Assembly: GCA_036346225.1 (NCBI GenBank)
Contig: JARFIW010000588.1
Location: 4,159,501-4,223,500 of the forward strand
DNA from: Platerodrilus igneus
Taxonomy: Eukaryota; Arthropoda; Insecta; Coleoptera; Lycidae
Direction: 5' to 3'
DNA length: 64,000 bases
The translations under genes and the position numbers were made by a program. Below the pieces are notes generated by a model. It ran no database searches. It saw nothing but the letters and a program-made list of their open reading frames with translations, and was not told the origin of the DNA. Each line of letters begins with the position of its first letter. The stretch's first letter is position 1. Positions 1 to 64,000 of the stretch are shown in pieces.

Positions 1-8
1 GATCAATC

Positions 9-760
9 GTGAGTTGTATAGTATCTGCTTTCAAGACACTAGCAAAATACTTAGCCAAACACCTACAGCCACTTGCTGAAATGGCAACTTCATACGTTAA
101 GAATGCTGAACATTTTATCCAACTACTGAGTACTGAAAGAGTTCAAACACAACATCTACTAATGAGCTTTGATATGATATCATTGTTTACCAACGTACCG
201 ATAGAAGACACACTCATGCTTTTGAAAGAGAAGTACAACATTGAAGATCATATCATCGACTTAACACAGCATTGTCTCAGCAACACATATTTTACCTTCA
301 ACAAACAAAGACAAGTTGAAGAAGCACCTATGGGATCATCAGTGATTACTAATTTATTCATGGAAGATATTGAGGTGCGTGCATTAGAAACTGCTATAAT
401 ATGGCTAAGATATGTTGACAACGTGATCTGGACAAATGGAAGAGAACAACTCAATGGTTTCCTAAAACACCTTAACGGTATACATCCAAAATAAAGTTTA
501 CCATGGAAGTAGAAGAGAATAACCAATTACCGTTTCTAAATGTACTAGTGAAGAAAAGGATAACAAACAACTTAGCCACACGGTTTATAGGAAGCCAACT
601 CACACGGATAGGTACTTAAACACCAAGTCACTTCATCACCCGACATAACTCTACTCTGTTGTGAAAACCTTAGTTACACGGTCCCAGAGACTAGCTGATG
701 ATACAAATAAACAAGAGGAAATACAAAAGTTACGAGAATTAGGTACTTGTGTGTTATGAT
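9..760 (+). mobile_element. Penelope-like element, reverse transcriptase remnant
   Basis: The frame from 9 to 494 reads as the palm of a Penelope-like RT: SFDMISLFTNVPIEDT, then FTFNKQRQVEEAPMGSS, then RYVDN where an active copy would have RYVDD. The frame shifts near 490. The next parts are readable in other frames to about 760: NNQLPFLNVLV, HTVYRKPTHTDRYLN and VKTLVTRSQRLADD, all typical of the C-terminal half of Penelope RTs. The 5' part is missing at the window edge and no GIY-YIG endonuclease follows here. It is a dead fragment with at least two frameshifts and an altered catalytic triplet. A GIY-YIG fragment lies far away at 60.8 kb and need not belong to the same insertion. Confidence 0.85.
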
Positions 761-769
761 TTGAATGTT

Positions 770-2110
770 TAAAGCTTTTAAGGCATGTAAGTACATACAA
801 AACATCCATGTTTTTATTTTGTGGTATGCAATTGTCGCTGTAACAAATTAATTCTTTTTATCTCGACAGTGATCATTTAAGAAACTATAAATACCGATTG
901 TAGTTTCTATAGAGCCTCTTTTAACAATGCTCTCATTCATAAATGACAAAACCCAATTTACTTTTAACATTGTAGACTACAATTATATGCATTTAGTTTG
1001 CTTTTATAGAAACCGGTGAAAATATTGCCATTTGGCAGTGACTACTGTCTGTAAATCGTATGTAGCCAGTACCACATCCTTGTCTCCCATTACTTTGTCT
1101 CTATCGTGTTCTTTCTTCAAATGTGATCAAGTACATTTTCTTTGTGCTTATCGTATTCATCCTTTTTCGACATCCTTTCATTGTTAAAACTGTACTTTAG
1201 ATAAGTGACACAATACGAACACTGATCTTTCTTGTGCTTAAAAAAGGAAATATTGAAGTGAGTATTAAATAATTTTTTATATATGGGCTCTTGTACAAAT
1301 GCCATATTATCATCTCTGCATTTTTTTCTATATAGTTTGTACATTAAATTTACATTTAGTGAACCATCTAAATATTTTTTATTAGGTTTTGCCCAACAAT
1401 AATGAGATAGTACCCTGTGAAAGCTGTTGATGTGTCCATAGCACCTTTCAGTAGATCATCACTGGTCTTATTGCTACTTTGACCTACTCCTCTCGTTTCC
1501 TTTTTTAAAAACCGACCTGGCAAATTTCTTACTGTAGTAATAAATGTCAGGCTTTGCCATGCAGAAAAATTTACAAACTCGAACATCTAATTTGAAAATA
1601 ATAAGTAAATTGTTTTGTCGGCATTTTATGTCTGCTTCCTGAGGCTTTGATATTTTTTGAGGAATTGTTTTGATACATTTTAAAATGTAATCGTGCTGCC
1701 TAGTTTTATCAGCCAAATTATAAAAATTTTGAAAAATAAGTAGTCTGTCTTGGTATACAATGTTTGTGATACATTTGTGCAGGCACTGCTCCTCACACTG
1801 AAGCCTCACCCTTTTCGCTCTCTGCACCTTACCTAGTCGTGATACATACCCTTGACCAGTGTTTACTTTAGGTTTTTTTAAGTTCATTTTCCACGTCTTT
1901 TCTCTTTGCAATCGTTTTTTGTTTTCTTTTTGTTGGTATCTGAATCTATATTATCATCAATGTTTCTACAAATTTTTATATATCAAAATCTGGATCTTTA
2001 TCGTCTTTTCGAGTGTCGTCCATTAAGTCGTTCGTATTTGTAATACTTGAATCTCCAATACTATCACTGATAGAGTTAGAACCATTATGCCGTTTTGTTT
2101 ATCAAAATTG
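770..2110 (-). mobile_element. Decayed transposon protein of an unclassified insect DDE-like family
   Basis: Read on the minus strand from about 2110 down to 770, fragments in several frames line up as one protein. It starts with an acidic stretch ending DDKDPDFDI. A basic segment follows (GQGYVSRLGKVQRAKRVR) with a C-x3-C cluster (CEEQCLHKC). Next come the KKDQCSYC cysteine motif with a helical spacer (1117-1344), a YDLQTVVTAKW segment, FYKSKLNAYNC, and finally CYSDNCIPQNKN near 800-850. The order KDQC, DLQ, FYxxKLNxYN, YSDNCxxQNKN recurs in many uncharacterised multicopy insect proteins. The Asp in YSDNC could be a catalytic DDE residue, but that is inference. Several frameshifts and stops show that it is not expressed as one protein. 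I saw no terminal repeats. Confidence 0.6.
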
Positions 2111-4285
2111 GAATCGATATCATTATTATGAAAGCCATTCACTAGGCAGGGATTACCTAAAGATAATGCTATTCTCATTTTTGGTATAAGAGATAAACAT
2201 TAACTATTACCTGTAACATAACATTTTTTTGTAATTCTCTATTTTCTGACCATTGCAAAACTACATTTCCTAACCCTGGTATTGTGTCATCCTGTGGGTC
2301 TTGTGCATCCTGTAATTCGTACACCTCTATGTCATCTCGTAGTATGTCCTGAGTAGCCTCTACAGCTTGGCTTTCGCTTGAGGATAACAGGTATGTCTTT
2401 AGTACTTGTGCTATATTCTACTGCTAAATAACCAAATGTTAAATAAACGATAATACAGTACACATTTACAAATGGTCTAAGCAAAAGATGACGTAATGAT
2501 TCGATCGGAAGTATACAAGTGAACAAGTACAACAACGGCCATAATAATCCACTCAGTAAAAAGCTTATATTTAAGTACGCACAAATTAATTTGATAATTG
2601 ATTTGATGCAGTACATTACATTTAATATTTTTACTATTTCTAGAGAAATATGATTAAGGAAGATCAAACTTTAGCAAACCAGGAACTTATCTGTATATTA
2701 AATAATAATTGTTACACTTGAGTAGATGACAATATGAAGTTCAAATTGTTTTTAATAATTGACTTCTTTAGGTTAAAGGCAGAATGAAAAAATGTTATAA
2801 TGCCACAGGAAATAAAATAACAAAAACATAAACCTCAAGCTACAGGTGCAACTTCACAAATGTTTTCCATGCTTATAATAATATTTGCTTACATGTGTTA
2901 TTAATATTGTATAATTTTAAATTTAAATAGTACTTAAATATTTATGAAATAATTAAACGAGATTAACTAAAATAATTATTAACCCCTAGACACATAATTT
3001 TAATAAACTTAGGAAATTCCTAACACTATTCTACTTCACTCCCAAACAATTCGTTCTTATTTAGTAAATCAAATCGAACCTGATAATTACAGGACTACGA
3101 TATTAAAAGATATATAAGTATATATTGTGAAATATAGCTTGAGCATGAGCAACGTAAGGAACATCTATCAGTCTATAAGTAATTCAGGATGTTACAATTT
3201 GAAATCAAATATGGGGAAACGTATAGCATTAAAGACACAATACTGAAATTTTTCGGTTCGTTTCGTTTTTAGTTTCCAAAACATCCTTCGATATATTTGT
3301 TATTAGATCTAATTAGTATGTAAGAAGGAGTGAAAGGTGATGTTTATTCTTACAATGTAATTTTGTTTTGCTATTCAAATTCCTAGAAATTATCTTATGT
3401 GCGTTTTATGTTTAATTATTCTTGTAGGTATAGATGTTTGAAGAAAAAAATGAATTGGTTGGTGTGTACTGTCGTTTTGTTCTTTAGACCACCCTAATCT
3501 CCAATTGTGTTTAGTGTGGCATTCGTTTTCTTGCTTTTTCTCCATCCTTCCTTTGTTACTTCGTAATGTGGGTGAGCATTTAGTTTTGGTTTTGTTCTTT
3601 TCATACTGATCTGCTCATATCATGGGTAACAACACTCAACATTAGTTTAATTGGGTGTCAGTACTGAGTTTTGTAGAAATGTGGCAAGGACTATGAGGTG
3701 ATGGTTTTGAGCCAGAAAGATTGTGATATGAAATAGACAAATAAGAGCTTGTAGCCAAAGCTACTATGAGGATCTGAGTCAGTCTCATACTATCACTTGA
3801 ATTGAGCAGTTCAGTTTAGTTCTTTGTTTAGTGTGTTGTGATCTTTTTTGTAAATTTCTTTGAGTTAGTTGTTATAGAGAGATGTAAATAATCATACCTA
3901 AATTACTAATTCAGGTACAGTAGGCTATTATTTATTTCGATGGTTTATATTATGTTTTGGCATAAAAAGCTAAAAGAGAACCCTCCTGAAATATTAATCT
4001 TAAGCTCATATTAATCCTTAACTTATTTTCTAAATATAGCAAATATATACAAGACTCACTTGCTTAATAGATTTTCTTTACTATTTTTATCATTAACTTT
4101 TAAAAAATGTACAGAAAGGCTATTTTACTTCAGAACTAAAATTTTTTTAACATGCACAATATTACATATCTTTTATTAACAACCAAGGAATGAGTGTACA
4201 TATATTTCGTTATAGGCAATAAACTGAGTGCAGTTGTTTTTAAATTTAAACATTTTAAAATAGAGCAGTTACTTTATCTAGAGAA
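2111..4285. other. AT-rich intergenic stretch, no gene seen
   Basis: There is no convincing coding frame, RNA gene or repeat boundary. The minus-strand frame at 2332-2667 is rich in Leu, Ile and Tyr, shows no recognisable motif and is probably chance. Confidence 0.5.
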
Positions 4286-4492
4286 ATGGTCATTACAAGT
4301 AATACGAAGGTTGATAAGGTTTTTGTATATTGTTGCAACTCATTTGAAAAAAATGTTCACCAATCTATGAAAAGTCTTCGACCAGTTCAGGATGGGATAT
4401 TTGGAGTAAATTCTAAGATAAAAACGGGAATGAAAATTTGCAACAGTTGCAAAAAAGAACTTTCGAAAGATAAAAAAAGTTTAGAAACCTAA
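4286..4492 (+). pseudogene. Short cysteine-motif frame, possibly a transposon N-terminal fragment
   Basis: The 68-residue frame ends with KTGMKICNSCKKELSKDK. A similar pattern (basic residues, G-x-K-I-C-x2-C-[RK]-K-x-L) occurs near the N-terminus of several insect repeat-borne proteins. There is no partner exon and no terminal repeat, and the frame stops immediately after the motif. It is kept as a low-confidence remnant. I do not recognise a function, and it may be chance. Confidence 0.25.
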
Positions 4493-4654
4493 GAAGAGCC
4501 TTCACATACAGATACTGTCTCTAAACAAATTGTGACGTTCCCTAGAAATATTTATAATCACATTTCATTTTAATAGTTTCTGTAATAGTAAATTCTACCA
4601 ATACGAATAGATTATTCTCTTTAAGAAATATAACTTTTAGGTTACTATAAATTT

Positions 4655-5130
4655 TGATTTCACCATCATTAGGTCTTCAGTCCTAGAACTGGTTAGCAGC
4701 ATACCATCATTGTTTCCTAGTCTGTGCTAACCTACACATTTCCCTGAAATTTTCACAGTCTGCATCTTTCACTATCTGCGTGCAATAGTCTGATCTAGGT
4801 CTATCTCTACCTTCTTTTTCCTATGTCTACTTGTAATATATCCCACACTAGTCCTCGAAAATGCCTTACAACATACCCTGCCCTCCTATTTCACCTATTT
4901 TTTTTTGTTTTTCAACCTCTTTGTTGTTAACTTTGTCTGTCCAAGCTATCAATCTCATACATTTGAAGCACAACATTCCAAAAGGCTTGTATCGTTTTTC
5001 TGTCTGCTTCTCCTAGTGACCCTATTTCATAGATGTACTGTGCTGTGCTCCACACATATGCTTTCAACAATTTTCTCCTTGTTTTTATGTTTGTTCTCTT
5101 TGAACATAGCCACTGCTCTTTCTTGCTAGA
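4655..5130 (-). mobile_element. LINE family B, 3'-end fragment (extra copy)
   Basis: This stretch is a diverged second copy of 5690-6170. It has the same order of sequence, from the 3' end tract upward through the segment for the C-terminal part of the LINE ORF2 (RGRPRLDY, then the WTDKV, AFEMWC and WSTALYDCKTW blocks in the better copy). The plus-strand frames here are shadows. It is truncated at about 5130, where the next repeat unit begins. Confidence 0.6.
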
Positions 5131-5700
5131 TACAGTTTGGGTCCCCTTCTATTTACAAATATATAACCTATTTCCTTGTAGTGTGAAGGAGGTTGAGCAG
5201 TCTGTGGCTACCAAGATACCCCATTGCCGAATTAATAGTTTTGCAATATATCCTTTCGCACAATCAACATTAGTTGAAAATATTTCAAAACCAACACATA
5301 TTGTTGTTTATAATAATCATCAGATTTAAATGCAATGACTTTTTTCGTCATTAGGTTTCCGTCTTGAAACTGGTTGGACGTGTATCTTCGCTTATTTCGA
5401 TTCTGAACTAGCATACACTGTTCCCTGAAATTCTCACAGCCTAAATACAGATTGGTTCGCCTTCTATTGGTTCCTAATTATATGCCCTATTTCACCGACA
5501 TTCAGTGGTATATGAAGGGGTTAAGCAACCTGTGGCAACCAAGATCCCCCAACACTTAGACATTTGCCGAATTAATAGTTTTCCAGTAAATCCTTTTGCA
5601 CAATTATCATTAGTTGAGAGTACTGCAAAACCAATACCTGTAGTTGCTTATAGTTATCATCAAGTTTAAGTACAGTTATCTTTTTCGTCATTATTTTTTC
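5130..5700 (-). repeat. Tandem duplication of the LINE-B 3' tail, unit about 310-320 bp
   Basis: Two adjacent segments, about 5130-5440 and 5446-5760, share an ordered set of landmarks: a TTCTATT block, CCGAATTAATAGTTTT, TTAGTTGA, a TCATCA block, then TTTTTCGTCATTA and the CTTGRAAYTGRTTGGACG block that starts the coding end. Together with 4655-5130 this gives three stacked LINE-B 3' ends in the same orientation. It could come from tandem duplication or from repeated insertion. Confidence 0.55.
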
Positions 5701-7475
5701 CATCTTGGAATTGATTGGACGGGTACCTCCATTGATTTCTATTTTGAGCTAGCGTGCACATTTCCCTGAAATTCCCACAGCCTACATCTTTCACTATCCG
5801 TGTGCAGTAGTCTAACCTAGGTCTACCTCTACCTCTCTTTTTTCCTATCTCTGCTTCTAATATATTCCGCACTATTCCCTCATGACTTAGTATGTGGCCT
5901 ATCTTCCTATCTCTCTTATTTTTCTGTTTTCCACATACTTCTTTCTTCCCCTACCATTTCTAGTACCTCTTTGTTCTTAACTTTGTCTGTCCACGATATC
6001 TGCATCGTACGTCTGTTGCACCACATTTCAAAGGCTTCTATCTTTTTCCTGTCCGCTTCTCCTACTGTCCAGGTTTTACAGTCGTACAGTGCTGTGCTCC
6101 AAACATGTCTCAAGCAATCTTTTCCTTGTTTCTATGTTTGTTGCCTTTGAACACAGTAGCTGCTTTTTCTTGTTAAATGCAGCATAACCTTGTACTAATC
6201 TTTGTTGTATATCTTTTGCGCTCTTCCATCTTGCGTTATTTGGCTTCCTAGGTAGCACAAATCTTTAACCGCTTGTAAGTTCTCGTTACCTATTTGTATT
6301 CTAGTTTTTAATTTATTTTACCCTCCTTTTCATTACAGTAGTTTAGTTTTATTGGTGTTAATTTTCATAGTGTCTCTCTGTTAGAAGTTTCCATTTCATG
6401 CTACTAACTCTTCTTTGCAAGATTTTAATACCGCAATACTATCTGCAAATCTAAGCATATCAATCTTTTGTCCCTGCATAATAATTCCAAATGTTTTCTT
6501 GCATTTGACAGTATTCATTGCCTCTTCAACGTACAAGTTAAAAATTAATGGAGATAGGGCACATCCCTGTCTCATCCCTTTCTTAATATTTACGTCTCTA
6601 TGTTCCTGCTCTAATTCTACTATCGCTGTTTGCTTTTTGTATAAGCTATATACTATTGGTCTATTCCTAAAAATAATTCCAATCCCTTTGAGTATTTTGA
6701 ACATTTTTTTCTATTTTGCATTGTCGAATGCTTTTTCCAGATCTACTACCCCTATATACACGCTTTTCCCTTTTTCTATTGTTTTCTCAATTATCACCCT
6801 CAGAGCTAAAATAGCCTCCCGTGTTCCCCTGTTCTGCCTAAACTCAAATTGATCTTCTCCTAGTATTTCTTCAGATCGTTTTTCCATTCGTCTTTGTACA
6901 ATTCTAGTTAATATTTTTAACACATGTGCTGTCAAACTTATTGTTCAAAATTTTTCACATCTGTCCGAACTTCGCCTCTTTGGTATAGTGATTATGATGT
7001 TACGTTTGAAATTTTTGGGTATCCTGCCTGTCTCATACATATAGCTTACAAGTTGGAAGAGACGTTCTGTTACTGCTTGTCCAGCGACTTTTAGAGTTTC
7101 TGCTTGCACCTTATCTGTACCCGGCGCCTTGCTATTTTTCAGACCTTTTAATGCTAATTCAAATTCATCTCTAAGTATAGGATATCCCAAGTGATTATTT
7201 TCAATGTCTGATTCCTGTTCTAATGCAGTTAGTTTCTCTCTTGCATTTAAATTCCCTATATATTCTTGCCATCTAACCACTTTCTCTACATTTTCTATAA
7301 TGACGTTTCCTTGTGCGTCCCTTATATTTTTGCTATACGGTTTTATATCCCTAAAATTTGTTCTATTTAGTTTGTATGCTTCATCTGTCTTTCCTACTTC
7401 CATCTTAGTTTGTACCTCTTTGCACTTTTCATCAATCCATTTGTTACGTTCATTTTCAGCATTGATTGGTTATTT
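5660..7475 (-). mobile_element. LINE family B, reverse transcriptase half, broken
   Basis: Minus-strand frames run from about 7403 to 5666 and form a LINE ORF2. They show the finger region (KNSKAPGTDKVQAETLK, then FKRNIIITIPK), QFEFRQNRGTREAI, and VDLEKAFDN for the first catalytic Asp. Next come KKGMRQGCALSPLIFNLY and LRFADSIAVL, where FADD has become FADS. After the RT follow WSTALYDCKTWTV, the AFEMWC block (AFEMWCNRRTMQISWTDKV), KNKEVLEMVG and GKKRGRGRPRLDY. Several frameshifts separate the pieces and the second catalytic Asp of the YADD-type box is lost, so it is inactive. APE-type sequence of the same family is seen in the other copy at 36.2-37.0 kb. Confidence 0.85.
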
Positions 7476-8270
7476 TATTTACATAAATTCCTGTTCTAGT
7501 ATTAAATTCTCTAACAATACCCGATATATTGTACCTCTTCAGATAATCTCGCTTTACCATAATTTTCAACTCAAATCCCTTGTTTTCATTATCCATTCGT
7601 ATAAATTCCATGTCTATTGTTAAATCCTTCCGCATAATTAATAATAAATACTCTTCCTAGGAATTTCTCAATGTAAATATAGTTGTTTTGAAACAACAAG
7701 TTTATGCTACAATTAATTAGTCAAGATCCTGTTTAGGTATCCGTGAGCGCGTTATATCTTCCGATAACGTATAAATGCGTTCTAGTGGGTTTCCCTTGTA
7801 AAGATTTGTCGAAATAATATATCCTACTATTTTCCGGTAAAACCACGATTACCAGTTTCAATCGCGTTTCGATAACACGAATGTTTGCTTTTCGAGTTTG
7901 TGTTATTTTGAACTTCTTTTAAACTTTGATTCTTCAGCTAGTGCGTTGATGCACTTGTAAAAACTACTCGTTCTGTTACTCCAAGAGCGATGCACGTTTC
8001 TTCTCTATCAAATGTGTAGATTTGCTCTTAGCTGGAGGCTAAATTGCTTGTTGCGTAGCTCGATTATTTCTTGATGTAGATCAACTGCTCTTGCATGTAA
8101 ACAGCCGTTGCAATTACGGTAGTAGCATGATTGTTGCTGACTACTGCGGCGATGCTGTGTCAATTCGCATCTGAGGGTTGACAAGATAAGTATCCCGACA
8201 CATGTATGTGACTTGTTTTCCTTTTCTAACATACCCAGGGATAAACCCAGTTTGAAATTAGATACGCTAA
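7476..8270. other. No gene seen
   Basis: AT-rich sequence between LINE-B pieces. The frame at 8008-8232 has no recognisable motif. It may be an insertion or unrelated flank splitting the LINE-B copy, because LINE-B sequence resumes at about 8775. Confidence 0.4.
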
Positions 8271-8515
8271 GGCTTCTTCTGGTAAAATCCTTACTAGAAA
8301 AGTTTAAAACTTTAATGCTTTTTGTACTTAACCCATCTGCTTATACGAAAGTATCAGCAGTATTCTTTTTCTTTCCGATCAGAATTATAACAAATGCTTC
8401 GTATGGTAAAATCCTTACTAGAAAGGTTTCTAAATTTAATGTTTTTTTATTTAACTCATCTGCTTGTACGAAAGTATTAGTGTTATTGTTTTTGGTACTG
8501 ATTAGATTTATTGCA
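8271..8515. repeat. Two-copy tandem repeat, period about 124 bp
   Basis: The segment from about 8273 is repeated from about 8397. Shared blocks are TGGTAAAATCCTTACTAGAAA, CATCTGCTTRTACGAAAGTAT and the following T-rich tract. The two copies differ at scattered sites and by small indels, so the duplication is not recent. Confidence 0.75.
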
Positions 8516-8774
8516 TGTTAGCTGCGAGTTGCGCACTTCGTGGAACAATTAGTGAATTTGTCCATAGAGTAAAATTGTTTTATTAAATAGTAACCTGTTA
8601 ATTTTGTTTTGCTGTTTCGATAGAAATTTCTATATTTGCGTGTTTTTTTTAATTGTATATAGAAAATCGTTGGCGATGTATTATCTTTGTGTTGCTAGGA
8701 ACCCCTCCTTTCACCGCATTGGTAGTTAGCCTGGTATATTTACGTTTTCTTCCGGCTACGTTATGGTACGTAGC

Positions 8775-8930
8775 ACATTCTTCTTTAGCTTTCCTGCACT
8801 TGCAAATAATTTCCCATTTTATGGCTTTGTATCTCTGTTTCGTCTGATTTATTTTGGTATTTTCGTCTTTCTTCTATTAAATTCAGGATAGCCTTTGTTA
8901 TCCATGGTTTCTTATTTCGAATGGGGTACT
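8775..8930 (-). mobile_element. LINE family B, detached mid-element fragment
   Basis: The block from CTTTAGCTTTCCTGCA through TATGGCTTTGTATCTCTG to CCTTTGTTATC is shared with 36067-36215, which lies between the APE and RT parts of the second LINE-B copy. It therefore belongs to the 5' side of the copy at 5660-7475, displaced by intervening sequence. Confidence 0.6.
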
Positions 8931-8984
8931 ATAACTCCGGAATCTTTTACCCCAAAGAATTCCATCATTTTATTATAATTTAAG

Positions 8985-9250
8985 CACACTGTGTACTTGG
9001 GAGATAAGGTGGTGGTTTCCCGTTGGCTTCCACATCGCGGTAGCGTGTCTTAGACTGACATACCGACTCCTGTAGTCTCTGCCAATCCAAGTACCGAAAG
9101 AGCCGCTGCCCTCTTTCGGGGACCTGTCTTAGTCTGGTTCCTCACTAACGACCCTACTACTTTAGTTGGACCTGTAGTTTGGCTCTTTAGCTCATTAGAA
9201 CACGCAAGCCATTTCACCTGTTCTAGTAATCTAAAACTTCAGCAAAGTGC
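8985..9250. repeat. GC-richer structured segment, probable short interspersed repeat
   Basis: This block is clearly less AT-rich than its surroundings and contains AAGGTGGTGGTTTCCCGTTG followed by a 7-bp-arm hairpin, GAAAGAG...CTCTTTC (about 9098-9118). The composition and hairpin suggest a short interspersed repeat or a structured-RNA-derived sequence. I found no box A/box B pair and no second copy in the window, so the class is open. Confidence 0.35.
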
Positions 9251-9729
9251 AGGTCCATTCGAAATGGAATTAATCAATTATTGGAAAATAAATAAATTTG
9301 TTCATGTGGACTTTATTTTAGATATTAGTAGATGAGTATAATTATGTTTGCTATACCTACTTAATTTTTGTCCTAATTTATAATACTAACAAACACAATA
9401 AAATTTAAAGTCATTATATAGTTATATAATATTGTTATTTCGCTATTGATAAACCATATTTATTACCAATATGCACACAGTTATATATTTGTACAAGACC
9501 TATTAATATGGTTCCAACTGCCAACATTTTGTTCTATGCTGCACCTAGATACATTTCGCACTGAGGCGGATTTACATTAAAATATGCAGGTGATTGACTA
9601 CTGTACAAACATGTATGGCAATTAGTTAATATTATAGCAACTTTATACATTTTGTTCGTCTTGCAAAAGTAGCTTTTGATTCTTTTTAAAATCTAGAAAT
9701 GTAAACTCTGCAAAAACTTTTCCAAAACT

Positions 9730-10701
9730 CTATTCTACAGCTTGTCGCAGAGGCTTCATATTAGTATTAAATTGCTGTTGATCTTCAGTAAGGTTACAAC
9801 TACTACATGGAGTTAACAACAATTCTCTAATCCCATATGCTTGATCACCATATGAAACAAAATTGTCACCATTTGGAAACATTACACATTCCTCCAGTTG
9901 CTCATACAAATTAGATTCACGGAATATTCCTGCATCATGTATCCTTTCGGGATATGGACCAATGAAACTTACAGTTAAGCCATCAGGACACAGAACAGAC
10001 TGATACTTAATGCAATGCGTGCGCTTATGACCAAAGAAAAACTCCCGTTCAATCGAAGCTCTACAGACTGTTCTAGCAGTGTCGTCAATAAAACCCCAGC
10101 AATTTAAAAATGATGCACCTTTATTTGCAATAGCCTACAATTTACATAAACTTTGTACTTATATGTAAACCTTCAAATTTACTAACCTTTGCATACATCT
10201 GTAATCTTTCATTAGTTAACCAATTTAAATCATTTAAATTTGTTAAAAGGTGGTGATTATTTTCAAATATTATTTCAATAACCCTGCTTCAAATATCTAA
10301 AATGTATGATGCAGACAAGCCAGACCGCACCTCTAGATCTGACCACCTGTTAGGATACGCTGCGTAAACATATGCAAAGCCCTTCCAAACCTAAGAAGTA
10401 TGTTAATATACTAATTTTGTATTAGGTAAACACACATAATAGCAGTCACTGTATCTCTATCATTAGTTCTAATTACATTTGGAATGCCTAATAATGTTCA
10501 TAGCCGCAACAAACCATTTTGTGAAAATCTAAAATACAGTCGCGCTTCTTCAGAACTTAAATTGTTTAAATTTAAACGACCATATTGCAGCGCTCTATGT
10601 CTAGCAACCTTCCTTTCAGCCAAAGCAATATGCAAAATGCCAGCCTCCAAATCTTTATTGGTCAATCCTTCAAAGGCAGCAAGATTTGGTAACTCTTCCA
10701 T
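9730..10701 (-). pseudogene. PIF/Harbinger-type transposase pseudogene
   Basis: On the minus strand the N-terminal exon (from 10701) reads LSSEEARLYFRFSQNGLLRL, then a stop, then TLLGIPNV. A second segment reads YPNRWSDLEVRSG and, after another stop, LLTNLNDLNWLTNERLQMYAK. A 52-bp GT-AG intron (10139-10190) follows. The last exon has FIDDTA, FFGHKRTHCIKYQSV, GPYPERIHDAG, FVSYGDQAYG, and ends with RQAVE and a stop at 9730. FIDxT, the D in HDA and the final E match the catalytic residues of the DDE_Tnp_4/HARBI1 group, so the DDE core looks intact while two in-frame stops break the protein. I did not find terminal inverted repeats, nor a Myb-like partner gene. Confidence 0.8.
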
Positions 10702-11190
10702 ATTTGCTGTAGAACGACATAGTAGTGAATAAATATAAACTCATTCTTTCTTATCTTAAATACTACTACTGCTACTACTACAATATGAATTTGTTCAAGA
10801 CAAATCTTAGGTAATGTTACATTTCAATTAAAATGCTAAAACTGTAATTGTCGCACTCCCGCTCGCTATTATGTCGTGTGACTTTATCGTCTACGCTAAG
10901 CTAGCGATACGTTTTGCGAAAACTCTTTATTGTCTTGTAACGCGGCTCTCGCGTTATTTAAGGATACATTCGTCAAAAAATAATGATTTATCAATTCAGC
11001 TAGTTCAGGCGCTTTAGTTGGAACGTTATATAAATAACCACAAGTAAACACCAAAAAGTACCCAGTACATTTTTATATGAAGCGATTAAGATCGACAAAG
11101 GATTTACACTAGTAGCATTCAACAAGAAAGATTACGAATAAAACCGGGTACATCGGCCCTCACAGTAATATTTGTATAAAATCCCATGGG

Positions 11191-11513
11191 ATGTAAAATA
11201 CCTTACATGTAATTTTCAATGCTCCACCCGAAGGTACTACGTTGGTCAGGACGCGAGTTTTTTATAAGCGGAAAATTTGGAATTTTGCCGAACCCTTGCT
11301 GTTCCAAGCAAGGTAGGAATCTTTAACGTGCGTGCAAACACATACACACGGGACCTCTATTTTACCTCTCATTCGAACGAGGGCGTATTTTTTGTGAAAA
11401 ATTCTCGTCTAGCATTTTTCAAGCGGACCGTGTTGGGATTCGAACCCGGGACCTTGGACGTAGTAGTCACACGCATACCAACTACGCCACGGAGCCGCCT
11501 AATGTAAAATACC
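11191..11513 (-). mobile_element. tRNA-derived SINE, copy 1
   Basis: Read on the minus strand, the head begins GGCGGCTCCGTGGCGTAGTT, giving a box A-like TGGCGTAGTTGG, followed about 40 bp later by box B GGTTCGAATCC. It is therefore a Pol III tRNA-like promoter. The body runs through CACGGTCCGCTTGAAAAATG and a segment ending near the shared 3' tail. The 12-bp sequence ATGTAAAATACC occurs at both ends (11191-11202 and 11502-11513) and is probably the target-site duplication. The other copy is at 56657-56945 in the opposite orientation. It is not a functional tRNA gene because no cloverleaf 3' half or CCA-side stem closes it. Confidence 0.8.
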
Positions 11514-13638
11514 ACAGAATTATAAAATGTCATAAAAGTAAGGCTGCACACGATTTGAAGACATTGAACTGACCCTGCTAAAGTATTAGATGCATAAAGT
11601 GTGAGAACAAAATTTTAATATACGGTGGGTGATTAAAATGGCTAAATTCGAACAGAGAGTGATCAGACAGGCGCGAAAGCCGTCGGCCCTTCGACGAAGG
11701 AAAGGACAAAATGATGTTTGAGCTTTAATGGATACGTAGAAAGAAGCAAAAAGATTAAACATGTGAACCGTGGATTTATATTCATGTCGGTTGGGATGAT
11801 TAACCAGGAAAGGGTAATGAGTTGGTTTCAATTGTCAATGAATGTTGAAATTTTGGGGTGGGGGAAGTACACACCAGGTATATGATTTGCGTCTCCGAAC
11901 ATTCTGCATCATTAGTTGTAAGAATCGTTTGGAACATTATAACAGCGAGTTCCCTATAAGCCTTTTGTTTGTTTATGATGTATAATTATGTGCTGGAGGA
12001 TTTCAAATCAAAATGACTTGATCTATCTAGTGGAAAATTAATAATCCGTTACATAATAGTAACGGAAATAATTTTGTTTAAATTTATGTAAAATATTATT
12101 AATGAAGAAATTTCTAATATTTTAATAGAGTAAGTCTGGAATTATAAGGCGATTTTTCGCAACATAAACCAACATACTTAATTATGTGTGTATGTGTTAA
12201 ACTTGCGTTTTGGCGATAAAATTTACTGGAGGGGAAATTGTACGGCACCAATCTATCAGATAAACGAACATACCCTGATCTGTACCAGGTTATGCTTGTG
12301 TATGTTAAACACTTGACTTTTACCGGGTAATTATTCAAAGCGAGGTTAGGAAACTACAATACGTTTTTGCGGTGCCGCACAAGTAAATGTTTTTTAAATA
12401 GTGGGGGGATACTTCAGCATACCATACTCGAACAATTCAAGTATGTCGCGAAAAATCGCCTATAGTTAGTTAAAATGTGTAGACTCGGTGTTTTAAATGG
12501 ACAATGGAATGGTGAAATGTTAAGATTACACTGATTTTTTTCTGTATTGTTATTAAAGAAATTTGCAAACAAATAAAATTTAAAATATCATATAAATCAA
12601 TCTGAGAAAGATTAGTAAAATAGTAGTTTTACTTTTAAATGTTTTTTTCGAGTTCTGTAAATATCTAGTCAGTAGTATTTAGATTATGTTTGTTGTTTTA
12701 AGGTTAATTTATTTGCAATGATGTTTTGGAAATTTACTGTTAGTAGAGTCTAAATTTAGATGGACGGTTAGCTATAATGTAGGTAAAGGTGAGCATTGTA
12801 GACACTCCAATAACGAAATCGAATTTTTGAAAACGCTTTGAATTTGAAATATTATTTTAGTTTCATAAAACATTAAACAATGTGTGATTTTGAATAATAA
12901 AACATTCTGACCACGAAAGTTAGAAGGTGAGTGGACGAGGTTGGAATATCATGAACAATGGAAGCTATACGGAATAACCGTCTTTCGAGTAACAAACATA
13001 TTATCGAATTTCTAGGATATAACGGCTTAGCGCCTTTAATTTTGGACAATCAGTAATACCTTTCAAAGTAGTATTTTTAAAGTATAATTATATTTCGACC
13101 ATTGTACATTTTATTACTTTTATCATTTTATCATACAAAACCACTTCCACACGACCGAAAGTTAGCCGATACACCTTTGAAATTGTTATTGGGTTTCCGC
13201 TTCTTTTGAGGAGTTCTAAATTAACAAAATAACGCCATTTTACCCGTAACACGTTTAGTAATTATTAACTAAAATTATGGTTTTCAAATTATTTTTGGGG
13301 GTTTCAAGTTAATGTTGGGCTATGAATGAATTATGATTTTTTCTCTGGAAATAAAAAATCTTTACATTAAAAAAATAGGTATTGTAATAGAATTTTCTAT
13401 GGTATTATTTAGTCTATGAATTATCGGACGCAATATTGGCGAATTACCCCGATAAGCGGAATAAGATCAATCACTTTAAATATGACAGTTGCAGAAAGAG
13501 GTTAGGGACGTAAATATGTAGGGAGTGAAAATTATTTTTATAAAACTATTAACATATTAACATTCTGAATTAGTTTATGGGATATTAATTGTTGCAAGTT
13601 GGTGGGTTTGTTAGTAGTAAGTTATTATATTGTAACGG
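11514..13638. other. Upstream region of BDP1; no gene seen
   Basis: No coding frame with a motif is visible. The BDP1 promoter and any 5' untranslated exon should lie here, but I cannot pick out a core promoter. An in-frame TAA sits two codons before the chosen ATG (13633-13635). Confidence 0.45.
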
Positions 13639-15979
13639 ATGGCAACTAGAAGAACCCGAATAAAACCTGTGGTAAATATACCACAGGGACGAAAAATTGA
13701 AAAGAAACCCAAGGAGGAACTGGATACTAGTGTTAAACCCGACGATGTGAAAATAAATATATCCTTAAATGATACACCTTCGACTACTGATCATAATATA
13801 AATAAAGAAGTCATTGATATTGAACATGGTAGTTGTAAAACCACGCAGAGAATTTTAGAAAGTATTAACACTGTAAAAGGTATACTCACAAGTCCCAAAC
13901 GTGTTAATAATGACGTTGTATTAGATGCAGTTGACAATTTGGCTAGTAATTTAACTAATGATAAACCAATGAGGCGAAGTCTTATTAAACCAAAGTTAAA
14001 TAAGAAAGTGTTAGAAAAAAGTAGGGATAACCATAAGTCGCTTGATGTGAAGGAAATAATAGATGAACCAAATACTCTATCCAATTCTGAAATCCAAATT
14101 AAATCATTGGAAACTACGGATGCAATGTGTCAAAATCTTGCGAAAACATGTACTGATACTGAAGAAAATATTCCATTAATAGACAATATCAAACATGTTG
14201 GGAATAACATCAGAAGTTTGCCTTTTAAACATATTGAGGGCGATAATTGTAAAACAATACAAACAATTTTACCGGATCTAAATGCTATAACGGATATAAT
14301 CACGAGTCCTAAACGTGCTGATAATGAAGTTACATCACATATAGTTGAAAATTTGGTCACTAATTTAACTAACGATACATGTATATCACAAAAGCCAACA
14401 AGGCGAAGCCTTATTAAACCAAAGTTAAATAAGAATGTGTTGGAAAAAAGTAAGAATACTTGCAAGTTGTCCAGAAGTACTATTAATTCGACGGAACTAT
14501 TAGATAACACAAATAATGTATCAAGTTGTGATATTCAAGTTAAATCAAAGGAGAGTGCAGAATCAAATGTATGTAATACTGGCGGCACCACATGTACTAT
14601 CACTGAACAACATGTATTTTCACCAATAAAAGATGACAAAGATGCTGAACATACAATTAGACCCGTATCTTTTACAACTACTGAACGCAATAGTTGTAAG
14701 ATTCCGCAGAAAATCGTACTAGATACCAACACTGTAACTGGAACAATCACAACTCCCAAACATGTTCATAATGAGGTTACATTAGATGCAGTTGAAAATA
14801 TGGATATTAATTTAATTAATGATACATGTACTCCACAAAAGCCAATGAGACGAAGCCTTATTAAACCAAAGTTAAATAAGAAAGTGTTAGAAAAAAGTAA
14901 GGATGACCACAAGCTGCTTAAAAGTATTATAAATGGGAAAGAAAAATTGGATGACTCAAATACTCAATCCAGTTCTGAAATCCAACTTAGATCACTGGAA
15001 ATTACAGATGCAACGGTTCAGAATCCGGCCAGTACATCTACTAACACCAAGCAAAATGTACTTCTATTAATAGAAAATGTTGAAAATGCTGGGCATAAAA
15101 TTAGAGATATACCTTTTAAACTTATTGAACACGACAGCTGTGGAACAACACAGAAAATTATAAACAAACCAAAGGAGAAATCTTTGGATACTGCTGCTAC
15201 AACTGAAGGTATGAAAGATGTACTTTTAAATGATACACTTTTGTCTAGTGACTGTAATATTGATAAAGAAGTTATGGAACAGAAAATTTTAGAAGATATT
15301 AACACCGTAAAAGGCATAACATCAAGTCCTAAACATGTTCAGAATGATATTATATCAGATGTAGTTGAAAGTTCGGCTGCTGATTTAACTAACGATAAAT
15401 GTACTATACAGAAGACATCAAGACGAAGCTTCATTAAACCAAAGTTAAATAAGAAAGTGTTGGAAAAATGCAAGGATAGCCACACGTCTCCCAAAAGTAT
15501 TATTAATACAAAGGAAATATTGGATAACACAAATACTTTTTCTAGTTGTGAAATCCAAGATAAATTACTGGAAACTATGGAATCAACTGTAGATTATCCT
15601 GAAGTTACATGCACTTACGCTGAACAACTTTCATGTCCAGCAATAAAAAATGATAAGAATCCCGGACGTAACATCCGACGTTTATCTTTTAAACCTACAT
15701 TAAATCCTAAATTACTAAACAATTTAAAACAAGAACAAGTTGTTGATTCTAAATCGTCTGAGAATGATACTAACATGGGATGTGTAAAAGAAGAAATTGT
15801 TAGTTCAAAAGATCTAACAAATCGAATGGCAAAATTAATTAAAGAAATTGATCATAACAGTGCGGAAACTGTAAAATATTCGTTAGCTAAACCAACAGTT
15901 AATCAGGATATATTAGTGGATGTTGGTGATGTCAATAACCCAGGAACCGAGATGAAGGAGGATTCACAATCTTGTGTGG
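13639..15979 (+). CDS. BDP1: BDP1 (TFIIIB subunit B''), exon 1: N-terminal repeat region
   Basis: BDP1 is the B'' subunit of TFIIIB. With TBP and BRF1 it recruits RNA polymerase III and helps open promoters of tRNA, 5S and U6-type genes in the nucleus. This exon encodes residues 1-780 plus one base. The N-terminus (RRTRIKPVVNIPQ) resembles the basic start of BDP1 proteins. Four degenerate units begin near residues 64, 201, 350 and 498. Each carries INTVxGI-type, TSPKxVxN and LTND segments and then the basic box RRSLIKPKLNKKVLEK (R112, R255, R404, R595). Looser boxes follow at R680 and K746. The rest is Ser/Thr/Asp/Asn-rich and probably disordered. The start is the first ATG after an in-frame stop. 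The exon ends at GTAAGT (15980), phase 1. The frame stays open for 2.3 kb. Identity rests on exons 3-5, and linkage to them is supported by matching phases. An upstream non-coding exon remains possible. Confidence 0.88.
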
Positions 15980-17529
15980 GTAAGTAATAGAATATGCAAA
16001 TTATTCATCAGAATAAAATCCCCCCTGTTTAATATTTACACATGTTGTATCGATCAAAAGATCTTGATTAGTAGAGTTGTGTTAAAATACGTGGATCAAA
16101 TTCATAACGTTGCTCAATTTAATTATTTATTCATATTTTTTTTATCGATGCAATTACAGTTCATACATCTACAATTTTTATTTATATCAACTTCCGTTCT
16201 CATGACGACCATAACGAAGGATGATGTGAATATAAAAAAAGTCCGTGTCTATTCTAGCGCCTACATAATTAATTACTAGATAAATTAACTGTCCATAAAA
16301 CTTAGATTAAGCATATTAGAATTCTGGTATCGCATCACAATATTCTAACACGCCGCCATGCTATGAACCAGTACATAAAAAATCCGATATCGGTTTACAT
16401 TATGTGATTTGTCAAAAATAATTAAAAATTATTAGAAACCATACAAAAACAACATTTTCAAATACTAATGAAAAATTTGCTGGTTTTCCAGTAAATTTGG
16501 TTTAATTAAATTCCAAAACCTGGAACCACTTCTTACTGAAATGTCGTGCGATCATAGATCGCGGATGAATATACAAAGCGCTCTTGGTACTATTAGAACA
16601 ATAACCTCGTCTTGTATAATTTTTGACAGTTGGAAGAGCTTTTGACACTATTTGAGACAACAATATCATATTCCTTGCAGTATGAAATTGTAATTTAAAT
16701 ATCAGTGCGTGCCACAACAACAAAGGCTCTCAAGGATTGATTCATAAACACACATAGAACATGTATAATGTCTAAACACAGATTGTAAGTTTTCGAACAG
16801 GTCATTAACGTAGCATAATTTGTAAAAAAAATAATGGCTGCATTCAGTTCAATCTTTCGTTCCGACATTGTTGATCTTATTACACTATTGATAATACAAT
16901 TGAAGTTTTGCAGGTTATTGAGTGGAAACACAGACAACGCTTATCAGTTGAAAACTAATGTAGCAGACCATACAATGAAATGTTAATTAAAAACATAGTT
17001 TTTACAGATTTTATACATGTATGGTTTCTTCTTTAAAATAAATACGTACGCCTTATCGAACAATAGTGTTACTATTGTAACGTCAACAACCATACGAATA
17101 TAACAAACTTCACAGTAATTAAATGCCAAACATACGAATTGGCACTGCTTTCTAATTGAGTTGTAATTGTTCTTTCATAATGATGTATCTTTTGCAATTG
17201 CTTGTTTATTTATTTTCATTTAATACTCTCTTATTGTATATATTATTCCGAACTCTTTTATAAAACAAATCAATTGCCGAATGTTACCTTTGTACGTGCA
17301 TGTGCAAGTTCTAATCGACATTGATATATATGAGTATTTTCGACACGACAAAGCCGTTATCATAGGGGACTTGCAATGAGAGGACTTTATGCAGCATAAT
17401 TGTAGATGTATTGCTAGGATATGCTGCAATCCCATGCAGTTAGTGTTGAACCCATCTTTGATTATTGTGCCTTGTAGTAAAATGTTCCGCCTAGTGACCC
17501 ATAATGAAATCACAACAGTATTTTCACAC
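15980..17529. other. Start of BDP1 intron 1; no element recognised
   Basis: AT-rich sequence without a recognisable coding motif or repeat boundary. The frames at 15974, 16502, 16695 and 17220 show no motif. Confidence 0.45.
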
Positions 17530-18320
17530 ATGTACCAAATCGATCACTTTATCTTAGTAGTAAAACGTTACGACTACTAAACTAAGTAGAAACCTCCAAC
17601 ACTATTTTCACATTGGCACTATTTATGCCTCAACACTATACTTGCTCATGCACCGGTTTGATTATTTTGTCTTAGTAGTGAAACATTACAACTACTAACC
17701 TAAATTGAAATCTCAACACTATTTTCGCCTCAGCACTGGTAGTAAAACATTGCAAATACTAACCTAAGTTGAAACCTCAACATTATTTACGCCTCTGCAG
17801 TATTTACGTCTTAACACTTTTTTCGCTCATGCACCCGTTCGATTATTTTGTTTTAGTAGTAAAACATTTCGACTACTAACCTAAGTTGAAACCTTAACAC
17901 CATATTTGCTTCAGCACTATTTATGCCTCAAGACTATGTGTTTGCTCATGCACCCGTTCAATTATTTTGTCTTCGTAGTAATACAATTCGTCTACTAATC
18001 TAAGTTGAAACCTCAACACTATTTTCGCTTCAGCAGTATTTAGGTCTCAACACTTTTTCCACCCATGCACCCGTTCGATTATTTTGTCTTAGTAATAAAA
18101 CATTTTGACTACTAACCTAAATTGAAACAGCATTATTTTTGCCTCAGCACTGTTTATACCTCAACACTATTTCCGCTCTTACATCCATTCGATTATTTTG
18201 TTGTAGTAGTAAAACATTTCGGCTACTAATCTAAGTTGAAACCTCAATTTTTGCCTCAGCATTATTTATACCTCAACACTATTTCCACTCATGCACCCGT
18301 TCGACTATCTCGTACCTGAA
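17530..18320. repeat. Minisatellite, about 6-7 copies of a 112-120 bp unit
   Basis: The landmark ATGCACCCGTTCGATTATTT recurs in varied form at about 17532, 17650, 17830, 17950, 18067, 18181 and 18293. Spacings are about 118, 180, 120, 117, 114 and 112 bp. The long interval holds an extra partial unit. Each unit contains an imperfect hairpin, TTAGTAGT...ACTACTAA, and then two related CTCAACACTATTT / CAGCACTATTTATG blocks. No protein is encoded. Confidence 0.85.
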
Positions 18321-18329
18321 GCTGGGAAT

Positions 18330-19316
18330 AATATTAATGCAACTATTAAAACAATAATTATCTCTTCTAATTATTACAGAAACCTAATCCTGCCGCACCT
18401 TAAGTGTGTTTATATTGTTTCGTTGAGCTAGCATCCAATAATGTTAGTACAACTACTATATCAATAACCTCAACAAATAATATTAGTGAAGTAATATTCA
18501 ACAACATTTTGCCTAATCATTGCACATCCTTGTTATTCTTATGCACTAACATCTCAGAATGGGACAATAATATAATTATGCAATATGCTTTAATGCTTCA
18601 CAAAATAAAAATAGAAATTAATTCAAAAATAATTAAAATAAATGATCAAGATAAAAGATGCAGCTCTTAGTAAATATAACAGAACTAGGAGAGTTTCGGA
18701 CCGTACTTATGTCAAAGAGCTGAGAAACTATGTCACACAAGCAGTTAGGAATGAAAAGAAGGCATTCTATATTTACATGATTTCACTATATAAAAATAAC
18801 TCTAAACAGCTATGGAAGTTCTTTGAAAAAGCCAACATACATCGAAAACCTAAAAATACAATTAATTTAAACAATGTAGATCCGGATTGTCTCAATCAAC
18901 ATTTTATAAATGATATTCCACTTACTCAAGTTGCAGAAAATACAATTAAATACTTTTCATTGCAGAAATTTCCATTAAGAACAGAGGAACTAATATTTCA
19001 CACGGTGTCCTCGGATGATGTGATTAAAGCAGTTAATAAACAGTCATCGAATGCTACAGGCCTGGATGGGATCTCACTAAAAATGCTAAAATTGATTTTG
19101 CCGTTTTGCATTAATGTTTTTACACATATTATTAATTCCATCCTAATTAATTCAACGATGCCGGATCTATGGAAAAAATCTTTAATCACACCTATACCTA
19201 AGGTCAGTGTTGCGACATCTTATGAGGAACTTCGGCCAATAAACATTTTAGCAACCATTTCTAAGGTGGTTGAATACATAATATACATACAAATTACCAA
19301 CTTATTACAATTTACT
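18330..19316 (+). mobile_element. LINE family A, 5' part (ORF2 linker and RT start)
   Basis: The frame 18642-19316 reads as a LINE ORF2 approaching the RT: basic helical sequence (KELRNYVTQAVRNEKKAF), then SNATGLDGISLKMLK, then MPDLWKKSLITPIPKV, EELRPINILATISKVVEYI and QITNLLQF. The frame breaks at 19317, where an LTR is inserted. It resumes after that insertion at 20085 and again after the BEL element at 31116. The APE domain is absent, so this is a 5'-truncated copy starting near the minisatellite. It resembles LINE C (26006-27091), so both belong to one broad Jockey/CR1-like group. Confidence 0.85.
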
Positions 19317-20084
19317 TGGTGATAGTTCTTGTAATTTAAAAGTCGGTAATACAGTTAGCAGCCGATAAATACAGTTCAAAAGTTCATAAAATACATTGCG
19401 CAAGCGCCATGAATACGAAAGCAATGCAACGTCCCTGGCGGCCGGAAGCGCGAACCTTATTACAGATTCCGCGTTGCCACTACCATGACGTCAGCAATAA
19501 TTTATATTGCGCCATAATAGGAAATTTACATAAATTTAAGATAATGAAAAAAGCAAACAAATTAGGTAATGGATTACTTACATCAGAAATCCTGCATTCG
19601 CACGAAATTGCGCTACGGTAGGCCTCTATTGAAGTCCATCAGGCTACCCAAAGCCCTTTTGCGGTAAATAAAGATGGTGACTCCGGTGCTTCAGCGGAGC
19701 ATGGACATCCGACTCGTCTCGGGTCGAGGGCTGCTCCAGGGTCGTACCATATTTCTATATGCAGGGGAATGATAAGGAAGAGGTTAATTAGGTAAAGATA
19801 AAACAAAGATAATCAAAAGGAAATCTACATAATAAAAATGAAGATACGATACCCGCACGACCACACTCCTTGAAGAATCAGGCAAAACAGCCACGTTTTA
19901 GAGCGTCACCGAAACTTGTCCCCGCTCTTTTGTCTTTTACACATCTGCACGAAGTTATTCGTCTACCCCTCCAGCATCGTGCGATCTGCGCAAATGCACA
20001 CGTCTTTTGAAATTATGGCGCGAAACTTTCGTACATCAAAACTAACCTAAATACAATGTTTAAGTGCCGATTTGGCACGTAACA
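19317..20084 (-). mobile_element. Solo LTR (768 bp) inserted in LINE A
   Basis: On the minus strand it begins TGTTACGTGCC and ends CTATCACCA, fitting the TG...CA rule. It interrupts the RT frame of LINE A exactly: QITNLLQF before it, then NYIDNNEILS and QSGFRAKH after it. Direct ACT / AACT at the two edges is a weak candidate target duplication. A hairpin GTGCCGATTTGGCAC lies at its start. A truncated relative is at 35277-36006, and a further relative sharing the 5' portion is at 60125. It contains no coding sequence. Confidence 0.7.
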
Positions 20085-20172
20085 AACTACATTGATAATA
20101 ATGAAATACTGTCACAAATCCAGTCGGGTTTTCGTGCTAAGCACAGTCTTATGCAAAATTATGAATGACCTG
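20085..20172 (+). mobile_element. LINE family A, short middle piece
   Basis: In frame it reads NYIDNNEILSQIQSGFRAKH, the RT motif just before the palm, continuing the LINE A frame broken at 19317. It ends at MND, where the BEL element is inserted. The reading continues at 31116 after one target copy. Confidence 0.85.
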
Positions 20173-20624
20173 TGTTAAGGCGAATTTCTTATTATGATGT
20201 AAACCTGCCTTTAGTTATTGTTAAGTCGTATTTCTTTATGATGTAAACCCGCCTTTAGTTATAGCGAACGAGGGGTTTGCATCCCTTCCTTAACCTGTTG
20301 GAACAGTAGTCGTCAGGCACTCGTATGATAAGCTGCGCGCTCTTAATATTGATGCACCCTAGCGTGCTTTATCGATATGTAACACAAGATTTATGTAATC
20401 CGCGATTCCTTATTATATGTTATATATTTGTTTTTGTGTACTACAATGTTAGTTATTTTACCCGTAAATAAAGGCATAAAATTAGCCGCACATTTCTTTA
20501 TTTGGAAGTGATATCCTACCAGTGCGATACCAAGCAAATTTCTTGTACTTGGTCCACTACAAGAAGGGTCTCCAACCAAGGCTGAAGAACCGTATCAGAG
20601 GCCTAAGGAGCCCCCTCGGCCCCA
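20173..20624 (+). repeat. BEL/Pao 5' LTR
   Basis: 452 bp starting TGTTAAGG and ending CCCCA. It contains a two-copy internal repeat of about 41 bp at its start (unit ending GTAAACCYGCCTTTAGTTAT) and an AATAAA in the region around 20466. By eye it differs from the 3' LTR at seven positions, all transitions. Confidence 0.93.
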
Positions 20625-20645
20625 TTGGTCCTTCTAGAGCAGGAT
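20625..20645 (+). promoter_or_regulatory. Candidate tRNA primer-binding site of the BEL element
   Basis: Directly after the 5' LTR, TTGGTCCTTCTAGAGC contains the TGG complementary to a tRNA CCA end. The matching tRNA species was not determined. Confidence 0.45.
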
Positions 20646-21403
20646 ATACCTTCGTAAATGGGGTACAGGCACATCTCTAATGGAACAAAAGGTCAGTCCT
20701 TTCCATTATATTCTATAATTTAACCTTCAACTTATTTATTGTCGAAACGACGTGGGCACATCATAAATTTTTAGGTGTAATCCCAGTTATCCTATTATTT
20801 ATCAAAGAGCTTTGTAGCACATTTATTATCCATACGTCTATATGCAAACATTGTTGATCGTAAATCTTAAACCCCTTCTTAAAGGTTTTATAAACTGTTT
20901 GTTAAAATACCGCAGGCGGTTTTCTCAATTGACTGCTATCTGTGTAAAAACCGGTTCGCTCACCCCTATACGTTTCTTATCTCAAGGCGTATTGTGCGCC
21001 TGCTAAAACCAATTAGCATTTCTTTACCTTACCGTCAATTACATATATAATAGCTAATTTACGGCTATAACTTAAAATTTTGTCGCTCATGACAGCTGTT
21101 TCCCTTTAAAAGGCTTACATTTCTATAATTGAATTTTACCGTAATTTACTCAGAATTTATTATCCATAAGCTTTAGTGTATTTTCAAATACATTCATCAA
21201 ACTGCTTTCTGACATACGTTAAAAAATTATAAACAACCCAAGTTTAAAGGTTTTAATAACTTGTCCTGAAATTCTCTAGTAACAATTCTATTCGCACATT
21301 GCAGGTCGTTTTTAACTACCTGTAATTTAACCCTATAACCATTTGTTATTTTTTCATATTCACATCCTGTTATTTAAGTGCGTTTTTTAGATTCATAAAT
21401 ACA

Positions 21404-23635
21404 ATGACTGAACTTAAAGCTGACAACCTGAAATATTTTGTAGCTCATCGTGGCATTTTAAAATCCACTTTAACGCGATTTGATTCATTTATTAGTAAAT
21501 GCTTGATATCATTGTCAGAAGCGTCCCGCATTGACTTGCAAACTCGCTTAGAGGCATTTAAAAATTTACCAGTCGAATTCGAAAAGATCCAAGGAGAGAT
21601 TGAACAAATATGTATTTCTAGCGACCTTTCCGAACTCGAAAGTCAAGATCGGGAACGAGAAGAATTTGAAACACGATATTATGCTTTAGTTGCTCAAGCT
21701 AAATTACTTCTTGCAGACAACAAGCAGTCAACTATGACTGCGATGGGCATTCAATCGCAAGAAACACGCTCCACGATGCAATATTTCAATCCGAGCCTAC
21801 CTCCCATCCCGTTACCTGAATTTTCAGGTTCATACGAATCATACATTAATTTTAAAGAAACCTTTGTGTCTCTAATAGACAGCAACTCTCATTTAAAGAA
21901 CGTAGAAAAACTTTACTACTTGCGATCAACCCTGGGGGGTGAGCCATTGAAAATTATCAAATCATTAGCGACTACCGACGGTAGCTACGCCACTGCTTGG
22001 CAATTGCTTAAAGACCGGTATGAAAATAAAAAGGCTATTATTCATGCTCATATGAGATCCATGTTTGAGATTCAAGCCGTTAAAGATGGCTCCCATCAAC
22101 ATTTAAGAAATTTCTTGGACTCTTTCCAAAATCATTATAAATCGTTAGAGAACCTTGGCGAAAACATTTCTGATTGGAGCACAATGCTAATTTTTCTTTT
22201 AACCTCAAAATTGGATTTAGCTTCCCGTAAGGAATGGGAAAATTATTCCAAGCACGAGCAATCATCTCACATTAATCAGTTTATAACTTGTCTTACTGAC
22301 AGATGTAAGTTCTTAGAATCTCTCGATTATAAACTAGCTCACACGGACAGAAGGCCGGAAATTAAGCCAAGATATATTCAACAAGCCAAGGGCGTCTCAC
22401 ATACACTCTTAGCTGCATCCCCCACCGCTAAGCCTTGGCCGTTATGCAAGGAATTTCATTTTTTGTATTCATGTAAGCGTTTTCATGACATGCCTATAAG
22501 CACCCGATTTGCTGAAGCCAAGCGTGCTAATTTATGTACGAATTGTTTGCGTTCGGGACATAAAATAGCTGATTGCAAATCCATCCACTGTTGCAGAACA
22601 TGTAAGGGCAAACACCATTCTTTATTACATAACCCAGTTTCTAGAGAACCCGCGAGTTCACAATCGCAACAAGCCCCTATATCATTGCCTCAAAACGAGC
22701 CTAAGGTTGCTCCACAAAATGACCGTAGTCTCTACTGCACAAATCAAAATCCAAACTCATATATTTTATTATCTACAGCTCGCATTAAGGTATACAATGC
22801 TAATCGTAGATTAGTTACTTGCAGGGCAATTTTAGATAACGGCAGCCAAACCAATTTTATTACTGACGATTTACGTAGACAACTGAACCTTCCATACGAA
22901 ACTATAAATTTGCCAATTTCAGGAATAAGTCAGACTCTTGTGCCGACTACCAAACGCGTAAAATTAGAATTCCAATCCTCAAATGGCGCGTTTACATTTA
23001 AAATACCTACTTTAGTAATCAATAAAATAAGAAACCTCATCCCTCAATATGAGATTAACCCTGAAATTCTAAATAATTCAAGCGATATTCAATTAGCCAA
23101 CAACTACTTTCATGAGCCTCCCGAGGTGCAAATACTCATTGGCTCAGGTCTATTTTTTGATACAGCAGACATTGCCAAAATGTATCGCCATATATTAATA
23201 GCACCTAATCAGCGTGATCTTCAACGCATACTATGGCATGAAAACCCGGCTGACGAGATAGCCATTTTTCAACTCCAAACCGTAACTTATGATATGGCAA
23301 GTTCCAGTTATTTAGCAATACGCTGCCTCAAAGAAATATCCATTCAATGTAAAACTGAATACCCCAGGGAGAGTCGAATCCTCGAATTGGATACTTACGT
23401 TGACGATGTAATAACTGGCGCCTCCACTCAGGATGAGCTTAAACTTGTCCGTCAAAACCTGACTAAGATACTAAAATCCTATGGCTTCAATCTACGAAAA
23501 TTCACATCCAATAGTCCTGCCGTACTATCCGACATAGAGGAAACTAATCCAAATGTAGAATTTATATTAACTGACCCAGCTCACAGCAAGGCATTGGGTA
23601 TAACCTGGAATTCTCGAGACGACGTTTTCGATTAG
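21404..23635 (+). pseudogene. BEL/Pao gag-protease-RT, internally deleted
   Basis: The 743-residue open frame begins with a coiled-coil gag and then shows a capsid-like DUF1759 region (PLPPIPLPEFSGSYESYINF, KLYYLRSTLGGEPLKIIKSL). A zinc knuckle region follows (CTNCLRSGHKIADC, CRTCKGKHHSLLH), then an aspartic protease/DUF1758 motif where the usual DTG/DSG is NG (ILDNGSQTNFI). At about residue 580, ILIGSGLFFD joins directly to ADIAKMYRHI of the RT, so the segment normally between protease and RT is missing. The RT palm then has YVDDVITGA and HSKALGITWNSRDDVF, and the frame ends where LINE C begins. Though open, it cannot give a full BEL polyprotein. Confidence 0.9.
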
Positions 23636-24730
23636 AAGTGATTGGTTTTGTTAACAAAGTGTTAATGTGCTCCTCAAAGTATATTAAAATTAACTGATAA
23701 AAAGTGCTACTTATATATCAAATTTGGTATCATCTTAGAGCTAACTACACAGGCTTTCAAACTACTAAACTTTTTTTTATAAAAAGTGCATCACAACTAT
23801 GATATCAACAGATAACTAACATTTTAAATTGGTGGTATACAAACTTTTGGTTATTATCAACAGTTATCTTCATAATAACTAGTTCTTATCTCTGCAATTA
23901 CAAGTGCCACATTGTTTTGTTATTGTACAGGACTGAACCCAGCAAATTGAAAGAAAGTTATTTTGGAAAATATGCAAACATATTTTTGGTAAAAGTATTA
24001 ATAATAAGGGTATAATAAGCAAATTTGTTGGGAATGTAATCTAAATATAGAAGATGACAAATGTTGTGAGTGTGATGGGTGTACAAAAATAGTACATTTT
24101 GACTGTACAGACTTATCAAGTTCTGAAATAAGATGTATGCAGTTAAAAAGGAAGAGTTTTAAAATTTTATTGTTCAAAGTGTGAAAAGCAAGTGACTGAG
24201 ACGAAATATGTACTTGGGAAGTTATGCAAAATTACAATCTCTGGAAAGAACTCATGAGGAATTTTTAAAAAGTTTGATGAACAGGGTAAAGACTTGGTAG
24301 AAATAAAAATAAATTATTTGAACAAAAGTGTCCAGAGGCAGAACTCAATGTTAATAAATTGTACAGTTCAGTCACTAAACGGAATGTATCTCAACCTCCT
24401 ATAGTAATAATAGATAAAATTGGTGGAAAAACAGACTCTAAGGAAATCCTTAAAAATTGAAAGATAATATCGACCCTGTTAGTTTAGAAATTGGAGTAAG
24501 TGTAGGAAAACTACAAAAATGGTGGTATTGTTATTGAATGTGAAAATAATAGGGCAGTGGAGGTGATGAAGAAAACTATATCACAAAAATGGGAGAAGAA
24601 TATACAGTAAAGACTCCATTAAAAGACTTCCAATGATAAAAATTATAGGAGTAGATGAAAGTGACAAAGAAGGCATTTACAAAAAATAATAAATCAAAAT
24701 AAGTTAGATGATCATAAACAAAATTTTCAA

Positions 24731-25129
24731 ATGAATATTAAGTATGAAACCAAAATTGGTAAAGGGTTATTCAACATTATTGTACAAGTGAATACAGATA
24801 CATTTAAATACATTATGAGAGAAGAACTATTGAGAATAGGATGGAGGAGATGTAAGGTATTAGAGCATGTGGCAATAAAAAGATGTTATAAGTGTTGTAA
24901 GTTTGGGCATATTGCCAAAGAATGCAAAGGGAGTATAGTGTGCCCACGGTGTGCACAATCTCATAATGAAGCAGATTGTCAAGAAAGTCAATTTAAGTGT
25001 ATTAACTGTGTGGAAGCAAAAAGTCGTTTAAATATAGAATTAAATGAACAGCATACAGTATGGGACTATAATTGTACATGTTTTAAAAGGATTATTGAAT
25101 TACAAAAGCGTAAAATAAACTACATATAG
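24731..25129 (+). pseudogene. LINE C ORF1 C-terminal part with zinc knuckles
   Basis: The 132-residue frame holds consecutive CCHC-type motifs: CYKCCKFGHIAKEC, CPRCAQSHNEADC and FKCINC. These nucleic-acid-binding knuckles are typical of LINE ORF1 proteins that coat the element RNA. The upstream part of ORF1 (24035-24730) is broken by stops and shifts but has the PHD-like cysteine pattern. Confidence 0.8.
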
Positions 25130-25179
25130 CAATTACCTTCTAGATGTTTAAATATAACAGCAGACTATAAGTCAATAAT

Positions 25180-25870
25180 TTTATGCTTAAATACACAAGG
25201 CTTAACTACACATTTTGACGAAATACAACAGCTAATCAATCGAGAAAAACCAATATTGGTATGTTTAACAGAAACACATCTGACAAATTGTATTGAAAGT
25301 AATGAAATAGCCATTAAAGGATACAGTTTAGGTAGGGTTGATTCTAGTTCACGACACACTGGAGGTGTCATAATTTACTATCAGTCATTTCTACAGTTTG
25401 AAATATTAAAAGAGTATAGCCTCCATTTAGAATATTGGGGTATTGTTGGTAATATTAAGTTGAATAGTAGAAGTATAAGTATAGCTGTGTTTTACCGTTC
25501 ACCAAGTGGAAGTTGTGCAAATTTTCTAAACCTGTTGGAAAATTTGTTAGAAGAACTAGTAGAATCACGTGGTAGTGAAGATATCATTCTGATTGGGGAT
25601 TATAATATTGATTGGAATAAAATAAATGATTTCTATACAATTAAGTTAAAAATATTGTAAAGGACTGTGGATTTGTACAACTAATTTCTGAGAGTACAAG
25701 AATTACTAAGGAATCTGAAACATTAATAGATTTAGTGATAACTAATAATAATGGATTAAAAAGTACAGTATGGCACACTCCAAAAGTTACAGATCATAGT
25801 ATTGTTGTTGCAGACATTAGTCACATCACACAAAAACTCAAGTTGATGCAGAAAGCAAAATAAAGAAAAT
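25180..25870 (+). pseudogene. LINE C APE endonuclease domain, broken
   Basis: The frame 25256-25660 reads MVCLTETHLTNC, GGVIIYY, SIAVFYRSPSG and ILIGDYNIDWN, the ordered motifs of the apurinic-like endonuclease that nicks target DNA. The upstream start (LCLNTQGL) and the downstream part (DLVITNNN, VTDHSIVVADI) are in other frames. It is therefore disrupted at both ends. Confidence 0.85.
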
Positions 25871-26005
25871 TCTTAACTATGAGGCCATAAAGAACGAGTT
25901 AATATTGGCAGATTGGAAGTATGAAATAACCAACATCGATAAACTTTATAAAACATTTTACGCAAACATTAAAATGCAATTGACCATAATTCATATGACA
26001 AGGAG

Positions 26006-27470
26006 GTGTCACAAAATAGTTCAAAATTATGGTTTAATGGAGAAATACAAAGAGTAATTAATATACGAAATAAATTTTATAAAAAATTTACATTCACTAG
26101 AAGTATGGAAGATTGGAAAGCATACAAAGAATGCAGAAATAATGTGATATTCATGATCCGTAGAGCTAAGATTAAATATTATGAAAAGAAAATAGATGAA
26201 AATAAAGGTAACCCAGTAAAAATGTGGAAGACTTTAAAACTTGTATTAAAAACCGAACGTATTCAAAATAGTAAGCACATTATATTTGAGAATACACTAG
26301 AAACTAATGACAAAACTATTGCTGAAAACTTCAATACTTACTTCATAAATAGTATAACAGAAATTACATCATCAATTGGTATTGAAAAGTTTGAGTTTCA
26401 CGATCCAATACGTACAAGCCTGAAGGAATTAAGTACTTTTAAATTATTAAAAATACATGAACTAAAAGAATTGGTATATAAGCAAGCGAATAAAAGCAGC
26501 CCGGATGGTGTAAACAGTAGAGTTCTTAAAGAACTTTTTGATATTATTGGTTATCCGCTACTAAACATAATAAATATGTCTCTTATGCATGGTATTGTGC
26601 CCAAGGACTTAAAGATATCCACAATTACACCAATTCAAAAAGTGGTATCAACAAAGAAATGCGAAGAGTACAGGCCTATAAATATGTTGGCCACAATTGA
26701 AAAGGTATTAGAAACAGTAATATATAAGCAACTGAAGCAATTCTTGGATGAGACTAATATATTAACCACCTATCAGTCTGGTTTTCGAACGAAGCACTCG
26801 TGTGAAACAGCGATTCAGCTAATTATAAATGACTGGAAAGAATCAATGGATAAAGGAAAGGCAGTGTGTGCAGTCTTTATAGATTACAAAAGAGCATTTG
26901 AGACTATAAGTAGAAATATTCTCATTAAAAAATTGGAAAAATATGGGGTTAAAGACAATGCGTTAGAGTGGTTTAAAGACTACCTACAAAACAGAGAGCA
27001 AGAAACGAGATGGCAACGGAAACATCTAATAAATCAGAAATTGAGTGGGGTGTTCCACAAGGAAGTATTTTGGGACCATTGCTTTTTATAATTTACATAA
27101 ACGATATAGTGAATGTAGTGAAGGTAACAAAGATGCATATGTTTGCTGATGACACTTTAATATATGCTGAAGGTGCAAATGTAATAAACCTGATTCAATC
27201 TGTAAATAGTGACTTAATAAGAATTAGCAAATATTTAGTTGGAAATAAGCTGAAGATAAATGTTGATAAAACAAAATGGATGTTGTTAAAGAATGATAAA
27301 GGTTATCAAATGATAAAAACAGAAAATAGGAATGTACAAATAGATGGGTCTGATATTGAACTGGTAGAGAACATTAAATACCTTGGCGTAATAATCAACC
27401 GAAAATTAACTTTTAAAATGCATCTACAGATGGTTATAAATAAAGTAAGCAAAAGGTTGGATTTCTGAGA
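26006..27470 (+). pseudogene. LINE C reverse transcriptase, one frameshift
   Basis: The frame 26006-27091 covers SSPDGVNSRVLKEL, ISTITPIQKV, EEYRPINMLATIEKV, YQSGFRTKHSCETA and FIDYKRAFETI (first catalytic Asp region). Near 27000 the frame shifts, and 27010-27468 continues with GVPQGSILGPLLFIIYINDI, FADDTLIYAEG (catalytic FADD intact) and VENIKYLGVIINRKL. The motif set is complete, and apart from this shift the RT is only lightly decayed. Confidence 0.9.
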
Positions 27471-28096
27471 AGAATTAGTGCAAAGTTATCAAGTTTTGCT
27501 CGAATAACTTTATATAGAGCAATAGTTTATCCACACCTAACATATTGCAGCACCATTTTATTTGTCTCAAACCAAGGTGATTTGGAAAGATTGCAAAAGA
27601 TACAAAATCGTGCAATGAGATGTTTATTAAAATGTAGCAGATTTGCCAAAGTCCGTAAAATGTTAGAATGCCTTAATTTTTAAATGTTCAGGAACAAATG
27701 AAATATAATAGTATGGTTTTATATATAAAATTATAAATGGTTTGCTGCCTTCGTACTTGGTTAGCAACTTAATTAAAGTGTCAGATATACATAACTACAG
27801 CACAAGACAAGCAGACAATTACTATATATACAAGAAGAATAAAACGATAACCACAAAAATGTATTTCATTATGGCGTTAAGACATATAATACATTACCAA
27901 AATCAGTTACAAATCAGCCTTCTCAAAGAAAATTCAAGAATAATTTAAAAAAATATATTTTAAGTTGTAGAAATGAAAACTAATTATATTATTAACTGTA
28001 TTTTAATAATTTGCTTTATAGTATAATATTTTTGTTTTATATTTTATTAACCTATATTGAGTTATGCAATAAATCTACTTACTTACTTACTTTTAC

Positions 28097-30430
28097 TTCA
28101 AACATCAAATCTAAACCGCGCCAACTTACTAAAAGAAATTTATTGTCCACTATATCTACGATTTGGGACCCGTTAGGTCTTCTTGGGCCAATGATAATCA
28201 CTATAAAAATTCTTTTGCAAAGGTTATGGTGGCAAAAGACTGACTGGGACGATCCCGTACCTCATGACATATATAGAACTTGGAGAAATTTTATTGATAA
28301 TTTATCTTTAATTCAATCATTTAAAATACCTTGCCAAGTAGCCGTCAGGGAACCGTGTTATCTTGAGTTACATGGCTTTTCTGACAGCTCTTTAAATGCT
28401 TATGGTGCCACAATTTATGTGCGTTCCATAGACTCTCGAGGCAACATTGGAAGCAATTTGTATTGCGCGAAATCACGTGTTACGCCTCTTAAAGCCATCT
28501 CTTTGCCCCGTGCAGAGTTATGCGGTGCTTTGATGTTAGCGCGTCTTGCCAAACGCATCTTAGCCGCATGATAAAATGTTTTACTATACTGATTCTACGA
28601 TAGTTTTATGCTGGCTCGCTTTAGAACCACGCAGCCTAACAACTTTCGTTTGTAACCGAGTAGCGGAAATTCAAATGTCTACAAATGTTGAAAATTGGCA
28701 CCACATAAGCTCAGCAGACAATCCTGCCGACCTAATATCCAGAGGAGTGAGTCCTCAAGAGCTTCAAGGTTGTAAATTATGGTGGCATGGGCCCCAATTT
28801 TTAACTGAGCCAGCTTCAAATTGGCCGAGTAATACTCATATATCTAACTTTACACCCCAGTCAGCCACTCACGACATTCCGGAATTTAATGCCAGGGCAT
28901 TTGTTTTAACCTCGCAGGAAACAAAACCTCAACAAGAATTTACATTTATTAAAAATATGTCCAACCTATCTAAATTATTAAATGTCGCAGCCTATTGTTT
29001 AAGGTTTATCAAAAATTGCAAGGAACATGCAAACTCTAGAATTTCGGGGCCGCTTACTCCCGAAGAAATAACACACAGTAAAAATCTCCTTATACAGTCT
29101 GTTCAGAATGCAGCATTTTTAGACGACATCCATTATCTAAAAGCCCACGCCCGAGTGAAAGCTTCCAGCAAACTAAAGGCTTTAAACCCCTTTCTTGATA
29201 ATAATGGCATTTTGAGGGTTGGAGGCCGACTTATGCATTCTGACCTAAGTAGTTCAGCCAAGCACCCCGTGGTGCTCCCTAAGAGACATATATATACCGA
29301 TCTGGTTATTTTAAACGAGCATACGCGTAACCTTCATGCTGGTAGTAATGCCACACTATCCGTTGTGCGGCAGAACTTTTGGGCCCTTAAATAGTAAAAC
29401 TGCAGTCAAAACTATCCTAAAAAAATGCGTTCCTTGTTTTAGGGCGAATCCACAACCGGTGAACAACATAATGGGAGACCTTCCCAGTTCTCGCGTCAAT
29501 ATGTCTCACCCTTTTTCTGTCTCCGGCGTTGATTACGCTGGTCCCTTTTTGTTGAAACAAACTAAATATCATAATCGCCGTTTCTCTAAGGCATATGTCT
29601 GCGTTTTCGTGTGCATGGCTGTCAAGGCGGTGCATATCGAGTTAGCCACCGAACTAACGACTGAATGTTTTCTAAGTATTTTGCGTCGTTTTATCTCTAG
29701 ACGCGGTCTATGCAAGGATATATTCTGACAATGCGACAAATTTCGTTGGCGCCAATAGCGAGCTACAGAATATTCGTGACGTCGTACAACAAGACATAAT
29801 ACAAAACTTTTGTAGGGAAACCAAAATCAATTGGCATTTCATTCCTTCTAAGTCGCCCCATTTCGGGGGAATCTGGGAGAGCTCAGTAAAATCCATCAAG
29901 AGTCATCTACGGCGTATTGTAACTGACTCGAATTCCTTAACTTATGAGGTATTTTATACATTATTAGTGCAAATCGAAGGTGTCCTAAATTCTCGCCCGT
30001 TGTGCCCACTCAGCAACGATCCCCATGATCTGGAACCCCTAACACCAGGTCATTTCTTGATAGGCCACCCTTTAAACATGTTTCCTGACCTCAATATCCA
30101 GGAAAAGCCTGTCAATCGTTTGTCTCGCTATCAACATGTACAATACATGCTTCAACATTTTTGGACACGATGGAGATCAGAGTATTTGCATACATTACAA
30201 CAAAGATCTAAATGGCAATTTGCTCCTGCGTCCTCCCAACTGCTAGGAGCCATGGTCTTACTGAAAGAAGACAACGTTCCTCCGCTTCGTTGGCCTCTAG
30301 GTCGTATCACTGCTGTACATACTGGAAGAGATGGTGGTGCGAGTAGTTAGTGTAAAAACCTCCAGTGGTGTGTTACGACGAAGTGTTGTGAAGGTGTGTC
30401 TGTTACCAGTGGAAATCAGTCGTACCTAAT
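28097..30430 (+). pseudogene. BEL/Pao RNase H and integrase region, multiple frameshifts
   Basis: After LINE C the pol resumes with TKRNLLSTISTIWDPLGLLG and GFSDSSLNAYGATIYVR (RNase H), then RAELCGALMLARLAKR and a stop at 28571. The frame 28576-29394 has FYYTDSTIVLCWL, SSADNPADLISRG and the integrase zinc-binding end HAGSNATLSVVRQNFW. After a shift, 29336-29728 has CVPCFRANP and GVDYAGPF. Another shift leads to YSDNATNFVGAN and HFGGIWESSVKSIK, then LLVQIEGVLNSRPL and LGRITAVHTGRDG, with a final shift before a stop near 30430. The integrase Asp, Asp and Glu are all still visible. At least four frame breaks make it inactive. Confidence 0.9.
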
Positions 30431-30649
30431 AAGTTGATATTGTTGAAGTTTTATGGCATTATAATTTACTCAGTATAGTTTAGTGATAAGGCATTTTGTG
30501 CCATTTGTTTTAGCAATGTTTGCTTCTCATTTATGTTGAACCTTAGGCCATCATCTGCAGATGGCGTTTTATCTCATTTGACTTTATTTTGCTTATCTTA
30601 GTTTATCTTAATTTACTAGAATACTTTGAAAGGTATCCCATAATACTTT

Positions 30650-30663
30650 CAAGGGGGGCGGTA
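30650..30663 (+). promoter_or_regulatory. BEL polypurine tract
   Basis: AAGGGGGGCGGTA sits immediately before the 3' LTR, the expected position of the plus-strand primer. Confidence 0.75.
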
Positions 30664-31115
30664 TGTTAAGGCGAATTTCTTATTATGATGTAAACCCGCC
30701 TTTAGTTATTGTTAAGTCGTATTTCTTTATGATGTAAACCCGCCTTTAGTTATAGCGAACGAGGGGTTTGCATCCCTTCCTTAACCTGTTGGAACAGTAG
30801 TCGTCAGGCACTCGTATGATAAGCTGCACGCTCTTAATATTGATGCACCCTAGCGTGCTTTATCGATATGTAACACAAGATTTATGTAATCCGTGATTCC
30901 TTATTATATGTTATATATTTGTTTTTGTGTGCTACAATGTTAGTTATTTTACCCGTAAATAAAGGCATAAAATTAGCCGCACATTTCTTTATTTGGAAGT
31001 GATATCCTACCAGTGCGATACCAAGCAAACTTCTTGTACTTGGTCCACTACAAGAAGGGTCTCCAACCAAGGCTGAAGAACCGCATCAGAGGCCTAAGGA
31101 GCCCCCTCGACCCCA
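30664..31115 (+). repeat. BEL/Pao 3' LTR
   Basis: 452 bp, same boundaries and length as the 5' LTR, with seven transitional differences seen by eye. ACTTG follows at 31116 as the right target-site copy. Confidence 0.93.
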
Positions 31116-32450
31116 ACTTGGTTCAGAATATGGAAAACTCACAAACCACGTTAATGTTATACCTTGATTATAGCAAGGCCTTTGATGTAATAAATCACCG
31201 ACTCTTAATTGCAAAGCTATCCTACTATGGTTGGAGCTCATCTGCACTTCAACTTATGACTAGCTATTTATCTCGAAGAACTCAACAAGTAAAACTAAAC
31301 CGATTGGTCTCAAGCGAGTTACATGTACGACAATGAGTTCCGCAGGGGAGTATCTTTGGTCCACTGTTGTTTACTATTTTCACAGCAGATCTGCCTACTG
31401 TAATAACTGGCAACTGTAAAATCTATATGTATTCCGACTACACCCAACTATATATACCTGGAGACCCGTATAAAGCGAACCAGGTTATTTTAGAGATGAA
31501 CAATAACTTAGAGGCAGTACTCGCCTGGACTTCAAATAATGGCCTAACTTTGAACCCTAAAAAACAATATGTCAGTGTATAGGATCTCCGTATTTCTGTT
31601 CAGTGTTCAAAAACAACTTAAACTTGGAAATAATTTTAAACAAATGCGTTATAGCATTCAGCTACAAAGCGAAAAACCTAGGCGTAATCTGTGATGGTAG
31701 TTTAAATTTCGAGAATCACGTAAATAAGGTTTGCAGTATTACATACTTTAAACTGAAATCCATTTATAAATTCAAGATGATGCTTCCTTCTCGGAGATAA
31801 AGTGAAAATTGTGTCAAGCACTTGTAATAAGCCACATTAATTATTGTAGCACTGTCTATTTTAGTTACCTCTCTGAGAAACTGAGGAACAAGCTTCAAAT
31901 CATCCAGAATTGCTGTCTGAGATTTGCTTATAATGTTCCCTATAGGGAGCATGTGACTCCAATTTATAATAGACTGGAAATCCTAAAATTAAAACCACAC
32001 TGTGAGCTTTTGTTTGCAACTATGTTATATAATATATACAAATCAGGTCAACCAGCTTACCTATATAGTCTGCTAAATGTAAGAACTTCTGCACACACTT
32101 GTAACCTGCGCAACAATAATCAATTAACTATACCGTACCATAAGACATCTAAATTTAAGTGCTCATTTGAATTCAACAGTGCCTACATATTTAACAAATA
32201 TGAACATCTCTTTCTATTAGTGGATTCTGTTCCTGTATTTAAAAAACTTATTTAAAAAACTTATGAACTCTCAAAACCAATTGTAGTGTGATGTGAATGT
32301 AATGCAATGTAATGGAAAGTAATGTAATGCAAATGGGATATGCGAACAACAGCTATGCTGACATGTTCCCATTTAAGTAGTTGTTGTAAGACGTGGTTAC
32401 AATTACTACTTAATATATAAAAAAATAAATAAATAAATAATAATAAAAAT
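31116..32450 (+). mobile_element. LINE family A, 3' part (RT palm to tail)
   Basis: It continues the RT frame: VQNMENSQTTLMLYLDYSKA, FDVINHRLL, then after a stop VPQGSIFGPLLFTIF. MYSDYTQLYIPG stands where YADD-type residues are expected. Then come NNGLTLNPKKQ, NLGVICDGSLNFENHV, YCSTVYFSYLSEKLRNKLQI and INK-type C-terminal sequence. The A-rich end (AATAAATAAATAAATAATAA, about 32420-32450) is the tail. The catalytic box is degenerate and there are several stops. The tail confirms plus orientation. Confidence 0.85.
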
Positions 32451-32939
32451 GGTAACAAGCAATAATAGTAACTGAAAACGTAAGTATTTAATAGTTTAAA
32501 TAATTAATGGCAAAACCGAAACTCAAGTATATTTTATCAGGGTGTAACTCAGTGGCGTGTATTTGTGGTAAAAGTAAAACAATCAAAATAACTAAGCTAT
32601 ACTCCTAACACATTCTTAGGAAATGTTAAGCAAAAATTTTTTTGGCAATGCATATTCCAACCTTGTGTATTCAAAGCAGATTATCGAAAATAACTATCCA
32701 AATGTGTTTCGTCATTTTATTATATCACAATTAATGCCCTAAACATAATTAAAGCAAAATTAAAATAACACCTAATCAGGTTAAATAACCTCAAAATTGG
32801 ATCTTTTACGCATAAATCGCAAAAACCTGTATTTTTTTCTTTTGATTTGTTATTTTAGACCTATTTCAAAGTATTTACCGCAAGGTAGAAGTCTCTAGTT
32901 GAGGTCAGGTAATGTAAACCGTGACCAAAAATCCTATTC
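32451..32939. other. Intron 1 spacer, nothing recognised
   Basis: AT-rich sequence with no motif found. Confidence 0.4.
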
Positions 32940-33335
32940 TAAGTTCAGACAATGTCGAAATTTAGAAAATTGTACTCTACTTAGCGATTTCGTAAGGATA
33001 TCTGCAATATTATTTGAGTACGTCCATTTTGGAATCTACTTAAGTACTTAACGGCATATGCTACTTCTGGACATGTACTTGATGCAATATATAGTAAAGC
33101 TCCAATTAAGTTTCTATACCCTAAGTTTGAATCATTTTCACCTACGCTCAATTTTAAATTTTGTTAATTGGTGCATAGTAGGGGTTTGTATTGGCAATAT
33201 TATATTTTTGTGCTAACCATTCACTGTATTTTGTTTGCTGCAGGAACATATACTTTTGCTTACTATTATATGAAACATCTATTCCTAAATAATTACTAAT
33301 TTGGCCCAAATCTTTCATTTTATATTTTGTGTCTT
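32940..33335 (-). mobile_element. Copia-type RT/RNase H scrap with internal deletion
   Basis: On the minus strand the frame reads MKDLGQISNYLGIDVSYNSK, then MFLQQTKYSEWLAQKYNI, then NLIGALLYIASSTCPEVAYA and VKYLSRFQNGRTQ. It runs almost directly into NNIADILTKSLSRVQFSKF, the C-terminal end of copia RNase H. The roughly 100-residue segment usually between YLSRFQ and ADILTK is gone. The two flanking motifs are diagnostic of Ty1/copia pol. No LTR was found. Confidence 0.75.
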
Positions 33336-34252
33336 TAACTTTTCCTATCTTGCGTTATTTGGCTTCCTAACTAGCAGAAATCCGTAACTTCTTGTAAGTT
33401 CTTGTTACCTATTTATTTTCTTGTTTTTGACTAATTTTCTCCTCCTTTGCATACTAATACTTTCGTTTAATTTTTGTTAATTTTCATACCATATCTTTCT
33501 GTTAGAACCGTTTCCATTTCATTAAGAGCAGCTTCTAACTCTTCCTTGCTAGATGCTAATACCGCTATATCATCTGCAAATCTAAGCATATCAATTTTTT
33601 GTCCGTGCATAGTAATTCCAAATGTCTTCCTGCATTTGACAGTATTCATTGTCTCTTCAATGTACAAGTTAAAAATTAATGGGAATTGGGCACATCCCTG
33701 TCTCACCCCTTTCCTAATGTTTACTTCTCTACGTTCCTGCTCTAATTCTATTACTGCTGTTTGCTCTTTGTATAAGCTATGTACTATTCGTCTATCCCCA
33801 TAACTCATTCCAATCTTTTTGAGTATTTCGAACAGTTATTTTCATTTTACATTGTCGAATGCTTTTTCCAGATCTACAAACCCTATATACACGCTTTTTC
33901 CTTTTTCTATTGTTTTCTCTATTATCACTCTCAGAGCTAAAGTAGCCTCCCGTGTTCCCGTGTTTCGCCTAAACCCAAATTGATCTTCTCTTAGTATTTC
34001 TTCAGCTCGCTTTTCTATTTGTCTTTGTACAATTCTAGTTCATATTTTTGACACGTGTACTGCAAAACTTATTGTTTGAAAATTTTCGAATATATCTGCG
34101 CCTTTCTTTTTTGGTATAGTTACTATGATGTTACGTTTGAAATCTTTGGGTATCTCCCCTGTCTCGTACATACAGCTTACAAGTTGGAAGAGACGTTCTG
34201 TTACTGCTTGTCCAGCGACTTTTAGAGTTTCTGCTTGCACCTTATCTGTACC
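33336..34252 (-). mobile_element. LINE family B, copy 2, RT part
   Basis: Minus-strand frames give SGTDKVQAETLKVAGQAVTE, FKRNIIVTIPKKK, VNIRKGVRQGCAQFPLIFNL and LRFADDIAVLASSKEELEAA, the catalytic FADD being intact here. The 3' end is lost at about 33335 by comparison with copy 1, and the 5' continuation is displaced by an insertion at 34253. Frame breaks remain (for example near 33835). Confidence 0.85.
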
Positions 34253-35202
34253 TGATTGTAGGTATGCAACCCAAGTTGCATCTAACAAACTTCATAGGCG
34301 TGATAGAAACGCAAACGTGAACGCTCCTTAATAATAGGCTTGCCAATCAACACACCTTAAAATCAAATAGACTCGCCTGGGAATTCCAATTGTTACAATA
34401 CAAACATTAATTATAATGATCAAGGCGGCAAGCTTTTGTTTGTTATTGGAAAAATATAATCAGGCAATAGCCAGGAGCAAGCAATAGCTTCTGATCTTTG
34501 GAGTATAACCTTTGTTCATAGTACACCAAAGCCTGGAGGTTAAACCAGAAGGTTGTGCGTCATGCACTAATGTGGATAATCTATACCCTGCCAGCAAGGT
34601 GCACCAAATCCTATCAAAGGAAGTTATTTTGTAAAACATTTTGGTATCAGCATCTGCTGCTGAACACGGTTCACCAAGTGCGAGTCGTCCGAGACGTTCC
34701 TGTCTTCGCCGCCCACCATCACTGAAGCGGACTTAGCTACATGGACGTGTGAGTAACACACCCTGCATCAGTTCCTATGCCTTTTATGAAGAATCCGCCA
34801 TTAGTCGGCTGTTCCATGCTTTGTATCACCGATAAGGGAACCCACACATTACATTTGCACTTGTTTTTTTCTACCTGCCACATCGAGCACCGTATACCGA
34901 TGTTGATCGAACACAACTGTTACCTGCAGATCCCAAAGGACAACGTATCTGTGAGTACTTACTCCTATGTTAACACATTTTAACATAGGTTTCTTTTTGA
35001 GCCGTGTTTCTTAACAGAAACACGCATCAAAGTTCAAAGTGAAATGAGTGCGCGAATGTCATTTATTCTTGTGTACAAACATTATACGCATTTAATTACG
35101 CACTATAAATTTTCTAACGCTACAGGACATTTGTTGTCTCTATGCATTAACCAAACGAAAGGCAACCCTAGAAAAATACAAAATCGTGACTGAACACCCA
35201 CA
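34253..35202. mobile_element. LTR-like insertion of 950 bp in LINE B
   Basis: It starts TGATTGTAGG and ends ACCCACA, so it has TG...CA ends. LINE-B sequence is continuous on either side (CTGTACC | CGGTGCTTTACC against CTGTACCCGGCGCCTTG in copy 1). No coding frame inside is convincing. No clear target duplication is visible, which is unusual for an LTR insertion. A solo LTR is the simplest reading, but another element type is possible. Confidence 0.45.
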
Positions 35203-35276
35203 CGGTGCTTTACCATTTTTCAGACCCTTTAATGCTAATTCAATCTCATTCTTATTACACTTCTATTGGTGATAGT
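35203..35276 (-). mobile_element. LINE family B, copy 2, small middle piece
   Basis: The TTTTTCAGACCCTTTAATGC block matches 7135-7155 of copy 1 and shows that the 34253-35202 segment is an insertion. Confidence 0.7.
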
Positions 35277-36006
35277 TTATAAGGTCGATAAAACAGTTTA
35301 CAAAGTATTGCACTTTAGATGGTGATACATTTATATGGTGATAGTTCCTAAAAGTTGGTAATACAGTTACCAAAGTTCATAAGATACATCGCGCAAGCGC
35401 AATGAATAAAGCGAGTGACGCCTCTAGCGGAGGGCAGCGCGAACCCCTTTTACAGGTTTCGCGTAGCCAACTACCATGACGTCACCGATACAAAAGGTAT
35501 GTTGCGCAATAATCAGAAATTTACATAATTAAACAACGATACAAGCAAACAAATTAGCTAATAATCTACTTACATCAAAAATCCGGCATTCGCACAAAGT
35601 TGCGCTAGGGTAGGCCTCTATTGGAGTCCATCCGGCTACATCCCGGAGGGATTAAAGATGGTGATTCCTCCGGAGCTGCTAGCGGGGCATGGTCATCAGG
35701 AGTCGTCTCGCGGTCGTGGAGTGCGGTACGCCTCGAGATGGCTGCAAATTTATCTACCTAATATGTAGGGAGCGGCAGGATCCAGTTTTATAGGGGACGA
35801 CAATAAGATAAAACAGAAGGGAAATCTACATACTAGAGATAAGGCACACTACGATACCTGACCGACCACACACCTTGAAAGTTCGGGCAAAAACAGCCCC
35901 GTTTTAGAGCATCACGGAAACACTTCTCCAACTTTGTCCCCACTCTTTGTCTAGTATTAGTCCAACCCTCTAGGGACACGCACACTGCGCAAATGCACTA
36001 CTATGA
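35277..36006 (-). mobile_element. Truncated LTR, same family as 19317-20084
   Basis: It begins (plus strand) TGGTGATAGT, like the copy at 19317, and shares an ordered run of blocks with it: TACCATGACGTCA, TTAGC/TTAGGTAAT, GGTAGGCCTCTATTG, the CCATC blocks, GGTGATTCC and GTTTTAGAGC. It ends at TGCGCAAATGCACTA. The last 80 bases or so, including TGTTACGTGCC, are missing. The edge carries two TGGTGATAGTT copies 59 bp apart, a small duplication. LINE-B sequence flanks it on both sides, though about 250 bp of LINE is missing there. Confidence 0.7.
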
Positions 36007-37015
36007 CGTACGGAAGTACCGCCTAGTCTATTTAAAATTTTGTACCTCTTTGCATTTTTCATCAATCCATTGCTCTTTAGCTTTCCTGCATTTGCGTAAA
36101 ATTTCTAATATTATGGCTTTGTATCTCTGTTTTCCAGCTTTGTCTGGTCTTTTTTTTGTATTTTTGTCTTTCTTCTATTAAATTCAGTATATCCTTTGTT
36201 ATCTATCCATGGCTTTTTTTGTGTATTCCCCAGAATATCTATGGCCGCCATGGATTTAATGTTGCTCTGTTCTATTTCTACTTCCTTAGTATCAGCATTT
36301 TTTCCCGATATCTTTCAGCAATTCATTTGACATTTTATCAAATCTTTTTTGGATATGTTTATCTTTTAGTTTCTCAAAGTCAAAGTGCCTTTTTCCATTC
36401 CTTTTTTGTTAAATTTTTTTATTTAAGAGTGGCCTTCATAATTATGATGTGGTCAGTGCCTATATCTTGGGTAGCTTCTACAGTCTTTTATTTGATTCCT
36501 AAACTGTTGTCTAACAAGAATGTAATCTATTTGATATCTTCCTATATCTCCCGGCATTTTCCACGTGTATCGTCTTCTAGCATGAAATTGAAATAATACG
36601 TTTGGTATGGTTAAATTGTTGTTTTCACAAAATTCTACCAGCCTAGTTTTCCTGTCGTTTCTTGTGCCTAAACCAAATAAACCTATTACTGCTCCTTCTC
36701 GGCCCTCACCTACCTTTGCATTAAAATTTTCATGTCTTTTTACATATCTTAGTATGTATTTGAGATCTTTGTAGATCCCTTTTACCTCTTCCTCACTGTA
36801 CCTAGAAGTGGGTATGTATACTTGTATTATTACTGTATTTACTGGTTTAGATGAGTACTCTTTTGTTCTTTTGTAGGTAGTTTTCTACAGTGTCCCATCT
36901 TTTTCTCATAACTATTCCCACACCCGAATTCCTTTCCTCTGATCCTATGTCAATTACTCTAAAGTCTCAACTCCTCTGGCCATCGAACTTCGCTGATCCC
37001 TAATATGGGATTTCA
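36007..37015 (-). mobile_element. LINE family B, copy 2, APE endonuclease part
   Basis: On the minus strand, broken frames read GIGSEERNSGVGIVM-like and VIGLFGLG, then a segment of the EFCENNNL type, RRRYTWKMPGDIGRYQIDYI and DHIIIM. These are the ordered motifs of the APE domain of this LINE family. The piece at 36067-36215 is shared with copy 1 (8775-8930). Copy 2 thus spans about 33.3-37.0 kb, interrupted twice. Confidence 0.7.
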
Positions 37016-37084
37016 ATTTTCAAGTTTTATAGCTTACCTACTTGCTCCATACTTATAAAGTATTGATTTTGTTCTGGAAAAACC

Positions 37085-37330
37085 GCTCACTCTATAAAAG
37101 CCTCAACTCCTTCCTCCATCATAGTACGAGAAAGACTGCTGATATCTACACACCAATTCCCCACTCAACTTTATGTAAAAGCTCCTCACCATGCTGTTTC
37201 TTCACACTATAATAAACTACCGACATATTTTAAATCTACCTACACATTCCTCAGATTCAAAACAGTGTTGCCGACTTGGTTACGTAACCATCCTTATTAC
37301 TCGCTTATTCTTTATGGATAAATCTTATTA
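37085..37330 (+). mobile_element. LINE ORF2 C-terminal fragment (unassigned family)
   Basis: One frame reads HHSTRKTADIYTPIPHS. After a shift the next reads SSHYNKLPTYFKSTYTFLRF, then KTVLPTWLRNHPYYSLILYG and a stop. The order H-STR, YNKLP, FK, L-x2-WL, YYS is the usual end of Jockey/CR1-like ORF2 proteins. There is no RT part nearby, so this is a 5'-truncated scrap. Confidence 0.55.
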
Positions 37331-37687
37331 GACAAATTGGAATATTATCATTAAGCAACTAACAAACAATATTCCCGCTCAGGGGTTAAATTTGCACTTT
37401 ACTTGTTTATATGTTGCATTTAATTTTTATTTATTTATATATTTATTGTATTTATTTATATTATATTGACTCATTATTGTGTAAATGTTTCTATAATGTT
37501 TATAACTGTGATAAGTGTAACTACCATTTTTTATATGGTCACAAATATACCTCAATCAATCTATCATTATTGAATTGGATGCATTTGAAAACTTAGTTTT
37601 GCAACGAAGGTATGCTTAGTATAGCTACTTAACTCACAGAATGTCTGATCATAGAACACTTGATTATGTTTTTAAAATAGGTAACCG

Positions 37688-37690
<3 letters not shown>

Positions 37691-37730
<40 letters not shown>
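37691..37730. repeat. (TA)n microsatellite, left of the mariner-like element
   Basis: A pure TA run of about 20 units that abuts the 5' terminal repeat of the mariner-like element. Confidence 0.95.
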
Positions 37731-37733
<3 letters not shown>

Positions 37734-39071
37734 GGTTATTACAAATGAAATAGACAGTTTGGATAGCCTTTAAAAAATCAGACTGGTGTATATTTGAATA
37801 TAGTAAGCGAGATAGGTTTATAGGGAATTTCTTAAAGTTTATGTTGGTACAACTGTTAGGTTGGTACTGCTGTTAAAACAACGACCAGTCTAGCAAAATG
37901 ACCGCTAATAAAGTGGAGAAAGCTTATTGTGTTCTTGAATTAGCCAAAACAAAGTCTGTTACTGTTGTGCAGCGTCATTTCAGAACAAAATACGGTAAAA
38001 CACCACCAACAATGCAATCAATCTATGACTGGTATAAACGTTTCGAAAATAGTGGATGTCTGTGTAAAAGAAAGAGTACTGGAAGACCTCCTGTTACAAA
38101 AGAACAAATCGATAGTGTTTGTGATGTTTATTTACGAAGTCCAAGATAATCGACTACATCAGCAAGTTTAGAATTACAAATTCCTCAACCTACTCTGTGT
38201 AGAAAATTCTGCGAAAACGTTTGAAAATGAAACCGTATAAATTGCAGTTAGTACAAAGTTTAAATGCCGGTGATAAAGTAAATGCGTAACAATTTTGTCT
38301 GGAGATGCAACAATGTCTCGAAAATGATGACACATTCTTTAATCGCCTAATTTTCAGTGACGAATGTACCTTTCACATTAGTGGAAAAGTTAATAGACAT
38401 AATGTAAGGATATGGGGCACAGAAAACCCAAGAGCGACTTTACAACATATATGCGATTCCCCTAAAGTTAACGTGTTTTGCGCTTTATCTCGTGAAAAGG
38501 TTTACGTTCTTTTTTCACGAAGTGTCAATAACCAGAGTAATTTATCTGGACATGTTACACGAATGGTTAATGCCTCAACTACAGGAAGATAGTGATAACT
38601 TCGTTTTTGTATAAGATGGAGCTCCGCCTTACTGGCACTTACAGGTCAGAAAATATCTGGATGAACATCTTCCTAGACGATGGATCGGCCGTGCAAGTGA
38701 GGAAAACCTTGTGCTTAAGCCGTGGCCACCTCGTAGTCCAGATTTAACGCCCTGCAACTATTTCTTATGGGGTTATGTAAAAGACAAAGTTTTCATACCA
38801 CCGCTTCCTGTTGATATCGACGAACTTAAACAACGTATCACAAATACTCTTGCTACAGTTGACCGTTACATGCTTAATAGCATGTGGCAAGAATTCGACT
38901 ACCGTGTTGATATCTGTCGTGTTACCAAAGGTGCACACATTGAACATTTGTAAAAATTTTAAATAAAAACTTAATCATTTCTTCTTTATAATCATATAAG
39001 TAATAACCTTAACTTTTCAAAAATAAACTTTCTATAACCTATCCAAACTGTCTATTTCATTTGTAATAACC

Positions 39072-39074
<3 letters not shown>
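37731..39074 (+). mobile_element. Mariner/Tc1-like DNA transposon, complete ends
   Basis: Perfect 36-bp terminal inverted repeats lie at 37731-37766 and 39039-39074, starting CAGGGTTATTACAAATGAAA. TA dinucleotides flank both sides, here as long (TA)n runs. The element is 1,344 bp and encodes a broken mariner-like transposase. The size, the TA target and the inverted repeats agree with the IS630/Tc1/mariner superfamily. Confidence 0.93.
37898..38953 (+). pseudogene. Mariner-like transposase pseudogene
   Basis: The first frame (37898-38146) has the helix-turn-helix region (HFRTKYGKTPPTMQSIYDWY, GCLCKRKSTGRPPV) and ends at an in-frame TAA. It continues as SASLELQIPQPTL and, after a shift, LRKRLKMKPYKLQLVQ, stop, QFCLEMQQCLEN. 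Then come FSDECTFHISGKVNRHNVRI (first catalytic Asp), DGAPPYWHLQVRKYL (second) and WPPRSPDLTPCNYFLWGYVK. In relatives this last motif reads CD at the third catalytic position, while this copy has CN. The C-terminus (ICRVTKGAHIEHL) is intact. At least three stops or shifts plus the changed catalytic residue make it inactive. Confidence 0.9.

Positions 39075-39117
<43 letters not shown>
39075..39117. repeat. (TA)n microsatellite, right of the mariner-like element
   Basis: A TA run directly after the 3' terminal repeat. With 37691-37730 it represents the split target tract. Confidence 0.95.
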
Positions 39118-39119
<2 letters not shown>

Positions 39120-40377
39120 TACCACCCTGGGAGGGGTGTTAGTATATTTTTAAAATTAAGACTTATGACTTTAGAACAAGTAATAATAAACACTTTAAGT
39201 TTTTCAAGTACTTAGATCAACAGTATAATGACAATTTCCAATATTACCACCACTTGCTTACTCAAGTTGAAGCAGAATAAATACCTCTACTCACCACCAC
39301 GATGAATAATCTTGTTCACTACTTACTGCTTACTATATTGCTAAATTACCGGCTAACTTTATTCTGAGCCTAAGTCCCATACACCTCAGCGGATCCATCG
39401 GCCCTATAAAAGTACACAAAAATATAAAGCAATAAAGATTCGGATTGGCCTGTGGTATCTTTTACTCTTTTCTAATAATCACTATTAACATTTAATTTGT
39501 AAATTTCATAAACAAAATATCAAAGGCCAAGTGCATGCATTTGGGGAACATTAATCATATAAATATATTACGATACCAAACATGTTTTAATTCGGTGACA
39601 CCTTGATGTAAGTACAATAACCTCGGCTCAGGATCAACTTAGCAGATACGCTACGAAATCCCACGAACCTTATGATTTGTGTCGTGTACCACTTCTGCTC
39701 CTGGTGATAGAAATAAGGATAATTAGGATCTCCCCTATGTAGCACTTTCCCAAGAAGATAACTTCCAAAATTGAACCAACGATGACTCAATAAGTTCTTA
39801 ATACCAAACTCCAATTTTCGAATAACGAAAATTAAATGTAGTTAATTCAACCAGAATTACGATTAAAATACAATACAAATACAACTGATAACACGATTCT
39901 AAATGAAAACCACACCTGTCACATAGTCGTCGTTAATTTTAAGAAGGATTCAAATTACTCTAAATATTGTTTTATACTTAATAAAAATATGGAACAAACT
40001 TGTACCCTATTGAAAAACTATTTCCAAACTCGATACTCCTTAAAGAAGACTGAATATAATTTCTTACAGATATGCGAAAATTGAATTTAATGAAATTATT
40101 TTACAGACGCCACTGTTGATTGTTAAAAGCTAATCTATCAACATTATTACCTATTATACCCATCGCGCAATAACTTCAACTACAAATTTAAAACACAATG
40201 GCATTGATGAATCTAAACAGACGTAACTCTACAAAATTGTAAACCTGAATCGTATTTGAAATTAATTTAACTATTTGTATAGTCTACACAAACTACTTTA
40301 GAAATTTATTGTAAATTATATACCTATTTTATATACACAAATAATTACCATCACCTCTTGTACAATTATTAAACACG

Positions 40378-40379
<2 letters not shown>
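39118..40379. other. Intron 1 sequence, nothing recognised
   Basis: AT-rich. The minus frame 39587-39814 has no known motif. Confidence 0.4.
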
Positions 40380-40430
<51 letters not shown>

Positions 40431-40465
40431 AAACCATGTACAGAACGATTGCTAAATCGGGCTGT

Positions 40466-40510
<45 letters not shown>
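40380..40510. repeat. Two (TA)n tracts separated by a 40-bp unique segment
   Basis: TA runs lie at about 40380-40428 and 40469-40508. The minus-strand frame made of IYIYIY repeats is an artefact of these. Confidence 0.9.
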
Positions 40511-40511
<1 letters not shown>

Positions 40512-40715
40512 GCCGTGTTATTTTCATTAGGATCAACGAGCCCCTACGATGGGTGTCATAAAGTGATGTGTTACTCCAGCCCCACGATTGGGTAATCATA
40601 AAATGCTGTGATATTTCAGCCCCACGATTTGGGTCTATCATAAAATCCTGTGTTATCCCCTTTATATTATGTTCCGCGATTTGGGCGTAATAAAATGCTG
40701 TGATATTTTATTTGC
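40511..40715. repeat. Degenerate minisatellite, unit about 40-60 bp
   Basis: Four to five imperfect units carry CCCCACGATTTGGGT followed by ATCATAAAATGCTGTGATAT. Variants include CCCCTACGATGGGTGTCATA and TCCGCGATTTGGGCGTAATA. It adjoins the TA tracts. Confidence 0.7.
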
Positions 40716-42360
40716 CCATTTGATCAATCAAGCATCTATGATGTGAAATGTTAAGTTATGGATTCTCTTTGCCTCAACTAGCTGATTCAATTAAATAAAG
40801 CAATTCTACAATACACAATATAATGATTAAATATTTACAACTTTTAAAATCTTTGCCTTTTCAGAATATTAACATGTACCAGATTTAAGAAATTGAAGCC
40901 AGCAAAACTAGCCTTTTTGTTCATACTTAGAGGCCTTTTGAAACGTTTCAAGATGCCTATTACCTTTCATAAATTGATCATTGAAACTACTGTTTTGTTG
41001 ACTCTTACATATACGAAAAATATTAAATTAAAACAGTTTTCAGTAATAAATTATATCAATATCGCTAACCTGGAATGGTTCTGTAGTTCCTCTGCATCCC
41101 CCAAGAATTTTCGTGCCAAGTCTGAATATTTAGAGTCGAATTTGGAAGTCGACATCAAAACCAACATACTCTCCAAATCGTTATTAGAATCCAATTCCAT
41201 AAATTAAAATCCCATTTAAGATTCAATTTGAATATCAGTAAATAAAAGATTTTCCATGTCCGTAATTAACAAGACAGTAATAGAACATTTACCATGTCAG
41301 TGTTTAACAAGAAGTAATTACTAAAAAGTAATTAACCAGAGTAATTACAGGAAGTAATTAACAGGATTTTTCCATGTCAGTATTAAAAGAGCCCTGTTTT
41401 ATTTATGTTCGAAATGTATTTTTATTAAGTCGTTATTTACTTACGTCTATAATAGATCGGCTCACACTTGCACAATTTGTACACTTTTCGAAATGATTTT
41501 AATTTACTTTCGTCTCACTGGATACGTAAATAATTTAGCACTTTAGAGTATCGTCGTAGCCCAGTTTAAAATGTATACTAAACTCGTCGCTCATTCCTTA
41601 TCGTATTTAAGGCCGTACCTCTTTTGTTTTCCATTCGTTTATTCACGTGTTGGGACGACACCTTTTACCTTTATCTTTGTGTATTCCGGGAATTTTACCA
41701 ATTGTTTAGTTCAAATATTCGAATGAATGCTTGACTTGTCACGTATTACACTCACCTACCATAGTATTTAATTTGAGAAATCCCACGAATTTCCGTTTAT
41801 TTAATCACGTATTCATTGTTTATTACTTATTCTAATCTAAATCGAAATAATCTGTTGTCAGTTTATTTCCTAGTTAATATTGGATTTTTAAAAAATGTAA
41901 TTCTTTATGTCATGTACGATTTTCAAATAATGCATAATTTCTACTGCGTATACGGTGATATTTTTAACGCATTTGTTAAATATTTATCAAGCCAATTCAT
42001 ATAGGTTTTCCTTTGATTTAATTTTGATGCATTTTGTTACGTTTTCAAATCTTATCTTAACTTGTAACTACTCTTGGATATTTCTATTTCTTATGCGTTT
42101 AATCTCATGTATTTTTATATACAGTGTGCTCTCAACTAACAATATGTATAGTGACCTATTTACTCTTTTAATATCTGTAATTATGTGCTTTTGTTAACTG
42201 GAAGTTTTTTTTATTTATTCTACGACCCCTGTGACTTAACCTACCCCTAAACTACCCTATAATTATAGCATTAAATATATTTATTTATTTATTTATTTAT
42301 TTAGTCACTTAATATATTATAATTAATTTTTATAAATTATTAATGTTATTAATTTAGTAG
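40716..42360. other. End of intron 1; only a (TTTA)n tract seen
   Basis: AT-rich sequence with a (TTTA)n run at 42278-42302, possibly the tail of an antisense LINE whose body I cannot recognise. Short AGTAATTA repeats occur at 41310-41370. The BDP1 exon 2 acceptor ends this stretch. Confidence 0.45.
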
Positions 42361-43619
42361 GTAAAGTGAAATCTGAAGAGGAAGATGTTGAAATTGTATG
42401 TAAACAAAAAACCTTAGATGATATAGACCAAATAACTAACACACCAAGGTTAAGTATTACCAGAAGACCTCTTATTAGACCTGTATTAAGCAGAAAATTA
42501 CTAACAAAAGTTGGCCCAAAGGTTTCTATTTCTACAACGTCTCAATTGTCTGATGATAATTGTGTTTTGGACTTACCACAACAAATGTTGCAGGATTCTA
42601 GTGATCAACAGTCCACTTCGTGTTTTGACATAATGCAAGCAGACATTGTCATACCAGGTGCAATGGTGAAGGACGATACTGATCAAGTAGTTAATCAAGA
42701 CCTTGTAATTCCAGCATCTTACAGCAGCTACTCAGACCCTGTACATTTAAAATTCGTTAACAAAACAACTAACGAGTGTAATATAAATTCTTATAAGAAT
42801 AATCAACAAATTAAATTTCAGTTAGGTGTCAGCGAAAGTGATGATATGAATACAAATTGTAATGAATCTGAAATTGAATTGCAAAAATGGTATGTAGCTA
42901 AAAATGATGAGAGTATGCTTACAAGTCATATCGATAATGTCATTGCCGAACTAGATATTGATTCTCGAATGGAAGTGCGAATGAAAGTACAAGATGATGT
43001 GAATATGGTTAACATTACAGATCTGTCTGATTTGCACAGTGATTTTATAAATGATAAAAGTAATTGTAAAGTTGAAAATGATACTTCCAGTAATACAAAG
43101 TTAACCGATACGAAACCAAAACCCTCCAGACGAATCTTTTCTAAATCTATTTTAAACAAAAAATTACTAATACAAAGAAAACAGGAATATATTAAAAATG
43201 AAGATCCTAAAGTAGAAGATACTGAAACTAACGATGTCTTAAATATTGCGCGTCTTCCACAAGAAGTGACTTTTGATTCACAGTCTGATATCCTACAACT
43301 TAGTGAGTTGGAAATCGCTTCAACAAATGAACAGGAAAGTGGCGATTCAAATCTGTTTGTTAAACCATCGGTTAATCTTATGGTAACAAACGAGAATGGT
43401 GCAAATCAAGTTTTTGATGACAATTACCACAACCAGCGGGAAGAACTAGAGTGTGATTCAGAGCAAATTACACCACCTCCTAATCCTGTCAAGATGATGG
43501 GTAGAGGACGCATTAAAGCGGTACCTTATTTAGGTCGACGTAGGGTTAGTTCATCTCTTTATGGAAGTGCAAGTGAGTCAGAGGATGATGTATGCAGAAA
43601 ACGAAGTAGGACTGATTCG
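42361..43619 (+). CDS. BDP1: BDP1, exon 2: acidic linker with two more basic boxes
   Basis: The acceptor TTTAGTAG precedes 42361. Two bases complete the Gly codon begun in exon 1, then K-V-K-S-E-E-E-D-V-E follows, so the phase fits exactly. The exon encodes residues 781-1200. Basic boxes related to those of exon 1 recur: RRPLIRPVLSRKLL (R815) and RRIFSKSILNKKLL (R1037), separated by acidic, Ser/Asn-rich sequence. Near the end KMMGRGRIKAVPYLGRRR and an SESEDD acidic run are seen. The exon closes at a GTATGA donor (43620), phase 0. There is no internal stop. I recognise no folded domain here. The repeated boxes tie this exon to exon 1 across a 26-kb intron. Confidence 0.88.
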
Positions 43620-43669
43620 GTATGAATCTAATTTTAAATTCGCTGAATGTATTTCACATATAATTACAG

Positions 43670-43905
43670 GCATCTTCCACAAGTGGCATACAAGAGTTAA
43701 ATGATAGTAAAATATTTGATGGTATGGAAGAATGGAAAGATATTAAATGTGCAGTTCCAAGGAAATGTATACGTTCAGAACAATCTCGTAAAGTAGCTGA
43801 GGCAAGGCGAACTTTTTTGCAAAAGTTTGGTAATAGGGTTCCTGATAAACAAAATCTTACTATGATGGATTTAATCTATTATAATCCATGTACAGAACCA
43901 ATGAG
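43670..43905 (+). CDS. BDP1: BDP1, exon 3: conserved segment before the SANT domain
   Basis: This exon is joined to exon 2 by a 50-bp intron (43620-43669, GT...ATTACAG) in phase 0. It encodes residues 1201-1278. The end of the exon, LTMMDLIYYNPCTEPM, matches the conserved BDP1 segment [LM]T[ML]RDLIYYxPxxNPM that precedes the SANT-containing core. The helical, basic stretch before it (RSEQSRKVAEARRTFLQKFG) corresponds to the conserved helix in that region. The donor is GTATGT at 43906, leaving two bases (AG) that are completed by a T in exon 4 to give Ser. Reading on into the intron would add only 12 residues before a stop. Confidence 0.9.
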
Positions 43906-44126
43906 GTATGTAAAACTTGTTATTTTTTTTGCTTTTATATAATTCGTGTTTCGTATTAAGGTCTTAAGTAAAAAATTGGCATATCTAAATAAAGCGTTGG
44001 ACTTAATTCCACACTTCATTCTCTTTCGTTTGGTACTAAGAACTTATGTCTAACACATACCGTTTGTACTTTATAAATTGATCCAGAGGTGGTAAGTCAG
44101 ATAATTGCTCATATTGTGGTATTAAA

Positions 44127-45285
44127 GTGATGTTCAAAATGGCGGGTGATGAACTGACACGGCCTGACGACGGAGGCAAAACTTTGTGTAATGTATGCAA
44201 TAGGGTGCAACTGGTGGCCCTAGGTGTGTACAGTGCAAAAATTGTAAGTCAATATTTCATAGAAGTTGTGCGGAACAAAAAAAGTAAAATCATTGATGAA
44301 AATTACGTGATTTGTTGTCAAAATGAGGATCGTCCAACTTCGGAAATTAACGCAGATGCTCATGAAATACACAATGTTTATGACATCGTAAGTGTGCAAA
44401 AGGAGCTAATTTTATCATTACGTAGTGAAATCAATTTACTAATTGAAAACACAACACTTCTAAAAGAAAAAATTTCTCTACTACAATCTGAAATTCACAA
44501 ATTTAAGTCGCAATTTGGCGTTAAACAAAATCCTTATGATGCAATGGCCTCTAAAGATAAAGGAAGTGCACATGCAGCGTTACAGCAGTTTAATGATATG
44601 TCACGGCCACCTGCCAAGCAACGAGTTTATGATGTGAATAAGCAGACATACTTGCCGCGTTACTGTGTATCTATTACTACTGACAATACTAATAATAGCC
44701 AGGAACGTCCTAAACTTTGGTCATTGCGAAAGCATGAAAATATACAACAGGAAATTATGACATCCATCATTAACCTAATTGATGATAAGGTGAGTTTGAA
44801 GGGGTAAAAATAATAATAAAAATAAAAATATTAAACGCCACCAGCACAATGGTGATCGTAAAAATAATCTCTTCACCACAGGGGGGTAACCAATCTAACA
44901 ATCCTCCTTGCAATATAAATACAAAGGAGAATGAAAATGTGTTTATGAAGCAAAATTCTACAGTGGATAATAACCCTTTGAAACGAAAATTTATTATAGT
45001 GGGTGACAATGCTGAATCTGATATTCAGGGGATAGTAAAACCTTCGTTTGTATTTATAACCAGAGTTGACCCTAAATACAATAGTGATGATATTAAAAAA
45101 CATCTGCAGAAACATTCAGTGGAAGCAATCTCCTGTGAAGAGTTGGCAACAAAATTTAATCATTACAAGTCATTTAAGGCTGCAGTACACAAACATTCCT
45201 GGGAAAAAATTTTATAATCAAACAATTTGGGGTAATAATATACTTGTTAAACCATTCAGAACTAAAAATACACCTAAACATTTTT
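44127..45285 (+). pseudogene. LINE D ORF1 (PHD-like finger, coiled coil, C-terminal domain), broken
   Basis: The frame 44127-44807 holds part of the cysteine motif and a heptad-rich segment (ILSLRSEINLLIENTTLLKE, KISLLQSEIHKFK), as expected for a trimerising ORF1 protein. After stops, 44849-45217 contains PSFVFITRVDPKYNSDDIKK and LATKFNHYKSFKAAV, a C-terminal RNA-binding-like fold common in such ORF1 proteins. The last residues (IWGNNILVKPFR) are in a shifted frame. Confidence 0.7.
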
Positions 45286-45359
45286 AATAAATTCCGACCA
45301 ATCGACTAATATAGTCGACTTATTAAAGATGACTTATTTCATGAATCTATAGATGTAGA

Positions 45360-45985
45360 TCTAAATATTTTATGTTTAAATATTCAATCCTTGGAAAATG
45401 AGTTAAATTGCAATGTACTATTCCTAAATGAGTTAAAATTTTAAACGAGATGAATTTAAATTTTTAAAACTAAATAGTTTAATTCCTATATCATTTTTTG
45501 CTAGACCAACTCGCTTGTGGAGGGGTGTAGCAATCTTAGTAGATGAATTAACTTTAAATCTGTCCACCCATGTGGAATCAATTAGTCGACATTCAATTGA
45601 AACACATGTGGAAGTATGTGCGGTCTATTTCAAATCTCTTAAATTAACATTAGTAAACATATACAGGCTACCCAGTGGTTCGTTTGGATATATTTTTTGT
45701 TAATATGGAGAAAATATTCAAAGACTGCAATAACTTGTGTTACCAAAATGTAATAATTTGTGGCAACTTTAACGTTCATTTTGGAAGTACTAAAGAGGAT
45801 GTCATTTTTTTAATTGATTTCTTTGCAGCATATGGTCTGCATCCGATTAATTTTATAGCCACCAGAAATAATAGTTGTTTAGACAATATCTTCACAAATA
45901 TCTCTGGATTATCGTGCAAGGTAATTAATACTGGTCTATCAGATCATATGCATTATTTACACAGGTTGAAAGTACCTTGAATATT
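45360..45985 (+). pseudogene. LINE D APE endonuclease, broken
   Basis: It reads LNILCLNIQSL, FLNELK, RGVAILVDEL, KLTLVNIYRLPSGSF, then after a shift NVIICGNFNVHFG, NSCLDNIFTNISG and GLSDHMHYLHRLKV. The GxFNVxF and SDH motifs of APE-type endonucleases are present, but two frame breaks and an early stop disrupt it. Confidence 0.8.
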
Positions 45986-46821
45986 GTTTCTGGAGTGCAA
46001 GTGGTTTCGTCCAATCACTACTCGGGGTACATTGAGCTTTTATAACTACCTCGCACAAGTTAATTGGAAATTTGTAGATGATTCTTTGTTGGGTTTAAAT
46101 GTTAAGTTTGGTCGTTTTTTATGTATTATTCTGTCAGCTTTTGAAGCTAATTTTCCATTAAAATATGTTAAAGATTTTGGTAAAAAAATCGAATCCGACT
46201 GTTACCTGGTTATCTGAGGATCTAAAAAGAATGTGTGATACTTATTTAATGTATATAGATTTGTATAACGCGTCACCAAATGATACCCTAAAAATCTTGA
46301 TGAACAAGTTTAAATCTGATTATAGAAAGGCGTTGAAAAAGGCTAAACTTCACGCACATGATAGTTTTATTTTAAACTCAGTTAATAGCAACAAGAGTAA
46401 GTGGCAAATCATTAACGAAAAAAAGTGATCTGTCAGTAGTGATACTACTGATACAAGTTTAACTACTGAGGATTTCAATCATTTCTTTATTGATTCAGTT
46501 ACCAATCTTACATTGGAAAAAGCTCAAGAGGATATTAATTCTATCGTAATCCATGATTCAACAAATACATCATTTCTGAATGATAAATTTGCTTTTAAAG
46601 AGGTCTCGTGTGGACACACGAGGGATATAATAATGGCTATGAAAAACAAAAATTTTAAAGATTATTAGGGGCTATAAATTCTGCTGAACAAAAGTATTAC
46701 TGATGTTATTTTAATACCACTAACTACGCTTATTAATTATGCAATTAGAGATTCAATTTTCCCAAATGCACTAAAGGTATCCAAAGTCGTTCCTATTCAT
46801 AAAAGAGGCACACTCAATAAT

Positions 46822-47815
46822 ATGAACAATTATCGGCCAATTTCTCTTGTGCCTATTTTTTCAAAAATTTTTGAATCTATTATAAAGACTCAAATAATTG
46901 ATTTTCTTGATGATAATAACGTACTATGTCCGCAGCAATTTGGTTTTAGAAAAAATAAGTCAACCTCTGATGCAATAATAACTCTGCTTAAGCAGATTAC
47001 GAGCACTTTTGATAAACGTGAGTTTATGTTGGTTAACTTGTACGATTTGACAAAAGCTTTTGATTTTATAAATCACAATATTCTGGTTGAGAAGTTGGGG
47101 CTGTTGCATTTTGACTATTCTGGTATTAAATTAATTCAGTCGTATCTTTCTGAACCCTATCAATGTGTTTACTATAACAACAAAGTTTCCAACTTGCAGA
47201 ATGTTCCTCATGGGGTCCCACAAGGTTCTGTGCTGGGGCATCTGCTTTTCCTATGTTTTATTAACGATTTTCCTTCAACTTGTGACTTGGAGAATGTGAT
47301 ACTTTATGCAGATGACACCACTGTATATTACCAACATAAAGACATGGAGCAGCTTCTGCAGAAGAGCAATGTCTGTTCGAGCATCATCCAAAACTGGTTT
47401 ATCCATAATAAATTAACTTTAAACAATGATAAATCTGAATAGATTTTATTTTCTTTAAAAAATACTATTGAATGAGAGAAGCACAGTGTTAAATATCTTG
47501 GGGTTCATTTTGATAACACCTTAAGTTGGGAGACACATTGTAATTTTCTTGTCAAAAAACTTTGTCATACTATTTCCTTTATTAAACCTTTAAAAAATGC
47601 AGTCTCATTAGATGTATTGAAAACAGTTTACTTTGCCTTCTTTCATTCCAGTGTTGCTTATGCGATCAATGCATGGTGTCATTCCCCCGCAAGCAATCGA
47701 ATTTTTGGCTTGCAACGCAAAGTTATTCATGTTATAGCTAATATTGCTTACCGTGAGGATTGTCGTACTTATTTTATGAGGCACAACATTTTAACTGTGC
47801 CTTGAATCAACATAT
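46822..47815 (+). pseudogene. LINE D reverse transcriptase, mostly open
   Basis: The 206-residue frame 46822-47442 has NNYRPISLVPIFSKIFESII, QFGFRKNKSTSDAI, LYDLTKAFDFINH (the usual D in F-x-D is retained as YDLTKAF), VPQGSVLGHLLFLCFINDF and ILYADDTTVYY with YADD intact. After two stops, VKYLGVHFDNTLSWETH continues, and 47617-47805 has the C-terminal part. An upstream linker (46165-46428) precedes it in another frame. Confidence 0.88.
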
Positions 47816-48324
47816 TAGAATGTTTACGGTATGTTAAGAAAAATGAAGCCCTCTATAATCGACACAATGATATCCACTCATTTGTACCCATAGTAAAATT
47901 AATCTAGTGGTGCCATATCAGCGGATTGAAAGAAGTAGGTCAGGAACAAATTACTTTGGGAGTATGTTATTTAACTCTTTGAGTGTGAATGTAAGAAATC
48001 TTCCGATATTAAAATTTAAAAAAAATATATAAAAAACTTGCTCTTAATATATGCTTTTTATAGCATTAAGGAGTTTCTTGATCGAACTAAATCTATAGAG
48101 ACTTACATAGATTCCTGAAATATAAATTCTCTTAATTTAAATTTTGTTAATTAAGCTCTAAATGGTTCTTAATTATAATTGTTATCTGAAAATATTTAAA
48201 ATTGACAATATACGATTCACTATTGTGACCTATGTATGTACATTTATAAATAAAAATAAATAAAATAAATAAGTTCACATAGGTTCATAAGAATAGTATC
48301 AAAATATTGTAGATAATTGTAGGA

Positions 48325-49276
48325 ACTAGTGCTGGCAATGAAATTCGATTAATCGATTAATCGAAAATCGCGGTTTTTAAAAATTAACAAATCGATTATT
48401 CGATTAATAGAATATTCGAATATTTGATTAAGCGAATTCAAATATTTGAATAATCGATTAGTCGACCAATAGACACACCTATTAGAAATAATGGGTAAAT
48501 AAAATACAGTTAAAAGAAAAATGGTTTGCTTTTATTTCTATTAAGAGGCAAGTCCTTACAGAACGAAAGTTCTTGTAAATTTAAAAATATAACAGTACAA
48601 AGACAAACATGTTGTAAAAGATTTATCCTAAAAGGAGTAATGCCTGTTTTATAATACAAGGGAAGACCCTCGATTCTACTTTAAACTAAACCTTCTAAGA
48701 ACTAATAAAACTTAAGGGTGTTCTGACCTGGGAACAGGAACCGGACTTGTATACAAAATTACAAATGATATATTTTTGTCATATAAACTGGAAATACATC
48801 CAACAACACCTATAATCACTGTTATTTGATTAACTGACTTGAATGAATTGGAAGATTAATTTTTTATTGTGTTAATTGACTATCATGATTCGTGACGTAT
48901 ATGTAATTCAGTTTGATTACCTAGTAGATTAAAATCAACTACCTACGTAAGTGTATAATAATATAGTAAGGAAACGCCTGTATTAATAGCTGTTCGATTT
49001 CCGATTACCTAAGTGGGTCCACTATTATAGTTTACAATTTAGTTGTTGCTTATTGAACTGCAAGCTCATAATTTTAAAATTATTTTATAAGTTTTTTTAG
49101 GAAGAGTTTAAATCAAATCCCTTTGGCTCTACCCTTAGCTAGATCGTTGGAAATTCCAACCGCATTACTCATAAAACCCGCCACCTGTTGGTCGACTAGT
49201 TTCCTCTTCAATCCTTCCTTATGTATTTCAACTTCACATTCACTTCTTTCACATCATAATGTATCTGGCAACAAAT
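48325..49276 (+). mobile_element. Putative hAT element 5' end
   Basis: AGTGCTGGCAATG at 48329 is followed by a run of ATTCGATTAATCGA-type words to about 48470. A TAGTGCTGGCAA-like end with ATTAATCGAT repeats is a common look of insect hAT termini. The next 800 bp are AT-rich. The hAT coding remnant begins at 53276 beyond an LTR element, so the two may be halves of one element. The 3' terminus was not found, so this is tentative. Confidence 0.45.
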
Positions 49277-49883
49277 TGTTACATGCAAAAATTGGCATTT
49301 TACAGTTTTAAATATGTGACTGAATCCCCGCCATTATTTTTAAAATAGACTTGTGCATTTCCATCATTTCGGACAGTTGCATTTGCACAAAAGGAATGCG
49401 CAGACGCGGAGTGATGGCGCAAGTGCGCGGTGTGTGACACGACAGGATTAGTCAACGAGACGTCGAACAGTGCGTTCCTTTGTCTTTTCTCTTTCAGAAT
49501 GTAGGTTTCCCTTTATCTCTACCTTCTATCGTTACCTTCACCTTATTCCTTCGTCCTGCCTACAAACAGAGGAAGAGGAAAGACATTAAATCTGGTTTCA
49601 ACGAGGGCATAACGTAACCCAAGCCCAAACGAGATACATGGAAATCAACATGGCCCCTGTGCAAGGATGACAGCGAAATCGTGAAGGGTTCCACATTTTT
49701 GGGTGAGTGCTTTTTATCTCTTTTAGGGTGCATTTTGTATCACTGTAAACATATTTGGCATGTGATACAATTTGACACGAAATTATGTCGTAATATCTTT
49801 GTTGTGCAATAATGTGAAAGTGGATAGTACCAGTGTTGCCAACTGTGGAAGTGGCTCTGAACGCTAGACGCGGGGGTGTAACA
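49277..49883. repeat. LTR (left) of the 3.9-kb element
   Basis: 607 bp, TGTTAC...GTAACA ends with a 6-bp inverted match. A GC-(A)AAAATTGGC hairpin lies at the start. It is followed by CCCGCCATTATTTTTAAAAT, shared by the related copies. Confidence 0.7.
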
Positions 49884-50867
49884 GTGCCGCCTAAACGTTG
49901 CGTTGAAAATTTGTCTTCATCTCCGATTTATCTTATAAGGGTTAGTTTAGAATATCTTTGTAGAAATTGGGTTTTTTCACTCAAAAATAATAAAAAAATT
50001 ATAATTTTTTAAATTTTTAATGGCTTTTGAATAGAAGAAATATAATCTGGCGACATTGCATTTGGCAACATCTATTTTATGTTGGCGTGACATTGAATGC
50101 AGTTGAAATGTCAATCTGAAGCATTTTAGTCGGCCATGCTTGAACAGTGTTTGTTTACCTTTCATATAACTTATTTCTAACTGAATTAATTGGCATTTTC
50201 CCGTATAAAAACAGTATTTATATTTTAAATTCTCTTAAATAATTACTTAACCTAATTTAGGATGAAACTAAAGCATATACCTTCCAAATGTGTTTAGCAA
50301 ATTACATAACCTCACTTCTAGGTGGAAACATGTGCTTTTGGATTAAATAATTTTTTCTGTAAGTATTCTACCATAGATATAAACCTATATGATTAAAAAA
50401 AAATCTCCTTAAAATGACATTAAACTTAGTTGTTTAGGTAACTCATATTTTATCTTACTTTACCATAATTCTAAAGTGTTCGCTTACAATCTAAAGAATT
50501 AACTATAAGTTACAAATTCCTTCTTAAAGAAAATTTTGTCCGTAAATACAGCTAACGCAATCAACTGAATTCTTATCTTGGTATATCTATACCTTCTAAA
50601 ACATTGTTATATCCGCTTTCTTAAATACTACAATAGTCAGGTTGATGATAATGTTTTACATTTAAGTTCATTTACTATCCCCTTTAGTTACGATGGTTGT
50701 TGATAAATTCCTCGATATAAAAGTAATACGTTAATAATTTGGTATACTGTTTTTTTCTGTAAAGGTATCGCTAGATTATTGCTTTTGTGTAGTGAGCATA
50801 ATTTTATTTTGATACCTAATTTTTTATTTATATCGATATTGCTACGCAGCATTTTAAGATCTATTTG

Positions 50868-51085
50868 GTCTAGGCAAGACTTGTCGTCATGGTTAGTCGC
50901 TCAGCAGTATGTTAGTCTAGACGAAACTCATGAAGAGTTGGTCGCCCAGCATTACATAAGTCTAGACGAGACTTGTGGTAAGTTTGTCGCTCTAGTAATT
51001 TTCGAATTATTTTTTGGGGATGATGTTGAAGTTTTTCTTTATTAGTCTAGGTGAAGCTCAAAGGAGGGCTTGTCCCCCTAGCAAT
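50868..51085. repeat. Tandem repeat, about 3-4 units of 60 bp, inside the LTR element
   Basis: Units carry TTAGTCTAGACGARACT followed by TTGTCGCTC/TTGGTCGCCC and AGCA. The same words recur at about 50868, 50930, 50990 and, degenerate, 51045. The open frame across it (YVSLDETHEELVAQ, YISLDETCGKFVAL) is a by-product of the repeat. Confidence 0.65.
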
Positions 51086-52578
51086 TATATGCGTTGTAAG
51101 ATATATTTTTTGTTCTTCAACAATTTTGTTATCAGTAAATCGAGTCTTAATTACCGCTATTTCTTCATATATCGATTCAGACCACACTAGGGGGGGGGGA
51201 TGACTTTAAAATCGCTCAAGTTTTGCGTACATGCAAAATTTTTCACGTTTTATTTCTTTAACGGTTTCTATTCCTGCTATGAATTAGTTAATTTTATTTA
51301 TCCATTTTTTTTCTTATACAGCACGTACCTTCTACATGTTTGGCTTATATACCTTAAAATGCTATTTTTTTTGCTACCTGTTGACTTTTCCTTGAATTTA
51401 TTGTTAGCCACATATCCGTTTATTATTTAGATTCCCCAGTATAACTTTGTTCCTTCATTTAATTAATCCTCGCACCTTTTCTACACCATATTATTTTGTT
51501 TTCAGCATTTATCTTACATTGTATAATTTTGTGGTGATTGTCATAATTTTGGTTGCAATAACTCATTGAATTTTTATGATTGGTTTTAGCTGATGTTTTG
51601 AGTGGATGCTTTTTCTTTGGACTCCCATAGGAGACGCGGCCTATGCTATTGTAAGTAATAGTCCATATTCGCAGTTGCAAAAAACTAGGAGTTCCCTATT
51701 CCATGCGTTTTTCTTCTGAATTATTACAGTCGCCCACTTTATCCTTTATCATTACTTGTTTTCTCCTTCTACTAAGTCATCATAACATATAAACATTTTT
51801 GTTGTTGTTTTTTATTGAACTTCGTGGTGATGTGCTATTGCTTTTTATTGATATCTTATCGAATTCTCGGTTGTTTTAGCATATTGGGACAGTGTTTGTA
51901 TTTAATTGCTTATAGACGTAGGAATTATTTTTTGAATATTGAGTGAAGAAGCTAACCTGATGGTAGGAATGAAATTTGTTAGGTTAGTAATGTAAGAAAT
52001 TAGTAAGATGGTACTGTTGGTAAATTTGTTAATTCACAACCACGTCATGAACAAGTTTTGATGTGTATTGTTTATTAAACCAAAGTACCAGTACATAAAA
52101 ATTTGCTAAAGTGCATTGTAACTTGCTCTTTTGGACATTTTGAAATTTGGGCATTTTCTTGCCAAAGGAAAAACAGTTTATATGCAATACTTATGTGCGT
52201 ATGCACTTAAAAAACTGTAATGTTAGCTTTAGTTATAGTACATATGTTAGGCGACTTGTCGCTATTGTTTTAGTTTTAGTAGTGTTTCGTGCTCTCCTAC
52301 AAATTTGTGCTGTCGATTATAACTGCGCCACATTAAAGACTCGTGTGTGCATTTATAAATGTAGTTCATAAACAATGGGGCTACACATTTTGTTTCCTAG
52401 TTAATCGTAAGACGTGTTATCAGTTGAAAAAACCAGGTGGCGCCTAAAATAAACATTTCTAGAATTTAAGTTAGGGTATATGTAGGTTAGTTAGGATTTA
52501 GGTTTTAAGCTTTTACCGTGCTAAGAGTCATTTTCTTTTTTAAAGATTTTTTCTCTTCTTTTATGGCTTTGTCGCGAT

Positions 52579-53194
52579 TGTTACATGCCAAAATTGGCAT
52601 TTTACAGTTTTAAATATGTGACTGAATTCCCGCCATTATTTTTAAAATAGACTTGTGCATTTTTGTCATTTCGGACAGTTGCGTTTGCGCAAAAGGAATG
52701 CGCAGACGCGGAATGATGAGTAAGTGCACGGTGTGTGACACGATAGGATTAGCCAACGAGACGTCGAACAGTGAGGTTTACCTGTGTCGTTCCTTTGTCT
52801 TTTCTCTTTCAGAATGTTGGTTTCCCTTTATCTCTACCTTCTATCGGTGCCTTCACCTTATTCCTTCGTCCTGCCTACAAACAGAAGAAGAGGGAAGACA
52901 TTAAATCTGGTTTCGCGATGGCATAACGTAACCCACGCCCACACGAGATACATGGAAATCAACATGGTCCCTGTGCAAGGATGACCGCGAAATCGTTAAG
53001 AGTTCCGCATTTTTGGGTGAGTGCTTTTTATCTTTTTTAGAGTGCATCTGTATCACTGTCGACATATTTGGCATGTGATACAATTTGACACGAAATTATG
53101 TCGTAATATCTTTGTTGTGCAATAATGTGAACGTGGATAGTGCCAGTGTTGCCAACTGTGGAAGTGGCTCTGAACGCGACCCCGGAGTATAACA
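52579..53194. repeat. LTR (right) of the 3.9-kb element
   Basis: 616 bp, closely similar to 49277-49883 along its length, with small indels. It is the better-preserved copy of the TGCCAAAATTGGCA hairpin at the 5' end. AAAT follows. Confidence 0.7.
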
Positions 53195-53275
53195 AAATGC
53201 TACTTGAGGTCGTGTTGAGATTGAGTTGAGATGTTGTAAAGTGTGTTTTCCATTTCAGTCTGTGATTGAAAAGTT

Positions 53276-54400
53276 TATTATGAGCGAGATTTGGAAGTTT
53301 TTCGTTAAATCGGACATTAGAAAATATGTGACATGTAACATTTGTAAAACAAAGCTTAAATATTATGGAAGTACATCCTGCATGTGGAATCATACCAAAA
53401 ATAAGCACCAGCATAATATTGTTTCATATTCACATAATTCGAGTGCCGTTGTAGAATTGGACGTGGTATTAAATGAGTGCATCGCTAGTTTCTCAAAGTC
53501 TCCCTACTCTCGATCTAGAAGCAGGTACATAATACCTTACATTGTAATAACCGATTTTATATTTAATGTTTTGTAAGTAAAGATATATCATACGAGTACA
53601 AACTACAAAGTATATACAGTACGATATCACCCTAGAATTTTGATTTTGTATCTTTTTCGTAAGACAACTTGTTCAGAAACATCTGAAAACAATAAATTAT
53701 TAAAATCTCTGTCTTTCAAAAGCACTGCGATGTGTCGTATATACCAAGTGATGAATTTTATAAATTCCAGTTTTTTAATGTTTACAGAAGTCCTGCAAGA
53801 ATTTCTGATAATGCATCACTAGAAAATATGACTGGCGGTCGTTCAGAGTCGGACTCTGATTACCAAGTGTCAAACCCATCATTCAGACAAAGAAAAATTA
53901 CAGAAGTATTTTTTACGAATAAAATGAACAGAAATAGGCAGGAGTTGTTTACATGAGTCTATTGCATACATGATTGCCCAGGACATGTTACCTCTTTCTT
54001 TTGTGGAAGGAAAAGGTTTCCAAAAATTTATACAAACCAACCTTCCTCTTATCAAAATACCTTTCAGGAATACTATTAAATCGCGACTAATGTTGCTATA
54101 TGAAACAGAAAAAAAGGATTTAGGTTGCAATAAATAAATTGACCAGTGTTTCTTTAACTGCTGATCTCTGGACAGCGCGAAACAACGATCAATACATAAC
54201 AATAACTCTTCTTGCAATAGATAGTGACTGGGAACCAATTAACTACACCATAAGCACAAATGCCATTTATGAACGCCACATTGCCGATAACATTTCATCA
54301 ATCATTGAAAAAACTATAAATGAATGAAGCCTTCACAACAAAGTTCTTGCGGTCGTAACTATTGCCAATTAATATCAACTGTTTTACTTATCTCTTTTAA
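53276..54400 (+). pseudogene. hAT-family transposase remnant with BED zinc finger
   Basis: From 53279 the frame reads MSEIWKFFVKSDIRKYVTCN, ICKTKLKYYGSTSCMWNHTK and NKHQ, a BED finger (C-x2-C...H-x4-5-H) as in ZBED-type hAT transposases. A possible intron (donor near 53525, acceptor TTTACAG near 53786) leads to SPARISDNASLENM and RQRKITEVFFTNK. In further frames ESIAYMIAQDMLPLSFVEGK, IPFRNTIKSRLMLLYE and SVSLTADLWTARNNDQYITI (the hAT catalytic-region motif with DLWT) are seen, then HIADNISSIIEKTINE and VLAVVTIAN in the place of VVTDNA. The region ends near 54400 without the C-terminal dimerisation domain. Several stops and shifts make it inactive. Confidence 0.8.
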
Positions 54401-55555
54401 CGTAAATTAAATTACCAATTTATGCAAACGTAAAAGCATCTTTTTATTATTAGAGTTGTCAGCTTGTCGAAGACTAATAGCGACGTACACTTGTTGAAAA
54501 CTAAGAGCGACTTCAGCTTGTTGAAACATCAGAGAGCCTCCAACCAAACTCCTGGGGCTTATATCTCTCCCCCCCGCCTCTAAAATCCTGTTAATTCTTG
54601 AAATTTTCTTCAATACAAACATTCGAACGTATACAACATTTCCAACTGCCACAATTTTACAAAAACAACCCTCTACCGTGCACAAACTTCCTTGTATTTT
54701 TCCTAACCGAAAACACATTCAATAACACTTCTTCGAAAATCACTTGAAGCTACCAATTGTGCACACGTTACCAACTTGTTTTGCTGTATTTTGAACACCC
54801 CACTCTAAATAACCTTATCCGAACCCCAAGGCTGGCGTTTTAAACTACTCCTCCCCCTTAGCACGTGTTATACCCATCTCACTCATCCATTCATACTCAC
54901 ATCAACTATCTCTCTTATACTGTTTTCAAGCTTCGTTATAACGGACAACAGCTGTTGCCAACCCACACCATTTCTGCATATGCTCAAGTTTATTATTGTT
55001 CTTAAGAAGCTATAAATTTCACTTTAGCGCAGCTAATTGACACTGGAACTAAAACTACCTGGAATTTGCTGTTGTTTGTGCAGTCTTATCTCTCCTATTT
55101 TACACGGAAAATATAAACGGTTTATCTTCACTATTTAAAATGACGGTTTGCAACGAGCTAAAAGCTTTTCAGATATCTCTCCTTCCAATTTGTTTGTAAT
55201 TTAATAATACTAGGAAACCAAACAGTTTGAAATAAGTTAAAGCTTTTTAGAAAATATTTCTACAATCTACATTTATTAAATACGACAGTTACTGTGTTTA
55301 TAACTTTGAAATGTAAGTGCTGTCTTACACATGGTGTTTCTAATATGCAATGCGCTTTATCTTTATGAGTAATTGTCTCTAAAGAATTATGACATTTATA
55401 TTTGAGCTTCCTGAAATGCGTTCTCAAAAATTATTAATTTTAAAACTATTTAAAATAAAAGCGTTTCAAAGTGGTTTGCTGTATTTCCACATGCTGACTC
55501 ATAAAATAGACTGCAAATTGAAAAGTAATGCCCTTTTAGCCCAAATATTGCAGTA
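54401..55555. other. Intron 3 sequence, nothing recognised
   Basis: No motif. It may include the lost 3' part of the hAT element. Confidence 0.4.
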
Positions 55556-55863
55556 ATATATATATATATATATATATATATCCAAAAACTCGGCAACGGA
55601 CAATTAACTTTTGCGATACGTATTAAAAGCGGTGCGCCGTCACATTAAAAAATTCATATCTCAGAAAAAAATTGGTATTCCCGCGTTTTGACATATATAC
55701 AAGGTGTACCACATAGTAAGCTAACTTTTTGAAAAATTTCAGCCTCCTGCGTTTTCCCAAAAACTCGGCAACGGACAATTAGCTTTTGCTATACGTACTG
55801 AAAACGGTGCGCCCTCACATTAAAAAATTCATATCTCAGAAAAAAATTGGTACTCCCGCGTTT

Positions 55864-55906
<43 letters not shown>

Positions 55907-56203
55907 GTACCACTTAGTAAGCTAACTTTTTGAAAAATTTCAGCCTCTTGCGTTTTTCCAAAAACTCGGTAACACACAATTAACTTTTGCTTTACGTACT
56001 GAAAGCGATGCGCCGTCACATTGAAAAATTCACATCTCCGAAAAAAATTGGTACTCCCGCGGTTTGACATATATACAAGATGCACCACATAGTAAGCTCA
56101 CTTTTTGAAAAATTTCAGCCTCCTGCGTTTCTGCAAAAACTCGGCAACGGACAATTAACTTTTGCTATACGTATTAAAAGCTGTGCGCCGTCACAATAAA
56201 AAA

Positions 56204-56236
<33 letters not shown>
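55556..56236. repeat. Satellite-like tandem array, four units of about 175-200 bp
   Basis: The word CAAAAACTCGGCAACGGACA occurs at about 55583, 55758, 55959 (variant) and 56134, giving periods of about 175, 201 and 175. Each unit then has GTGCGCCGTCACATTAAAAA, ATCTCAGAAAAAAATTGGTA, CTCCCGCGTTTTGA and AAGGTGTACCACATAGTAAG. A (TA)n run sits in the middle of the second unit (55867-55902), and further TA runs border the array (55556-55580, 56208-56236), which explains the length differences. No coding content. Confidence 0.88.
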
Positions 56237-56239
<3 letters not shown>

Positions 56240-56644
56240 GCTGTGAAATTAGTAGCTAATCGTAGATATATAAGATCATTTTAAAATTATTATACACGAT
56301 GTGTAGGTAGTTCAACCAAATAATTATTTTTACTTTGATTAATTTCTTATTACATAAATACAAACGATAGACATTTCAGTTCAGAAATGCATACATAATA
56401 ATTTTAAACATAAAAAACTTATAATTACTCACAGTTTTATTTCAGGTTATTCACCAATGCAAATTTTTTTCTTGCAACCATTTGTTAGGTTATCCAACTA
56501 CAGAAATTCTCTTGCTCTAACACATCACGAAATTCCAATTTACTGGAAGAGCGAGCTCTCCAGTTTCTAACCTCTTTTTCCATATGGTCATTATGAAATT
56601 ATATCCATGCCCCGCGCCTGTGTGCACCCACCCTGCATCTGCCG

Positions 56645-56957
56645 GTGTATTTTACTGGCGGCTCCATGGTATGTGTGTGATTACTACGCCGGTCTCAGGT
56701 TCGAATCCCGACACGGTCCGCTTGAAAAATGTTAGGCGAGCAAAGTTCACAAAAAATACACCCTCGTTTGAATGAGAGGTAAAATGGAGGTCCCGTGTGT
56801 GAGTGTTGTCACGCACGTTAAAGATCCCTACCTTGCTTGGAACAGTAAGGGTTCGGCAAAATTCCAAATTTTTCCAGGTAAAAAAAAACTCGCTACCTGG
56901 CCAATGTAGTACCTTCAGGTGGAGCATTGGAAAATCACATGTAAGGTGTATTTTACT
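56645..56957 (+). mobile_element. tRNA-derived SINE, copy 2
   Basis: The head starts GGCGGCTCCATGGTATGTGT, with box B GGTTCGAATCC about 45 bases on. The body matches the copy at 11191-11513 in inverted orientation through CACGGTCCGCTTGAAAAATG, the TTAAAGATCCCTACCTTGCT block, and a 3' end with ATGTAAG. GTGTATTTTACT occurs at both edges (56645-56656 and 56946-56957). Box A is degraded. Confidence 0.8.
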
Positions 56958-58078
56958 CATGTCCATTACTGCATATTTCCTCGCGGGAATGCATTCAAGT
57001 TCTTCGTAGAGCTCTGTACTTTCAATTTCACTTTTAACTTGTTCTCATACCACCCCCAACTACGGGTCCCATCCACATTTTACAAATTCTGATAATGATT
57101 AATTTCTAATTTATGTTGTATATAATGATTGGCATTTAACTCCCCTTTAACTTCTTATGTTGTCAACGGGTTTTTGTCATAGTAGTCTTCCTATTGAGTT
57201 TATGGAATGAAGTCCAGGGAAGGTGCTTTGTAATATCATGTGATTTACTTAGGTTAATGTTTGTGCTTTCTTCTGTTTTTACACTATAAAATGAATATAT
57301 TGTAACATATTGTGTGAAATGATTAAATTATATCAACAATCTGATATCCACGAATGTTCACTATTCAACATCTGGGATTTTACATTGTAAACTATAGTTA
57401 TAATTATTTTGGTGTATTATTAAACGGAATTATTTTTGATAGAGGCTTTCTTAATTGTATGTGAGAAATGCTTAACATTGAAATCTGTTTTCTCAGTGGT
57501 TTTAAAATAATTTATGAACCAGGGCGTCGTCCTAATATGTATTTTACCATAAATAACTTTCTGATTTCATGGTTTGAGTTTATTACTTTAATTATACTAA
57601 CTGTTCTAATTTGAAATTATATTTTAAAACAGAAGAATAAAATAGCATGCTTAATTGATAATAACTATTCATGAAATCTACTTTACAAGGTGCGTCATAT
57701 TTTATTTGTTCATTCAACTTAAATAAATTTTCCTTATCCATTTAATATTACAGCTAGCGCAACATGCATGTGATTAGAAAAGTTTATACCATCAACATTT
57801 TGAAATCAAAAAGAAATTTTTATTTTATTCATCAGTTAGAGTACAGTGTAAGAGGCATACAAACATAAAAATACTTCCATTATTCTACTATCTGGTGATA
57901 GTAAATATTTGGATATGAGTTTTTTAAGTTCAACAAAAGCTTAATAAAAAGATACTAATTATTAGATAACTAACAAACCTAACACCGAAGTTGCCAACAT
58001 TTTTTCATGTACGATTTTATTTTAATTCTAAAATTGCCATAATTCTATTTATAATTTTTCTTTATTTTTAAATTTTAG
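56958..58078. other. End of intron 3, nothing recognised
   Basis: AT-rich, no motif or repeat boundary seen. It ends at the BDP1 exon 4 acceptor. Confidence 0.45.
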
Positions 58079-58746
58079 TCAAAAGACAGTAAAAGTAAAT
58101 GATGAGAAAGTAAAGGAGGAGAAAGTAAAGGAGGAGAAAGTAAAGGAGGAGACAGTAAAGGGGGAGAAAGTAAAGGAAGAGGAAGTAAAGGATGAAACAT
58201 CTAAAGATTCATCACAGCTTGAGCATACAGAGTCTTTTGAAAGCAATAAGGAAAATGAACTTGTAACGGATGACGAAGGTGATGGCATTCCAGCACCACA
58301 AATTAAAATTGGTATTAATGGTGAAATTATAATAGACGAAAAAAGTTTAGTTATTGAAAATGCACAAACACGTAAATCACGAGAGCAATTGCAAAAATCA
58401 GATATTGTTGATGGAGATTTTGATACAGGATATGGTGTATTTAAACGAGTAAAACGAACCAAAGAATGGACAAAACCTGAGACCATACACTTTTATAAGG
58501 CTCTCAATATTTTAGGAACTGATTTTACGTTAATGTCTGAATTTTTTCATAATCGTACTAGAAGAGAATTAAAAATGAAGTTTAAAAAGGAAGAACGATA
58601 TAATTTAGCATTGGTTGATAAAGCATTAGCACAGCAATCACATTTTGATATGGTAGAGCTGCGCCATGACCTTGAGAAACTAAAACTGTTATTGGAGCCT
58701 GATCCTGAAACGTCGGCGATGTTAAAGAAAACTGAAGAATTTTTAA
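58079..58746 (+). CDS. BDP1: BDP1, exon 4: SANT/Myb domain
   Basis: The acceptor AATTTTAG precedes 58079 and the phase matches exon 3. It encodes residues 1279-1502. The exon opens with a Lys/Glu repeat built on a 15-bp unit (KVKEE, about 58089-58190). It then has the BDP1 signature PAPQIKIGINGEIIIDEKSL (about 1350-1370) and the SANT domain (about 1405-1460): EWTKPETIHFYKALNILGTD, FTLMSEFFHNRTRRELKMKF, KKEERYNLALVDKAL. In TFIIIB this domain contacts the BRF1-TBP-DNA complex, and the RTRRELKxKFKKEE block is highly diagnostic for BDP1. The donor is probably GTATTA at 58747. It is weak, but it gives phase agreement with exon 5 and a 55-bp intron. Without splicing the frame would end 10 codons later. 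Confidence 0.93.
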
Positions 58747-58801
58747 GTATTATTATTAAATTTACATCTACTTTTTAATTATTTATTTCTTATTTTTACA
58801 G

Positions 58802-59391
58802 AACTCACACGGAAGAAAAAGAAAATGAGAAGTACTACAGTATTTAAAAAGCAACGAAAGTTTTCTCAGAAGTCAGAAGATGATGTAAAGTCTCATTTCC
58901 GTTTAACTGGTGAAGAAGAAAAAAAACATACCAAACCACCAAAGCCCAAAAAGAAATATAAGCCTAAAGTGAACAAATACACAAAAAAACGATCTGAACT
59001 TAACATATTTAAGCCTACACGTTCAGGCCGCGTTCCAAAACCAAAGCACCCTTTTGATTCGTACGATTCTTTGATTAAACATACACGACGTAAAACTAAT
59101 TGTGAATCTGATGATGAACAAAATCAGTTACTGCCTGGTTCGCTTATGATTATTTCATACCCGACATCTACAGGTCAACCATGCTTTAAAGTATTTATGG
59201 TAACTGGAGATCAAAAACAAGTACCAATTACCTTAACAGACGATGTTTTAAATAATATAACAAAATGCACTACAGTTCCAACAGAAGACACGAAAGCTGA
59301 ACAACTGTTAGCAGAGTCACCAAAAATGGATGAGTCGAATGTAGACAGTGATAATGAAGAAGCCGATGTGAAAATATTAAAAAATGAATAG
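58802..59391 (+). CDS. BDP1: BDP1, exon 5: basic C-terminal tail
   Basis: The acceptor TTTTTACAG precedes 58802. The first two bases complete Lys1502, then LTRKKKKMRSTTVFKKQRK follows. The tail is strongly basic (KPPKPKKKYKPKVNKYTKK), contains a PTRSGRVPKPKHPFDSYDSL box of the kind seen near arthropod BDP1 C-termini, and ends in an acidic region (SDNEEADVKILKNE). TAG lies at 59389-59391. With this exon the total is 5,094 bases, exactly 1,698 codons including stop, which supports the whole exon chain. The basic tract may act as a nuclear localisation signal, but that is inference. Confidence 0.88.
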
Positions 59392-60124
59392 CTATATACA
59401 TGTGTCGAAAATTAGTTTAATCAAGAAAATTGTTATTTAAATAGTGTTTTATTAAATGTTACAATCTCTAAATATTTATATTAAACATTGATTTCATTTT
59501 GAGGACGGCATGACATGCCTGAATAAAGTGTATCATAAATTACAGTAGTGTTGACTATTGTTGCAGCAGGTAATTATCATATGAAAACTGATGGAGGATC
59601 ATTGTTTATGACATATTTTAAAGCTATTATCTTTATCTTACAATGGTGCCTAGTGGAAATTTTGTAGTAGATTGCAAAGCTATGTTGTAATCCTAAGGTG
59701 CCAAAATGGCACATGAAAAATAAATCACCAACTGTTTTCATCAGGATGATTTTAAAACCTGATTACACGAGAGATCAAGTAATTGCTTTAAGTGTTCCAT
59801 TTTAATGCAAAGTCTACAGGTATCGATAGCAACAAGCATTTACAAGATAAATTTAATATACTAAAATTAACAAACTCGTATCAACAGTGCTGCACGTTGC
59901 AAGTTTAGTTTCAATTTGTGTGATTGTAAAATTATTGTTTCTTACATCCACCCACACGGTGTCAAATGAGGAATCATCAAAAAACCATGTATGATAGAGC
60001 AAAATTAATATCATCAAACAAAGAAATTTTAAAGAAAGAGTAAGACCTAATCAAATGTACACTAATAAAATACAAGTATCGTAAAAAATAAAAAGTAAAA
60101 AGAAGAAAACAAACAATGATATAT
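59392..60124 (+). other. BDP1 3' untranslated region and flank
   Basis: Sequence after the stop with two AATAAA candidates. No other gene is visible. Confidence 0.5.
59522..59527 (+). terminator. Candidate BDP1 polyadenylation signal
   Basis: AATAAA lies 131 bases after the BDP1 stop codon. A second AATAAA near 59719 is an alternative. Choosing between them needs transcript ends. Confidence 0.5.
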
Positions 60125-60802
60125 TGTTATGTGCCAAAATTTGGCACTAGACATTCCTTAGTTTAATTCTGATGTGCGGGAGTTTTCGCGCCTTAAATTT
60201 GAAAGACTTGGCGCGTATTTCCGTCACGTCAGAGTGCGTTTGCGCCAGATCGCGCTGACGCGAGTGGCGGGAGAACAAAAGTGGGGAGTTTCCGAGAGAT
60301 GCTGAAACGTGACTTTTTGCCTTTGAACTTCGAGTGGAGTGGTCGCATCTGATATCGTATCTTTATCTTATTATGTAGATTTCCTTTGCTTATCTTTGTT
60401 TATCGTTTCCTATAAAACCTGTTCCTTATCGTTCCCGCTACATACTAGGAAGGAAGAAGATAATTTGAAGCAACCTGGCCGAACCGAACCATCTTTAAAC
60501 ACTCCGGAATGGAGCCCTGAGAGCTAGTCGGAGCAATCCCGAAGGACGCTAGGCACACCATCCGTAAATTATCTTGAAGGGGGCCCCTAGCAACCCCGAT
60601 GGACGTTGCAGACGCCATCTTTAACTTATTCTGAAGGAAGCTATCCTGTGAGACGCTTATATATTCATGTGAGTATTTCGCTTTTATAAACTATTGTATG
60701 AAAATTGGCATATTACGTCATTTACGTCTATTTATTTGCATATTGTGTGACGTCATTGACAGATGGGCACGTTAATTTCCACTTATTGGATTGGCGTTAA
60801 CA
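60125..60802. mobile_element. LTR-like remnant related to 19317-20084
   Basis: It starts TGTTATGTGCCAAAATTTGGCAC, containing an 8-bp-arm hairpin, and shares the minus-strand order of the 19317 copy: TTTTCGCGCC, TTTGCGCCAGATCGC, GTGGTCG, ATCGTATCTTTATCTTATTATG, TAGATTTCCTT, TATCGTTCCC. Its second half is more diverged. A possible end is GTTAACA at 60802. No coding sequence. Confidence 0.55.
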
Positions 60803-60839
60803 ACTGCCTTTTGCTTCTAGTATACCGCGCTTGCGGGAT

Positions 60840-61310
60840 TGTAAGAATTACTTTTAAATGTAAGAACGCATCAAAAAATGCTCTCAATACCATGCATAAA
60901 AGTATTCTCAGAAAAATCCAAGGAATAGGAAACCAATTCAAAATCAAAGCAGTTATTTAGAACCAACAATACACCAAGACCACAATTAACAAAAAAACCA
61001 AAAACGCAATACAAAGTTTAAAAAACTGCATCTACAAAATACCGTGTGGATGTAACAAGTTTTATATAAAGTTCTAGACCATTTGAAGTTCGATTAAAAG
61101 AACATAAATCATATAAAAAATAGAAAATTTGAAAATTCATGAGAAGACTCAAAAATTATTGACAAAGAAAAAAAACACCAAAAACCAGAAATGCTGCTTA
61201 TATAAACCTACATAAAAATAACTGTGTAGCAAACGAAGCCATGATTTTCAGTAAACAATGGATTCCACTGCTAAAAGAAATAATAGATGAAAAATGCCCC
61301 CAATATCTAG
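60840..61310 (+). mobile_element. Penelope-like element, GIY-YIG endonuclease remnant
   Basis: Fragments in two frames read SILRKIQGIGNQFKIKAVI, then NCIYKIPCGCNKFYI (the GIY motif with the CxC found in Penelope endonucleases), RPFEVRLKEHKSYKK, and AAYINLHKNN and FSKQWIPLLKEIIDE. This is the C-terminal linker and GIY-YIG domain of a Penelope-like element. Stops and shifts break it, and the RT part is not adjacent. Confidence 0.75.
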
Positions 61311-61517
61311 GTAGCATTGTAATTTTTTCCTGGGTTTTCCATGCGATATTAACATGAAATACAGCCTATCTACATGATTTCTATTTATACATACAATAGC
61401 TAATTACATAACAATAGGCATATTAGCAGTCCCCCATAAAGCAGCATTGGTATCTGACAAGTGTAAACCCGCCTTGGTCGCCTCAGAACCATGTTAAAAT
61501 CTACCAAAGAGGTAGCC

Positions 61518-62560
61518 TGTTACATTCCAAATTTGGCAATGTACATTTTTTAAATATGTGAGTAAATTCCCGCGAATATTTTCAAATGGACTGGTCAGTT
61601 TCCGTCGTCCTCGAGTCACGCCTGCACGGAGTGAATGGGGCAAATGCGTGCAGTGTGATAGGACGGGATTGGACTAAGAGCCTGAAGCCGAGAACAGCTA
61701 CCTGTGTCGTGTGTCTGTCTTTTCTCTTTTTAGGATGTAGGTTCCTGTATCTTATCGTACCTCTACCTGTATCCTTCTCGCCCTACCTATGTATGAGGTG
61801 AAAAGAGGATGGACGGATAAATTTAGCTCAGCAAATGGCGTGATAGACCCACAATGAGATGGCCCTGGGATATAACTGTAAGGTGCGATTTAAGTGAGTA
61901 CATTGCTTTTATTTATATTTTAAAAGTAAATCTGATCAATCACTTTTAAACGTGTTTTGTATTTGATACATTTGCCGCGTAATCATGTTATAATAAACGA
62001 TTGCGCAATAATATGGCGCGGGAAAGCGTAGCAATGGCGCCCAGTACATGTTTTGTTGTATTTACTTCGTCCATAATTAACCTCCAATTTATCTTTTAAG
62101 ATGTTAGTTTCGAATATATTTATATCTTTGTAGGAAAATATCTAATAATTATATATATCTAATAATTAATAATTTAAAATTTTTCTAGTGATTTTTGGAT
62201 ATTTAATTTGGCGACTTTTAAAATTTAGTTACTTCTAGTTATTTTTTTATCTTTGTGTTGGCTCCATTGGAGGGACCATAAATCTTAATTTAACAGGTTG
62301 AAACTGTCACTTTCATTAAGTTTGTTTACATTTTTAAGTTACCTTAACCATGCAGTTGTAAATGTACTGTAAATTATTCCTTCTTTTCAAAAACAGTGTT
62401 CTGTATATTTTCTTATAAAAATAGTGTTGTGTACCTTTGGAATGTGTTTAACAATTACCTTAACCTCACTTGTGAGTGAACGAAAATGGATTTTTGGATT
62501 AAATAATTTGTTCTGTAAGTACTTTATACATAGTTACCTTAATTGTTTATTGACTATCCT
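61518..62560. mobile_element. Remnant of the 49277-type LTR element (LTR plus internal end)
   Basis: It starts TGTTACATTCCAAATTTGGC and follows 49277-50430 along about 1 kb. Shared blocks include AAATATGTGA, CCTGTGTCGT/TTTGTCTTTTCTCTTT, ATGTAGGTT, TGATACA, TTGCGCAATAAT, TATCTTTGTAG and, near the end, GTGTTTARCAAATTACCTAA followed by TGGATTAAATAATTT. It is more diverged than the two LTRs at 49-53 kb, so an older copy. No coding sequence. Confidence 0.65.
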
Positions 62561-64000
62561 GTTATACAATTTTTTACTTTTTGGTTAATATAATGCAGAG
62601 GATGGCTTCAATTAAGATGACATAGAGCCTAGCAGTGTTGCCAAAAAGAATTATCTAAGTTCGCGGACTAGTCTCGGGGTCTATCCCTGCGGAGGCATGA
62701 GATGGGGGGTCTTTTCCATTAATTAACCTGTCTTTGTACAATTTTAGGGCGCCACTACGTCAAACACATAAACAAAAAATAATCTTCTTAAGGAAAGACG
62801 TAGATAAACCTTACGGGAATTAACTTAAGCCTGAAGATAGATACTCAACAACATAACTGTGTTTCTTTTACACTTAAACATTGTAACTAGAATTTCCAGA
62901 AATAAAACTATTACCTTAGTTTGCAGATATGTAATAAAGTTATTTGAAGTTCTTGTATATACAAAAAAATAAATAAGGTAAATTAAAGACAATCAAAATT
63001 ATATGAACATGAAGTGGAAAGGTCCTATTAATGCTGAATTGACAAATTAGCAGTTGCTAGTGATCATGAAAATAACATTTCATTACATTAAGCGAATGCT
63101 TCAAACCTAGCGATTGTTAATGGATGAAGCCCATCAAAGAAAATTATTTCATTACATTAAACAAATGCTTCAAGCAAAGATCTTTGTTCTCGGCTCACAA
63201 GGATAAGTCAAAGATTAGCTTATCATACAATTCATTTATACAACATACATTTAACTTGTTTGAGCAAACATGCAAGTCCAGATGTTTAATAGGCAGATGT
63301 TAAACCAAGATGTGCCCTAATCAACTATTTAAATTTAACAATTAATACAAAAAATTTAGCCAGATTATCTAACATATTCTAAATAAAGTGATTTTATTTT
63401 TACTGGAAAAGTTTCTAATTCTGTATTCAAAAACACTAAAACTATTTTAAATCGTTAAGCAAATTATCTTATATACATTCAGTGGTACATAATTTATTTT
63501 AATAAGAAAGCTTTTATACCTTAGTATATGAAAATATGCTACAATTTTAAAATCGTTTAACAGACAACTTTAATATATTTAATTATCAGAAATGTATTGA
63601 ATTTTAAAATCATTTAGAAAATTATTTATCCTCGAAGTCGACATGTTGCACAATAAGCTTAATTCTTTTTGGGTCGGTGTTTGTTACAACAAATAATAGC
63701 GTACTCACCGAACGGAAGTGTTCACACACTTACAACACCTGCAGATTGAAACCACGTGCCAACGTAGCTACATTACCAACGAATGGATCAACATCTCCAA
63801 AGCTTATCGACTTCCATACGGCCCAAAATTATGCTAATCAATTCAGAAATCCATTATATATTTATTATTAAAGGTGAAACTTATAGATGAAACTGCTTGC
63901 TAACAATTCAAATGAATTATTCTCTATAAAGACGCCATATTGTCATGCTTACGAACCGTTTTATAGACCTTGTTTATCTTGCTGATTGTCTTCAATAAAT
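62561..64000. other. Right flank, no gene seen
   Basis: AT-rich. A short direct repeat (ATTTCATTACATTAARCRAA with TGCTTCAA) occurs at about 63077 and 63146. Nothing else is recognisable. Confidence 0.45.

Follow-up and report, generated by a model that had tools for sequence, protein, structure and literature searches.

The first exon of the BDP1 gene of Platerodrilus igneus encodes four diverged tandem units, and each unit carries a 16-residue basic box that has been kept while the sequence around it has changed. The reading preferred here, with a probability of about one half, is that the box is a short docking motif that was multiplied for avidity in a probably disordered tail. The binding, the gain in avidity and the partner are what we infer. 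Transcription by RNA polymerase III requires BDP1.

The BDP1 gene

The window is the whole 64-kb stretch of DNA that was analyzed, and the coordinates of exons, units and boxes given below all refer to its plus strand. The gene in the window is identified by its sequence as beetle BDP1, the B'' component of TFIIIB. It has five exons and encodes 1698 residues, with a frame that is open throughout and GT-AG ends on all four introns of the joined gene model. Exon 1 (13639-15979, residues 1-780) is an open frame from an ATG to a GTAAGT donor and holds both the head motif and the array. Exon 2 (42358-43619), exon 3 (43670-43905) and exon 5 (58802-59391) are taken from the joined gene model, and exon 4 (58079-58746) encodes the SANT domain. 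Exon 4 matches PF15963, the BDP1-type SANT family, with an E-value of 3.1e-26 (91.5 bits, cut-off 31). Its PDB matches are human and yeast Bdp1, and full-length human BDP1 is among the PDB entries (8ity_W). A preliminary description of this DNA had named the gene a TFIIIB subunit, and these matches confirm the assignment. The N-terminal head motif, RRTRIKPVVNIPQGRK (13648-13695), has RRTRIK at residue 4 of the protein and fits RRxR[IV]K, a head pattern common in beetle BDP1s.

In a tree of 35 BDP1 cores, the window protein groups with 28 other beetle rows with support of 100/99, and the named beetles among these rows are polyphagan. The tree left out four chosen rows (Rhynchophorus, Diabrotica, P0080 and P0043) that were missed by the row-picking pattern. 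The core of the window protein has no supported neighbor in this tree and forms a long branch of 1.34 changes per column, compared with a median end branch of 0.33.

The assembly that contains the window is 2.71 Gb in 1723 contigs. A second BDP1-type SANT match in this assembly lies in a short protein (L007, 9579-9902) on contig C1317, which is 862 kb long. This contig looks microsporidian by its sequence, which leaves one beetle BDP1 in the assembly search. Contig C1317 is gene-dense and encodes a TLC ATP/ADP transporter, a proteasome subunit and a family B DNA polymerase beside the SANT protein.

The introns and later exons contain other repetitive or weakly matching sequences. Intron 1 (15980-42357) holds pieces of mobile elements, namely DUF1759 (21326-23632), a reverse transcriptase (25973-27088), DUF5641 (29676-30347) and a Mos1-type HTH (37877-38146), as well as a tandem array at 17557-18308 with a unit of ~117 bases in some five copies. 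A reverse transcriptase piece is also found in intron 3 (43906-58078) at 46678-47439. The start of exon 4 encodes a short run of KVKEE-type units (58100-58195). Exon 2 (42336-43622) also matches AKAP95 weakly, probably by chance, with an E-value of 0.00077 and 20.2 bits where the cut-off is 26.8.

Tandem units in exon 1

In the unit alignment, the four units of exon 1 start at residues 65, 203, 352 and 545. Unit 1 spans 13831-14244 and is also delimited by the DNA repeats; unit 2 spans 14245-14691, unit 3 spans 14692-15135, and unit 4 spans 15271-15720. The preliminary description had placed the four starts at 64, 201, 350 and 498. The number of units and the first three starts agree with the alignment, but at residue 498 unit 3 meets an additional stretch that precedes unit 4. 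As DNA, the units are direct repeats with a spacing of 414-573 bases and 68-90% identity to the reference copy (families D1, D3 and D6). Self-BLASTP of the window protein gave no second match, and the units were therefore aligned directly. The stretches between the window boxes align with each other in all six pairs (z 12.9-30.1), and the four units go far past what chance would give. With the box removed, the Jukes-Cantor DNA distance between units is 0.29-0.45 substitutions per site, units 1 and 3 being the closest, and the array is therefore neither recent nor an assembly repeat. An extra copy of the N-terminal flank precedes unit 4 (15226-15278) and copies 13765-13817 with 79% identity (D13). 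The copied stretch is the one that follows the N-terminal head, and this suggests that unit 4 came from the start of the array.

When a 105-residue piece of unit 3 was searched against the assembly, at least four matches were obtained and all were inside exon 1 (28 of 28 candidates scored). A paralogue or a mobile element as the source of the array was rejected on these matches and on the microsporidian look of the second SANT match. The array used as a protein query (residues 1-850) found nothing at an E-value of 10 or less among 7986 scored candidates. Exon 1 has no Pfam family and no PDB match up to E 10, and a comparison with phage records gave no match, as expected.

The boxes and their charge

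The main box, box A, is located at residues 112, 255, 404 and 595. The four copies are A1 (RRSLIKPKLNKKVLEK, 13972-14019), A2 (RRSLIKPKLNKNVLEK, 14401-14448), A3 (RRSLIKPKLNKKVLEK, 14848-14895) and A4 (RRSFIKPKLNKKVLEK, 15421-15468). Four looser boxes had been described at residues 680, 746, 815 and 1037, the last two in exon 2. Their ungapped scores were set against the best scores obtained in 1000 shuffled versions of the protein, in which the four A boxes were masked. Two of them stand alone statistically: the box at residue 816 (RRPLIRPVLSRKLLTK, 42462-42509), whose score is reached by 0 of 1000 shuffles, and box B4 at residue 680 (RRLSFKPTLNPKLLNN, 15676-15723), reached by 1 of 1000. The box at residue 1038 (RRIFSKSILNKKLLIQ, 43128-43175; 36 of 1000) and the weak box at residue 746 (KYSLAKPTVNQDILVD, 15874-15921; 57 of 1000) are borderline. 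The boxes at 816 and 1038 are in exon 2, as described. The N-terminal RRTRIKPVVN fails, its score being reached by 213 of 1000 shuffles. A third basic element, GRGRIKAVP, is found before a SESED stretch (43497-43544), in the same place as the RSRIKAIPRL of other beetles.

Box B4 had been described as following the array. However, it lines up with decayed copies inside units 1-3, and a second box therefore seems to have been part of every unit. The second-box positions of units 1-4 read NIRSLPFK, TIRPVSFT, KIRDIPFK and NIRRLSFK, and B lies some 80-85 residues after A. The second box thus seems to have decayed in three of the four units and to be readable only in unit 4.

Over 17 aligned boxes, two arginines, a lysine and a proline (R, R, K, P) are invariant, and F or L and I or L are found before KP. 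Each of the four 16-residue A boxes carries a net charge of +5 or +6, and the charge of the intervening stretches is -4 to -8. TFIIIB sits on DNA, and both points would suit a box that is a nucleic-acid tether. As a tether, the basic boxes would bind DNA, RNA or nucleosomes near Pol III genes, with no specific protein partner, and copies would add affinity. The linker that human Bdp1 already inserts into the DNA groove (PMC5526994) points the same way. However, the uncharged positions of the box are kept too, including the invariant P and the F/L and I/L before KP, and the AT-hook core GRP is absent from the eight window boxes examined. A tether of this kind is considered unlikely.

Selection on the box

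The box had been proposed to be under selection, more so than the spacers, and comparison of the units agrees, with strong purifying selection on the box and much looser constraint on the rest. Between units of this one gene, rather than between species, dN/dS is 0.09 in box A (bootstrap 0-0.47) and 0.68 outside it (0.49-0.94). Differences at codon positions 1, 2 and 3 number 3, 0 and 17 in box A and 239, 250 and 224 in the rest. Amino-acid-changing differences occur at a rate of 0.026 in the box, and none of the 107 16-column windows that do not overlap it falls below 0.201. Of 20000 random sets of columns, none matches the constraint on the box. The synonymous differences in the box are not unusual (pS 0.25; 22 of the 107 windows are as low or lower, median 0.37), and therefore the constraint acts chiefly on the protein. 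Two other causes of box conservation, gene conversion and an element acting in the DNA, were rejected because a pS of 0.25 is within the range of other stretches.

In orthologues, the expected excess of box over spacer conservation is found in three of four beetle families, in a comparison where some members are unnamed proteins assigned to families by similarity. Conservation of the box and of the rest of the head-to-SANT stretch is 0.86 and 0.49 in Tenebrionidae, 0.82 and 0.36 in Lampyridae, and 0.81 and 0.38 in Cerambycidae. Scarabaeidae have no clear excess (0.69 and 0.52), and 57 of 196 other windows are equally good in this family.

The same data can be read as those of a fast-evolving gene in which tandem duplication left the array as a by-product. 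Copies would then be kept only because their loss is partly harmful or because time has been short, and their number would bring no gain. The long branch of the BDP1 core, the spacers that change about equally at all codon positions and the decay of the second box in three of four units are consistent with such a history. Yet all four A boxes are held at a dN/dS of 0.09 despite 0.29-0.45 substitutions per site outside the box. Multiplied boxes in other lineages also argue against it, though with less force among three Schistocerca species, where the box (0.91-0.96) differs little from its surroundings (0.87-0.92). A by-product is judged distinctly improbable.

Origin of the array

Protein searches gave 25 matches and then the best 120 of 245, for a set of 142 different proteins. 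A profile of the internal box was made from 18 beetle-type BDP1s (14 named and 4 unnamed), with the boxes picked by eye and the window left out. This profile scores A1-A4 at 12.0, 8.4, 12.8 and 10.3 bits, and the best score in 20 x 143 shuffled proteins is 6.8. With the same profile, the boxes at 680, 746, 816 and 1038 are all below 3 bits, and the window head scores 5.6 bits. In leave-one-out scoring, the internal box reaches at least 7 bits in 21 of 42 named beetle BDP1s and 3-7 bits in four more, some of the 42 being partial. It passes in five of 26 proteins of other animals: Periplaneta, Blattella, Schistocerca and two Timema. At 7 bits, it is found in none of the six dipteran and seven hymenopteran proteins, and 21 of the 42 named beetle proteins are also without it. 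The box is therefore dispensable in many insects. The head motif is found within the first 45 residues of 36 of the 42 named beetle BDP1s and in 17 of the 26 proteins of other animals.

The box is classed on these matches as an ancestral BDP1 element. Other beetle BDP1s, such as RRKFIKPAVSLNAINRK of Tenebrionidae, are the same gene and have the same internal box between the head and the SANT domain, but usually in one copy where the window has an array. The head-to-SANT distance is 1422 in the window, compared with a median of 428 over 87 proteins with a head, and the next longest are three Schistocerca proteins at 1247-1261. The preliminary description had suggested that the array may be derived from an ancestral BDP1 motif, in view of the likeness of the N-terminal RRTRIKPVVN to the box. 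Descent from an ancestral motif is supported, since a profile made without the window finds A1-A4 and the internal box is found in half of the named beetle BDP1s. The head was rejected as the source because its profile gives no match to any window box. From these profiles, the most likely source is the internal box between the head and SANT, which is single in many beetles, rather than the RRTRIK head.

In pairwise comparison, 18 of 2000 shuffles do as well as the window head does with A3, and 29 of 2000 as well as it does with the box at 816; in four other insects the values are 83-437 of 2000. The internal-box profile gives at least 3 bits to 38 of 88 heads, compared with 44 of 1760 shuffled heads, and a loose kinship of head and box is therefore possible. 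The head profile also scores the third element of the RSRIKAIPRL type, with 29 matches of at least 2 bits in 28 proteins and 0.7 per shuffled set.

Two proteins of the set have other features. Rhamnusium bicolor BDP1 (P0001) has a run of ADENVTI-type repeats after SANT, which is another repeat in a BDP1 tail. A Lutzomyia longipalpis protein (P0021) combines leucine-rich-repeat families with BDP1, has its head at residue 607 and is probably a model in which two genes were joined.

Arrays in locusts and a weevil

As in the window, the internal box is multiplied ahead of SANT in the BDP1s of Schistocerca and of the weevil Ceutorhynchus; those of Schistocerca are annotated as titin homolog or uncharacterized. 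By pattern, Schistocerca gregaria, S. nitens and S. piceifrons have five boxes each, 134-154 residues apart. The beetle profile scores three of the five S. gregaria boxes at 7 bits or more and two at 3-7 bits. Ceutorhynchus assimilis BDP1 has three boxes, at 132, 209 and 328. These proteins differ from the window in having box sequences of their own (RKRMKPTVSLS and RRKFLKPKVN) and spacers unrelated to those of the window. Spacers within Schistocerca are alike (10 pairs, z 24.1-55.2). Window spacers are unlike those of Schistocerca (20 pairs, median z 0.5, highest 2.6) and those of Ceutorhynchus (12 pairs, median z 0, highest 1.4), and Schistocerca spacers are unlike those of Ceutorhynchus (15 pairs, median z -0.4, highest 2.9). 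The locusts and the weevil appear, from their boxes and spacers, to have multiplied the same motif separately from the window beetle. Within Ceutorhynchus, the spacers are not clearly alike (3 pairs, z -0.1 to 3.6), and so the duplication there either covered a short piece or is old. In the S. gregaria units, identity is 0.80 in the box and 0.44 in the rest. In a spider BDP1, two boxes of the RARFAKARPNI type lie close to the N-terminus.

The boxes of these species also bear on the idea that the box is a nuclear localization signal, multiplied without much effect. The classical bipartite pattern (two basic residues, 9-12 spacer residues, and three basic residues of five) fits 11 of the 18 beetle-type single boxes, five of five S. 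gregaria boxes and one of three Ceutorhynchus boxes. It fits none of the four window A boxes, which are the selected copies, and 7 of the 18 single boxes are also unfit. Moreover, the invariant part of the box is the RR..IKP core. A localization signal is thus a very improbable explanation.

Proposed function

The preliminary description had offered a protein- or nucleic-acid-binding array on TFIIIB as one possibility, and a binding array of some kind is a reasonable guess. As a docking motif, the box would be a short linear element whose core reads RRx[F/L]IKPx[V/L][N/S], set in a tail that precedes SANT and is probably disordered. Tandem duplication of a unit of ~140 residues would have turned an internal box into an array in this beetle, and selection keeps each main box while the spacers drift. 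Since each main box is held amid drifting spacers, each copy probably touches a partner and the array would act by avidity. More copies would then result in a tighter or longer-lived attachment of TFIIIB.

The exon 1 stretch is probably disordered. It has no Pfam family, its residues are 1.3% aromatic with no tryptophan, and an AlphaFold2 model made without an alignment has a mean pLDDT of 33. Charge-hydropathy is indecisive, as it neither places exon 1 on the disordered side nor separates it from the SANT domain.

Loss of the N-terminal region leaves human Bdp1 inactive in U6 transcription in vitro and weakens its binding to SNAPc (PMC5526994). In yeast, nucleosomes upstream of tRNA genes change position when the Bdp1 N-terminus is removed, an effect that may involve Isw2 (PMC5911963). 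SNAPc is a candidate partner because human Bdp1 lacking the N-terminal region binds it less. It is the first guess and a chromatin remodeler is the second, and the cited work concerns the Bdp1 N-terminus, not the box.

Vertebrate BDP1 and other comparisons

Vertebrate BDP1 resembles that of the window in having many basic boxes, in its case of the KPKPN type, but they lie behind SANT and the window array lies ahead of it. Fundulus heteroclitus BDP1 has the head RRSRFSVRPN and seven RxRxxKxKPN-type boxes behind SANT, and F. diaphanus has six by the same pattern. The fish head resembles six of the seven fish boxes (at most 14 of 2000 shuffles each) and does not resemble the seventh. A profile of the seven fish boxes finds human BDP1 first in the PDB, with an E-value of 0.00048. 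Human BDP1 aligned to this profile has eight stretches, at 613, 705, 808, 1435, 1573, 1676, 1829 and 2095, of which one passes E 10 by itself. The C-terminal extension of human BDP1 is described as having a 55-residue repetitive motif, which is a case of repeats in a BDP1 tail (PMC5526994). Human BDP1 is missed by the insect box profiles, one of which gave only an L4 ribosomal protein (E 0.75). A common origin of the insect and vertebrate boxes is therefore a suggestion and not a result. Set against the human BDP1 repeats, exon 1 has no PDB match to E 10, though full-length human BDP1 (8ity_W) is included.

The N-terminal basic stretch of RPC4/Rpc53 is one that we take to be a possible relative of the box. 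The outcome for this stretch is mixed. One of three box profiles, with hand-picked rows, matches the human RPC4 segment above shuffles (9.4 bits, 0 of 2000), and the other two do not (413 and 1595 of 2000). The 30 kb around the beetle RPC4-like exon has no stretch fitting the patterns used, and the N-terminal exon may lie elsewhere.

Recurrent repeat evolution in KNL1 was reportedly described by Tromer et al. in 2015. The MELT repeats of this kinetochore protein are alike in outline to the window array, being docking motifs repeated in a largely disordered protein (PMC5371998). KNL1 differs from the window BDP1 in protein, motif and complex, and the likeness is one of analogy and not of membership.

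Meaning of the array

BDP1 architecture outside of the SANT domain is described in one paper as little known (PMC3846559). Among the papers listed in searches of the open literature, none is on the motif or on insect BDP1 repeats, and the term KPKPN is absent from the 15 papers listed out of 48. A repeated short motif in the tail of a general transcription factor is of a kind already known. The new elements are the two-box unit, the usually single copy in other beetles, and the locust and weevil arrays with unrelated spacers.

A broader reading, held as tentative and rather doubtful, is that animal BDP1 has a basic docking motif related to the N-terminal head that has been multiplied repeatedly and independently, ahead of SANT in the beetle, the weevil and the locust, and behind it in vertebrates. 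If true, copy number would tune the hold of TFIIIB on a shared partner. This would be a layer of Pol III control for which no description was found in the literature searched. A motif that is kept amid drifting surroundings and multiplied in several lineages provides a concrete 16-residue peptide with which to ask what BDP1 tails bind.
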